A DNA stretch of 64,000 nucleotides from Salvator merianae (lineage: Eukaryota; Chordata; Lepidosauria; Squamata; Teiidae), in the NCBI GenBank assembly GCA_003586115.2, contig QVOM02000001.1:14831291-14895290 (forward strand). The letters are read 5' to 3'. The notes under the pieces are model-generated. The model saw nothing but the letters and a program-made list of their open reading frames with translations. It ran no database searches and had not been told where the DNA came from. A program made the position numbers and the translations under genes. Positions 1 through 64,000 of this stretch are shown in pieces; position 1 is the first letter of the stretch, and every line of letters starts with the position of its first letter.

Positions 1-734
1 TTGCGATAATAAAAATACAGTACAATATAATCAGTACAAAACAGTACATTAAAAAATTAAACACAATGATACACTATATATAGAAAAAGAAATAAAAAAA
101 AATCATTCATTAAAAAAAACGCGCTACAGGATCCCTCCTGTGGCTCATGGCCTTTGCTCGGCACCTCTTAATATAAGCAGTGATATAGTAATATAGGCAA
201 GGAAGGAAAGAGGCAGGATAAGAATTGCATTTGGGCAGGCAGCAGCAGAACCCAGCTGTATCTGCTAAGCCACTCCCAGCACATCTGGGTCTTTCCTTTA
301 TCACATCAGTGGTTAGGCTGTTGGGACATCTGGCTACAGTCATATTTAGAAAAGGAATTGTATTTGTAGCGGTCTCTGAAGTTATGTTCCCACCAGGACA
401 GAGGCACCTCCCCAAAAGTATGCTTTCTGATGATGTGTTGTGGTGACAGCCAGCTGGCTTTAAAAGGGGAGGGAGATGTAGAAACCGTGATTCTCTTTGC
501 CAGATGTGGCTAAACTATGACTCCAGCTCTCCCAAGACAAGTTATTATAATCCTTTGATGTGGCAAAACACGGACTTCTGCAAGACAGGCCTTAATGGAT
601 GAATTTTTGCTTACTTCCCAGACTCGTGTGTGCTTTACATGCTTGGGAGGCACAGCCCCACATTTTGTACATATCTAATGCATACCTTCAGTTCAATCCA
701 AATCTGAGACTGTCTTTTCTTTTTCCTGGGATAG

Positions 735-908
735 GTAGCTCCAATAATTAAGGAGCGGATGATGAAGAAAGGGTCCATGATGGTGAGCTACCAACCACAT
801 GGCAACAGGGTTAACTTCTTCCGCCAGGTAGTCACTAACCCAGCGGTCACTAGAGAGGACTTGGATTTCTTCCTGGATGAAATTGAGCAGCTTGGAAAAG
901 ACCTGTAG
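735..908 (+). CDS. CSAD: Cysteine sulfinate decarboxylase, last coding exon (partial gene)
   Basis: The exon starts after the acceptor ...GGGATAG at 734 and reads 57 codons to a TAG stop. The peptide opens VAPIIKERMMKKGSMMVSYQ and ends DEIEQLGKDL. This is the C-terminal end of the PLP-dependent group II decarboxylases GAD, CSAD and GADL1. The ERM-KKGSMM-YQPHG wording is closest to CSAD as I remember it (ERMVKEGSMMIGYQPHG), with GADL1 the main alternative. CSAD converts cysteine sulfinate to hypotaurine in taurine synthesis in the cytosol. The PLP lysine and the rest of the enzyme lie on earlier exons, off the left edge; 1-734 is intron. The frame is intact, so the gene looks functional. Family certain, CSAD rather than GADL1 likely. 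Confidence 0.88.
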   Translation, partial: VAPIIKERMMKKGSMMVSYQPHGNRVNFFRQVVTNPAVTREDLDFFLDEIEQLGKDL

Positions 909-1386
909 GGGGCCTATGTCCTCCAATTCCTTCCTTCCTTCTGCAGCTTACTTCCTGAATCCTTCTGTGATGATACAGGGACTACACACTCCATTGTAGG
1001 GAGTGAAAAATTCTGTTTCTTTGCTGATGTGGATGAACCTTACTCTCTCTCATTTCTTTTCAGAGTTGCATTAAAATCCCTTTTGCTTCTTAAGCTTGCG
1101 TAAACCTTACAAATTGCCTTTTTTTAAAAAGCAAGCAAAGCTAAGCACTGTACAGGTCTTCCTTCGAGGTCTAAATACTGGATTCACTTGTGTGTTTCTA
1201 CATTTTACTTATGCAGCACTATAACTGAAGGTAGCACCTTACAGAGTTTGATAATTGAAAACAAACATGTTTCTGCCCCAAGGAGCTTACTATGGGGGAA
1301 ACAACAAACCAAGAGACAATAGGGAAGGAAGAATGTAGTCAAATGTCATTACCCATATTTAAAGTCTGCCTTCACTTAAAATGAAG

Positions 1387-1392
1387 AATAAA
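1387..1392 (+). terminator. Candidate polyadenylation signal of CSAD
   Basis: An AATAAA hexamer lies about 480 bases after the CSAD stop. It is the first canonical signal I see on this strand after the stop, but no GU-rich downstream element was clearly recognised, so the exact 3' end is uncertain. Confidence 0.35.
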
Positions 1393-2769
1393 GAATGTGC
1401 ATTGATGGTCTTCCAGATGTTGCTGGACTTTAACTGCATTACCTGCAGCCAACATGGCCAGTGGGAACAAATTATAAGGGCTGGGGGTCCAAAACATCCA
1501 TAGGGCTACAGATTCCTCACCTCTGATAAGCCAAAGATCATGCAGAAAAGGCACATCTGGAAGACGGATTTGAAGGTAGCCGTGAGTGGTAGAGCCTGGA
1601 GCAACAGAAGTGCAAGGACTCAATGTGAAACCTGATGATGAAGGGGGATGTTTCACACTGTGCAGAACTTTACTTATTTCCCTCTACCCTGGACCCATCT
1701 TTACAGAGGTGCTGAAGAAGCATCTTCTTTGGAATGCAGCGGTTGGTCTGAAACCATTTCAAAGAGCGTCAAAGACCTCCATTCAGATGGAGCAAATGAT
1801 GTTGTGGAAGTTGTGGAGCAAATGATGATGAGGATGTTGTGGGGAGACAGACCAACAGGCAGGCATGTGATAGAGAGGAAGTGACATTCTGCCCATTTCC
1901 CCACTCTCTGCTCCCCAGCTATTGGCAGTCTTTTTGTTGTTGTTAGAAAAAGTCAGACTCAACAGCTGCAGGGAAGGAGCAGCAGAGGCCCTAAGTGAAG
2001 CTCATACAGGATGCCCCTGACTACCTTCTTCCTGTCTAGTGCACAAGGTTGTGACTGCAGCAGTTCTCGGGGCAATTGATTCTGAAAAACAGCAATACGT
2101 AATCCCAGTTTGTTTGCTGTACCCTTCAGATGTGAGGTCTAAGCAAGTTGCCTGCCTTGCCTAATAGAAAACTGCCTCTGAACAGCAGTCTCAATGTTGT
2201 TCCTTCTTTCAAGAAGATAAGTGGAGGCACATATGCCCTCTTGTAGCCTTTTTTTTGTAGAGGGAGAAAAAGTGGCAAACATGGTCACTTTCCTCAAAGC
2301 AAGGGCTATCCTATGGACAGGGAAACCCCACTGGAAAGGACAGGCTTGGTGAATCAAGTGGGTGCCCAGCAGCAGCAGTGCTAGGTGACAGTACTGAGGC
2401 CCAGAGGCCCTGCAAACAGCCATGGTGTGCTTTGCACAAGGCGTGAACACCCGCCCTTAAAGCTGGCGGCCGCTGCTGGTAGTTTTGAATACCTTTCTTT
2501 TTTTTTCCAAGAGAATCTTCAAATTATTTTTTAGCAGCTTCAAAAGAGCTGTTCCGTAGGATCTAGGCACACCTTGAAAAAGGGACCAAAATGTTACCTT
2601 GCAGGAGTGGTTTGGTGCTACTATTCTATTCTTCTCCTTTACATGCCTTTTATAGCGACTTATGGTAACAAAAGAATGGTGGCGGATAGTGATAAAGTCT
2701 GAAGCAGGAGAACATATCAAATGTAACCAAAGTCTTTAATATCTAATAATAACACGATGCATATTATAA

Positions 2770-2823
2770 AATATACTAATATCACTAAATATGCTAATAT
2801 CACTAAATATACTAATATCACTA
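2770..2823. repeat. 18-bp tandem repeat, three copies
   Basis: Three near-identical units of AATATACTAATATCACTA follow each other directly; the middle one has G for A at one site. It is a short AT-rich minisatellite in the spacer between CSAD and the PYD-DD gene. Confidence 0.85.
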
Positions 2824-3437
2824 ACTAGTAATTGTAGTGGTACTGATTATAAAGCGAACACAGCTATTGCCTCTTAAAAACTCATAAAATTAATTACAAA
2901 TCACAATATTTCTAATGGAAGAAACAACTTGGGTGTATAAAACATTCTGTAGAGATACTATGGCAATCAAAAAAGCTTGAAAAACAATCTATAAGTATCT
3001 CCAGCAGAGTACAACTAGTAATTCGAAAGAATAGATCAAAGATCATTAACAATACAATAGTCGATACACATTGCAACTTCCTATTATGTGTTTTCACACA
3101 ATTCCGTGTTTTACTATTTGTGGTTCATTCTCTTAATGCTCACCATTTTTTTTTTTTGCCACTGCACAATTTTTCACCTTCCCAAGGTGAATTTGAGAGA
3201 GGGGATGGGTGGAGGAGGTCAACTGTCGGAAGGTGCAGAGGACCCAGGGAAGATCTCATCTTAGGAAAAGCACCAACAAGCAGCAGAAGAAACTGGAGGC
3301 TGCAGCAGTTACAGTGCTGGAAGGAACAGGGGCACAAAGGACTCAGAGCTCCCTCCTGGAAAGCTTCTCTGCAAGTTTTTCTGTTGATTGACTGGAATGG
3401 TGGGAACCCTTCAGGGTTGCCTCACATTATGTCCTTC

Positions 3438-3443
3438 TTTATT
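3438..3443 (-). terminator. Candidate polyadenylation signal of the PYD-DD gene
   Basis: TTTATT on the + strand reads AATAAA on the gene strand, about 570 bases beyond the stop at 4009. It is the first canonical signal noticed downstream; use is inferred. Confidence 0.35.
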
Positions 3444-3794
3444 CCCTATGATAGGGGTTACAACTGTTAACAATTCTCCATATGACGCCTGTTAATCTAT
3501 TGTTCCAGCACCATCGGCACACATGGCTTTTTATATCAAGTGAATATGAATGTTTGGCCGGCTCCAGATGCCAGCTGAATATAGCGCCAACAGGCAGTGT
3601 TCCAGAGAAAAGCCTCTCTGGAATGATCACCTGTTGGCTAGACATCACGAAATACCTGGAAGTGCACAAACGTGCATGGTGGATGTGCGTGACGCCACCA
3701 CCGCGCATGCACGGCTGTCTTTTTTCAGCCCACATGCATGCGCGGTGGCCAGAACAACAATGGTGAGTCCGTCTACAACATAACTGAAAGCACT

Positions 3795-3960
3795 ATTTTG
3801 GGAAACCCGCCATCAGAGTCGGATTTTCCCGAAATAGGCTATCATGTATTTTAGGGGTGTGTGTAGCATAGCTATGGTGGGACTGCCACACACATGTGTG
3901 GCAATCCCACCACAGTGGCGACATAATGGCACTATAGTCCCCCCATCTGACTGGGGCTTT
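3795..3960. mobile_element. Decayed family-B inverted-repeat element
   Basis: The core has a palindrome around GGGACTGCCACACA / TGTGTGGCAATCCC and a second half-site reading CACTATAGTCCC. The same CCCAGTATAG / TGGGATTGCC wording occurs in the better copies at 5284, 32509 and 42015. Boundaries are approximate. Confidence 0.5.
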
Positions 3961-4008
3961 AGAGAAGTCCATTTCCTGTCTATCCCTCAAATACATTTAA
4001 ATACATTT

Positions 4009-4295
4009 TCAGTCATTCCCCATTAGGAATCCATAAGCTTCGTACTCAAGAGGCACACCTTCCTGGTTGAGGATGCGGTACAGCTCAGCTGCAGTAGCCT
4101 GTCCTCTCTCGCGGTTTTTCCAAGCACACAGCATGTGGAAGATTTGCATGGGCACGTCATTGTGATTTTCCAATTCAATCTGCTCCAGTTTTTCTTTTTT
4201 CATTCCTAGGAACTGAATCCCAATCTGCTTCCATGTCTTGCCCATGTTTTTGGCCAATGTCATCATCTGTGCCTGAGAGATAAGTTCGGATGGAA
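4009..4295 (-). CDS. PYD-DD adaptor-like gene, exon 2: death domain
   Basis: The acceptor reads TTCCTAAATTTTGCAG on the gene strand, and the exon runs 287 bases to a TGA stop. It encodes residues 111-205. Residues about 114-198 form a death domain: the helix 1-2 motif AKNMGKTWKQIG has the typical Trp (W132), LGMKKEKLEQIE is helix 2-3, and QIFHMLCAWKNRERGQAT carries the conserved helix 5 Trp (W169) and the AT before helix 6. The wording resembles CRADD, PIDD1 and FADD death domains; I cannot rank these without alignment. Death domains bind other death domains in apoptotic and inflammatory complexes in the cytosol. The exon begins with two bases (TT) that complete the single G left by exon 1 at 6486, giving Val111. 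Alternative: the domain could belong to a longer gene with unseen exons, but the exact phase fit favours two exons. Confidence 0.85.
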
Positions 4296-5283
4296 CTGCA
4301 AAATTTAGGAAGTAGTCAGGAACATATGACGTTATGAAATGCACAAAAATGAAGCGGCATGTACATGCACAGGAAAAAAACGAAAGTGTTTTTTAAAGGG
4401 TTATTATTATTTTTTTGCTTTACATTCTGACTTTCTTCCTCAGACCACCACAAGGCATCAAACATTATTCTCCTTCCCTCTACCATACCTTCAGAACAAT
4501 TTTAGAAGGTTGGTTAGGCTGAAAGGCAGTGATTGGCTGAAGACACGCCAGTGGTTTGCTGCCTTGGGCTCTTCTTAAGAAAGACTGGAAATAAACCAAA
4601 AATAGGTGCCTTACTTGCATCTACAGTGAGAAGGAAGACGTTAGAGAAACACTGTGTGACAGTCTAGGGGTATGACTACATGGTTTCATTTTTGCAGTAC
4701 TGATTCAACTGGGGGGCTAAAAAGAGGGCAGGACACTCACATCCTCCCAGTATTTGAGGCACTCTTGCTTATCACTTAGCAGGACAGAAAACTGAAAATG
4801 GCTTGATCTTGTGATTTTCATGTGTCACTCCAAGGATGCAGGGGGCATCTCCTACCTTTGGGGGGTTTCAGGAATGAGTGCTTAAGGGCTTCCCCAAACC
4901 CCATGTCTCTGCTGCCCGCTGCCACTCACCCAGCAGCTGCCCAGCCCAGCTCCTCGAGCTGTGATTGCTTGTCCAAGAATAGCCAAAAGTTGCGTGGGGA
5001 GGGGGGGAATCATGAAGCTGATCCTGAGGTTTCCATTTTTGTGTCTGTGCTCTGGTGTCCGTCTTGTCCACCATTGCTTGTCAAACATGCATTTTCCTAT
5101 CCACTCTTGTAATGATGGAAGATGGAAAAACGCAGCTAGGAAACAGCTAAAACCATTGTAGTCTTCCATTACACATTCACTACGTAAAATTTGAGAAGCT
5201 CACCTTGGGGCTTTGCAAGGGTGGGGAACCCAACCTACTGCAATGTCCCCTCACTTCAGTCTTGGTCAAAAATACAGCAGATC

Positions 5284-5656
5284 CAAGGCTGCCTCCAGGC
5301 GGTGAAAGGAAAATCCAGGATCTTGTTTAGAACCTGCCATTGCCTCTCGCCATTCCTGCCAGACCATTCTTGCAATGCACCCGCTGGCGCAAAATATCCA
5401 GAACTGCAGAAGCTCAAGTGCAAGCACCTGCCTGTGCCCTCATGATTGTGCAGTGGGTATTTTCAGCAGAAAAAAATCCTGGGAGCAAGTGCCAGGCATG
5501 GAAAGTAATTTCACTGTGTGGGAAAACTAGGGTTTGCTGTTCTTTTCTCCAAAATAGCGATATCCCAGGATTTTGCCTCTATATCCCCGGACTATGTTGG
5601 GATTGCCATGGTTACAAAATCCCAGGTTTTAGACCTTGCCTGGATATAACCCTAGA
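5284..5656. mobile_element. Family-B inverted-repeat DNA element
   Basis: The left end reads GGCTGCCTCCAGGCGGTGAAA and the right end TTTTAGACCTTGCCTGGA, matching ends at 42015 (GGGTGCCTCTAGACGG) and 42456 (CATCTGGAGGCACC). The interior shares GCAGGATCTTGTTTAGA with the 42-kb copy. No coding capacity; non-autonomous. Class not fixed because no clear target duplication was found. Confidence 0.65.
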
Positions 5657-6214
5657 GGTTAGGGATTCAAATCCCGTAACTGGTCTGGAAGAGCAGAGAA
5701 AAAAAGTGGGAGGTAGCTTGCACATTTACCTGGAGTCCAAAGAAAGGCTTCATTTCCCTCCCAAACAACCGCACTCATGCATTGTGTATAGCTGATTTGG
5801 TAAATAGAGCAAGTTTGGCTGGCAAGTAAGTGACAAAGCCTGTCTGGGCACTGACCGCTATTCCTTTGGAGCTGGTCAAAAATTCAACACCCCAACAGGA
5901 AGTCCATCACTGATTTGCAGGGATGGAGAAAAGGTACAGGGTAGTTTGTAGTTCAAAAGGGGCAGTGAGGGATCTGATCAAGTCAATGCTCTTACGCACC
6001 CATCTGGAGAGCTTTCTTTGGATTTTTAATGAGATGAGATTTGGGGTGTGATCAGACGGGCTAATTCGGGCGACTTCCGGTCGCTCAGAGGGCGGGCATT
6101 CCAAAGATGCTCACAGGTTGCATTAATGGATACCTCGCAATACCCAGTAACCACAGCAGGGTGGAAACTCTGAACAGGCTTTAAATTTACGTATCCCAGC
6201 CCTTCCAGGGTCCC

Positions 6215-6305
6215 ATCTAAAGTTTTAGTCAAGCTTCAGTCCACTTTTAGATAATGACTAGCCACTTTACTGATGTGTTTTCTCATTCTGGATTAAACCT
6301 TAGAT
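6215..6305. mobile_element. Family-E element fragment
   Basis: TAAAGTTTTAGTCAAGCTTCAGTCCAC through CATTCTGGATTAAACCTTAG matches the copies at 26976-27160 and 39056-39250. Only the core is preserved. Confidence 0.5.
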
Positions 6306-6485
6306 ATGAACGCAGCTCGTGGGGAGCTGTATTATTAGCTCAAGCCTTCCTCGCGCAAGAGTTCCGGCGGGGCATTAAGATTGTAAATACTGTATCCACT
6401 TGCTTGGTACGTACAGGGAACTAAACAGCTGTTCTCTGAAGGGAACTACGGTGCTGTCTTTAACTGTGGGCTTCTCGTGACTCAC

Positions 6486-6816
6486 CTGGCCTTTCTGGGG
6501 CTTCCCTACTCGGAATCTGTCCTCCGCCATTAGCCCCCCCGGGATGGGGATCTGCTGCTTGCGTGTCACATCTGAGTGCCTTGAGGAGATCGCGCCTGTG
6601 CATCTTCTCGAGTATCTGGGCGGTGACTCCCAACTCTCTCTCAGGGTAGAATCGCATGATCAGGTCAGCAAGTTTGACTGCGGAGATATTCTCAAGCCTT
6701 GAGCGAGGGATGCGCCGAGCATCTTCCGGCAAGCACGACAGGTAGTAAGCGAAGGTGTCCAGCTCGCGGTCCCCCAAGTCTTCAAGGATCGATAGGAGTC
6801 GCGGACCCACACTCAT
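6486..6816 (-). CDS. PYD-DD adaptor-like gene, exon 1: pyrin domain
   Basis: The exon encodes residues 1-110 and ends at a strong donor, CAG|GTGAGT. Residues about 5-82 are a pyrin (PYD/DAPIN) domain: RLLSILEDLGDRELDTF for helices 1-2, IPRSRLENISAVKLADLIMR for the family's IPR-x-LE...LADL core, then VTAQILEKMHRRDLLKALR for helices 5-6. The helix 2 lysine patch common in ASC and NLRP pyrin domains is missing here (TFAYYL). Residues 83-113 are a Gly/Pro-rich linker. The ATG at 6816 has a GGCGGC upstream context and gives the usual short PYD N-terminus; another in-frame ATG at 6960 would add 48 unrelated residues. Pyrin domains polymerise with other pyrin domains, as in ASC inflammasomes. With exon 2 the product is 205 aa, PYD-linker-DD. 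Role inferred: adaptor linking a pyrin sensor to a death-domain partner. Confidence 0.87.
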
Positions 6817-6868
6817 GCCGCCGCCTCGCTCGCTCGCAAGGAAGAGGGCAAACAAAAGGCTGTGCGTT

Positions 6869-6878
6869 TTTCTCTTTC
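6869..6878 (-). promoter_or_regulatory. ISRE/IRF-like motif 1
   Basis: TTTCTCTTTC on the + strand reads GAAAGAGAAA on the gene strand, an exact GAAANNGAAA core, 53 bases upstream of the chosen ATG. It may lie in the 5' UTR. Confidence 0.4.
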
Positions 6879-6964
6879 TCTCCGCAACGGAAGGGAAGAT
6901 AAAGGGCGGAAAGCCCCCCTCCTGGTAGCAGGCCGACCAAGGAAGCGCAGAGACTCTCACTCTC

Positions 6965-7004
6965 AGTTTCTTCTTCGCACACGACCACGGGCGCTTTCGT
7001 TTTC
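6965..7004 (-). promoter_or_regulatory. ISRE/IRF-like motifs 2 and 3
   Basis: AGTTTCTTCTTC at 6965-6976 is one base off the AGTTTCNNTTTC ISRE consensus. TTTCGTTTTC at 6995-7004 reads GAAAACGAAA on the gene strand, an exact GAAANNGAAA core. Their closeness to each other and to motif 1 suggests interferon or IRF control, as for many inflammasome genes; use is inferred. Confidence 0.45.
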
Positions 7005-7570
7005 AGTCGCTGGCGCGAAAAGGAAGAAGCGCGCGCAGAGCAGGAAATGCATGGAAGGCTCATCTGGGGGCATTGCGGGGTTAGGGCAGGGCAGGCGGCT
7101 GTATTTTTCTCCTTGCCATGTGAAGAGGATGGAAAGGTGTCTCGCTCTGCAACGGAGCTTGGCGACAGGGACAACAAAAGATGCTTCGGGCTTGGCGATT
7201 TGGTCTCCTGTTTTAGGTCGATGAATCAAGAAAACTGGGCAGAGCCGAGAGAGGATGGAGGCGGCTGTGAAAGCGGCGCGTGGAGAGCGCCTCTTTGCTT
7301 TTTATCCTTACATGCCATCAGATTGACTCCTGCACAAATGTTCGCCTCCACCGACCGGTTTCTAGCGTGATACTGGAGTTCTTCCTAGGTTATTCCTTTA
7401 TGCACTTTTGACCCTTGAAAAGATCCCGATGCAACGACCTTCTGGACCCAGAAGAGTCAACAGCGATCAGCCAGCTCCTAATATCCCCTGGGCATGGGAC
7501 TCCATTCAACTGCGAGCTTGCGAGAAGGCAGATTTTAGAACCCGCACCACGGGAAGCCTGTCCGCAGCGA

Positions 7571-8333
7571 GAAAGGGTGTATGTGGAAGCACTAGGGGGG
7601 AGCTGAAGTGGAGGGAGGCTAGGTTGGATAAATAACTGGGTGGGGAGAGAGGATTAGCAATCAAGGCAGAAGAAGGTAAGGTGGATGACCACAAAGAGCA
7701 GACTGTGTGTGTCTGTGAGATAGGAGGGGAACAGTGCACATAAAGGGACATTGCATATATGAGAGGAATGGTACAGAATACAGGGGTCTATATATGTATG
7801 AGAAAGGGAATTGTGTTCGTGGGAGAGCTTGGGACACTGAAAGACTGGGAAGAAAATGCACTTTGTGCTGTGTGAGAACTCAGTGTGTAATGTGCATGAA
7901 GAAACCTCCTTCGCCATGCTGTGAAACAAACTTTCCCTGCTTTCAGCACCTGCAGATCAAAATTCAAGACACATTCGTGAAACTGCAAGAAGAGGGATAG
8001 TAAATAAAACGGCGTAGCAGCTGACTGAATTAAGTGCAATTCAATATCCAGCATATTAAAAGGCCATAATAAAACTTGCGTTTCAAATTAGTTATGTGGC
8101 CAGATTTATTCATTCTATAGCTGTCTAATAACAAACCCCTTATATATATAAAAAAACAGTGTATAAAAACAATGCAGTTAAAAATTATTACTTAAAAAAA
8201 AAAAAAAACCAGAACAGCCAGGCAGACCTCTAAATGCCTGGATGAATAAAAAAAACTCTTCACCTGGTGTCTAAAAGCATACAGGGTTGCTGCCAGTTTA
8301 GTTCTGCTCAGCGCCATCTCTTTCATCTGTTAA
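7571..8333. other. Intergenic, no gene seen
   Basis: Ordinary intergenic sequence with a run of A and a short repeat-like tail near 8190-8290 (reading AAATGCCTGGATGAATAAAA). No coding signal recognised. Confidence 0.4.
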
Positions 8334-8816
8334 GGGCCCGTTCGCACCTACCTTCTGGAATTCCCCACACCGTCTGTTGGAACAGCACAGCTGCATCTGA
8401 CCATGGCTGCAGTTGCCCTGGAGCTGTCCAAGCCTTGCTTGGAGTGTTCCAGCTGTGGACAACTTGAAAGGTATACACAGGTGTTCCTGTAGCAGTGGGA
8501 ATGGTACGTTTGCCATGGTGCGAGATGAGGGACCTTCAAGGTTTGAACATCCGAACCTTAAGGCTGCCTCCGCCCTCACACACTGGACATAACATACCTT
8601 TGTCCAATCGTGTGAGGGGTGGATGGGATGTCCAATGTCAGGACTTCCCACCAGGAATAGACCACAGATTCCTGTCGTTCACAATCCTCGAGTGGCTGGA
8701 CAGGAACGGGCCTGATCCAGCATTCTAGGTGGGAACAGCCCCAGCTGTTCCTATGCTGCTCTGGCCTGGATTTGTCTGCAGGGACAATTCCAAGCTGATA
8801 AGTGTGAACTTGGCCT
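8334..8816. mobile_element. Probable Harbinger-type inverted-repeat element
   Basis: The left end GGGCCCGTTCGCAC and the right end GTGTGAACTTGGCCT are imperfect inverted repeats. Internal GGAACAGC...AGCTG blocks occur in opposite orientations near both ends. Flanks TAA and TAT differ by one base, so the duplication is not clean. No protein coding. Confidence 0.55.
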
Positions 8817-9695
8817 ATGACTGATTTCAGCCCTAAATAAAGCACTGAAATTGCTCTAATTGTCCTAGCTGGTGACCTTTATTAGGAGAGAGGGTAGTGG
8901 GTTCAACTCTTTAGGGTGTCCTTATGCTCTCTGTGGCTTTTGAAGGCATTAACTACAGCATCCTTCTGGAGCTGGAGAAACTGCTAGAGTTCAACTCATA
9001 CATCCAGGGATGATGTCAGGGGTCTTTTCTTTGGTACTGTGGGATCAAACCTGGAGATTTCTCAGGAAATCATCTTGTTGCGTATGCTTCCAATGCCCAT
9101 TTGAAGCCGCTTCTTCTCTTTTCCATCTGACTCAGGAAAGATAGTTCAGGTGCTTCTCCTTTGCCTGGAGGTGAAGGTTCTCTGTGTTACGGGTTCTTAC
9201 GTCCAGGAAGGGGAGACTTGCCCTGTTCTTGATGGATTTGCAGTGCTTTTGAAATGGCAACAGAGAAACACGCTTGGAATCGTCTTTGTCACTTGAAGTC
9301 TGAGGGTATCAATAGATCAGAGTGACTGTGTTTAGTTGCTTTAGTTCATTCAGCAACTGTGGCCTCTTCTGAACAGGATACCATGCCTGCAGTAATGCAC
9401 ATTATAGTAACGTTTACACTGAATTGCTACAATACACTTGAGTGGTTTGCCCATCAAGGTGCTTTGTAGCTGCAACTGATGCAGAATGCTGCAACAGCAG
9501 TGGGACCCTCCAGTCACACATTTTGACACTTCTGAATGTTTAGCACGGTCTGCCGGGGGTCTGCCAATCCCCAAACCCCGGGTGAATGTTGATATGGAAA
9601 GCTCTAACCATATTATGGACAAATAGCTGAAGGACAACTCCCCCCCCCCCCCATGGACTTGTGTGCTGATATACTGTTGCACATAATTTAACTTA
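8817..9695. other. Intergenic, no gene seen
   Basis: No coding or repeat family was recognised apart from a poly-C run near 9640. Frames here are short and show no domain. Confidence 0.35.
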
Positions 9696-9699
9696 AGGG

Positions 9700-10100
9700 C
9701 AGCTCAAATGGTGCTTGCAAAAGGATGGAAGGATGAGATGAAATGGACCATCGATAATTGGTTTAACTATGGAAGTGAATTTTTGCTTTTTGATTTCTTG
9801 AGAGAAAGAAGAATGATTTATATGGGATATAAGGTTAATACTAGATGGGAGAAAAATTGGAAAAGAAATATTGATTTTTGGTTTATGAACTGATGGGAAT
9901 GAGGCTTTGAAAGAATCGATACAAATAGACTTCCCCAAGAAAAATAACGGACAAAACGTTTTTTGACAACCCATTTCTGGGGGGGAGGGGTGATGGGGGG
10001 GTCAATCTTTTTATATTTAAATGTGTTAATAATATTTTGTTTTGTATGTATTTGCCTTTAATAAAAATAAAACTGCAATTGTCCCCCCCCCCCAAAAAAA
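9700..10100 (+). mobile_element. L1-like LINE 3' end
   Basis: The + strand encodes WKDEMKWTIDNWFNYGSEFL and later RWEKNWKRNIDFWFMN before a stop, in the style of a LINE-1 ORF2 C-terminus. An A-rich tail with AATAAAAATAAAACTGC and a poly-C/poly-A run follows. It is a 5'-truncated copy, as is typical for LINEs. Confidence 0.55.
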
Positions 10101-10189
10101 ATCCTCCTTAAAAATAAGTGTTTTTTTTATGGTGGATGATGAGGTTGCTTTGATGCCCTCACTTTTTTAAAAATGAGCAGAGCATGTAA

Positions 10190-10276
10190 ACCCGGGGTCT
10201 ATACTGGGAATGCCACAAATATGTGTGACATTCCCTGGAGAATCACAGGTTTTGACCCATGTCTGGAGGCACCCCT
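10190..10276. mobile_element. Family-B element, right-end fragment
   Basis: CTATACTGGGAATGCCACAA and CAGGTTTTGACCCATGTCTG followed by GAGGCACCCC match the right half of the 32509-32962 copy. Confidence 0.6.
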
Positions 10277-10781
10277 GATGAAGCAGAACAGTTCTTTGTC
10301 TCACTCTGTACACTGTACCTTGGTACGGTATTTCTTAGCTTTGCTCTGCAGCAAGAGCAAGGCCAATTGCTTTTACAACAAACAGCAAACAAAACTTTAA
10401 TGCAGGCAAGCAATTTTGGATGTGACTATTTATAAATGAATTGGAGCAGACACTTCCAGAAGCACTGTGCATTCTCCTGGTGAGGATCAAAATATTTTCA
10501 CACAAAAGGTAAATGGGATGCTGGAAAGGATCCACTGGTAGGATCTTTTTGGAGCCAAATGAGGCTTTGAAGGCTGGTAGCAATGAATGGGGTGAAACTG
10601 AGAAGAAAAACCTTTTTGGTACTACAACTCCATTATTCTAAACCAAAGTTTCCACTGACTTACACCAGGAGTGGCAGGACAGGAATGTGGAGTCACTATG
10701 CCCCAGAACATCCTCTGAAAGAAAAAAGAAACAATAAGAGAAAGGGAATCCTTGAATTAATATTCATGAAGGAAACAGCTA

Positions 10782-11229
10782 GGGCCTTTCTGCACTTTCC
10801 AGCTTGGAATGTTTACATGCATTCCAGGATGGAATAGATCTCGCAGTGCGAGAGACATTCACACTGCAAGGGCTGGAAATCCCAGCAATGGGCTTCCAAC
10901 ATTTGCAGTGTGAATACTGGCCACCTGTGCCATGACAGTGGCTGGGGAATCATCTGGCCACTGCCAAGGCAACAGGGGACGCAGCACAACCGTGCAACTG
11001 TGCAGCCATGCAGTGCAGCATTCGCACCCAGAAGAAGGTGTGAACACTGCATACCGGGAGCAATCCAGCTGCTCCCAGGATAGCTGTGGAGCACGATTTA
11101 GTGCTCCACAGCAAGTAGCAATCAGGCATGGCTGTAGCCCACTCGCAATCACGAGGGCTTCCACAAAGTGCAGATGCACTTCACTAGTGAGTGTCTGCAT
11201 GCTCACTAGAGAAAAGTGCAAACAGGCCC
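10782..11229. mobile_element. Family-A Harbinger-type MITE
   Basis: The left end GGGCCTTTCTGCACTTTCC and right end AAAAGTGCAAACAGGCCC are inverted repeats, and the element is flanked by CTA on both sides (10779-10781 and 11230-11232). A 3-bp duplication with GGGCC ends fits the PIF/Harbinger superfamily. The interior carries CAGGATAGCTGTGGAGCACG and a CTTGGAATG / CATTCCAGG palindrome near the left end, both shared with other family-A copies. It is 448 bp and non-coding. Confidence 0.8.
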
Positions 11230-11424
11230 CTAGACAGATTTCTGATTGAGTCTTGAGACTGGCAAAAACACGCTTAGAGAGTTCTGAAAAAGCAAAGGCT
11301 TTCTTCTGTTCAACAGTATCTATGTTTTTCCCCATAAGTCTGAAAAATTAAAACTGTGTCTAAATGCACAGTTTTTTGTAAACTAGGCTCATTCAGATAT
11401 CTGAATGGATAAATAGGCATGAGC

Positions 11425-11500
11425 CAGTTTATTTATTTATTTATTTATTTGCATTTTTATCCTGCCCTATACCCGAAGGTCTCAGGGCAGGTTGCAACAA

Positions 11501-11552
<52 letters not shown>
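11425..11552. repeat. SINE-tail-like segment and (GAAA)n microsatellite
   Basis: A TTTA run and GCATTTTTATCCTGCCCTAT followed by GGTCTCAGGGCAGG resemble a reversed SINE 3' end also seen at 47846. They run into about 12 units of GAAA at 11501-11552. Confidence 0.65.
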
Positions 11553-12836
11553 GGCACTCAATAAAGCAGTAGCCTGAAAGTAGGGTGGGAAAGCTGTACC
11601 TTTAGCCCAAGGCAATGATAAATAGGTGCATCCCATTCCAGCCCCAAGCTCCTAGAAATGGCATGCACACCAAAAGGTGGGATTTCCCGCTTTTGGGGTA
11701 CACTTTCCTAAAAAGCGTCCTTGGCATTGGCCTGACAGTGTCACCAAATGTTTGTGTTTGGGGTGTCCTTTGTGGGCCACACCAGTTTAAGTGGTATCAT
11801 AATGGGCACTCAAAAAAAAGAAAGAAAAAAAAAACTGATGGAAAAAATGGCCTTTAAACATTGTGTCTGGAGACAGCCTAAGAAAGTTCTTAATTTGCAT
11901 GTCCTATTTCTTTTAGGGCTGCCTCCAGGGGGAAGACAAAACTCAGGATTCTGTGCAAACACAGACCTGCTTGCAATCAGCCAATAGGCCAGCCTGGAGG
12001 TGCAGAAACTGCCCTCATAGCTGCCCTAAGATGGGATAAAGCACTCTGAATGGATGGAGATCAGCAGCAAATTCACTTCGTCTGCCGAACTATAAAGTGG
12101 TGGCAGAGGAAGGGAGTGAATTAGCATAGCTGTTTCTGCCTGTGTCAGTTATCATGGATCAAAAATGGCAACTTCCAAGGTCATTTCCAGCTTAATGCTC
12201 AATGGGCAGGGCTGAAACCTTGCAGCTGCAGAACTTTTGTTCCACAGCTGTTAGGTTCTCAGGTGCCAAGAGGTGCCACACATGTCACTGATCGACCTCT
12301 TGCCTCTGTGCTGGATTCCAGGTCTCCCATGCCTCAGATGGCCTGTTTGTCAGCAGTTCGGATGTTGCCTTGAACTGCTTCTTCTGAGATTTCAAAAAAC
12401 AGGTGACTCAGTGGATTGGAAAGACATGGAACAGTGCCCAGGTTCCACTTCTGGAAGCATTTCTTAACAGGTAATAAAAACTCTGGGAGATGAGGACTTT
12501 GCTCCATCCCGTCTCTTCCTCTTTGAGCTAATCAGCTGTGACTCCTCAGGCGTCAGCACTGTAGGTGCCCTTTGAATTCTCCTTTCTGAACAAGGAGGAG
12601 TGGTTAAAAGGAAACCTCCATTCCTCATTCTTACAAAGTAAGCAACCTTCAGTTCACAGATAGACCCTTTGGGCCCCCTAGTCTGGTCCACGGTCTGTCC
12701 TCTGTAGATGGAGCATACTAGGAGGAGGGGCCCTCTCTCTGGTCCACTCTAAGCTGCATGCAAAAGAGGCCTAGAAGTGGATCATGGTCTGGTATGCTGG
12801 GCAGTGTGATTAGGCCCATATACAGCGAGGGTCTTA
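11553..12836. other. Intergenic with element fragments
   Basis: A decayed family-B piece (GGGCTGCCTCCAGGGGGAAG) lies near 11917 and diverged family-C-like wording near 12650-12750. No coding gene recognised. Confidence 0.4.
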
Positions 12837-13302
12837 GGGTTTTTCTGCACAGAAAAGCCCGTGGCTCCCAAAACACAGGAAAGCATGGGTGGGATCACTG
12901 CTCTTTGCATGATGGAGCTTCGTGGACACACTCCTATGCCTCCAAGGGCTAGGAAGAAAAGTTCCTAGTCTTGAGGCCTCTGGGGAATGCATTTTGGTGG
13001 CACACTATGGCACACCAGCGAAATACATCCTCTAGTAGTACCAAATATGGAGGGGTGACATCTGCATGACTCCCACGTTCTGGGTCAGGGCCACTGGGTG
13101 TGCTGGTAGACCCTGTTAAATGGATCTCCCTGTGATATCAAACAAGGCCTCCTTGTTCAGCATTACACTCTGTCTAATACAGGCATAGTGAAACAGCAGG
13201 GTGTGTGGCCTCATAGATCTATGGCAATGTGCAGATCTATGTGGCCTAGATGATTACTACCCAGGCCCTTAATCCGAATTAAGGGCCTGTGCAGAAAGGC
13301 AC
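12837..13302. mobile_element. Family-C Harbinger-type MITE
   Basis: The ends GGGTTTTTCTGCACAG and CTGTGCAGAAAGGCAC are inverted repeats with TTA direct repeats outside (12834-12836 and 13303-13305). The interior shares blocks with the 35308 copy: CTCCAAGGGCTAGGA, AGACCCTGTTAAA and CCCTTAATCCGAATTAAGGG near the right end. It is 466 bp with no coding. Confidence 0.78.
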
Positions 13303-15690
13303 TTAGTACAGTTGAATATTGATTGCATTGATAATAATGTACACGTCCAAATAATTGCTAGAAATGGACTGATGTTTATACTTCTGGCAACAAACGGATG
13401 TTTGGCAATTGTTATTCGTGGAAATCGAAAAGGTCTTTTTTACACTGTGAACTGAGAGTATAGAGATGCACATTTCATCATTTCATGCAATGAAGTCAAC
13501 AACTATTTGCAAATATGCCAAATGAAATTGAATATGACCTGGCTGGTGTGTTGAAGGAGAGAAGTGAAGTAAATGCCATGTATAGTGCCACTCAACTCAA
13601 TTTCAAGTGGGGGGGCGGGCGAGAAATGGGAGGAAACGTGCCCTCTTGTACTAATTTCTCCATTATATCTGCCAGTTTGGGTCTCTTTGAAAGGGAACTA
13701 GACGCAGGCTGCATTCCTGTGCAACTAAAAAAAGCACTTCTGATGCAGCTTAGAGTGGGCTTAGAGATGATTAGAGATGAGTGGGATCATTCACATGTGG
13801 CAAAGGTGCTAAGAATGGAGAATATCCTTTATTTGCTCAACACATTTCAGCTTTTGCCTTTATCAAGAGTTAAACAAAATTAAAGCATGAATAAATGTAA
13901 ATGAAAATTAGTAAAAATAGTTTAAAACAATAATTATACAATTAGAAAAGTATTTAAAACAACTTACGCTGACTTTCAGAGAATAAGGAGCAGAATCTTG
14001 GCTCAAGACACAGTGGCGTAAGAACAAAATTTAAAGAACTGATAGAGAACAGCAGTTCAGAGAGGTTTTTTTAATAAGACTTAAATAAATATTCATCATT
14101 TTATATGATTATAGAAGACTGATGCGTTTTATATTATATCCTGTTGATAAAGTCAAATGTTACTGGTATTTCAAGGATAATTGTTACAGCTATTTATGGT
14201 TTGCATTATCCTAAAGTAATGCTAAGATCCTCATTAAGTTCCAATGGTTTCAAAGTGTTTAGATCTAGATTTGACCTACTTTGCTTTTTTAAAAACAGCA
14301 AGCTATGAACTTAGTTCAGAATCAATACTCTTATCTAATTGTATTCCATCACACCATTTAAAAGCTCTTCTTCCTTTATGCCTCCATGACCCATAGACCC
14401 AACTATAATGATCTTGGAAAGGCTATTTTAAGGCAACAGCAACAACTAGAGATATCTTAGTTTAATCTTATCAATCAATAGAAAAAAAAAACACTTCATA
14501 CCATATTATCAGATCTGCGATAAACTGGATTAGCAAAAGTAAAACATAAATACTAAATTGTAAAAATTGTAGTATATGTATAACTGCATGGATGGATTTA
14601 TTCTCCAGATAATTATCTGCTTATTTATAAACCTGAAGGTATTGTTATCTGCAAATGCACATATTATGTAAATTGTCTTACTAAAAAAAGAAGAAGTTTA
14701 TAATAAAAATAACATTTATTGGGCAAATTGACTTAAAACTTGTCTATTATCATTAAAAAGACTGACAAAGGTGAGACAATAGTTTTCCTTAATCACCACA
14801 GTTTTATGACAGTTGTCAGAAAGCAGCATGTATTCAGTGTGCTATAATACTTCTCTTAACCGTATCCCAAAAGATATCAATATCATCTTATGGGAAGGAT
14901 TGCTTTTGGAACACTTCAGGAAAGATGAGCTTTACACAAAGGGTGGACACATGAGCAAATAAAGAGCAGACTAGCTGTGGCAAGGCTCCTGAACCACCTA
15001 AATCAAAAGGCAGTCTAAAAATGAAAAACAGAAAGGCAGTTCAACAAACAAACAGTTTGTCCTGGAAGAAAAATGAAAAATGCCACTGGAGAAAATGAAA
15101 TAAATGAACCGTCACAGCCAAAAATGAGAGAAAACAGTCGGGCAACAGAAGCAGGAAAAAGCCAACAAAAATGGTGGTACGGCAGCCCACAGAGAAAGAT
15201 GCAGCAAATGTGTCAAGTATGTACCCACCTGCAGCCTGGGGGATGAATACAGAAGTTTTAAAATATTTTTTAAAACTAGACTGAGTAGCAAAATGACAGG
15301 ATCTGTGAGGGGACTTCAGGAAAATGTTCAGATACTGATAGAAACTATAACTACCCCAGCATACAGCTAGAGGAATTGAAGAAACATTAGATATTATTAC
15401 AAACACTAGGTAATTCAATATAAAATACTGGTAAAAGTTAAAAAATGGCAGATGAAGTAAAACAACTACAGAAGCAATACGTGCTGGCACAGCCATAATG
15501 AAAAGGTACAGTTACCCATTTATGGTGGCACTGTGAAAAAAAAATGAAACCATTTTGAAATTAAACATTGGAAATGCAGAAGATATGGTCCCTTTGACCA
15601 AGTTCGACAACTACACTATGAAAATAGGTCGAGAATAGACAATATAGAGGTGATTGTTCTTAAGAAAAGCCCAATTAGAATACTATGAAA
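13303..15690. other. AT-rich intergenic stretch
   Basis: Strongly AT-rich. A 122-codon frame starts at 13515 but has no recognised domain and runs into repeat-like sequence (GCTCAACACATTTCAGC near 13840). A 151-codon frame on the - strand at 15041-15496 is hydrophobic low-complexity and looks spurious. Nothing functional recognised. Confidence 0.4.
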
Positions 15691-15850
15691 TCATCATGTC
15701 CAGATAAAGTGATGGAGACCATCATTAAGGATAAAATTGGTGTGTAGAGGAGCAAGCGGTGCTGAAGAAAATGATTGTTCATCCAAAAAGGTTTTACTCT
15801 CAGAGCCTAAAACTGTAATTCACTGAATCATTTCATTCCTGCTTCACTAC
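15690..15850 (+). mobile_element. CR1-type LINE fragment
   Basis: The translation VMETIIKDKIGV, with a later EEQAVLKK-like piece in another frame, matches the segment METIIKDKIAIYIEEQAVLK of the better LINE copy on the - strand near 20100. Frameshifts and stops show it is dead. Confidence 0.6.
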
Positions 15851-16439
15851 CACGAAGATGCATATCTGTATAAATAGATTCAACTTTTATAATTCTCTTT
15901 TTGGTCTTTCTTGGGAAATCTGTGGATGAAAAGGTGATTACTTATGGTCTGCAGGGGGTACAGGGGGTTGCTTTCATCCATTATCCTTCTTCAATGATGT
16001 TAGCATTAATGATCAGAATGCTTCCAACAAACCATAGAATCTTTCATTTGGTTCTGGTTGCAGTGGATACAATGGCACAACAGATGATATGCGCTCGCAT
16101 GCTGGTATACCACTCAGGTCCATGGTTCAAACCCACAGAGCAATATAGATTGAAAATTGCTAAGCAAGTCAAACACGGTCATATTTAACTTCAAAAAAGG
16201 GAACGTTTCAAAGCTAAGAAAGAACGTCAAAGGGAAAATTAGGAGGGCAAACTCTCTCCACAAACTTGGTTATTATTCAAAACAACAATTAAAGATGCTC
16301 AGTTATAATGCATTCCAAATATTAAGAAAAGAACCCTTAGGACTATGGTTGAAGGAAACTGTTTGGTATAAGAAAGTGTCCTTCAGAGAGCAGAAGTTTT
16401 GTCCTAAGGAAGATAACGGAAAGGAACACAAATTTTGGC

Positions 16440-16660
16440 AAAAGAAATGACAGTGAGAGATGCAAAAATAAATAAATAAATAAAAATTGAGGCACATATC
16501 ATCAGAACTGTAAGGGCAGATAATAAAAAATACTTCATATACTTTAGGAACAGTAAGCCAGACAGGAGGACTATTGGCCTTTTGAGTGATGAGGGACCCA
16601 AAGATATGCTGAAAGGAAAAAGGAAATTGAAGAGAAGCTAAAAAAATTGTCAGAAAACTT
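16440..16660 (+). mobile_element. Possible LINE fragment
   Basis: The translation NKKYFIYFRNSKPDRRTIGL resembles the linker before the reverse transcriptase in CR1-type LINEs. The match is by style only and the frame is short. Confidence 0.3.
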
Positions 16661-18664
16661 AAGGAAGAACCTTGAACTTGCTGCTCATGAGCAGATTCTT
16701 ATGAACTGAGATAAAAAGTGCTGACAAGAAAAACATAGTGGGCCTTATTGACAAATTAAATATAAACAAAAAATAATGCACTAAAGACTAATTAAATAAT
16801 TGTCCACTTGCACATGGTATCCCCACCTGAAGTAATAACCCACTGAAGTATTCCTCCACTATATACTCTTTTACCAGACTGGCAAAGGCTTGAGTGATGT
16901 GTGCCCTGGTGCTCCCTATGTTCTGTCTAGTGCTGACTGTATAGTACAGCAAAAACTCAGAATTCCTTAGGTGTCTCTCAGCTCCTTGACTCAGTTTCTC
17001 CTCTCTTTTCAAATTGGGTTCATGCTAAGGCAGCAGTGCCCGGCCAGAGGAGCCTGCCAAGGAGCCCCCTTGGGTGGATCTGGAAGAGGAGCAACTTGGA
17101 GCATTTCATGGGGGTTGGGAGCTTCTTCTCCTAAAGACAACTGATGTGGAAATGGACATCAGTCAGTACCCAGATGATCTCCATTGCAATCTGTTCCTAT
17201 CTCTTCCAGCAACCTGCAAGGAGGAGGCCAGAAATGGGTGCAAGAAGAGGAAACAAGGTGCCTATCTCCAACTGCTCCCTCTCCAGAAATTGCCTATTGT
17301 GGGGCTTCCACCAGTGCATTTTCTGCAAAAGAACATGGCTGGCACAAGTGCAATCTGTACTTCTTTTTTAAAGAGGAGATGCTGCAGCAAAGTCCATACT
17401 TATCTCATTTTTCTTTAGTGGCTTTCCACCTCTTGTGGGTGATCACAAACTCCAACACACCTATCATGGGGTTGCCTTTCTCCTACAAGCTCCTGTGGGC
17501 AGGTGAGTGATAGGTGAGTGACAGGTGGGCACCCAGAAGCACAGGGAAACTGAAAATTATAGACAGGGAATGATGAACTGAGTGAGCACTATGTTTCATG
17601 GGTGTGCTTTATTGAAGTCAGACTCCTTTGTGCAGTACGATGGAGTTTACAGATGAGGCATGACCAGATTCTTAGACTTGTCAAGTTTTCTTTGGTCACT
17701 AGGGGTCGCTGTGATGCTTTTTGTGAATGAAAACCTGATAAAGCTAGTGATGGAGGAAGAAGAAAAAAAATCTCCAACTCTCCTCAAAATAAAGGCTTGG
17801 CTTCTCTGACAAGGATGCAGGAATGGTTTGCCGTACCTACTTTGGGAGTGGTGCCAAGGATTAAACTTGAGACCTTCTGCTTTCTGAGCAGCTGCTCTTC
17901 TGTTGAATTGTAGGCATCTCCCAGGGCAGGTGCCTGCCCGGACTGATAACAACTCTTGAAATGCAATGCAATTCCTAGTTGAGGATTCTGTGATCTGGTT
18001 TCAGTGAAAGAAAGGACACAAAAATCCATATAAGTGCATTAAATTGCTGCAAAAAGTTCCAAGTGTATCACTTATGCCCCAAATGATGATGCTAACAATG
18101 TTCTATTCTACTCTTATGGTCAATTTTGGTCTAGTTTTCTGGGCATGCATTTTTTGAAGTGAAAGACTCACAGCATTAAAATTGTTGAGGTTATTGCTAT
18201 CTACCTGTTTTCTCATCTTGTTTTATTTGCCTGTTAGTTAATTGTAATAACAAAACAAAATGCTTATTGCCCTTAAGTGCATAGCAATATGCTTACAAAG
18301 AGGCACATACTTTAAAAATGATCTTTCTCACTTGATCACCTAATGATCCTGCTCAAAATGATTAAATGGAATAGCATCTTCACAATTTGCCTTTAGTCTT
18401 AGCTTCAGTACTTTATAGAGCTCCACCATTTAGTGAATGCTAGAGATCCAGGCCATAAAATCTTTTAGTGACAGAAACAGAATTGCATCAAATATGCCCA
18501 GCTGGGTAAAATGGTAAATGTAGGTTTCCAGTCAGATAGTTGAGGAGCTAAAGCAGGCAGGTGAAAATGAGTGCTGATTGGTACATACTGTTGGGAGGAG
18601 GGGCAAGGGAGTGATTGGCAGAGGTGGAATTCCTTTCACTGAACCAGGCTGTCATCTGCAGTAG
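16661..18664. other. Intergenic, no gene seen
   Basis: Several short overlapping frames occur at 17074-17510 without any recognised domain or splice pattern. No RNA gene or clear repeat recognised. Confidence 0.35.
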
Positions 18665-18667
18665 TTT

Positions 18668-20282
18668 ATAAGAACATAAGAGGAGCCTTGCTGGATGAGG
18701 CCACAGCCCATCTAGTCCAGCATCCTGTTTCACGCAGTGACCCACCAATTGCTTCTGGCCATTGTCAAGCAGAAGACAAAGACAAAACCTTCACCTGCTC
18801 TTGACTGCCCGCAAATGGTTTTACAGACATCCTGCCTGTCTGTACCTGTCTGGAGGCAGTACCTAGGCATCAACTCTAGTAGCCATTGATACACCTGACG
18901 TCCACAAATCTGTCCAGTCCTTTCTTAAAGCTGTCAACGCTGACTGCTGTCACCACCTCTTCTGGTAATAAATTCCAGAGACCAACGACCCTCTGGGTAA
19001 AAAAATACTTCCCCTTGTTGGACCAAACTCTCCTACCCATCAACTTCATAGAGTGCCCCCTGGTCCTAGTGTTGTGTGAGAGAGAAAATAATTTCTCTCT
19101 ATTCCCTTATCCACACCGTGCATGATTTTATATACTTCAATAAGGTCTCCTCTTAAACACTGTTTTTCAAGGCTGAAGAGGCCAAGGTGTTGCAGCCTGA
19201 TTTCGTAAGGAAGGTGTTCCAGCCCCTTGATCATTCTGGTAGCCCTTTTCTGCACCTTCTCCAGTTCCACAATATCCTTTCTGAGGTGAGGTGGCCAGAA
19301 TTGCACACAATATTCCAAGTGTGGTCTCACCATAGATTTATAAAGAGGCACAGTGACACTTGCCGACTTGTTTCTATTCCCTTCCTAATTACCCCTAGCA
19401 TTGAATTTGGGTTTTTCACTGCTGCTGCACACTGGGTTGACACCTTCATTGAGCTGTCTACCAGAACCCCAAGATCCTTTTCCTGGTCTATCACAGAAAG
19501 TTTGGCCCCCATCCGTTTATAGGTATAATTGGGGTTCTTTGCCCCGATTAGCATCACTTTGCACTTGCTAAGACTGAAGTGCATTTGCCACTTCGTTGTC
19601 CATTCACTCAATGTCAAGAGATCACTCTGGAGCTGTTTACAAGCACTCTCAGTTTTTACAACTCTGAACAATTTAGCATCATCAGCAAACTTTGCTAACT
19701 CACTAGTTACCCATATGTCTAGATAATTTATGAATAAATTAAAAAGCAGGGGTCCTAACACTGAACCTTGTGGGACTCGTTTACTTTCTTCTACTCTGAG
19801 AACTGTCCATTTAGCCAGTTTCCTGTCCTTTAGCCAGTTACCAATCCAGGACAGGACCTGTCCTCTTATTCTGTGACTGCTGAGTTTATTCAGGAGTCAT
19901 TGATGAGGGACTTTGTTAAAAACCTTCTGAAAGTCCAGATAGACAATGTCAACTGGGTCACCTTTATCCACATGTTTATTAACACTTTCAGAAAATTCTA
20001 ACAAGTTCGAAAGGCATGATTTACCTTTGTAGAAGCTGTGCTGATTTTCTTTCAGAACTGCTTGCTCCTCTATGTATATAGCAATTTTATCCTTAATTAT
20101 GGTTTCCATCACTTTACCTGGAACTGATGTTAAGCTGACTGGTCTGTAATTTCCTGGATTACCCCGGATCCATTTTTGAAGATTGGTGTCACATTTGCTA
20201 CCCCCCAGTTTTCAGGCACAGAGCCTGATTTTAGGGAAAGATTATATATTCTGGCTAGTTTCTGCAGCCAGTTCACTGAAGA
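18668..20282 (-). mobile_element. CR1-type LINE, 5'-truncated, reverse transcriptase region
   Basis: Read on the - strand, successive pieces give QKLARIYNLSLKSGSVPENW, NQHSFYKGKSCLSNLLEF, DKGDPVDIVYLDFQKVFNKV, the polymerase core KFADDAKLF (FADD box) near 19690, EKDLGVLVDSSMKVSTQCAA, and [19 protein letters not shown]. Stops and frameshifts break it. The 3' end reads CTGGACTAGATGGGC-like text then CTCCTCTTATGTTCTTAT. A family-B element interrupts the 5' side. It is a dead non-LTR retrotransposon. Confidence 0.85.
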
Positions 20283-20635
20283 AAACAAGCTGCAGGAAAA
20301 TGCAGGATCTTGTCCAGATCCTGAATTGCCTCTTGCCATCCCTGCCAGATGGCAGGGCAAAATCACGGAACAAGCCTTGGCCCTTACCTTGTCTGGCACT
20401 TGCTCCCACGATGCAAACACCCTCCCCCACGCTTGCACAGTGGGTATTTCCAACATGAAGAATCCTGGGAACAAACACCAGCAAGATAAGCAGGAAAACC
20501 CAGGTTTGGTGTTCTTTTTCTGAGATTTCACTTCTATATCCTGGGACTATGTTGGGATTGATAAATATATATGTGGCAATCCCAATATAGTGCCAGGATA
20601 ATCCTGGGTTTTAGCACCTGTCCGGATGCAGCCAC
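20283..20635. mobile_element. Family-B element inside the CR1 copy
   Basis: GCAGGATCTTGTCCAGATCC at the left and TTTTAGCACCTGTCCGGATG at the right match family-B ends, and the interior has TGGGATTGATAAATATATATG with CCCAATATAGTGCCAGG. It lies at the upstream break of the LINE copy, so it probably inserted later. Confidence 0.55.
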
Positions 20636-21116
20636 AGTTACTCTCCCAATCGCTACCTTTTCTCTTCCCCTGTGTGTCAGGACTCACCTGCACTTGCAAG
20701 CTTTGAAGAAAGCAGTTTAATTAAATTATCAAGGACTTTTTGTTCCCATTTCTTCAAGACACTCTGAAGGCCAAGGAATTATAAGTCAACAACAATTGCA
20801 TTGGGCTCAGAATTAAATAAGCATCTAGCTCAGTTCATAGAGATAAATAATCTGTGTAATATGACTTGTGTGATCAGTTCTTGAGCCATGGTGTCATGAA
20901 ATAACTGAAGTTTCCAACCCATCTTTAAGAGTAACTCCAGGGAGAGGGCATTTACATTTACATTTACCTGTTGGAACAATTAAAACATATGAAAAACAAA
21001 AATCATAAAAAGGTTAAAAAAATTGCAACCATAAGTTTGCAGGATAGAGTGCCTCCTTAACTGAGGGCCCAGATAAAGATCTGTGTCTACACCAGCTGCT
21101 TCCTTCTTTCTCTATC
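20636..21116. other. Intergenic, no gene seen
   Basis: Unremarkable sequence with a small duplicated TTTACATTTACA near 20953. No coding signal. Confidence 0.35.
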
Positions 21117-21420
21117 ATGATAGTGCCTGAAGTCAGTGGTACAGAAAATGGAATTCTTTTGGAAGAAGATGTTGAAGGCATTACATCTATAACTAAACAA
21201 ATACTTGATCCCGTACCTAATTTGCTTTTATTGCATATGTTTGACAGAAGAAATGCAAATGTGAAAGATAAAAAACTTTTGATATTTTTATTACTAGCAG
21301 CTAACCTTTGATATTTTTATTACTAGCAGCTAACCTTTCAATAATTCAACAATGGAAATACTTGGATGGTCTTATAACTGATAAAAATTAAAATAAAGTT
21401 TGTCTATGACAAAATTCATT
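21117..21420 (+). mobile_element. L1-like ORF2 C-terminal fragment with tandem duplication
   Basis: The translation KDKKLLIFLLLAANL followed, in the repeat-skipped frame, by SIIQQWKYLDGLITDKN resembles the conserved LINE-1 ORF2 tail (xLLLAAxxxIxxxWK). A 29-bp unit, starting TTTGATATTTTTATTACTAG, is present twice back to back at 21278-21335. Confidence 0.6.
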
Positions 21421-21564
21421 GATTGTGAAGACAAACAATCTTTTTATTATAAGATTTGGGAAGACTGTTTTGTAGGCAACAGTCTTGACTGCGATTTTCA
21501 GAATTAGTGGAAGTTGTAACATGGGTTATATAATGAGGATGCTGTATATAATACATATACATAC

Positions 21565-21565
<1 letters not shown>

Positions 21566-21605
<40 letters not shown>
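21566..21605. repeat. (TATC)n microsatellite
   Basis: About ten uninterrupted TATC units. Confidence 0.95.
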
Positions 21606-21654
21606 ACAATGTAGGGCAATAATTGAAATTAAAATCAATTTTAAAAGTACAAAA

Positions 21655-21722
21655 TTTTTTAAAATGGATGATGGGAATTGTAATTCAACAATGTCTAGAG
21701 GGCCACAGGGTCCCAGTTCCTA
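21655..21722 (+). repeat. Short dispersed repeat
   Basis: GATGGGAATTGTAATTCAAC followed by AATGTCTAGAGGGCCACAGG. Related wording occurs at 27295-27350 (GATGGAAGTTGTAGTCTAGC) and reversed near 1400-1450, 56295-56330 and 56440-56470. Probably part of an old SINE or DNA element widespread in reptiles. Confidence 0.5.
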
Positions 21723-22238
21723 GACTAAACTATACAATGGATGAATTCCAGAAACATTTGATATAGAAATGAAGATAAACATGTGGAATCTGGCTTGTTT
21801 TTTGAATAACTATTAAGCGTACTGAAGGCAACACCTGTTTTCATTACCTTGCATCCAGACTTTCCACTCTCTGTTTTTAGCTCAGTTCTTAGGACATGAA
21901 TGATATGGATGATATGAATATTAATTAGTTGTACACATTCCTCTGTGGATTACTACAGCATTTTGCTACCATTTCCTGGTTCCTTTGTTCAAAGAAATCT
22001 ATGTGCTCTTTTGTTCTTGCTGTGCAAAAAGTTACCTCAATCTTTTAATGGTATTGTTTACACTGGTTTCCAAATATAAGCACTATGTCATATTATCAGT
22101 AAAATATCTTCCTTTGGCTGCTATGAGTCAGCCTTTCAAAATACAGTTTCGGAAACACGGTCTAGCTTTTTTTTTTTTTTTTTTTTAAAGGGCTCAAACA
22201 ATTTCCTGCAGGCCTATGAAATAGGGAAAGAGTTTAAG

Positions 22239-22637
22239 GGCATTATCCTCTTCTATGGTGGTATTGACGACGCAGTGCAGCCACCATCCACACTGCATGG
22301 CTGTTGTCCTTACCATCAGCAGGATACCAGCATTCACGGTGCTAATGCTGGTACCCTCACTTGATCCTTACCATGACAGCGGCTGGGAAGTGCCCGGCTG
22401 CTGACATGACAACCAGCAGCGTGCAGGCACAGCCACACATTTGAAGAGTGAGTGCATGTTACTGGGAACTGACTGTCAGCTCCCGGTAAAGCTGTGGAGC
22501 ATGAATTTGTGCTCCGTAGCTAGTTGTGCTGGGGAGCAGCTGGAGTCTGCTCCCAGTTATGAGGGCCTCTGTGAAGTGTAGAAGTACTTTGCTGGGAGCG
22601 TCCCTGATGCTCACTAGTGCAAAGTGCGAAAAGGCCC
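22239..22637. mobile_element. Family-A Harbinger-type element, diverged
   Basis: The right end GTGCGAAAAGGCCC is clear and AAG flanks both sides (22236-22238 and 22638-22640). The interior shares CCGGTAAAGCTGTGGAGCAT and ATTTGTGCTCC with other family-A copies. The left end is worn. Confidence 0.6.
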
Positions 22638-22744
22638 AAGATTTCAAGCTAGGATTGTAGAAGAAAATGGAAGGTTCAACCACTCTTGTAACTATGTTAT
22701 TGGTCAAGTGCATGTATAGATCTATGAACTTGGCTTAACATAAA

Positions 22745-22990
22745 TCAATGAGGAAAATAAATGAAACATATAAACACAAAATAAAATAACCAAGTACAGG
22801 ACTGAAGGAAAAAAATAGGCTAATCAGGGATAAAATCTTTAAGGAGGCTCTGATGGACAACCAAGGAATGTGCTGGTGTATCTCTGGGTGAAGACTGTTC
22901 CAGAGCCTGGGGGCCACCACTGAGAAGGCTTTCTGTCCAGTGGTGACTCCATGAGCTTCATGGGGTGAAGGGACCACCAGGAAGGCCTCA
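22745..22990 (-). mobile_element. L2-like LINE C-terminal fragment
   Basis: On the - strand GQKAFSVVAPRLWNSLHPEI is the highly characteristic C-terminal motif of L2/CR1-group LINEs. The same motif occurs on the + strand near 55195. Confidence 0.7.
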
Positions 22991-24150
22991 CCAGAAGATC
23001 TTAGATGATGGGGAAAAAACAGAGGATCTGTTGGCTTTAAGCCTGATGCCTTGGCATCAAGGTTCTTTGGAACAGAGGAGTCCCAGTGGTTCCTCCCAGA
23101 GTTGTTTTAAGTCTTGTCTTCCAGTTTTGTCTATGCTTTTCTCTAGCCTTGCTCCTAACTTCAGCCTTGCTTCTTGTCCCATTTCTAGCTGGGCTTCCAG
23201 TGCCCTGCTTTCTAGCCTACTCCCCATTCCTGGCCTCTACATACTAGTCCTGGACCTCCCTTCTCCCAAGCCTCCAGTGTGCCACTCATGTTTTGACCTG
23301 CCACCCTGTAGCTGGCTTTTAGAGCCGTGTCACTTACATCTCTGGAGACCATGGCACTAGCAGCCGTTCCTGCTTTCAACTTTAATGCAACAATGATCAG
23401 TGAGGTTTTATAGTCAGAGCAACCATACCAAGCCATAGAAAAAGCAGCCTACAATCAAACAAAAACTGTCTTTGGTTGGCAAAAAGTTCCCAGCATTCTG
23501 TTCTAACTTCCCAACAGCAGCAGGGAAGTACTGGGGTCCCCATTTATTAGGTTTGAGGTGGAATCATCCACAAAGAGCACAAAGAGTACATAACATGTAG
23601 AATCCACCAACAGTAACTGATTCAGAGGTGTGTAATGCATGCATTCTCCAGTTCCATTCAAATTTATAAAATACATATGAAGACATTTTTGCTAATCTCT
23701 TCCCAGTCCCAGTCTATATAGCTGATTAAGTACATAGCTGTATATTTACTTACCTATGTAATTTGAATTGGGCACAAACTGGCACAAACTGCATTCATTC
23801 CTATTTCACAGATTTGACTGGGAGTGGAAAACAAAAATACATTTGGTAAGGGATTTTGTATAAATGGAAAAAATAATTCAGATGGATATCTATCCTCCTA
23901 GGTTGCCAGAAAAAAAATAAAAAAAATAAAAACTAAGCAGGAGTCAGAATTTTGACCTGTCCCTAGTTGAATGTAGTGAGGCTGAGACCTGCTTTCAGCC
24001 TTTTAACAGAGATCCTAGAAGACTGAGTGTGCACTATGCATATGCAGACATATTATATCCCACAATATCCTTGCAATATGCAAGTTCTCCTTCTGTACTC
24101 CCCATCCACTTACCCATCCTTCCATCCATCCATCCTATTGATGAGCACTT
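22991..24150. other. Intergenic, no gene seen
   Basis: A 131-codon frame at 22965-23360 begins inside the LINE fragment and has no domain. A CCAT-rich run occurs at about 24118-24135. Nothing else recognised. Confidence 0.35.
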
Positions 24151-24158
24151 TGTTAGGA

Positions 24159-24171
24159 TGTAATGATTAAC
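24159..24171 (+). promoter_or_regulatory. HNF1-like site upstream of a candidate first exon
   Basis: TGTAATGATTAAC matches 10 of 12 fixed bases of the HNF1 consensus GTTAATNATTAAC. HNF1 drives many enterocyte brush-border genes, which would suit MYO1A. Binding is inferred. Confidence 0.4.
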
Positions 24172-24179
24172 CCTGCTGA

Positions 24180-24429
24180 CTTTGCAGCCCTGTGCTCTGA
24201 GAGGAGGAAGGAGGAGGCGATCAGTAGTGACAGGTCATTCAGTGAGGAAGTAGGTGTGGCAGAAACTGCTGCTTGGTAGCCCAGACAGTCAGACTTGACA
24301 AACCATGGACAGCTCCGACTGAGCAGCAGGGGTTGCCTCCTGGTTCGCTTGGATTCTCTCCAGGGTTAGACGGGAGGAAAATCCTGGATACGGGACTGCA
24401 GAGCTACAAGACATCTTTTTGCATTGGGG
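24180..24429 (+). other. MYO1A: Candidate non-coding first exon of MYO1A
   Basis: A moderately G+C-rich block ends in a consensus donor, GGGG|GTAAGT, at 24429/24430, and an HNF1-like site lies just upstream. It contains an ATG in a good context (ACCATGG at 24305) opening a 5-codon frame, MDSSD, that stops at once, so it would act as a short upstream frame. The first MYO1A coding exon begins after a consensus acceptor at 44964, so a separate 5' exon must exist; this is the best candidate I see. It could instead belong to another transcript or be chance. The 5' limit is unknown. Confidence 0.35.
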
Positions 24430-25291
24430 GTAAGTATGAACCTGACTTGGTAATTCTCCCCCACCAATGCATGGCACTTTCCCCACCAACTTTAGTCTTT
24501 ACTTACAAATTAGGCCAGCCTGCTCTTCTCCGAGGAGAAGCACACTTTGATTAATGCCATTCTCCCTTCTTCTGCAGAGTCGGAAATTTCTAACCTTGTA
24601 ATGTTGTTTCTTTCTGGGCAGGCATCCTCTCCCTGTTATTACAGAAACAGCTCTACACCCTTTAGGGAGAGAGCTTTGGTCTGTAGGAAATTCCCAACTA
24701 GAAGTCATACCTTGTTTTTGATTTTGAAAGGAAGCCGATTAAAAGCTTATTCTACCCACACCTGCATTCTCTCCCCCTCCCCAATGTTTGGGATTTCCTG
24801 GGAAGATGCAAGAACTTTGTATAGGAAGGGACATCAGTGAGACAAAGAAAAATTCTTTGTCTGAGAACACGGAAGTTTCTTTTAAAAAGAAAACTGCAGA
24901 AAGAGTGGAGGAGGTGGAGGAGGAAGGAGAGAGGTGTTTACTGGGGTAAACAAGAACAGGTCATCCTTTAATCTACACAGTGTTTAATTTCTCCAAACCA
25001 AGTATGGTGTGTATGTCATGTGCCACGTCTCCTGAATTTTTACTTTTAAATTTTTAGGGTACTGGTTCAGTCTGCAGTTGTCTGCTTGTGCAAGAAGAGC
25101 ATGTTAAATGTTCCCAGAGATGATCTTTTTCTTCTTCTTTTTTTTAAAGTGTAGTTAAGACTTTCATTTCTTGGACAAATGACTGGTGGAAAACCCACAG
25201 TGCTCAGTGTATTAAGAGAGAAGGACTCCCAAGAGTTCTCTGGGGGTGATAGTTTTCAGATCTTGGAGAAGGTGACATCCTTCTGTGGGTA

Positions 25292-25359
25292 CAGGAAGGA
25301 AGGAAGGAAGGAAGGAAGGAAGGAAGGAAGGAAGGAAGGAAGGAAGGAAGGAAGGAAGA
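25292..25359. repeat. (GGAA)n microsatellite
   Basis: About 17 uninterrupted GGAA units, ending in GAAGACTG. Confidence 0.95.
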
Positions 25360-26261
25360 CTGAAGAAATAAGTCTTCATAGACTGGAAAGAGACAGAGCA
25401 AGCTTGTGCTGTGATTTGGCTAAAGGATTCCTTGAATTATGGACAGGAAAGGTTAGCCCTGCCGTTAGCAAAGGTTAGGGTGGGTGCTTCTGGCAGCAGA
25501 GTTTAATTACCTTGAAATAATATCAGATGACCAGGGGATTCCCTTGCTTCAGTTATGATGGCAGGAGAGAGTAGCCCCTGCCTCTGCCTGTCATGATCAA
25601 AGGTGGGGTATCGCTGACTTTGATCTTGGCGGGCAGGGCATTGGTGGCCTGCAGACATAGTGCTATTCTTAATGTGGAAGGAGGGAGTCAGACCGCTTAA
25701 AGTACACCACACCCTCCCAGTGTGGATCCTGCCCATGTCTCATTGTCATCGTGAAGATAGCTGGAAGGGCAACCTGTTTCCCTTATGTTTGCAATTGTGA
25801 TGCGTTATTGATCTGAAATGGGACCTGCTATAAGTTAGGGAGAGTGAGAAACATTTGTGCTGACATTGGGAGACTCCTATGACCCAGATATTAAGGATAA
25901 GACTGTAAGAAGTGGCAGTAAATACTTAGTAAATGACTTAACCCAGGATATTTCTGGCAATGAGATGCTTCATGGTGGTCTCTGGAAAGGGGGTTTCTAT
26001 TCTGCATAGGCTCACTGGTGCTCCCAGACAATTTATAGACCACTTCTAAGAAGAGGATGGGAGTGAGGCAATGCTCTTGTTGGATGTGCATTTCGGTTAA
26101 CTCAGATCATAATGTGGTTCAGCAAGATCAGAATGAGCCTTCAAAGTCCGGCTCCCAATCTGTGAGCACTGCTGAGACCAGTCATGACTAGGCAACTTAT
26201 ACCTGAAGCAGTAAGCCTTTGAAAGGTGTGTGGATAATAACTCTAGGGCCAAAGTCCCTGG

Positions 26262-26335
26262 TCGGGGTCATAGTTCAGTGGCAGAATATGTGCACTGTAT
26301 GCACCAAGACAACCCCAGATCAGTCCTTTCTTCTC
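26262..26335 (+). mobile_element. tRNA-derived SINE head, decayed
   Basis: GTCATAGTTCAGTGGCAGAA resembles a pol III A box and the following CCCCAGATCAGTCC a worn B box. The same head is better kept at 43240. It is not a tRNA gene because no cloverleaf folds. Confidence 0.5.
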
Positions 26336-26975
26336 CAGTTAAACAACTGCAGATAGCAGATTGTGATACCACTATCATAGCACAGTGGGCATGCAGTTGT
26401 CTGCACTTGGCACAAGCATGTCTGTTGCCAGGATATTGCATGCTGTCCCTCATAATACTTTTGTGTTGTTTCAGCGGACTCTTTCCTCCTTTTTCCAGAT
26501 GCCATTTTGGCAGCTGAAAGTCAGTGTCTGTATGTGACCACCAGTGATGAAGCCCCGAAAGGCCTTGTAGCATGCCAGATTGGGCAAATGTGGAAGCAGA
26601 TCCCATTGATTCTGTTTCCACATTCCAGCCTCTATTGATACCAGGTGCTATTTGGACACAGCCTTTGTTAACTTTATTATCGGCATCTGAGGAAGCAAAG
26701 AAAATTCTTTTGCATGTAGGAATTGATAATGGTTTTGCTGGTGGCTGCCAGAGAACTTATAATACATACAGGAAAGTCAGGAAATGATCTTTCAGTTTGA
26801 GCCTGAATTCAACAGTGTTGAATACAGCCTGAAGAGAGAAACTGACAAAGAAAAAAAAGAGAGAATTGTGTGGCATAGCCAGTGAAGATTTCTTAACATC
26901 TGGAACAAACATGCACAAGTTGGTAAGAACTAATGTCTTCTTTCCAGCATGCAAGGAAATCTAAGATTAGATATA

Positions 26976-27160
26976 GGGCTTAGTCACACCTAAGTTTTAA
27001 TCCAGCTTCAGTCCATTTTCGGACTGAGAGAACACATCAGTGAAGTAATAAGATGTTTTCTTTCAGTAAAATCCACCTTTGGGTTAGGTAATGTGGAAAG
27101 AAAATGATTAGTCACTTTTCTGATGTGGATTAAAGTTGGATTTAAGGTGTGACAGGGCCC
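26976..27160. mobile_element. Family-E Harbinger-type MITE
   Basis: The ends GGGCTTAGTCACACCTAAG and TTAAGGTGTGACAGGGCCC are inverted repeats with ATA on both sides (26973-26975 and 27161-27163). TTTTAATCCAGC near the left and GGATTAAAGTTGGATT near the right extend the palindrome. It is 185 bp and non-coding. Confidence 0.75.
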
Positions 27161-27253
27161 ATATTGTCATATTCATGAGATTTGAATAGTTGTGTAAATA
27201 CTGCATTTAATTAGCTAATTATGCTGTGTGTGTTTTTAAAAAATGCTGTAAAG

Positions 27254-27254
27254 C

Positions 27255-27283
<29 letters not shown>
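27254..27283. repeat. (TG)n microsatellite
   Basis: About 14 TG units. Confidence 0.95.
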
Positions 27284-27285
<2 letters not shown>

Positions 27286-28259
27286 AAAGTCAAGGATGAT
27301 GGAAGTTGTAGTCTAGCAGTATCTGCTGGGCCACAGACTCCAGATTACCTAAACAGTCAACACTGGGCTGGATCAATCATTGGTTTCAATATTTTGGAGT
27401 TTCATGTGTTATCCTACTTGCTTTTCTACCAATACTTGTCTACCTGTGTCCTGAGACAATGTAATGCCAAGTAAACTTGCCTATGTATATGGGAAATGTA
27501 TGCTTGTGCATATATAGTCTGAAATGTCCACCATGTACCTTCTGCTGGATTTGTATCATTCATTTCCCAGAACATCTTTACCTTTTAAAGCTATGTTGTA
27601 TTTCAACGTGTATAGGCACTTGAGTGTTTGTTGCAAAATGCATACGGACTCTCTTATCCCACGTTCCTAATCAGCCCTAGCATACTAAGAAAATGAAAAG
27701 TTTCTCAAGTCAACTATTAACTTTATTAAAGCACACTGATAAGAATATTGAGATTTTATGATGGTAGTGCAGAGTCCATGAATAGCCTTATAAATCAAAG
27801 GTGAAGGTTTTCTCATTTGTAACGTTATAAAGGTAGGGGTGTGTCCATGTATATGTTCTAAATAAGTGATCTTTTGACTTTAGCAATGGAGGATATTTTA
27901 TTACAAACTCTGTTGTTTTGTACAGATGGAGCATTTGGATATATTCAGAGAAATGAATTTGTGTGCCCACAATGACATTGCCTTTAACAATGACTTACAC
28001 CCTGGGATTGTTTAATACTCCATAAAATTATTGCACAGAAAGCAGTTTTTTGCATCAGTCATCTGGCAACCTGGTTAATTGTGCCATGTGAATGTCACTC
28101 ACACATGCAAAATGCTTTCATGATTAGTTCATAGCATCCCACCAAATGCAGCCAGCATGTACCTGCTGTGAACTTGTCACATGCTATGATTAACATATGG
28201 GTTGCTTGATAGGTCTCTTGTACAGTACTGCTTTTTTAAAGGAATTTTTAAAAAATCCA

Positions 28260-28460
28260 TCCACCATTCACGGTTTTTGCCATGCATAGGTTGACTGGGA
28301 GCAGCTGGATGCTCAAGGTTAGCAGCGTTCACACCTGCTTGCAGGTTCGAATGCTGCAAGGCTACATGTTGTGTCCTGTTCACCATGGCAATGACTGGAC
28401 ATTTCCACAGTTACTATCATGGCGAGCAGGAATGCATTCACACTTTGAGAGCTGAAGGTC
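28260..28460. mobile_element. Diverged family-A-like element
   Basis: GGGAGCAGCTGGATGCTC, GTTCACACCTGCTTGCAGG and AATGCATTCACACTTTGAGA echo family-A interior and end sequences. Ends not resolved. Confidence 0.35.
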
Positions 28461-28497
28461 CATTACGGGGCCATTCTAGCACTTCACTACTAACAGA

Positions 28498-29275
28498 ATG
28501 ACATTTAACAGGGAGAAATGCAAAGTTTTACATCTGGGTAAGAAAAATGACAATATGCAATACAGAATGGGAGGAATCTCGCTGAACAGCAGCACATGTG
28601 AAAAGGATCTGGGTGTACTAGTAGATCACAGATTAAACATGAGTCAACAGTGTGATGCAGCTGCAAAAAAGGCAAACACCATCCTGGGGTGTATCAAGAG
28701 GAGCATAGAGTCTAGATCACAAGAAGTAATTATCCCTCTTTACTCTTCCTTGGTCAGACCTCATCTGGAGTATTGTGTCCGGTTCTGGGCACCCCGATTT
28801 AAAAAAGACATTGACAAACTGGAACATGTTCAGAGAAGGGTTACCAAAATGGTGAGTGGTCTGCAAACTATGTCCTATGAGGAATGGTTAAAGGATCTAG
28901 GAATGTTTAGTCTGCAGAAGAGAAGACTGAGAGGAGACATGATAGCTGTTTTCAAGTATCTGAAGAGCTGTCACAGTGCAGAAGGATTGTCCCTATTCTC
29001 AATTACGCAAGAAGGAAGGACTAGAAACAATGGGATGAAACTTCAAGAGAGTAGATACAGGCTAGATATTAGGAAAAACTTTCTGACCATAAGGGCAATC
29101 AGTCACTGGAACAGGTTACCACAGGAGGTGGTGGGCTCTCCTTCGCTGGAGGTCTTCAAGGAAAGGCTGGACGGATATTTGTCTGGGATGCTTTAGTGAA
29201 TCCTGCATTGAGCAGGGGGTTGGACTCGATGACCCTGGAAGTCCCTTTCAACTCTATGATTCTATGATTAAATGG
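28498..29275 (+). mobile_element. CR1 LINE, 3' part with a 232-codon open frame
   Basis: The frame 28498-29196 encodes the C-terminal reverse transcriptase and thumb region of CR1: [51 protein letters not shown], then RLPQEVVGSPSLEVFKERLD and a TAG stop. The 3' UTR reads GGACTCGATGACCCTGGAAG and ends in the classic CR1 tail ATTCTATGATT. The polymerase core lies upstream of the truncation, so the copy cannot move by itself. The intact frame suggests a fairly recent insertion. Confidence 0.9.
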
Positions 29276-30365
29276 TTGCCACACTGCTGGGTCTTGACCA
29301 GCTTAGCATGGTATAATTATACCATGCTAATGTGGTCAATGCAAAAAGGCCCTCAGACTTTGCAATGGCAATCAGTTTCAGCTATTTGCATTTTGCACGT
29401 TGCTGGAACAAGAATGGGAGATGTTCTAGCATGCAAAATGCAAATAGCCTTAAGCTATCTTTATCTTGACTAGTTTGGAATTGTCTGTGCAAACAATTCC
29501 AGACCGGTAAATGCAAACTGGAGCCTAGTACAGAAAGCAGCAGATGCTTTTAGGCAGGATCCACAGTTCCTGTTTTTTGATTGCTCCATTTTTAAACAAG
29601 CTGATGTACTGTATTTCACTATGTCCCCCACTGGCTGGAACATTGCACATGCTTGTCTTGAAGTAAGTTTCATTAAACTCACTGAAATTTATACTTGAGT
29701 AAAAGCTTTTGGAATAAGGTTGTCCATGTTGTATTGGAAGGTGAAGATTGCTACGAGACAAACTTGACTTCTGTTGCTTATATGGACACATTCATGCAGT
29801 TTCCTTAGAAAATATACAATGGTTTGCTGCTGTTCTTCAGTGGTTTGCTGCTGTTGTTCTTCTGGAAGGGTGACGGAAAGATATTTTAGATAACTAAACC
29901 CTCTTTCTAGGTAGTTCTTCCCTCCCATCACCTCTCAGTTTGCAAGTTACGATACCAAAGTAAAACGAGAACCCTGTATTCACTTTGTGATATTGTTAAC
30001 AAAGAAGCAGAAATAATTTAACTTCCCTTGTGCTGCTGTCTGACCCATAACCACTAATTGTTTTTTGTTAAAAGAGAGGTACTTAAAGGGCAAGCAAGAT
30101 CTAGTATGCATAATGACGACTTCCTAGCAGTATGAATAGCTGGGAAGTGGGACAAATTACTAAAGGAAATTCTTGTTTTTCTTCTTGGAAGATATGTTAT
30201 AAATTGGCTGAAAAGGATGCTTAGTCTTAGAAATAAACTTAGGTAAAGCATGGCCAACCACCACCCGTTCTTGAGAATTGTTTCCTCTGAACTTGTTTAT
30301 TTTATTTTAGCATTTATACCCCACCTCTCTTCTGGAGAGCTGAAGATGGCAAAATGTTATTCTGT

Positions 30366-30832
30366 GGACCTTTTCGTACTTTCCATCTTGGAATGTTTGG
30401 AAGGAAACATTCCAAGATGGAATAGATCTCACAGCATAGAGACCGTCTTCACTGCAAGGCCTTGGAACAGAATGTCTGCAGGATACCAGCATTTGCAGTG
30501 TAAATACGAATGTCCTGCTGGCGTTCTACACCATGACAGTGGCTGGGAAGCTTCTGGCCACTGCCATGGTGACCAGCAATGCTATGCAATGGCCCAGCCA
30601 TTCCACTCTGCCTAGCTGTGCGTTGGCACCCAGAAACGGGTGTGAATGCACTGTACCAGGAGCAGTCCAACTGCTCCTGGTATAGCTGCGGAGCACGATT
30701 TTGTGCTCCACAGCAGATAGCGTTTGAGAGCAGCTATAGTCTGCTCCTGATCATCAGGGCCTCCACAACGTGCAGAGGCACTTGGCTAGTAAGCATTCCT
30801 GATGCTCATTAGTTTCAAGTGTGAACAGGCCC
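30366..30832. mobile_element. Family-A Harbinger-type MITE
   Basis: The ends GGACCTTTTCGTACTTTCC and AAGTGTGAACAGGCCC are inverted repeats with TGT on both sides (30363-30365 and 30833-30835). Near the left end CATCTTGGAATG and CATTCCAAGATGG form a perfect small hairpin. The interior has TATAGCTGCGGAGCACGATT as in other copies. It is 467 bp. Confidence 0.8.
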
Positions 30833-30837
30833 TGTAT

Positions 30838-30935
30838 GCCTTTGATTTCACTCATAGCAACCCTGTGAGGTAGGTTAGGCTGAAGTTCAGTGACTTGCTT
30901 AAGGTCACCCAGTGGCAGGTTCCACATGAGGGCTG
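30838..30935. mobile_element. SINE fragment
   Basis: AACCCTGTGAGGTAGGTTAG and AAGGTCACCCAGTGGCAGG are characteristic of the CORE/MIR-like SINE body, here reversed relative to 33331. Confidence 0.5.
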
Positions 30936-31236
30936 AACCTGCATGATGAACAAAGATCGCTCCTTTTTCTGTGCCAGACACTGCTCAGATGAGGAGAACC
31001 ATGAACGTTTGTTCCCTGGGTCAGTGCTTCTACGCAGGGTTTTCTTCAGAGAACACAGGAAGTTGCTGCAGAAGTGGTCATATGCTGTGACCCAGGTAAA
31101 CCCTCAGGGGATTTCTGTCAGGCTTCTCCCTCAAGGTTTAACATTCTAATACTCTAATGAGCGTGAAGGGTTCCCAGAGTGTGTGTATCGTGTGCCCTAG
31201 GAGGACTCTTCAGCTGCACAGATGTCTGGTCAGAAG

Positions 31237-31836
31237 GGGCCTTTTCTCACTGAGCTCGGTAGACCGTTCCGAGTAGTTGGCTTCGAACCGGAGAGGTTGG
31301 AGAACGCAGGCCGCCATTCGCACTCCCGGCCAGCGGAACGGACCCAAAGCCGACCAGCAGAGGCAACATTGCGAATGGCAGCCACTAGTTTGGTACCCAC
31401 TTCACACCCACTTCGTACCCACTTCGCACCTTCGTACCCACTTCGTACCCAGAGGGCTCGTTACAAAGCCGGCTTCGTAACGGCAGCTAGGCTGCCAAGC
31501 CCAAAGGGCTATCCCGGGTACGGAGCATCGTACCGGGGTACGAAGCACCGGTACGAAGCAGCAGAGCAGGGTGTGACGCTTCGTACCGCGCACGCGCACC
31601 CGCGCCAGCCACGCCCGACGCCGTTGCAAACAGTGCAAAAGCACCGTGCCCGATCTTCGCTCCATCGCACAGGTCGGGATGAAGACAAGCTTTTACTTGT
31701 CTTGCTTTACCCAACATCAGGTTCGAATCAGGTACGAAGTGGTTCCGATCGGGTGAGGCGTGCACCCGCGGCAATGCGAAAGCTCCATTCTAGCGAACGG
31801 ACAGGAACGTTCCACTCGCACAGTGCAAACAGGCCC
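31237..31836. mobile_element. CpG-rich inverted-repeat element with a GTACGAAG motif cluster
   Basis: The ends GGGCCTTTTCTCACTG and CAGTGCAAACAGGCCC are imperfect inverted repeats of the same type as family A. Inside, GTACGAAG or its complement CTTCGTAC occurs seven times exactly (three in a tight group near 31405-31450, then near 31526, 31549, 31577 and 31731) plus at least four one-base variants. The segment is far richer in CpG than its flanks. A 213-codon frame (31222-31863) spans it but has no domain and reads through the terminal repeats, so I treat it as chance. No clear 3-bp duplication (AAG against TAT). Confidence 0.6.
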
Positions 31837-32508
31837 TATGTCTCCAGTGTGATTCCATGGTGAACTTAAAGTCCAGTGTGGATCTTGCCAGTGAGTGCTA
31901 CCACTGTACCACAGACATTTTATTTAAATATCATGCAAATTCTTTGGAAAAATTTCTTTTTTAACCAAAATAGTTGACACTGAATATGAACATTTAGGAG
32001 AATTTATGGTGATCTTCCTCTGCTGAAATGTGTCTAGCAATTCATTAAAATGCAATTCCTTCCTAGCTCCTGTGGTTACTCACTCTGTTTTCTGCTCCGA
32101 TCTTCCTCCACTAGCACAACCTTACTTGGATTTAGATTTGTTTCCCCTTTGTTTGAAATATATTCAAATCAAAAATAATCATTCAACACTCACACACTTT
32201 TTAGGATGTTCTTTCAAAGTTTAACTTTGAAGAATAATTTTTAATACTTATGTAATGACCTTTATGACTTTTTAATGAATTCTGAGTTAGTCCTGTCAGT
32301 TAGCAATATGGGAAATTCAATACAGAAATGCAACATAGGCATCCCTCATTATTTACACTTTCAATATCTGCAAGTTTTGTGTATCTAAACTGCATAATTG
32401 TATAGACTTGGAGCAGGGGATTGCCACTTCCCACAGTTTTCTTCAAGTGTGTACATGAGTGAAACTGGTAATTTTGGTCAGAACAGTTCTGGCCCTTTTC
32501 ATAGCTCT
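31837..32508. other. Intergenic, no gene seen
   Basis: AT-rich sequence without recognised coding or repeat content. Confidence 0.35.
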
Positions 32509-32962
32509 GAGGCCTCCTCCAGATATCAAGAGGCAATGTAGGATCTAAAGAAGATCCCGCAATGGCCTCTTGTTGTCCCCTTGCCCCAAAGAAGTGAAGA
32601 GCCATCAGAGGCTTACCCTCATGTCTGCTGGCAGCTTCCCAAATAAGCTTGGTTTGGGCTACTGGAAGTCAGTAAAGCGCCCACCTACTTCCTTTTTTTA
32701 TTCTTCATGCCCTTGGATGACTTCCAGTAGACTCAAGCAACCTCATTTAGGAAGCTGGCAGATGCATCTGCTGGCAGATGCAAAGATAAGGGAAACTATT
32801 ACAGGAAACCCAGCATTAATGCTGGGTTTCCTGTAACAGCGATATTCCAGGTTATCCATCAACTAACCTGGGACTATACTGGGAATGCTGCAAATACGTT
32901 TGGTATTCCCAGTATAGTACTGGGACAGTTGCAGGTTTTAGCCCCATATCTGGAGGCCCCCT
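32509..32962. mobile_element. Family-B inverted-repeat element
   Basis: The left end GAGGCCTCCTCCAGATATC and right end CATATCTGGAGGCCCCC mirror each other. The interior has a perfect 38-base palindrome at 32799-32836 centred on CAGCATTAATGCTG, and a second one around CTATACTGGGAATG / TATTCCCAGTATAG. Non-coding. Confidence 0.7.
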
Positions 32963-33330
32963 AAGTGAGGCAATTCTAGATAGTTGTAAATGCTGGTTTT
33001 GTCTGTTGTGAGGCATGACATGTCAATATTAGCAATTCTGAAAGCATTTGAGCCTGGAGACGTGCTCAGCCCCCCATGAACTCAAGCTGGGCTGTCAATT
33101 TCTGGCTCACCTTAAAGGCAAGTTGGTCTTTGCTGAGCTCAGTGAGGTCCTGTATTAGGCCAGGGTAGCACTTCATGACCACTGTGTTAAGGGTGTGGGG
33201 GGGAGCTGTCTACCACTGCCACTGCCACTGCCTCGGCCATGTGCTGATGTCATCATACAATCTGACATAATCTAGAGCCTGCTGGGACTTCCCCCAGCCC
33301 TTTAAACAATCATTTAGAGGCCTGGAAGTC

Positions 33331-33582
33331 AGTTTGGCCTTGTGGTTAGCGTGTCAGACTCTTATCTGGAACTCTCCGGGTTTGAGTCTGCACTCTGCAT
33401 AAAGCCAGCTGGGTGACCTTGGTCTCGTCACAGCTCTGTTCTGAATTCTCACAGCCCCACCTACCTCACAGGGTGTCTGTTGTGGGGAGAAGAACAGAAG
33501 GTTTGTCAGCTGCTTTGAGTCCCCTCGGGTGAGAAACCGGGGTATAAAAACCAACTCCTCCTCCTCCTCCTCCTCCTCCTCT
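33331..33582 (+). mobile_element. tRNA-derived SINE with (CTC)n tail
   Basis: The head has an A-box-like TTGGCCTTGTGGTTAGCG and a B-box-like CGGGTTTGAGTC. The body has CAGCTGGGTGACCTTGGTC and CCACCTACCTCACAGGGTG, the usual squamate SINE body, then GGGGTATAAAAACCAACTCC and about nine CTC units. Confidence 0.8.
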
Positions 33583-35307
33583 TCTGAAGCTCCAGCAGAC
33601 TGGAATCACATCAGGCCATGCAGTGATGTCACTGCATGGCTCAAGGTGGCCACAAGCAGCCTCTTCTGCTCTAGGCTCCAAAAAAGACCAGGAGAGGCAG
33701 CTAGGAGCAAAGTGGGTTGCTCACCTTTCTCTAGGGGCAAACTCAGCTCTTGCGTAAGAGGGGGAGGGCCATTATGAATGGTTCACAAATTTTTTGAAAC
33801 TGTGTTTTGTATACCTGTAGCAAAAATCAATATAGCCTTGGGAGGCATTAAGAATAAGCTGCATTCTTCTCCTGCGGGAAACACAAAGTGTTCTAAGAAT
33901 CTAACCCTAAGCAAATAAAGAGAAACTGTTGTATGCGAAGTATAAAAAGAGAGAGAGAGATTAAAAATATAGCTTGAAATATAAGTTTGATGGGAGACCT
34001 GATTGAATTGGTTGAGAATCCTCTTACTTTTGTAATGGTTATATAGTCATTTCTTAGGGCCTGCCATATCTGCACTAGCATACATAGATTCCGGGATATA
34101 ATCTGGAATACGGCCCAGTGCAGAAAGGGTCTGTGACTAGAAAAGTATCATGAAGGCCATCTAGCCCAACCTCCTGCACAGTGAAGGAATCTGCCAAATC
34201 CTTCCCAGCCTATATTTGGAAACTTCCAGACAGTGTTTAGCTATTGCCTTTTTGCCAAGGCATTTTATATTATAATTTTTTCTTTATTTTAAATCCTAAA
34301 ATTTGCAAACAAACAAGCGGCACAGAGTTCCCTCAAGCAACTCATGCTACTGATGGAACAATCTTCCCATTTCCTGTCTTTGTCCACAGAATGCAGGTGT
34401 GTCTTAAGTATGGCCTGTGACAGCAGGAAATGGCTGCTGCAGCTGTTCTTTCATGCCTGTGACAGGGGCCTCAGGAGTTGATGGCTATGTGCTTTCTGGT
34501 CCAGGTTTCTTATCTCTGTTTCCCTCCCAAATGTATGTACACATGAATTATTTACGTCTGGCGAAGGGCTACAAAATTCATCCTCCCATTGAGTTTCCTT
34601 CCTTGTTTTATGTAGCTTGTGTTGCACAGTTATAATATGTGTTTATTTTCCTTTGCCAGGGGCATAGCCATCTTTGGGTGAGACCGACATTTTGCCACAA
34701 GGCCATGAGATAGGGTTACAAAGCCCCTCCTTCCCTCTGTCAGTCTTTCGTTTCTGCTAATCGGACTATTGGCAGAGGGAGAAATTGAGAGCGGGAATTC
34801 AGCAATGACTCTTCTTCCTTCCTGGCACTGCTCAACAATCCCAAGGCCTGTCTGACTTAGCACAGCGTTTAGCTGGTGTCTGAGCTAGTAGATTGCTGTT
34901 TACCCCAGAGAAGTCCTCTGCAAGACAGCCTGATGGAGCTTTCTCAGCACCATTAATCGAGAAGTTCCTGTTAGTGTGATCATTAGGGGTTTTATGGATG
35001 GAAAGGTTTTATGGACATAAAGGAATCAAACAGACTGGATGCTGCATCTTCTTATCCCATTTGTAGTGGGAGTTCTTGGCATAGAATCCCATCCTGACAA
35101 AAATAAATATTAATGGGTGAATAAGAAAAAGCACAACAGTCAATAGCTTATCCACTGAGTACATTATGTATAGCCAGACTCAGTACAGAAGCTGCACTAA
35201 ATGAAATGGAAGCCTTGAAGCTTGGATTGTTTGGGTTAGTAAAATGATCTGTATGTAGCCAGCCTGAAATACAATGCAAATCTGCAGGTGTTCAGATTAG
35301 AGAAAAA

Positions 35308-36142
35308 GGGCCTTTCTGTACAGAAAGACTCACGTTCGGAATCAATGGGTTTGCATCCAAATGTTGCTTACTTATCCCACTATATTTGGATATTCTGGAA
35401 TATCCATGCTTTATTTTGGAATATTCAAATATAGCGGAGTAAATAAGTGATGTCTGGATATAGCCTGGGACTCACTGATTCCGAACATGGGAAGGCGTGG
35501 GCAGGATCCATGCTGTCTGCATGATGCTGCTGGTCCAGACCAACCCATGTCACGGCCTCGAAACTTGTGTGAGCTTCATGTCTGCACTCCCATGCCTCCA
35601 AGGACTAGGAACAAACGTTCCTAGCCTTGGGGCCTCTGAGGGACAAATTTCAGTGACGCGTGATGGCATGCCACTGGCGTGCATCCCCCAATAGATCTGA
35701 ATACAGGAAGTGTACCTTCTGCATGCCTTCTGTATTCTGGATCAGGGCTGCTAGGCCCTTTCTGCACTTGGCCTTATTCCAGATTATATCTTGGAATAGG
35801 GATCCGCCATCTGCATGCTACTATGAACTATGGCAGGCCCCACCTGGGGCCTGCTATAATCTGCACTAGCATGTGGATAGCAGGTCCCTATTCTGGGATA
35901 TAATCAGGAATAAAGCCAAGTGCAGAAAGGGCCCTAGTCTTGCTGGTAGACCTGATCAAACGGGTCCACCAATATTCCCCATCGGGGCCTCCCTGATTGG
36001 GATCATGCTCCATCTAAAGCTGAAGGAGATATACCAGCAGGGGGCAGGATCTCATATACCCACATTAACATGCAGCTCAAGAGGCCCAGATGCTTACTAC
36101 ATAGGCCCTTAATCTGGATTAAGAGTCCATGCAGAAAGGCCC
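35308..36142. mobile_element. Family-C Harbinger-type MITE (interrupted by a 180-bp MITE)
   Basis: The ends GGGCCTTTCTGTACAG and CATGCAGAAAGGCCC are inverted repeats, flanked by AAA on both sides. Interior blocks match the 12837 copy (CTCCAAGGACTAGGA, CCCTTAATCTGGATTAAG). A different element sits at 35754-35933 with its own target duplication; without it and that duplication the host is about 652 bp. Confidence 0.78.
35754..35933. mobile_element. 180-bp Harbinger-type MITE, copy 1 (nested)
   Basis: The ends GGCCCTTTCTGCACTTGGC and CCAAGTGCAGAAAGGGCC are near-perfect inverted repeats; the palindrome extends through TTATTCCAGATTATATC / ATATAATCAGGAATAA. CTA lies on both sides. It is the same length as, and nearly identical to, the copy at 39725. 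Confidence 0.88.
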
Positions 36143-36229
36143 AAAGAAAGTTCCTGGAGCAAAACTAGGTTTGGGCTTTGAAAGTAATTAGGACTTTTAC
36201 AGCTTTTTATTGTCTGTGTTTACTCAGGA

Positions 36230-36727
36230 ATGATATTGATTTTAGTGTAACTGACCCTGCTATCCTGATGTTATCCTGGTGCAGGCTGCCCTGTACTAGG
36301 ATATGTAATCTATCAGAAGATGGGACAGATTGCTCCTGGCATGGAACATGGCTGTCTGCATTGGAATAACCTGTTTCACACCATGCCAACTCCAAAGCTC
36401 ATGCCAGCTCCAAAGCCAGTGCAGGGGGCCTCTGAATGCTCCAGAAGCCATGAATGAAAGGTCCTGGCCTTCAGAGCTCGGGGGGGGGGGGATCTCGATA
36501 GCACACCTTGTTGTGCCACTGAAATAGTATACTGGACCATGGAGGAGTGCTGTCCGCACAACTCCATAATTCAGTATACCACCCCCTAGAGATCACTTTG
36601 AGATCTATTGGTGAATTGGACTAGGACACCATTTTGAATTAGGCTGTTTGGTGTATGCTCTGTCCTGTGCAGATGGAGGTACTAGGAGGGTAAGGGGCCT
36701 CCCTTATGGCAAGTACAGAAAGACCCT
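36230..36727. mobile_element. Diverged family-C-like element
   Basis: The right end GTACAGAAAGACCC and interior ATAGTATACTGGACCATGG and GTACTAGGAGGG resemble family C and the 12.7-kb fragment. The left end is not resolved. Confidence 0.4.
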
Positions 36728-37263
36728 GTCTTGCAGATCAATGAGCACAAGAATGCTAGGTTTACTGCCAAGCGAGTAGTACATTGCTTACCTGAGGTAG
36801 TCACAATGTTATTTGCTTCCATTTACTAGATCTCAGAATAAGCAATATAAGGGGTTAACACTGTGAGGAAGAACCATTTCAAGTCTGTAGGAATTCAGTG
36901 ACACAGAGCAGGAAGTTGGGCAGCCAACAGCTGTCAGTTCGTTGGCAATGAATGGCACAGAGGGATGGGAAGGGGAAGGCCATCATTCCTTCACAAAGCA
37001 CTTCTGAGCTGACAACCTTTTGGCCTTCCTTGCATGTGTTTCCCATAGCTGCTTCTTCCCTTCAGGGTAGGGAGGAGGCAGCATCTGCAAGGGTGCCAAC
37101 TCACTCCAATCCCTTATTACAAATGCCATGTGGATGTTGGTTAGCTTATTGACACAACTTGAAGTTGTTTTTGTTACAGAGGTTGTCAAATCTTTTGCAG
37201 CTTTATACTTGCCAGTTTATGGGCACACCCCATTGATTCCCTTATGAGGATTACTGGTACCCA

Positions 37264-37629
37264 TTGACGTCTAGGTCTACTGGGAGATCAGCAGACCCCG
37301 GTCCTGAACACAGAAGCGTGCAGAAGGCACGCCTCTGTGTTTGGGATAACTGGGGGACCCATTTCAGTGATGCACTGAAAGGCACTGCTGAAATGGCTCC
37401 ATTGATGACTCTGAGGCTAGGAACCTTTGTTCATAGCCCTTTGGAGTACTTGGAACCCAGCCCCAAAGACTGCATGATTTTCAGGGCTGTGGTGGGGCTG
37501 GTCTGGACCAGTGCCATTGTACAGACAGCGCTGCTCCAGACCACAAATTTCCATGGTCTGAAAGAGCTGGTCTGGGTAGTCCAGACTCACTGGTTTAGAC
37601 CATGGAGAGGTCAGTGCAGAAGGACCTAA
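37264..37629. mobile_element. Family-D inverted-repeat element, diverged
   Basis: GAGGCTAGGAACCTTTGTTC, CTTGGAACCCAGCCCCAAAG and the right end GTGCAGAAGGACC are shared with the copy at 40153-40462. Left end uncertain. Confidence 0.45.
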
Positions 37630-39055
37630 GAAGCTACGATTTAACCCAGCAGGAGCATACAAGGAAGCCAAATCCAAGTATAGTTTTCAAGTGGGGTGGT
37701 GGTTGAAAGAAACAACTGATAAATCAAAGACAGGAGGGTCAGGTGACATCCTCTTTCACCTCACCTGATCCCCCCCAAAAAACAGCAGCCTGATTTATAA
37801 CATGGGCAAAGTGGAAAATCATTTACTCTGTTGGAAGATTAGTTTAATGAATCTAAGGCTGCATTCTGACACGGCATTTAATCAGTGTATAGGACATCTT
37901 CAGTTCCCACTGGCTCGACATGATCTTGCCTTTCTGCAGTTTTTCTGGACTAAATTGGTGAAATCCAGACTACTTTGCATTTGGATTTAATGAGTTCTCA
38001 AGCCATTCCAGATCACTAGCCTGCTTTACTTTACGATGTGAGAACATGGAAGGAGACTATTTGGGAGGGACTGTACTTTTTGGGGGGCATGTAGAAGGAG
38101 AGCTTCCCATTTCCTGCTGTCCAATGACAGACTTTGTGGGTGGGCAGGAAGTTTAATAGTTTCTTCCGCCTCCATTATCCCCCTTCCTCCAATGCCAGGA
38201 GAAAACTGTCCTTCATTTTATTTTGCTAAACTGTGGTCCTTTCTCTTCTTTATCCCCCATTTGACACCGCCAGGAAGAAATTAAAGGCTTCCTCCACTTC
38301 TGTCTGCTGATTAAACAAAAAAACAGACTATGCCTCTTTGGGGGTGCAGTCCTCTTGCCCCAACAAAAAACCCACTCAGTATCAGTTTTGCTGTTGGCAG
38401 CACACAGCTACATAGTGGGACACATGCCGCTGTGGATGTCTTGGCGGGAGGTGAGGCAGAGTCCGTTTGCTGGCCATTAACTACACTATCATGATAATAG
38501 AGCCCCCCCCCCCTATGTTTCTCCCTCTTCATGGACCTCTCCCTGCTTTTGCGCTTCTCTTAGATTGCACAATTGTGCAAAAGTGCAATTGCAATGGAAC
38601 AGAAATCACCATCTGACCTTTAAGAAGCTTTATTGTGAGGTATACATGGTATTAAAGTTCTGCTTGTGTAGATACAGGCTGGAGGGGGAGAAGGAGCAAA
38701 TGGCAAATGACTAGTAACACCAAGGAAATCCATGTTCTCAGGCAGCAGCGGGAACATATGGAGGGTGGAGCTTGACTTGCCTGCCCCTGTGAAGTCAAGA
38801 TTTGAACATTGGGACTGCAGCCAATCACTGACTGCACAGGGAGGGGAATTTGGCAAGGGGTGGCGGCAGAAAAGGTATGGTTTCCCCGTGCCAAGCACAG
38901 GAAACATCAGTGTGAGAATGAGCAAGTCCAAAGTGAGTCCATGTTAACATGTGGAAACGATCAGAAGATGAATTCAATCCTCATACCCTTCCAATACAGA
39001 TTAAATTTACAATGTGAGACTGCACCTTAATTTTGGCAAAAAGATCTCTCTTGTT

Positions 39056-39250
39056 GAATTCACACCTAAGTTTTAATCCAGCTTCTGTTCACCTTCAGGG
39101 TGAGAAAACACAGTAGCAAAGTGATTCCTCATTGTCTTTCTGCATTACCTAATCTAGAGGTGTATTTTCTGAGTTAGATAATGCTGAAAGAAAACAGCTT
39201 GTCACTTTGCTGAAAGCGGACTGAACCTGGATTACAATTTAAGAGTGAAT
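39056..39250. mobile_element. Family-E element
   Basis: TTCACACCTAAGTTTTAATC at the left matches 26976, and GGATTACAATTTAAGAGTGAA at the right is its inverted partner. End bases are worn. Confidence 0.6.
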
Positions 39251-39479
39251 GTACTCTTTCTTTCCAACTTCATATCAAATCAAGAAAAGGAGGAGGAGAA
39301 GAAAGGGGGCTTTGCTGCACAATATTAAACCAAGAAGAATTTTAGGGCCTTTTTGCAGTGCTGCTTAGGCAAGATCAGAGAGGAGATTATGGGCCTCCCT
39401 TCTGCACAGTAATGCAAAATATGGCAGGCTCCACCTGCCTCTGGTATGCTCCATCCTCATCAGTACACAATCCAGATCA

Positions 39480-40153
39480 AGGCTTGACTGAAATATATAA
39501 AATCATGCATGAAATGGAAAAGGTGGACAAAGAAAAAATATCTTCTCTATTGCACAACACTAGGACCAGGGGGCACTCTATGGAGCTGATGCGTAGGAGA
39601 CTTAGGACCGACAAGCGGAAGTATTTTTTTCACTTAGAGGGTCATCGATCTATGAAATTTGCTACTAGAAGAGGAGGTGGCAGCAAGCCAGCCTGGATAG
39701 CTTTAAGAACAGATTGGACAGATTGGCCCTTTCTGCACTTGGCCTTATTCCAGATTATATCTTGAAATAGGGATCTGCCATCTGCATGCTACTATGAACT
39801 ATGGCAAGCCCCATCTGGGGCCTGCTATAATCTGCACTAGCATGTGGATAGCAGGTCCCTATTCTGGGATATAGTCCAGAATAAACCCAAGTGCAGAAAG
39901 GGCCATTCATGGAGGTCAGGTGTATCAATGGCTACTAGAATGGATGCCTAGGTACTACCTCCAGGTTGGAAAGACAGACAGGATGCTTCTAAAGGACATT
40001 TGCAAGGAGTTGAGAGCAGGTGAAAGTTTTGCCTTTTCATTCTGCTTGACAATGCCCAGAAGCAATTGGTGGGCCACTGTGTCAGACAGGATGCTGGACT
40101 AGATGGGCCGTGGCCTGATCCAGCAGGGCTCCTCTTACGTTCTTACGTTCTAA
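39480..40153 (+). mobile_element. CR1-type LINE 3' end, interrupted by a MITE
   Basis: The translation LTEIYKIMHEMEKVDKEK and later LRTDKRKYFFHLEGH matches the same LINE family as 18668-20282. The 3' end reads GACAGGATGCTGGACTAGAT and TCCAGCAGGGCTCCTCTTAC followed by GTTCTTACG units. The 180-bp MITE at 39725-39904 splits it. Confidence 0.8.
39725..39904. mobile_element. 180-bp Harbinger-type MITE, copy 2 (inside CR1)
   Basis: Same ends and length as 35754-35933, flanked by ATT on both sides (39722-39724 and 39905-39907). The unoccupied form of the target can be read in the related LINE tail near 56535 (GACCAATTCATGGAGG), where ATT occurs once. Confidence 0.9.
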
Positions 40154-40462
40154 GGGGCCCTTGATCTGAATCACTTGAGACCAGTGTGGCCTAGTCTGGA
40201 ACATTGAACACGCTGCTAAAATGGGTTCCCCAGCATCTCTGAGGCTAGGAACATTTGTTCTTAACTCTTCAGAGCCCTTGGAGCCCAGCCTCAAAGCTTA
40301 TGCAAGCTTAGGGGGCAATGTAAGGGCTGCTCCGGGCCAGCACTGTCATGCAGATGCTGCTGTTCCAGTGCATGCCTCGCCTATGGTCCAGACTAGTGGG
40401 CCTCTCTAGTCCAGACCCATTGGTTTGGATCATAGCCTTTTGGAGCAGAAAGTCCTTTAAAA
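40153..40462. mobile_element. Family-D inverted-repeat element
   Basis: It starts at the end of the CR1 tail with GGGGCCCTTGATCTG and ends with GGAGCAGAAAGTCC. Interior wording is shared with 37264-37629. Ends approximate. Confidence 0.45.
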
Positions 40463-40800
40463 AATGTGGAGGATGTTCATTTACAACACGACTTCAACTA
40501 ATATACAGCAACATAAAGCAAATGTTTTGGGAGAAACTCCTTAGATTACAGTATTTTAAAGCAATTTGAAAAGAAAGGGCTTGAAGGTTTCTTGCAAGAT
40601 CACTTTGTGAACTGCAGATACTCTTGCCTATATAGATAGTCTCATGGAATTCAGTAGAAGTGATTTCTGAGCAGAAATGTGCAGGATTGTGTTGTTCATT
40701 TCTAATATGTTACAGACTTTTGTTGCAACAAACTGATACTGTTTGATCATCTATCCATCTGTTTGTATTGTTCTGGATAAATAGATTGGAAGCATCATAT

Positions 40801-41380
40801 GGCGTTTTTGTACTTTCCATCTTAGAATGGAATAATTATCTTATTCTAAGGTGGAATGGACCACGCAATGCGGACACTGTCTGCACTATTTGGCCAGAAA
40901 CATTATCTGAAGTTGCCTACTAGCATTTGTGGTGTGTGGACCGGCCGCTGCCATGGTGACCAGCAGCGCTGTGCAGCATGAAGGTGTGCGCAACCGCAAT
41001 CACCCAATCAGGCCCATGTGATGCCCCAATCAGGCCTGCTCAATCCTTCGATTGGTCCTGCGCAATTTGACATCAACTGGGGCATCGTGCAGGCCCAGTC
41101 GCCCAGGCCTGATATAACCTGATTGCCCAATCGTGCAGGCACAATCTGTTGATCACACTGGCCCAGTTGCCGCCGCCCCACCATGTTAGTGCAAATGCAC
41201 CTTACCAGGAGGTGACTATCAACTCGTGGTAAAGTTGTGGAGCACTGATTAGTGCTCCACAGGCATCCATGATTGGGAGTGGCTATAACCTGCTCCCAGC
41301 CACTCAGGCCTCCGCAAGGTGCAGACACACTTGGCTAGCAAGCGTGCTTGCCGCTTGCTAGCAGCAAGTGTGAAAAGTCC
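40801..41380. mobile_element. Family-A element
   Basis: The left GGCGTTTTTGTACTTTCCATC leads into TTAGAATGGAATAATTATCT and its inverse; the right end is AAGTGTGAAAAGTCC. The interior has AAAGTTGTGGAGCACTGATT and a CAATCAGGCC-rich block with several near-repeats at 40995-41150. TAT lies on the left only. Confidence 0.6.
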
Positions 41381-41883
41381 CATACAGTACTACCTTGCTG
41401 ACTTAGCTGGAGGACTCTGAAATTCACATTCCAAGATGTGTTTGCAAGATTCTAATAGTCTGTATTCACATGTAGCAAAAAAAGCAGCTTAAAAGTGCCT
41501 TGGGGATGGTAGCATGTGGCCCTCATGTTCTCATCCCATCTCTAATCCCCTTTGTCTGGTCTAGAATGTTCATGAAATGGAGAGGGGCAGACTGGTGTGT
41601 GAATAATCCCATCTGTGAACCTTTTCTTAACTGCCTCAGAGGTGGGTTTTTTGTTTTGTTTTTTTACTGTGTGTGATCGCAGCCGATTAGAATTACAAGG
41701 CAATGAAGGCAACAAGGCAAGTCATTTAAGTAAATGCTTGCACACTAAACAAATACGTAAACAAAACATTTTCTCAGTGATTCTGCTAAGAAACTCAATA
41801 ATTTCAAGTGAAGATTATAGGTATTGAATTGTTTAGCAAGCATGTCTGCCACTGCTTTTTCTATCAGGAGCAGAACAAATGTA

Positions 41884-41992
41884 AGGTGCCTCCAGATGCT
41901 AGTTAAAAACCATAGTTTTCCTGGGGCTTTATTGGGATTGCCACACATACTATGGCAATCCCAATAGACTCCCAGGATAGGGCACTAAAAAA
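41884..41992. mobile_element. Family-B fragment
   Basis: GGTGCCTCCAGATGCTAG at the left and a palindrome around TGGGATTGCCACACA / ATGGCAATCCCAATA. Confidence 0.55.
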
Positions 41993-42014
41993 ATGCAGTA
42001 AAGGCATGATGGAA

Positions 42015-42456
42015 GGGGTGCCTCTAGACGGTGAGAGGAAATTGCAGGATCTTGTTTAGATGCCGCAGTCACTACTCACAGCTCCTGCCAAACAGCAGGA
42101 GGCAGTCCTGGGGCAAACCTGGGCTCTTTCAAACCTGGGCTCTGGCATTTCCCCATGGAACTGCTGCACTTGCAAAAGTACCCGGATGTAGGAAGCACCT
42201 GCCCACTTCCCTTTGTTTTTTCCATGTGCTTCCTGCATCCGGGTACTTTTGTAAGAGCCACGGTTCCAAGAACAAACGACAGACACGGTAAACAATCTGG
42301 CCTGATGGGAAAGCTGTTGTCAGAGCTGGATTTTTCCTCATGCCTATATTGCAATTTTCTGGTGCCCTCTCCCTGGAGTATACTGGGACGGTATGTATGG
42401 CAATCCCAATGTAGTCCCAGGAAAATAACAATTTTTAAACCACATCTGGAGGCACC
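42015..42456. mobile_element. Family-B inverted-repeat element
   Basis: The ends GGGGTGCCTCTAGACG and CCACATCTGGAGGCACC are inverted. Interior repeats in opposite orientation include AAAGTACCCGGATG at 42175 and CATCCGGGTACTTTT at 42237, a long internal hairpin with AGGAAGCACCTGCCCACTTC. Non-coding. Confidence 0.65.
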
Positions 42457-43082
42457 TAAAATCTAGCTCTGATGTCAGGTTTGCCTAATTTCTTGTTTCT
42501 CTAGGAGGTGGAAGTTTCATGGAAGGCACTCATGGGTTTATTCTGTTCACTTCTATGTGGCTTGGTTTGGACTGACTAAATTTTGCAGGGAGATCATACA
42601 AATGTGGACATTGTTCCCACAGCGACCTCCAGAGAAGTCCACATAGGAGCAGCATCACACTACACAAACATCCTGCTAAGCTGGTGCAACTTTGCACAAA
42701 TCTTGTGAAAAACGTGGGCCATCTTTTAAACATTCCATCAACTCCCAATATTGCAAAACTTGCAATGCTGGGATTTGTGCAGAACGTTTGTGCAATCAAC
42801 CCACAAAATCTGGTAAGTGTGAATGACATGAGTGTGTTTATTCAGTGGAATTTGCTTACAGGAAAGTTTATGTAGAGCATCATTCACCATACCTAAGATC
42901 CTTTTCAGTCATTTGGGCTATTTATTCTGGAAATGTCTATGATACATCTTCACTGGCATTTCCATGAACTGCCTATGTTAACATGTGTGAGAACTGTGGC
43001 TAACAGAATGAGTCTACTAACTTGGTTGGTTGTTCAGTCTGTCTATAGACTGTTATTTAATTTTATGTTTAGAAAATCAATG

Positions 43083-43227
43083 CTTTAATTCATGTTCTCC
43101 TCCACTGGAGATCTTCAAGGAGAGGCTTGACAGATGGTCTGGGATGGTTTAGTGAATCCTGCACTGAGCAGGGAGTTAGACTTGATGACCTTAGAAGTCC
43201 CTTCCAATTCTACGATTCTATGGTTCT
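43083..43227 (+). mobile_element. CR1 LINE 3' terminus
   Basis: CTGGAGATCTTCAAGGAGAG through TTAGACTTGATGACCTTAGA and the tail TTCTACGATTCTATGG match the CR1 end at 29100-29275. Confidence 0.85.
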
Positions 43228-43235
43228 TATGTATG

Positions 43236-43310
43236 GGAAGGAGTGACTGTAGCTCAGTGGTGGAGCATTTGCTTGGCATGAAGAAGGTCCCAGGTTTAGT
43301 CCCTGGATTG
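43236..43310 (+). mobile_element. tRNA-derived SINE head
   Basis: GACTGTAGCTCAGTGGTGGA is a good A box and CCCAGGTTTAGTCCCTGG a slightly worn B box. This is a retroposed copy rather than a tRNA gene, because the arms do not pair. Confidence 0.65.
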
Positions 43311-44855
43311 TGCCCTGAATGAGGTCATTGCAAACTACTTCTGTATTGTCCATATAGTCACCAGAAATTGAGCTGAACGTGAGAGTGTTTTTACCCCTCT
43401 GTTTTCACTGAGCAGGAGAAGGTAACTTTAAACGTCTGATAAAGACTGCTGTGCCTTCTGTAAATATTGGCTTTACTGTAGAACATAAATATAACTGAAA
43501 GGATGCCCACACAGAGCAGCTTACCTGTCTTACCACATCAAATTTGCAAAGCGAGAGAAGGGGACTTTGAACCTCCAGCCAATCTACAAAGCAAGGACCG
43601 CTGCCAGTTTCACATCTGTGGGCGAATTTCCTGCTCTGAAAAGAAACACATCTTGCCATTAAAATAGTATACAGAGGCCATTTTCATGGTTGTTGTTCCG
43701 CACCCCACCTGTGGTCACTTTCCTGCAAAAACTATAGGGCGTCTTAGCAATCAGGCAGCAAACCCATGATTGTGTGAGGACTTTCCACTGAACTTCAACA
43801 GGACAACAGAACAGACAAGGAGACTCAGATCAGATCCCCACAGTCAATCTTTGGCCGCAGCCACACTTCAAGAAAGTAGTCTGTGTTATTTGGCAAGTCA
43901 GATTCAAAACGTACCAGCCCTGATAACACCTAACACCCGAAAATCCATCCTCAATTTGGGCTTCACTGCTCACACCTTCCTTTTTCCATCCTCAGTCTCC
44001 TTAAACAGTGCCTTTTATGTCTCCACCCCTTTCCACCTTAGTGCCTCTCCCTTCGCTCTGATAGGATCATTTCTTGTCAATCAAGCTTTTGCATGTGTGT
44101 GGGGGGGGAGACCTACCATGGCTGTCAGCCTCCACACCATCCCCTCACTTCCCAACCATGTCCTTATAGGTTGGACTCTGCCTGGCCAGAGAATGAAACA
44201 CCATTGTTTTTTCTTTTTGTGTGAAGAATGATGGAGGGAGATCCCCAGGGTCATGCCATTTTTGGTGTCAGCCATAAGCCAATCATTGCCCGTTTTCACA
44301 GGGTGAACTGAGCTTCAGCCAGGTATGCACTTCATACCAAAAATAGCTACGTGTTTTTCCTCCTGCCATGAGGAAGATGAACTATTGGGCAAGTTAGCCA
44401 AGCCCAAGAATTGACCCATGGCGGCTCACTTCAGCAACCTCACAGGGTGGTCACGCAAAAAGACTGTTCCCCAGATGATCATAAATACACACACGTCGAG
44501 ATTTGTGCAGAAACCCTCCATTCATTTTATATGTGTAATTCTGCATTTACACATTTGCGTAAAACTGCCTTTTTAAAAGAAAAAAATCAATGGTGAAAGC
44601 CCTTTGCTCTGTGTGCATTCTGAAAGTTAACTATTGAGGAGGTCTGGTGGCACAGTAGAGGAAGGAAGAAGGGGGCAATGGGACCAACTCCAGGTAATGC
44701 CCACACATCTCACATTGGCCAAGAGGAAAAGGGAAATTCACCTGCGACCACCCACTACAGGACGGTTCAGCCCCTTTAGTTCTCTTCTGCAGCCACACCT
44801 TTAAAAGTAAAAATGGAGTAAAGCACTATAATGTTTTCAGAGCTGTGATTATTGT

Positions 44856-44903
44856 CTTTTTATATTAAATAATCAGCTAGCATTTGTGTCTTGAGATGTT
44901 AAT
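44856..44903 (+). promoter_or_regulatory. Possible alternative MYO1A promoter elements
   Basis: TTTTTATATTAAAT (TATA- or CDX2-like) and GTTAAT (HNF1 half-site) lie 60-110 bases before the first coding exon. If used, transcription could start here without the distant exon. The consensus acceptor at 44964 argues for splicing. Confidence 0.2.
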
Positions 44904-45024
44904 TTGTTATTTTGGTTGTGTATTAAGCGAATTCAAGGCAACAAAACTTCTGTTTTTCTGGCAGGATCCTCAACCGGCTTGCAGATTGTCACTGGTGTTT
45001 GAAATTCCCATCATCCCTGAAGCC

Positions 45025-45144
45025 ATGGAGACCATAGCTATGCTCGACACCATTGGGGTGGGAGACATGGTGTTATTGGATCCTCTAACTGAAGATACAT
45101 TGATGAAGAACCTGGAGGAACGCTTTCATCATAAGGAGATCTAT
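45025..45144 (+). CDS. MYO1A: MYO1A coding exon 1 (start of class I myosin motor)
   Basis: MYO1A (brush-border myosin I) is an actin motor that links microvillar core actin to the apical membrane of enterocytes. The exon follows acceptor TTTTTCTGGCAG at 44964, so bases 44965-45024 are 5' UTR. The ATG at 45025 has a GCCATGG context and gives residues 1-40, ending KEIY before donor GTAAGA. All 13 exons here join in frame to 426 residues. Support for MYO1A over its close relative MYO1B: LTEDTLMKNL, NVVISVNPYQ, KGEQVN, FQASGTEACGIQ and ALCSRTVE. However, the N-terminus (METIAMLDTIGVGDMVLL) is longer than human MYO1A and resembles MYO1B. An in-frame ATG at 45040 would remove five residues. The neck (IQ) and tail are past the right edge. 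Confidence 0.85.
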
Positions 45145-45994
45145 GTAAGAGAGGCTATGACTGAGCTAAGTGTAGACCTTCCATTTTAGGGTAGTAGGAA
45201 ACTGGAGGCTTAAAAAGAAATGTGGTATGGTTTGGACCATACAAGATGGTGTAACCATCTCTGACACAGAGCTTTCCCCTTTCTGTAGGACATTCTTAGC
45301 CACTGTATCCCCAGCCTCCTTGTACATCATAAAGCTAGATTAATATGTGGCTAGAAATTCAATCTTTGGCTTATGGGTGACAGCTTCTAAAAGATAATCT
45401 CTGTGGCTGCATCTGCTGACAGTGGAAAAAATTGGCTCAAAAGCAGCTTAGAGGTGGTAGTGTCCACATGCTAGTACCTTAATCCACATTAAATGCCAGA
45501 AAATTGACTTCTAATGTGCATTCTCTGTCCTTCAATGTGGATTAGAGGTTGGATGACAGAACTAGCACCTACATGATTCCACTTCTAAGCTGTGATTGAG
45601 CTGCTTTTTTAAAAAACAGATGAGAGGATGCAGCCTATGTTTCTTTATCATCCTTTCTGTTAATATTTATTAAGTTAGAAACATATGACTGTATCATTGC
45701 AATGCTAGAATTCTGTGATACAATGTATAGCAAGCATGGGAGAGAAGTAGATATGGTGCAGGACTGCCTTTTCCAACAATGGCCAGATATCAACCGTCTT
45801 AGGAATGTCCAACACAAGAAAAGTTGGCAAAGACACCCTGATGTACTAAGCAGGTTCATCAGGAAAGAGTTACTATCAAGAAGCAATTCAGACTTTGGAG
45901 GGCAATAAGTGAACAGCTGCACAAACCCCAACTTTTCCATTGGTATCTAACAGCCATTATCTTGCTAATAATTATTACACTCCTGCCTTCACAG
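45145..45994 (+). other. MYO1A intron after coding exon 1
   Basis: An 850-base intron, GTAAGA...ACAG. It contains a 231-bp inverted-repeat element listed separately. Confidence 0.8.
45405..45635. mobile_element. Inverted-repeat DNA element in MYO1A intron
   Basis: The ends GGCTGCATCTGCTGACAG and ATGAGAGGATGCAGCC pair, and the palindrome continues with CAAAAGCAGCTTAGAGGTGG / CACTTCTAAGCTGTGATTG and TAATCCACATTA / AATGTGGATTA. It is a fold-back MITE; class not certain because no clean target duplication was seen. Confidence 0.7.
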
Positions 45995-46110
45995 ACGTAC
46001 ATCGGGAACGTGGTGATATCAGTAAATCCGTATCAGCCGCTGCCCATTTACTCTGAAGCCACAGTGGAGGAATATAGGAACTGTAATTTCTTTGCAGTAA
46101 AACCCCATAT
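45995..46110 (+). CDS. MYO1A: MYO1A coding exon 2
   Basis: Residues 41-78 plus two bases. It opens TYIGNVVISVNPYQPLPIY, the conserved N-terminal motor strand of class I myosins, and ends KPH then AT, completed by C of the next exon to give Ile79. The donor is GTGCGT, weaker than the others in the gene. Confidence 0.9.
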
Positions 46111-46220
46111 GTGCGTGAGTCTCTGAAGGAGGGAATAAAGCAAATAACCTGAGTGGGATATGGGGGCACTGATGAGAAATCAGCCAGTTGCCCTGATCCT
46201 TCTGCAATTTGCTTCCACAG

Positions 46221-46315
46221 CTATGCCATAGCCGATGACGCCTACCGTTCACTGAGAGAGCAGGACAAAGATCAGTGCGTTCTAATCACTGGTGAGAGCG
46301 GGGCTGGTAAAACAG
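46221..46315 (+). CDS. MYO1A: MYO1A coding exon 3 (P-loop)
   Basis: Residues 79-110 plus one base. It contains AYRSLREQDKDQC and the nucleotide-binding P-loop GESGAGKT at residues 103-110, which binds the ATP phosphates. The intron before it is only 110 bases. Confidence 0.93.
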
Positions 46316-46363
46316 GTGAGCGAAGCTATGTCTCCACTTACCAACAGAGGCACCCACAAAAAG

Positions 46364-46430
46364 CCTCTCCGTCTCCATCTCCGTCTCCGTCTCCATCTCT
46401 ATCTCTATCTCCATCTCGTTCTCTATTTCT
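46364..46430. repeat. (TCTCCR)-type simple repeat
   Basis: Impure hexamer run of TCTCCGTCTCCATCTC pattern, about 50 bases after the exon 3 donor. Confidence 0.85.
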
Positions 46431-46644
46431 GTATATATTGATATTCAAGAAACGAAACCAAATCTTGGAAAGATGCAAGAAATTTTGCATAAGAATATAA
46501 TCCATATCTTTTGCCACCCACCCTTAGACCTTTGATATAAGGCGTGATACAAATGTTAACAAACAAAAAAAATAAGTATCTATATCTCCACCTAATCTCA
46601 CAATAAAAACTGTCATCGCTAAACTGACAAGAAGCCAAGAGCAG

Positions 46645-46647
<3 letters not shown>

Positions 46648-46695
<48 letters not shown>

Positions 46696-46717
46696 ACACA
46701 CACACACACAAACACAC
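46648..46717. repeat. (CT)n(CA)n compound microsatellite
   Basis: About 22 CT units broken by one TTT, followed by about 8 CA units, in the intron after exon 3. Confidence 0.93.
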
Positions 46718-47269
46718 GCCAACCATAAAAATTAGAACACAAGCACTTAACCTGCAATAAAACCTTCATGACAGGAAAGAAAAATCTGACAATAAAACCC
46801 CATCTTTTTCAGTTGAAGTCCTGTCACTCCCCTTCCCCCATCCCTGAACTGTTGCCCATCCAAGCCTTGTTTGGACTAGTATGGCAGCCACTGCTGGAAA
46901 AGAAAGTAATGAAACAGAAATTAAAGGAAACATAAGTACTTTGAAATTACTTCTGGCTTGCCACTATCCAGCCTTGACTGACCCAACACTGCCATGATCC
47001 CAGCATGCCACAATCATATTTGGCAACAATGGCTGCTGGTTCAAGTTAGGAGCCAGGTATACCATTTAATGGAGTGTTGTTGGCTGCTGAAAAACATGCA
47101 TCAGAAGGTTTGGCAGTCATGATACAGATCTTCAGCAGGAGGGAATCTATCTTACACTTTCTCACCCTTCTGCAGCCTTGCTAAGTAAATCTGGAAATTT
47201 TGGCCCTTTGTGGACTACATGGGATGTTCTGGTCCACCTAGTGCAAGTGCAGGCCAGTAAGTGAAGGCC

Positions 47270-47590
47270 AGGCTGAAGTGGATTAGCAGTAACTCGCTTC
47301 AAGGACTGTCTGCACTTGAACAGCCTGTTGCAGCGCAGCCCCAACAGCAGGCTCCAAAGTCTGTTCCTAGCCCTTGGAGTCAGTGCAGAACCAGCATGGA
47401 GCTTGCAGAGCCAAAACAGCCTTGGGAGCCAGTGTGGAGTCTTGACTGTTCCTGGGGGAGCTATTTTGATGATGTGGCAGCACTTTCCGGTGCAACTCTG
47501 GCCTATTAGGATATGCTGTCTGCACACCCTTCATATCCCAATCCATTGTTTCGTCCCATGCAGACGAAGCCCCAGCCAAGTGCAAGGGTG
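47270..47590. mobile_element. Family-D-like element fragment in MYO1A intron
   Basis: GCTCCAAAGTCTGTTCCTAG followed by CCCTTGGAGTCAGTGC resembles family-D interiors at 37.4 and 40.2 kb. Ends not resolved. Confidence 0.3.
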
Positions 47591-47845
47591 GATGTATTCC
47601 GGGTATTTTGAAATGAAGTTTGAAGTTTGAAAAGTATGATTATGTGGTACAATGTTGCCCAATTTTAGGACACCCATCCCTAAGAAAAATCCAGCCAAAA
47701 ATCAGGTCAATACTATATATGCTTTGGCTGCAGGGACGAAAAACAAGTGGGATACAAAACATTCCCAGCATCTAGAAATTGCACCACCAATACTGATAGA
47801 GGTTAATATGGCCAGTTCATCCAGGTTCAAGAGCCTGCTACTATT

Positions 47846-47935
47846 TATTTGTTTGTTTGTTTGCATTTTTATCCCACCCTATAATCAAAGGTCTCAGTAC
47901 ACACTAAAAACAGTAACAGTGCCCAAAACTAGAAA
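47846..47935. mobile_element. SINE-tail-like fragment
   Basis: GTTTGCATTTTTATCCCACC and AAAGGTCTCAGTACAC match the 11.45-kb segment in the same orientation. Confidence 0.5.
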
Positions 47936-48513
47936 CTAGAGCTTCTGTTTGATGTGTTGTCTTCACCACAGCCCATTCTTAATCTTCTAAGATCTCCTGC
48001 CAGCTGAATTCTTCTCACTGTCTGCTCAAATTGACCTCCTAGGAAAACCTCCTGCTTTCAGCAAAGGGAGAGAAGGTTCCATACCCACCCTAAATTCTGT
48101 ACACAGAAAGAGAGCCACAAAGCTTATTTTAATACTGGGGATGCACTGTTGTTTTCAGAATCTGAAGAATCATCAGAGGCGTAGTTCATACACCCCGTCT
48201 CTCTGTCCTTCATGGCACCTCAGGGAAGCAAGATTGTTTCGAAGCTGTATAAGAGATTATTTAGCTCCTTTATCTCTGAAATGGTGTATGTGTGGGAGAT
48301 TTTAAAAAACAAACAAAATCATATAGGACACTGTATCCCTGCAGTTCAGCATTTACTAACAGGGACAGTTTACTTATTGGGCCTAGTGGAAAGGCACACT
48401 TGCAACAAACATGTTGGAAGTGCCCAGGTAGTATGAGTTATGCTCACCAGCTCACCATTTCTCTAATGCGCATACACCTTGTGTTGATCCTCACATGCTT
48501 TCTCTGTCACCAG

Positions 48514-48618
48514 AGGCCAGCAAACTGGTGATGTCATATGTGGCAGCTGTATGTGGAAAGGGGGAACAAGTGAATCGTGTGAAGGAACAGTTACTGCAGT
48601 CAAACCCAGTCCTCGAAG
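48514..48618 (+). CDS. MYO1A: MYO1A coding exon 4
   Basis: Residues 111-145 plus one base. The split Glu111 follows the P-loop, then ASKLVMSYVAAVCGKGEQVN and VKEQLLQSNPVLE. AVCGKGEQVN favours MYO1A over MYO1B (AVCGKGAEVN). Donor GTATGT. Confidence 0.93.
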
Positions 48619-48827
48619 GTATGTATTCCTGCTACGTTATTTTCAATGAATGGGATTATGGTGGTAGGGGGAATGGATTCAGAAATGAAAATATTCCTGC
48701 ATTTTCTGGAAGGGCATCACCATGATCTTCATAGTACAAGAAAGTGAGGAAATAGATGCAAGAAGATAATGATAGTAAAAATATTACAGTGGCTCTGTTC
48801 TGTGTCTCTGGAGTTATTACTCCATAG

Positions 48828-49257
48828 CTGTCTCTAGATATGGCCCAAAACCTGTGATTTTTCACAGGAGTACCTTAGAATGCCAGGGGTAATTGTGGCA
48901 TTACCGATATAATCATGGGTTAGTGAAGTGATAACCTGTATTATCACTATTACAGAAATTCCAGCAATGGGGCTGGGTTCCTGTAATAGCGATGCTTATC
49001 TTCCATATCTGCTGGTCTGTTTCATTATAATCTCACTTAGTGCTTCTGGAAGCCAGCCAAGCATGTGAAAATCAACAAAAGGAAGTGGGCAGGTGCTTGG
49101 CAACCCTGTGGTAGCTCGAAGCGAGTTTATAAAGAAACGGACCAGTAGACAAAGAGATAAGCCCAGCCCTGTTCTGCACATCCACTTAGGGGCAGCAGGA
49201 GGCAATCATGGGATCTCTTTTAGATCCCACATTGCCTCTTGCTATATGAAGGCAGCC
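48828..49257. mobile_element. Family-B element in MYO1A intron
   Basis: TCTAGATATGGCCCAAAACC at the left, GGCAATCATGGGATCTC and TTAGATCCCACATTGCCTC at the right; these pair with the orientation of the 32509 copy reversed. Ends approximate. Confidence 0.55.
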
Positions 49258-49409
49258 AAAATCCAATTGCCTGTTGTGTTTGATCCCTGCTTGCTGCTTT
49301 TGGGATGCTGCCTGTACAAAGAATCTATATTGCCCGCCTGGGGTTGGGCTGGAAGAGCCAAATATTCAGAGTGCAACCTTTTTAATGTTCCCCTCCTCGT
49401 TCGTTGCAG

Positions 49410-49456
49410 CCTTTGGGAATGCCAAGACGATCCGCAATGACAACTCCTCTCGATTT
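49410..49456 (+). CDS. MYO1A: MYO1A coding exon 5 (switch I)
   Basis: Residues 146-161: FGNAKTIRNDNSSRF, the switch I loop (NDNSSRF, 155-161) that contacts Mg-ATP. Only 47 bases long; donor GTAAGT. Confidence 0.93.
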
Positions 49457-49544
49457 GTAAGTATTTGTTGAGGAACAACCCTTTTCCGGGCAGAATCTCT
49501 CAGGAAGTAACTACCGTGTCAGGACCTCAGAGACGTGTCACTGC

Positions 49545-49655
49545 CTCTCAACCTGACCTACCTTACAGGGTTGTTGTGAGGATAAAATGGAAAGAAAGAG
49601 AATAATGTGTGCTACTTTGCACTCTTCAAAGTAAAAAGCAAAATATAAATGGGCC
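49545..49655. mobile_element. SINE body fragment
   Basis: CTCAACCTGACCTACCTTAC followed by AGGGTTGTTGTGAGGATAAAA and a worn tail AAAAGCAAAATATAAATG, the common squamate SINE body. Confidence 0.65.
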
Positions 49656-51157
49656 ACAAAGAGATAAACTACAGTAAAGGTCTGTGGTGAGGAATAAAAT
49701 TGGCTGTACCAGAGATGTAGCAAACCTGGAACAAGCCTAAGGACAATAGAGTAAATGAGGCCACTTGGATGACCCTGAGCAGTGGTGAAGGTTTGCAGTG
49801 ATGAAGGTACATCTGCAGTGTGAAAGCGCACATGGCTTCAGGGATTTGAAGTGCAAGAGCAGAACTTTGCTACATGGGGAGCCCTGTTTGCCTTCTGAAA
49901 GCAGAATGGGTGCCATTCTGTGAATAACTCAGAGACTTCTGCTTTCCTCTGTTTTTTTTTTAATCCTGCTACACTTGGTATGTGTTTAAATTCTTTGTCC
50001 CAAAACCTATATAATTGAAGCAAATGAAGTGAATGCTTTCCCCTCACTGGTTTCACTTTGCTTCACTACCTTGGAACTTGGCCATAAAGTCATAAAGCCT
50101 TGCTTTGTTACCTGTGAAAATCAGAGTGAGAACATGTCTGCATGCTGGCGCCTGAAATCTCATAAGTGCCAAATTCGGTTTTCACAACCTTGTTACATGA
50201 TTGTTAAAGAAAAGACAGCCAAGACAGGCCATGCTTGGAGAATGAAACCGTAGGATGATGGAATATATCCAGTCTTGGCTGCAGAAGGTTCGAATGGACA
50301 AATATATATTACCGTGAGAGTGTGAGAATTTATTGAGACTTGTAGATCTACAGCGAATCAACTTTTATGTGCTAGGGCCACAATATTATTGTCTTGTTTA
50401 ATATCTCTGCAAAATACTATAGAAAGTAGCACAGTACCTTACTGGGTAGGAATTGCAGGAAGAATCCACTGCTATATTTCCTTTGTGGATGCTTAATAGG
50501 ACTTACTGTAACAAACCAAACTCGATTAGGGAACCCAAATGCTGTTTGAGTTATTATTTGGAATCCAGGTCAGGGCAGAAGAAGTTTCGGTATTGACTCT
50601 TGAATTGTTCTAAACTCACTCTTAATAAATGAAACATTGTTTAAGAACCTGGTTGGGTTCCCCCCCCCCTCCTGAGGATCAACTGCCTGCCACTTGTCTG
50701 TCAAAACCACAGCCCAATGTCTTAAAAAGATCCCAGAGCCTCTGTGCATGTACAGAGTGCCATTGCACATTTGATAACAGAATCCAGGCCTGAGCAGAAG
50801 GAGTTTCAATAAGCGTAGCTTGTAGTGCAGGCAACATCTGTTCAAATTGCTTTTTTTTTTTTTTTTTTTGCACACTTATTAAAATATAGAAAACCTGACC
50901 TGGAATTCTATAGCAATGTTAAGCTTGATATTTATTCCCTGTTTCAGCCTAACTGAACTTTGATGTGCTATATGTCAAAGCCTGGCTCAGTATGTTGAAG
51001 TGTGCTTGTTCACTTATATGGCACCTTTCCCACCATGTTATCACTTCTGGTTCTTTCACTAGTGCTGGTTCTCATCACATTCTATGGTGATTATCGGCGT
51101 TCGATTTTGCTTCAACTCCTTTCCGCTCACCTCCGCCCTTCCCCCCTTTTCTCATAG

Positions 51158-51221
51158 GGAAAATACATGGATATTGAGTTTGACTTCAAGGGTGATCCTT
51201 TGGGTGGTGTCATCAGCAATT
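51158..51221 (+). CDS. MYO1A: MYO1A coding exon 6
   Basis: Residues 162-182 plus one base: [20 protein letters not shown] then N and the first base of Tyr183. The acceptor CCCCCCTTTTCTCATAG is strong. [12 protein letters not shown] is identical to MYO1B as I remember it, while human MYO1A has a near variant. Confidence 0.93.
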
Positions 51222-51554
51222 GTGAGTATTGGCTATCAGATTCCCTAGAGAAGGTGTGTTCCCACAACATTTCTCCTTGAGAAAAATTATCAGAGTTTAA
51301 AAGATGGAGAGGAATATTGTCCATTTTGCCTCTTTTTGAAAATGGAGGCTGGTATTTTTGAAAAGAAAAGCTGGTATTTTTTATGTTAGCATTGAACGAG
51401 GATATTTCAAGACCTGTGTGGGAAGGAACATTGAATTATGGTTGACTTATTGCTTGACTTTCTAAAGCATCCTGAAGAAGAGCCAAATGTGTATAATCAC
51501 AAAACTCCCTGTTTAAAGAGGGTCTCACAACAGATCTCCTTTTGTGCTTCTAAT

Positions 51555-51890
51555 TAGGGATGTCCAAATTTCAATTTGCATTTGAAAATTCATACAAAAT
51601 TTCATTTTTGCAAATATTCACATCAAAATGAAAATGACTTTTTTTTTGCATTTACAGTTTTAGATTGAAAATTAATTTTGTTGCATTTTCACACTTCTTG
51701 AATTTTTTGCTATGTTTAAACCGTGAAAAAGGCATTTTCAGTGACATTTCAATGCGAAAACATTGCAAAAAATACAAAAATGAATGCGAAAAATGCATTT
51801 TTGACAACAAAATTAGCCGACGAAGCGAAAATGCAGATTTTCATTCAAAAATGAATAAAAAATGAGGTTTTTTTTCCATACACATTCCTA
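51555..51890. mobile_element. hAT-type MITE
   Basis: The ends TAGGGATGTCC and ATACACATTCCTA are inverted repeats. The flanking 8-mers CTTCTAAT and CTTCAAAT agree at 7 of 8 bases, the duplication size of hAT elements. The interior is rich in GCATTTT / AAAATGC repeats in both orientations. Confidence 0.7.
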
Positions 51891-52089
51891 CTTCAAATCA
51901 CTCACAAAAGGCAATAATCATACCTTAATTTTCAGAAGGGCACTTTTGGAAAAGTGGTTAATTATTCTTGATTCACTGCAATGGCTGCTGTTTCTTTGGG
52001 CCTTTCGGTAAACTGGACCAAGTAGACCTGTCAGCTCATGTCAGCTGTGGAGCCAGCATGGAGGGGCCCTGAAAGGCTGGGGGAACATT

Positions 52090-52231
52090 GGGCCTTTCTG
52101 CACTTTCTACCTTAGAATGGGATAATTATGGTCCAGCTGCTCCTGGTATAGCTGTGGAGTGCTTCACAGCTGTACCAGGAGCAGCTGGACTATAATAATC
52201 CCACTCTAAGGTAGAAAGTGCAGAAAGGCCC
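52090..52231. mobile_element. Family-A fold-back MITE, 142 bp
   Basis: Almost the whole element is one hairpin: GGGCCTTTCTGCACTTTCTA pairs with TAGAAAGTGCAGAAAGGCCC, then CCTTAGAATGGGAT with its complement, then GTCCAGCTGCTCCTGGTATA with its complement. The loop is about GTGGAGTGCTTC. ATT lies on both sides (52087-52089 and 52232-52234). It sits in the MYO1A intron after exon 6. Confidence 0.9.
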
Positions 52232-53155
52232 ATTGTGGCAGGCTATCCTGTTGTGCTGGTGAAATGGGTCCTGTGGTATACCAGACTGAGGTCTGGTACA
52301 CCTTTGTGTCTGGTATTATCCCCTAGTAGACCAGACCAGGACACCATTTTGGGCCTCCTGGTCCAGTCTATACTTCACCTTAATCGGACAGAATGTACTA
52401 GCAGGGGTCGGAACATTCCTTAGACTGCACCAGTGTGCAGAAGGGATGCTACTATCACACCTGGTGCTCCAGTCCACTAGCGATGCTGTTGAGCATATTT
52501 TCTTGCTTTATTGATTATGGCTGGTGCCAACATCATGGTGAAACCATGAGTCTACCGCTGCCAGTCTATCACTCTCTTAATTCAGAGTAAAGATCATTTG
52601 GACAATCTTGCACTATCTTCACTTCTCTGGCTTTTTTTCAACTTGCCTGATGTGTGAGGAGGCTCCTCTGGCATTGCATCGGAAGCAACTTCCAGCAGCT
52701 TGACATGCGTGAGAGAAAAAACAAAGAAAAGGGGCTGTGGACAGTTACCACCCAGAATTCGCTTCCGATGCAACGTTGAAGGGGCTTTGTGGGTGTTTGG
52801 TGATTCATGTTTTGGGGAAATGCTAGCATTCTGCAAAAATCTGGCATTTGCCTTTGCCATCTGGTGAGTCCCTATGATTGCTGTTAGTGGCTTTTAATGA
52901 GATGTAGTAGTGATGTCTTAAGCAGAGAAAAACTTGCATGCTTTACCATGCTCAAAACATGCCCCTGCTGAGATGTAGTTCCTGCCCTCACTTGTACTTT
53001 CGCACAATGGGTTTTCAACATGGAAGGAAGAAAGGCGTGAGACATGGGGCCTTTCTCCACTGGCTGGTATACCAGTCCAGCAAGAGGCCTAGACCCCTTC
53101 TGGATGTCTTATTCTACGCTCTGGAGTGGAACAGAAGAGACCCGTTCCCTGCTAG
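52232..53155. other. MYO1A intron sequence with diverged element pieces
   Basis: Family-C/D-like wording (GGTATACCAGACTGAGGTCTGG and GTACTAGCAGGGGT) runs to about 52460. 52630-52850 has opposite repeats TTGCATCGGAAGC / GCTTCCGATGCAA, a further unresolved inverted-repeat element. No exon recognised. Confidence 0.4.
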
Positions 53156-53413
53156 GGGCCTTTTCACACTTTCCACCTTGGAATGATTGAATCCAATCAT
53201 TCCAAAGTGGAACAGTCCCTGCAGTGTGGCACCCATCTGCACTGCAAGGGCTGGAACAACCCAGAACCAGGCTTTCCAGCTCTTGCAGTGCGAATGGCGG
53301 TTGCCATGCCATGACAGTGGCTGTGGAAACACCTGGCCGTTGCCATGGCGACCAGGAATGCAGCAGCATGTGACTCTGCAGATGCTCACTAGCATGTCAG
53401 TGCGAACAGTCCC
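53156..53413. mobile_element. Family-A element
   Basis: The left GGGCCTTTTCACACTTTCCA is followed by a hairpin CCTTGGAATGATTG / CAATCATTCCAAAGTGG. The right end GTGCGAACAGTCCC is its inverted partner. No clean 3-bp duplication. Confidence 0.6.
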
Positions 53414-53925
53414 ATCCACCCTAGTTCGCTTTGCAAAGAAACGGCATTTTGTGATTGCATAGTGAGGCGCTGCATTCTTGCAACTGAAAGGCAGTTCCTT
53501 CAGCAAGGAAGTGGCATCAGTGATAAAGAACATCCACAAGTTTGAAGGCCTATTGCTTTGAACATTAATCTGACAGCATCTAGAGGATCACAAGTTGTTC
53601 CTGTCTTGAAATACATATTAAAAGGCAACCTGCCCAGGTTTGATGCCTACAAGGTCCAGAGTTGTGAAAAGCATGTTTTCATTCAGGGACAGCTAGAGAA
53701 ATGGAGTGGTGCAGTGGTAGGAGAGGGAAAGTGCTTGTGGCATGTTTGATGCTGCCAAATTCCATTCTCATCAGAAATGGGTTTGGATTAAGGGAAACAG
53801 ACAACAGGCACTATGGCAATCAACACACTGCAGCTTTCAGTTGCCTTTCATTGGTGGCCTCTGATTTTATTTTATTTACAATAATTTTAGTGTCAAACAA
53901 GTAGGGGTTTTTCCCAATTTTTTTT

Positions 53926-53967
53926 AATACACACACAGACAGACACAGACACAGACACACACACACT
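53926..53967. repeat. (CA)/(GACA) microsatellite
   Basis: Impure ACACAGACAGACACAG run ending in CACACACACAC. Confidence 0.85.
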
Positions 53968-53979
53968 CATTTGTTTATA

Positions 53980-55080
53980 TTCCCATTTTGTTTACATTTC
54001 CATTCCCTCAATAAGTTATATCCTCCCCCCCCCCTGCCAAAGTGCTGGATCTTCTTCTTCTGTTTCCTCTTCCCCTTTGGGATACGGTTTCACATATTGC
54101 TTTGAATTGTTCATTTCCTGGTGATCTTTCTCCGTATTCGATCCCTTTTTTCCAGTATTCCGTGCTTTGCTCATTATAAATATCGCTTTTTACCAACTTT
54201 AAAAGTCCAGCTTTAATTGTTCTATCACATTGTGTACCATCTTTGTACTGTTCATTTACTACCATCTTTCCATCCTAATACCAATACTGATATTAAAGCC
54301 CAATGCATTTGCTTAATTATGTGAAAATCTTCTTGTCTTATTTCTCTTCCTCCTAATATACCTATCACTGCCATATTTTTATCCTAATAATATATTCCTT
54401 TATGTTTCCTATCTCCTTCATCATTAATTCCCTATATTCTTGGACTTTTTCACGTTCCCATATTAAATGCGTAAAAGTGCCCCTTTCTGCACATCTGTGC
54501 CAACGTTTTGGATTTTGTTTCTATATTTGCCAATTTACTAGATGTTCAGTACCATTTATTTAGCATTTTCATTTTTAATTCCTTTGCTCTGTATTTCTAA
54601 TCTGCCGCATATTCCTTTATTATTTCTTTAGCTTCCTTCAAGTTATCTGTAATTAATTTCTCTATGTTTATAAGAATCTTCCCTCTATTATTTCCTGGGA
54701 TCCCATTAACCTTCTAAAGTTTTCCCCCGATTCCTTTTGCCCTATATTTTTTTCTTTAATTATTTTTTTCAAAGGGGTTATATAGTCTTTTACATGCTTC
54801 CTTTAAACTTCCTTGATTTATAAAGGCAATTATTCCATATACTTGTAGCCAATTGTTTCTTCCCACTATCTCCTCTAACTTTTGCTAGTCATCATTTTTC
54901 CTATTTCATTCAACTTAGCTTCTAGCTTTATATAACCTTTTTATCTCATTTTTTTTACATTTATTTCATTTATGATTTCTTTCTTATGATTCAAATATGT
55001 TACTGGACTCACTGTATCAAACATTTATAATGATGCCTTCCAGAATCCTTTGTGGTTGCTTGACTAATTTTAATCTGGTG
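53980..55080 (-). mobile_element. L1-like LINE ORF2 C-terminal part
   Basis: Read on the - strand, the translation QNPKRWHRCAERGTFTHLIW then EREKVQEYREL matches the conserved ORF2 C-terminal motif (CxxCxxxGTFxHLxWxC), with the cysteines partly lost. An 85-codon open piece (54265-54008) lies further downstream. Stops and shifts break the frame. It is inserted antisense in the MYO1A intron after exon 6. Confidence 0.7.
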
Positions 55081-55189
55081 GATAATGAGCAATGAAGTCC
55101 TAAATAAAATTTTGATCATATCTATAGGTTAGAGTTCCTGAAAAACACAAAGTGGATCCTCAACATTTTAGCAGAATTTGGCTTTTCTC

Positions 55190-55480
55190 TGTTACACATA
55201 GCAGAAGCAGCAGGGCCTTTTCTGTGGTGGCCCCCAGACTTTGGAACAGCTTTCCTCTGGCACCTACATTGTATGGTTTCAGCGCCTGGATAAAACATAC
55301 CTCTTCACCCAAGCCTTTGATATTTGGCTTCCTCTGAAGGCTGTCCTGCCAGAGATGAAGGGTTATATTTTAAATATGTTTTAGGAATATTCTATATATT
55401 ATACATTTTTATTGTTGTGACCCACCCTGGGACCTTCTGGTGAAGGGGGAGATATAAATTCGTAAATAAATAAAATCCTT
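55190..55480 (+). mobile_element. L2-like LINE 3' end
   Basis: SSRAFSVVAPRLWNSFPLAP is the C-terminal motif also seen reversed at 22745. The end reads GACCCACCCTGGGACCTTC, then GATATAAATTCGTAAATAAA. Confidence 0.8.
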
Positions 55481-55539
55481 TCTAGTGCTTTTTCAGCTCT
55501 TGTCTCTTTCGTTTCTTTGCTTCTCCTATTTATTTGCAG

Positions 55540-55638
55540 ACCTGCTAGAAAAATCTCGAGTGGTGCATCATGTTGAGGGAGAGAGGAATTTTCACATCTT
55601 CTATCAACTTCTGTTTGGAGCATCTGATCAGCTGCTTC
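55540..55638 (+). CDS. MYO1A: MYO1A coding exon 7
   Basis: Residues 183-215 plus one base: [20 protein letters not shown] then [23 protein letters not shown] is a motor-core signature of class I myosins. The exon follows the L2-like tail by only about 60 bases. Donor GTATGT. Confidence 0.93.
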
Positions 55639-55782
55639 GTATGTCTTTGATTCATGAGATTTATATGAATTGTATAGCATAAGGTTGGGGCAAGTTTCAG
55701 AAGGGAAGAGCAGTACAAATGTGGCACTCTTCTCCCTGCAGGTAAAGGTTCTGCCCTTGTCTTCAGTTTGAGAATGCCCAAA

Positions 55783-55868
55783 GCAATTGGAGGGCCACCG
55801 TGTGAGACAGGATGCTGGATTAGATGGGCTGTGTCCTGATCCAGCAGGGCTCCACTTATGCTCTTATG
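55783..55868 (+). mobile_element. CR1-type LINE 3' terminus
   Basis: GAGACAGGATGCTGGATTAG and CCTGATCCAGCAGGGCTCC, then ACTTATGCTCTTATG, as at 40090-40153. Confidence 0.8.
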
Positions 55869-56483
55869 TAGATGAAGTGGAGTTCTTTGCTTATAGTGTG
55901 CCCCGGCCACCAAGATTGCAACCAGGGAAGTTTTGTTTGGGAGGGGGACTTTTTTGGGGGAAAACTATCATGGTATTTGTCCTGTGCACTGAATGCACCA
56001 GGGAAGAGCTGAACCTACCCCCTCATGGTGCCTTCATGATGCCATAAAGGTGCTGTGCGGTTCCTGCCTAGGGATGGTGCCCAAGGAAAAGGAATTGACA
56101 GAAAGGCAGGAAGGATCAACCTATTGCCAAGGATATTGTAAATTAGAATGAGCTGAGCATTTGTTTGTAAAGGCTCAATGCTGCTAACTTACTTATTTCT
56201 TTAAAAGTCTTTGTCTAAATGAGTCAAAGCGAGAAAATCTCTACCTCGTAAAGTATGTAGTTTCAGGGGTTGCAACAGGGGTGGCTAAAATGTCACCTTC
56301 CAGATGTTGCAGAAGTGCCAGCTTCAGCCAGCACCAAGGTATATTGGGAGCTACAGTTTAATGACCCTTGGAAGGCTGTGTTGCAGGCTGTGCAGGTCAC
56401 TTTAAAGTAGGGTTACTCAATAGTGACCCTTCAGACGTTCTTGAATTACAAGTCCCATCATCCCTTGGCATTGGGATTTACTG

Positions 56484-56785
56484 CCAAAAGAGGTGGTGTC
56501 AGTGACTGCCCAGATAGCTTTAAGAAAGGGTTAGACCAATTCATGGAGGTCAGCTGTGTCAATGGCTACTAGAATCAATGCTTAGATACCACCTCCAGGT
56601 TGGAGAGACAGGCAGGATGCCTCTCAAGGCCATTTGCAGGAAGTCAAGAGGAGGTGAGGGTTTTGCCTTTGTCTTGTGCTAGAGATGCCCAAAATCAATT
56701 GGCGGGCCACTGTGTGGGACAGGATGCTGGACTAGATGGGCAGTGTCCTGTTCCACCAGGAGGACTCCTCAAATGTTCTTAACAG
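56484..56785 (+). mobile_element. CR1-type LINE 3' end (uninterrupted homologue of 39.7 kb)
   Basis: TTAGACCAATTCATGGAGGT through ACCACCTCCAGGTTGGAGAG and GGATGCTGGACTAGATGGGC. It shows the LINE sequence without the 180-bp MITE. Confidence 0.8.
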
Positions 56786-57012
56786 TATCTGAGACTGGTA
56801 TCCAATGATGGGACTTGTAATTCAGGAATATCTGAGCTCTCTGCATTAGAGGCTAGGAGTGAGGGACTCACTTCAGGGTGGCTGCAATCTGAAAGTGGAA
56901 AATATGTCACAGCATCAGAGTACGGCACTCTTGGTACCTAGAGTATCTGGTGGGGAGATGAGAAGGGATGGGTGAGAAGGTGAGATCAATCAACAATTTC
57001 TCCTCTCAAAAG

Positions 57013-57119
57013 GGCAGCTAAAGCTAAATCGAGACTGCAGCTTCTATGGCTATCTCAACAACAAGAAGTCTCCAACTGTGCAAGGTGTGGACGATGCAAG
57101 CAATTTCAGAGCTGTTCAG
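57013..57119 (+). CDS. MYO1A: MYO1A coding exon 8
   Basis: Residues 216-251: Arg216 from the split codon, then QLKLNRDCSFYGYLNNKKSP and VQGVDDASNFRAVQ. GVDDASNFRAVQ corresponds to human MYO1A GMDDASSFRAVQ. The acceptor CTCTCAAAAG has a short pyrimidine tract. Confidence 0.9.
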
Positions 57120-57587
57120 GTATGGAGCTATGTGATATGGGAACCAAGATAGAAACAATACTGTTCTACAATAAGCAAAAAAGGCCATCCCATGTAATAA
57201 CGGAAAACTCATTCTCCAAGGCCAAAAAAACACCATGCATTGCCAAGAGACAGGTACTGACACACTTGGGCTAACAGTACCAAGAAATAACAGAAAAAGA
57301 CTGAATACCTGGAATATCTCACTGAAGCCTTGTTTGTAGGGTCAGCTCAGTGCTACAGCCCAACAGAGGGCCTGGACCAGGGTCACAGCACAGAAACTAG
57401 TACCTGGCCCACTCTTGGGGGTGAAATCTGCCCATTCCTGCCTAGGAATGATCTTTGTCTTGAAAATATCATTGATATTTTCATTGGATTCACATTAAGC
57501 CCATAATTCTTTGCTTGGATATAAAGGAAAGTAAAATGGAAGGAATTCCAACAGTGAACATGCTTCTCTGATTCTGATTTTATATAG

Positions 57588-57735
57588 GATGCCATGCATA
57601 CCATTGGCTTTTCCCCATCAGAGGTGACTGCAGTATTGGAGGTGGTAGCCGTTGTCCTCAAACTTGGCAATGTGCAGCTGGGGGAGCAATTTCAGGCCAG
57701 TGGGACAGAAGCATGTGGAATCCAGGATGACAGAG
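57588..57735 (+). CDS. MYO1A: MYO1A coding exon 9
   Basis: Residues 252-300 plus one base: DAMHTIGFSPSEVTAVLEVV, then AVVLKLGNVQL and GEQFQASGTEACGIQDDR. FQASG-ACGIQD is the strongest MYO1A-specific match; MYO1B differs here. Confidence 0.93.
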
Positions 57736-59376
57736 GTCAGTAGAAAGGGATGAATTGTATCTAAAAATCTGTGGCTGCTTCCAACATACCTTTGATGAGG
57801 CAGCCTGTGTTGAAAGGGTCACATTTTGTCACAGCAGCCTTAAAAAGGCGGCCCAGTTTGCTGCAGGCGTGATGTGGAATTGTCCTCTCTTTACTTGGTG
57901 CATCTTTTCCAGGTACACAGGTGAGCTAGCACAGTGCACCTTTCCAGGTGCATAGGTGAACTGGTCACAACTGAAGCACAGTCATTTGCCCACCCTGACC
58001 TCTGGTCACTCACCTCACACTTTATGGAAACAGTCTCTTTGGCTGTGTCTCCGTCTTCAGTGTGGGAAGTGCTTGGGGGTGGGCACCTTGATAGAAGAAC
58101 CTACACTGCCATGTCACTGGGTGCTTACCAGTTTTCGTTTTCAGTGCATGTGGGTATCTGCCACAGCAAGGAACAAGGTGCTTATTGCAAGAGCATGATT
58201 TAGTGCCCTTAATCATGGGCATCTCAGCTGAGCATCGTGCTTCTCGGTGGGTGTGTCGTGCTTCTGAGCGTGGAGATGTGATGCCAGAAGCCATGCCCAT
58301 GGGCACCCTGAACTGTAAGTGGAGCCATGGCCTCTACCTCCCCATCCCACCCAATTGCTTTAAGAGACTTATGCCCATAGCTTGGGCGTCACTGATTTAA
58401 CAGAACACACAGAACACACACAGAGGTGCCCTAATGAGTTTCATTTTAAAAGCACTTTGTCCAATGCTTTTGGAACATTCCCTGACCTGTGTGAGAAACC
58501 TAGAGGAGGGAGATGCCATTATTCACATTTCTCAGGGCTGATGTCACAGAGCATGTGAAGCTTCCACCAAAAGTTACAGACTTTGGACTCCTTCTTGCTC
58601 ACTTGCTTGCAATATTATGTTCAACAGCACCATCGTATTGCAAAATTTTCTGGCACAAGGGAAGCAGGGATGAAGGTAACAGTGGAGAAATGTTCTTTCA
58701 AGGAGCATCAGTCAGGCATCCCTGACATTCTAAAGGAAGCACAAGAAAATCAGTTTACAAATTTGACTGTGTCTCTCCATTTAACCACTTTTACCCACAC
58801 TGGTTTTTAATATAGCACTACTGTTAAATCTGTACGTTTTCATCTGTTTCCTTTGTTACTTTTACATGGAAAGGTAATTCTGTGAGGAAAGCAATTATAC
58901 AACTGACCGAACAACCAACCAATCAACCATTTTTCTAATGTTGACGAATACCTAATTTCATAACATTCCAGATTGCAAGCCACCAAGCATTGCATCCCTG
59001 AAATGTTTCAGACCTTGCCTGGAAGCAGTGGTTGGTAGAAGATAGCCTGGGTTTGTTAAACCTTGTGAAGTGCTTCTGACTTGCTTTTGCAGTATATCAT
59101 CAATGTCAGATGGACAAATTAACAGGAATACTGCTGTTTGTACACAAACATAATGGGCTGTTTCGCATTTTCCACCTTCGAACGGGATAATTATCCCATT
59201 CTAAGTTGGAATAAACCCTGCAGTACGGACAGTGTCCGCATTGCAGCGTCCTAATTACTAACCTGAAGCAGGTTACCAGCATTTGTGATGTGGACGCACT
59301 TGGCTAGCAAGTGTTCTTGGTGCTTGCTAGCAGCAACTGCAGACAGGACCATTGTCTCCATATTATATTTTCACAG
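57736..59376 (+). other. MYO1A intron after exon 9
   Basis: A 1,641-base intron. It contains a diverged family-A element at its 3' side and possible element remains near 57930-58310 (inverted AGCACGA / TCGTGCT blocks). No extra exon recognised. Confidence 0.6.
59155..59350. mobile_element. Family-A element
   Basis: GGGCTGTTTCGCATTTTCCA, GGGATAATTATCCCATTCTA, and the right end CTGCAGACAGGACC. The right end lies only about 25 bases from the exon 10 acceptor. Confidence 0.55.
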
Positions 59377-59495
59377 CAATGCGGGAGATCTGTCAGCTGA
59401 TCCAGCTGGATGAAACTATCCTGGAGCAAGCTTTGTGCTCTCGCACAGTGGAAGCCCATCAGGAGAAGGTGTTAACAGCCTTGACTGTCTCACAG
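59377..59495 (+). CDS. MYO1A: MYO1A coding exon 10
   Basis: Residues 301-340: AMREICQLIQLDETILEQAL then CSRTVEAHQEKVLTALTVSQ. ALCSRT matches human MYO1A (ALCSRTME) rather than MYO1B (AFSFRT). Donor GTAAGC. Confidence 0.93.
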
Positions 59496-59919
59496 GTAAG
59501 CAGTGGGTAGAAAGGTGCGTATGTGTGTATGCGCATGCATGTTTGTACTACCTTGTGTGTATCTGGTTCTTATGCAGGAAAAAAAATACTTATCTTTTTT
59601 TTCCTTTTTCTTAAATGGTAAAAGCAAATCCAGATTCAGTTCCTAAAAGTATATGCTGGCACCTTGATAAACTATGATGTAAAATGAACTGTGCCAAAAC
59701 TTTGTTCAAAGAAGTGACACAGAAATCTGAACAATCTTGTGCTTGAATATAGCCCAGTATTCTTTGTAAGCTAGAACAGTAAGTATGCAGTGTAAATATG
59801 ATTTATAGCAGACCTAGGCTTCACCCATTATTTCTGCAGAACAGTGCAGAGTATTTGCATTTAGCTTTCTGAATCAAATGCTATCTCCTGGTCTAACTCA
59901 CTGCAATCTTGCTCTTTAG

Positions 59920-60006
59920 GGATACTGTGCACGAGACGCCCTAGCGAAGAACATTTATAACCGGCTGTTTAACTGGCTGGTGAACAAGATCAATGAGAAC
60001 ATCAAG
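59920..60006 (+). CDS. MYO1A: MYO1A coding exon 11
   Basis: Residues 341-369: GYCARDALAKNIYNRLFNWL then VNKINENIK. ARDALAKNIY-RLF-W-VN is a hallmark helix of myosin motors. Donor GTGAGT. Confidence 0.95.
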
Positions 60007-60143
60007 GTGAGTGTATTCTGGTTATCTAAAGTGATTAGCTAATTTCCTTGTTAAGCTCCATTCACAAAAACATTGGCAGAAAAGATAGGTGCTGTTGAAG
60101 AAATTATCCAGAAATGTGTATATCCAGAAGTAAAGTAATTTTA

Positions 60144-60276
60144 GGGCAATTCTGCACTGGTCAGTGTACTGGACTAGCAAGCATACAAGGAGCCTCCCTT
60201 AGACCGTACCAACATGTAGAAGGAAGGCTTCTAGTACATTTGATGGTCCAGTACACAGACCAGTGCAGAATCGCCC
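60144..60276. mobile_element. 133-bp fold-back Harbinger-type MITE
   Basis: The ends GGGCAATTCTGCACTGGTC and GACCAGTGCAGAATCGCCC are near-perfect inverted repeats and the palindrome continues with AGTGTACTGGAC / GTCCAGTACAC. TTA lies on both sides (60141-60143 and 60277-60279). Confidence 0.88.
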
Positions 60277-60349
60277 TTAGACTCTGGATTTAATGGTCAT
60301 GGTAGAAGGAGGTCTTTAGGTAGGAATATTTTTACCTCATTTACTTCAA

Positions 60350-60600
60350 TTTTTTTTCACCTAGAGGGTCATTGGTCTGTGGAATTTACTACCAGAAGAG
60401 ATGGCTACAGCAACCAGCCTGGAGAACTTTAAGAAAGGGTTAGACAAATTCACTGAGGACAGGTGTGTCAATGGTTACTAGATGTGGTGCCCAGGTACTG
60501 TCTCCAGGATGGAGAGACGGGCAGGATGCCTCTAAAGGTCATTTACAGTCAAGAGCAGTCGGGCTGTGACCTGATCCAGCAGGGCTTCTCTTGTGTTGTT
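60350..60600 (+). mobile_element. CR1-type LINE 3' end
   Basis: ACTACCAGAAGAGATGGCTA and GGTTAGACAAATTCACTGAG, then GTGACCTGATCCAGCAGGGC, with part of the usual 3' end deleted. Confidence 0.78.
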
Positions 60601-61222
60601 AGATGGATGTTGGTTCCTCACCTCCTCTTCTATTCAACATTCTAGATAATTAAAGCAGGGCGGATCATGGTCCATTTGTAGATCAAAGTATATATATTTT
60701 TCTTTTATCTGAGATACAGATTACAAATGCAGACATGGTGTCTAAAAGATGACCCATCAAATACTTGGCAAACTTTATTTCCATGTAGCCACATTGGCTG
60801 TCCATGACCAAAGTGCTCCATGATGAAGGCTTCTCATTTTTCTCTATATTAATTGGCTGCTGGGGAAACTAGGTCATGCTTTGGGTAGGTTCAGCTTATG
60901 CCTAGATTGCCCTACCTAGAAGGGTTATAATGCACGTGACCATTAAATCAAGGTGTTTTTTTTAAAACTACACAACAGAATGAAGCTAGCTCAGAGAAAT
61001 GTACCACCTTAAAAAGAGGAGATAGTTTTTGTAGAAACATTTCACAATATGATAGACACAGTATCAATGAGGTCTGAGGAGTAGTGTTTTCTTATATCTG
61101 TTGTCTTCTGTTGAAAAGGCAATAATACAGAGTGGCAGCTGCTCACAGATAAATCTGTGGGTGGTGTGATCGCTTTCTGAAAATAAGTGAAATTGATCAG
61201 CAGCAGCTTCTCTATTCCTCAG

Positions 61223-61288
61223 GTGGAAACAACTGAACGCAAGAAAGTAATGGGTGTTCTGGACATTTATGGCTTTGAGATTTTTCAG
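61223..61288 (+). CDS. MYO1A: MYO1A coding exon 12 (switch II)
   Basis: Residues 370-391: VETTERKKVMGVLDIYGFEI then FQ. DIYGFEIF (383-390) is the switch II region that senses the ATP gamma-phosphate. The final Gln replaces the Glu common in MYO1A and MYO1B; it borders switch II, so the change is mild. Donor GTGAGT. Confidence 0.95.
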
Positions 61289-62342
61289 GTGAGTGGCAGA
61301 CATTCCTGGAACATTTCTTTCCTTAAGGCAGAAATCTGGGAAAGGGTCTGGAATTGATTGACATATACACATGCAACGTGCACAGACGTACCAGAAGCAA
61401 TCCCAAATCCGAAGAAGCTTTGGATTAGAAGTTTTGTGGGATCCCCATGTTTGCTGTCTCTCCCCCATCTTCTTTTAACTTGTAAAACAAGGGGCTTCTG
61501 TTTCTCACAGCGTTGCATGCTCTTCTGTATGACACTGTGGCAAGTTCTGCACAACATTCCTGCCGCCGCAGGTGCTCTGGTCCTTAATGTGGAAGCAGGC
61601 TGTTTCACACCTCTTCCACTCCTGGCTGCAGAAACATCAAAACCAGGAGCTTTTGTTCCCTAACTTTAACTTTTCAACCTGGGGCTATTTTGGAGACATA
61701 GGAAATAGCCCCGGAAGTCAGCCATTTTCTGCATTTGCAAAAATAAAGCCAAGCCGATTGCCAGCAAGGATTGCTTCAGGTAAATCCACACCTTTGGCAG
61801 CAGAGTCAGGGCATAAGAGTGGGAGAAGATGCTTCAGAGTGCTTTCTCCTGCTCTGCCACTAAAGGTGCCTTGGCTGCACAGTGGAGACACAGCCTGAAC
61901 CTCTTCCGGGGGTGGCAATATAGTGGCATCTTCTGTCTTTTGAAGCTTAAAACAACCAAACAAAAATCTCTCAGCTGTTTCATAATTTAGTTAGCGTATA
62001 ATCAGCAGCTCCTGTCTCACCCTTTATAAAAAAAAAAAAGGGTGCTCCTTTTTTCTCCCACGTAAGGGTTTCACATGGAGCCCCCTGGAGCAGATTAGCT
62101 AATCCACGCCAACTGTTCTGGACCAAGCATGGCAGGTGCCGTCTGCATCTCAAGGTGGGGGGCACTGTCTATTTTAAACAACAATGTGGACAAAGCTTCC
62201 CTAGGTCGTACCACGTGAAACATACTTCTGCTTCGAGTGCCACCCACCCTTCCATGTCTCTGTAGCTCCAACGTCACATCTGGTGTGCGGGGGTGGGGCT
62301 GATCTACCTCCATGTTGGAGTTTTGAAGATGATCTTCCAAGC

Positions 62343-62470
62343 TTGCATAAGGAACAATGGAAAATGCCACAGCCCCATCTTTGAAGCTTATGCAAGCTTT
62401 GAAGATAGGGCTGTGGCATTTTCCTTGTTCCAGTCCAGGTGGAGAAGCATTAATGCCTGGACTGGAACAG
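62343..62470. repeat. Two adjoining hairpins in MYO1A intron
   Basis: GGAACAATGGAAAATGCCAC (from 62351) pairs with GTGGCATTTTCCTTGTTCC (to 62431). Then GTTCCAGTCCAGG (62427-62439) pairs with CCTGGACTGGAAC (62456-62468). The two structures share the GTTCC at 62427-62431. Probably part of a larger decayed inverted-repeat element spanning about 62100-62660. Confidence 0.75.
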
Positions 62471-62821
62471 ACAATATTAGTACGCTTGCAGGCCTTTTCA
62501 AACAGGTCCGCCACAAAATTGGGATGGTTCTGGACCAGAATGGTGCTGATTCCATGCAAATGAAGTGGGCTAAGGAGCAGCTTGTTCCGGAATACAAGGC
62601 AAATGCAGAAATGACTCTAGACCTATGCCTGCTAGAGTGGCCTTAGTGCTTGCCAGTACTGTGCATGCACACGTTAAAGGGAGGTGCACAAGCAGAAGTT
62701 GAAATTATCCTGTGGGAAGGATACAGGTTAAGGAAATACCAGGGGTTTTCTTCAGTGGGACAGATACAAATATCCTCAGCCTGGTGAGTTTTTGCTTTTT
62801 TTCTCTCCCTCCTCTCTGTAG

Positions 62822-62926
62822 GACAACAGTTTTGAGCAGTTCATTATTAATTATTGTAATGAGAAGCTGCAACAAATCTTTATCCTGATGACCCTGAAGG
62901 AGGAACAAGAGGAGTATGTTCGGGAG
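62822..62926 (+). CDS. MYO1A: MYO1A coding exon 13 (last in window)
   Basis: Residues 392-426: [20 protein letters not shown] then [15 protein letters not shown]. This is the relay helix that couples the ATP site to the lever. Human MYO1A has [15 protein letters not shown], supporting the call. It ends on a full codon before donor GTAGGT. The remaining motor, IQ motifs and lipid-binding tail lie beyond 64000. Confidence 0.95.
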
Positions 62927-64000
62927 GTAGGTAGTTTTTCCAGACCTAGGCATAGTTCATAAACAGGGGCAAACTAGTTTTGTTAATTTTTTTTAAAAAA
63001 ACAATGACATTTAAGTACAAGTGATATAGAGTTGCAGTGTGGCATACAGTATGTACTTTTAAAACTGATATATACTTGGTACAGTATTGTTTTTTAAAAG
63101 GCATTTTTATATTTAAATATATGCAGGACTTGAAAAGAAACAAATGACTAGGGATGTGCATGAATGAAAATCATATATTTGGTTCACTGTTGAACCGAAC
63201 ACACATTGATTTGGTTCTGTGGTGAACCAGTGAATCAAGCAAAACATTTTTTTGCATTGAAAAAAGCTCCTTTTCAGGGAAAAACACAGTGAACGTGAAC
63301 TGTTTTATTGAATTGTTCATATTTGCAAGTGGGAGACTGGTTCAGTTCAATCAAATTTCTGGATATTTAAATGGTCACATGTTCTGTTTGATGCAAATGT
63401 TCACAATAATGAACTGTTTGATTGGATTTTCGAACATGAATGGAACTTTGCACATCTCTGCAAAGGACTTTTATTTTTGACAAGGGGCCATGTGGAACCC
63501 AGGTCAGAATTCCTATATCTTTAACATCTGTATAGAAGAGAGAATTTCAGCAGGTGTTGCCCACAATCTGAAATTGCTCCTTCTACACAACTGCGAAAGA
63601 TACAGGAACCCTGGCCTGGGTTTCATATGACAATCCTGTAAGAATATTTGCTGGTGATAATAGCTATATATCACTTCCAGGATAAGAGGCATCATGCTCC
63701 ATATAGTGCAGATACTCCGGTAGTATCTTCCTTTAGCACTTTCTGGAAGTTTCTTGTTGGCCACTGAAAAAGAAGAGCTAAGGCTTTGCTTTGATTCAAC
63801 ACAACTTTTATGTTTTTGAAAGCTTTTCCATTAAGGGATGGCATTTTAAAATAGCATAATAAATACTCTCAAACTGACCTGTTGCTTCCATGTTAAAACA
63901 AAGAGTTGCTTGCAATGACATTTGGTTTTCTTCCACCAACAGAGGCATTTTCTTGATGTTATTGTTATTAGACAATCAAATACCCTGCCTCCCAGTTCCT
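62927..64000 (+). other. MYO1A intron 13, truncated by the window edge
   Basis: No further exon was recognised up to the edge. It contains a hAT-type MITE. Confidence 0.6.
63149..63460. mobile_element. hAT-type MITE
   Basis: The ends TAGGGATGTGCAT and TTTGCACATCTCTG are inverted repeats. The flanking 8-mers CAAATGAC and CAAAGGAC agree at 7 of 8 bases. The interior has GAACCGAAC / GTTCA-rich repeats in both orientations. It is 312 bp and shares its end type with 51555-51890. Confidence 0.78.

Follow-up and report, generated by a model that had tools for sequence, protein, structure and literature searches.

The minus strand of the window, this being the whole stretch of 64,000 nt of Salvator merianae DNA analyzed in the current work, contains an open reading frame joined from two segments (6816-6486 + 4295-4009), which comprises 618 nt, specifies 205 aa followed by a TGA stop codon, and is divided at a phase-1 junction. 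The features of this gene (in window coordinates) are:

6817..7300 (-): CpG-rich 5' region, probable promoter; GC 0.57, CpG observed/expected 0.93
6486..6816 (-): coding exon 1, 331 nt, with the start codon, the pyrin domain and most of the linker; phase-1 end at CAG|GTGAGT
6583..6801 (-): pyrin domain (PYD), residues 6-78; Pfam PF02758, 62.3 bits, E 4.9e-17
4296..6485 (-): intron, 2,190 bp; minus frames free of further Pfam domains
4009..4295 (-): coding exon 2 (last), 287 nt, with the death domain and the stop codon; phase-1 acceptor TTTTGCAG
4060..4266 (-): death domain (DD), residues 121-189; Pfam PF00531, 44.7 bits, E 1.5e-11
3438..3443 (-): AATAAA, possible polyadenylation signal as judged from the motif only, 566 nt past the stop codon

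The window also contains the last exon of a CSAD/GADL1-family decarboxylase gene at 735-908 (+), as well as class I myosin exons at 44965-62926 (+), for which the closest PDB chain is myosin-Ib and which we take to be probably MYO1A. Two further segments are presumably CR1-like LINE remnants, one at 19000-20600 (-) with a reverse transcriptase domain (RVT_1, 105.6 bits) and the other at 28480-29196 (+) with no Pfam match at E 0.001. A CpG-rich stretch at about 31201-31863, encompassing a 220-residue open frame with no Pfam match at E 0.001, is perhaps a promoter or a first exon. No Rfam family reached its gathering score in the window, and a single weak and irrelevant match was obtained from each of NCBIfam and PADLOC.

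The original prediction had described, for the span 4009-6816, a PYD-encoding frame that ends at CAG|GTGAGT with one base left over, a DD exon located on the same strand behind a phase-1 acceptor, and a joined frame of 206 codons including the stop; all of these elements, the span among them, were reproduced, although the acceptor proved to be only moderate. Splice sites were scored with a simple weight matrix, according to which the donor is among the best, since 4 of the 6,544 GT sites present in the window (both strands, the donor itself included) score as high. The acceptor TTTTGCAG is equalled or exceeded in score by 341 of the 9,069 AG sites of the window (a count that includes the acceptor), and its position as 8th of the 209 AG sites inside the gene means that stronger acceptor-like sites occur in the intron, for example before 5684 and 4708. 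The start codon of exon 1 is the first ATG of its open frame, this frame being open upstream to 7002, and the CpG observed/expected ratio declines from 0.93 upstream of exon 1 to 0.77 in exon 1 and 0.33 for the whole intron. The observed frame exceeds chance expectation: none of 500 first-order Markov shuffles of 4009-7000 generated a frame that starts with ATG, spans 110 codons or more and reaches an equally strong donor, with one such frame in the real sequence. Both exons were recovered by the laxer exon finder, its outer ends being taken as false, and neither was returned by the strict internal-exon finder, as is expected for a first and a last exon.

The predicted protein matches both the curated PYD model and the curated Death model of Pfam, with scores (62.3 and 44.7 bits) far above the respective gathering cut-offs of 22.9 and 22.6 bits, and the domain check suggested together with the original prediction was thus passed. 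The reading of exon 1 as a death effector domain (DED) was rejected on the basis of a DED score of 14.3 bits versus the required 35.9 bits, PYRIN scoring 62.3 bits. Additional domains, the presence of which had been named beforehand as an argument against the proposed gene, were found neither in the intron nor in the scanned flanks: on the minus strand, nothing besides PYRIN and Death was detected by Pfam when all three frames were scanned across 3000-8500 at E up to 1 and across 1-3000 and 8400-15000 at E up to 0.1, and the plus-strand frames of 3001-12999, scanned at E up to 0.1, were equally free of other Pfam domains; no CARD was recognized in the protein or in these flanks. In the protein and the stretches scanned there are, therefore, two death-fold domains and no other domain, as expected for a two-domain death-fold adaptor. 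The linker between the two domains is Gly/Pro-rich and about 32-42 residues long, depending on the choice of domain ends.

When compared by sequence to solved structures in the PDB, the DD is best matched by THOC1 (31.3 bits) and PIDD1 (31.1 bits), followed by ankyrin-3 and FADD, and the PYD is best matched by that of NLRP6, followed by the PYDs of pyrin (MEFV) and NLRP14. THOC1 and PIDD1 are large proteins of other architecture, and neither of them has a PYD. Single-sequence AlphaFold models were poor, with a mean pLDDT of 53.4 for the DD exon (six helices) and of 55.9 for the PYD exon (five helices of 4 or more residues). When these poor models were submitted to Foldseek, ranks 1-18 of the 59 matches of the DD were death domains and 25 of the 31 rows obtained for the PYD were PYD-bearing by title, none in either case reaching E 0.001; considering that Foldseek also uses sequence, these matches add little independent weight.

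The whole genome (2.05 Gb, 1,816 contigs) was searched for death-fold domains, the counts of large families being lower bounds. This search retrieved at least 35 PYD and at least 26 DD matches, all of them above the curated cut-offs, together with 8 DED matches of which 6 exceed the cut-off. PYD and DD matches are close together only at the PYD-DD locus, where their starts are 2.5 kb apart, the next nearest pair being separated by 672 kb; contig C196, which holds 29 of the 35 PYD matches, has no DD match. The genome's own FADD is located on contig C1682 (L053 + L035), its DED exon and DD exon being 49% and 44% identical, respectively, to human FADD, with the exons about 8 kb apart and split in phase 1 (AAAC|GTAAGT then CTAG|GT). 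PYCARD (L015), with PYD and CARD exons that share 47% identity with human ASC, is located on contig C196, and a CRADD-like DD (L037) occupies a locus separate from that of the PYD-DD gene. The PYD-DD gene is thus not a disguised FADD or ASC, both of which have their own loci. The presence of PYCARD, together with the genome size and the CR1-like LINE pieces, is in line with a reptilian source.

Among all 26 DD loci, the nearest relative of the DD as retrieved by tblastn is L045 (C1608:90555254-90555463, minus strand), with 40% identity over 75 aa, and the two sequences have a one-residue insertion in common. The DD tree included 16 of the 26 genome matches and 5 human rows, leaving out 10 rows (L034, L039, L041, L042, L044, L047-L051) that are short, divergent, stop-bearing or long-frame; the PYD tree included 11 of the 35 matches and 4 human rows. 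The DD groups with L045 and not with FADD (ultrafast bootstrap support 92/89), and the PYD groups with PYD exons L008 and L012 (94/91), both placings lying below the 95/80 mark of the tool. Other genomic DD rows pair with human CRADD, THOC1 and RIPK1, the RIPK1 pair being below that mark. By score alone, human NLRP6 (34.3 bits) is as near to the PYD as is L008 (34.7 bits). The related PYD exons L009 and L012 reach DED scores of 24.2 and 20.4 bits, below the cut-off, which suggests that this PYD branch is somewhat DED-like; a search of about 9 kb downstream of these two exons revealed no partner domains. Downstream of L008 there is an old reverse transcriptase. The DD of L045, which is most THOC1-like by PDB search (45.3 bits), is encoded by an internal exon whose two ends are both in phase 1 as read by eye, and no partner domain for it was found in the stretches scanned (L052 whole, L045:1-1440).

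The phase at the end of PYD exons was compared for PYCARD, L008 and six frames with tandem PYDs (poly-PYD frames). Phase-1 GTAAG donor motifs are present near the ends of the PYCARD-like PYD exon and of all six poly-PYD frames examined, and the L008 exon ends in phase 1 as read from its sequence; the DD exons of the genome's FADD and of L045 begin in phase 1. Since the checked PYD exons end, and these DD exons begin, in phase 1, such modules would join in frame by simple exon shuffling, and the PYD-DD gene is likely to have arisen in this manner, through the joining of a PYD first exon to a DD exon.

The layout of the gene is that of FADD. Human FADD is described as consisting of 286 + 341 bp with an intron of ~2 kb (PMC550674), which, if all of the 286 nt are coding, corresponds to a phase-1 exon end and, for the total of 627 nt, fits 208 codons plus stop; two FADD exons are also listed for human, mouse, chicken, frog, stickleback, zebrafish and medaka (PMC1903365). 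With 331 + 287 nt of coding sequence and an intron of 2,190 bp, the PYD-DD gene displays the layout of FADD with a PYD replacing the DED: two coding exons separated by a phase-1 intron, the interaction domain in exon 1, the DD last, and a product of 205 aa versus 208 aa. It differs in its N-terminal domain (DED in FADD, PYD here), in a DD that is just 28% identical to that of human FADD, and in having its own separate locus; as FADD is reported to be conserved in all vertebrates (PMC12119088), the PYD-DD gene need not replace it. ASC/PYCARD similarly has an N-terminal PYD exon with a phase-1 end, a linker and a second death-fold domain, but this domain is a CARD, its gene is on another contig, and its interface-I residues are not kept in the PYD-DD protein; moreover, the ASC linker is given as 23 residues (PMC9640978) versus about 32-42 here. 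CRADD/RAIDD is likewise a two-domain death-fold adaptor with a terminal DD, yet it carries a CARD instead of a PYD, its DD is 23% identical, and the genome has a separate CRADD-like DD. Pyrin-only proteins (POPs) are also small PYD proteins without a sensor domain, though in these the PYD stands alone.

The interface residues of the PYD were compared in a five-PYD alignment. In ASC, the mutation of interface-I residues K21, K26, D48 and D51 is reported to abolish filaments (PMC4917984), and none of the four is kept in the PYD-DD protein, in which they correspond to D20, Y25, S45 and K48. At interface II (Y36, 59, E62, M76, Q79 and E80), one of six columns (M76) is identical by letter and position, and position 59 also matches human ASC (F, given as Y in the numbering of PMC4917984); the changes are Y36 to A33, Q79 to R75 and E80 to D76, with E62 in a gap. 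At interface III all four columns are kept, E13, L15, P40 and R41 of ASC being equivalent to E12, L14, P37 and R38. With the interface-I residues not kept and interface II mostly different, an ASC-like self-propagation of this PYD into filaments appears doubtful. MEFV deviates in a comparable manner, differing at three of the four interface-I positions (position 21 being acidic and position 51 occupied by lysine), yet it is listed as physically associating with ASC (PMC8564539), so that contact of the PYD-DD PYD with sensors seems possible.

The locus is best explained as a functional-looking gene for a 205-residue death-fold adaptor composed of a PYD, a Gly/Pro-rich linker and a DD, with no other recognized domain, that would relay a PYD trigger to a death-domain output, a reading to which we assign a probability of roughly 0.6. 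Adaptor function, which we infer from sequence as the most likely role, can be considered a well-founded hypothesis, and the interpretation given in the original prediction is partly supported, in that both domains pass their models, the frames join in phase, no additional domain appeared in the stretches scanned, and FADD and ASC have loci of their own. In the proposed mechanism, the PYD would be recruited to an activated PYD platform, such as an NLRP- or pyrin-type sensor or a PYD filament; this recruitment would concentrate the DD, which could then nucleate or join a death-domain complex, the candidates being FADD, RIPK1 and PIDD1/CRADD. A PYD trigger would thereby produce an output through caspase-8, caspase-2 or NF-kB, in place of caspase-1 or alongside it. 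As matches of the DD, THOC1 and PIDD1 score higher than FADD, and the choice of partner is not fixed by similarity.

The main rival to this adaptor reading is an inhibitory role, in which the PYD would cap or titrate sensors in the manner of pyrin-only proteins and the DD would block death-domain complexes, the signal being damped rather than relayed. A small protein without a recognized catalytic domain fits such a function, and an interface III that is kept while the interface-I residues are not could permit capping without extension. Pyrin-only proteins, however, are not known to have a second death-fold domain. MEFV also deviates at three of the interface-I positions and is still listed as physically associating with ASC (PMC8564539). 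Inhibition is considered unlikely, though to be kept in mind.

If the two exons belonged to separate transcripts, the PYD exon would be spliced to another exon and the DD gene would have an unseen 5' exon, an arrangement for which the stronger acceptor-like AG sites in the intron leave room. This is made improbable by the matching phases, by a donor among the best 4 of 6,544, by the lack of any other Pfam domain in the minus frames of 1-15000, and by a DD frame that has no in-frame ATG before the domain; in addition, CpG observed/expected does not exceed 0.36 in 300-bp steps from 4350 to 5850, so that no second CpG-rich start lies beside the DD exon. A recently silenced or never translated copy whose frame is still open would have to have kept all 206 codons and the splice sites intact together with a CpG-rich start, and has no closer parent among the 26 DD loci or among the 11 of 35 PYD matches that were compared; it is regarded as highly improbable. 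Descent as a diverged orthologue or duplicate of FADD, ASC or CRADD is hardly credible: layout and length do match those of FADD (205 versus 208 aa), but the DED score of 14.3 bits is below the cut-off of 35.9 against 62.3 bits for PYRIN, FADD (L053 + L035), PYCARD (L015) and the CRADD-like DD (L037) are all present at separate loci, and the DD groups with L045 and not with FADD (92/89, below the 95/80 mark). Divergence from FADD or ASC was accordingly rejected on the DED score and the separate loci.

As the architecture of a small adaptor, PYD-DD is genuine and, as far as the searches reached, new. The tandem combinations named in a passage of a census of human death-fold proteins do not include PYD-DD (PMC8564539). 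The titles and abstract openings of the open-access literature searched name no PYD-DD two-domain protein; the description of the adaptor as unnoticed thus holds for that literature, and sequence databases may already carry an automatic prediction of it. Human cells are not known to have a PYD-DD protein. Outside the genome itself, 203 candidates yielded no homologue at E 10, and neither 2 pattern stretches from viral contigs nor 14 stretches from prokaryote contigs yielded a confirmed relative; given the mostly microbial and viral content of the collections, these negatives are uninformative on the rarity of the gene. A PYD-DD adaptor of non-mammalian animals, by which pyrin-domain sensors would be wired directly to death-domain complexes as a bridge without human counterpart, is put forward tentatively, at somewhat less than even odds.

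If this were the case, PYD-DD would complete the DD-containing two-domain adaptors, with PYD beside DED and CARD, and PYD sensing would reach DD complexes with no need for ASC, caspase-1 or a heterotypic contact. The gene may in this way link inflammasome sensors to the cell-death machinery by a route that mammals lack, which is relevant to the evolution of cross-talk among the pyroptotic, apoptotic and necroptotic pathways, and also to lineages like the birds, PYCARD being reported as not found in chicken, turkey and zebra finch and as present in green anole (PMC13076529). The adaptor could also serve as a compact natural reagent to study such wiring.

Next to the PYCARD-like gene, whose exons are located at L015:8171-8380 (PYD) and L015:4696-4953 (CARD), single open frames 327-697 aa in length form a cluster (C196:3.81-3.97 Mb, minus strand, loci L015-L025). 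Each of the six frames given to Pfam contains 2 to 5 scored tandem PYDs, and up to 7 PYD pieces were counted with our own small profile. ASC-like CARD exons, 43-45% identical to the CARD of human ASC, occur among these frames (L016:2721-2972, L018:3409-3696 and L020:8945-9196), and the poly-PYD frames beside PYCARD may represent poly-PYD-CARD paralogues of ASC.
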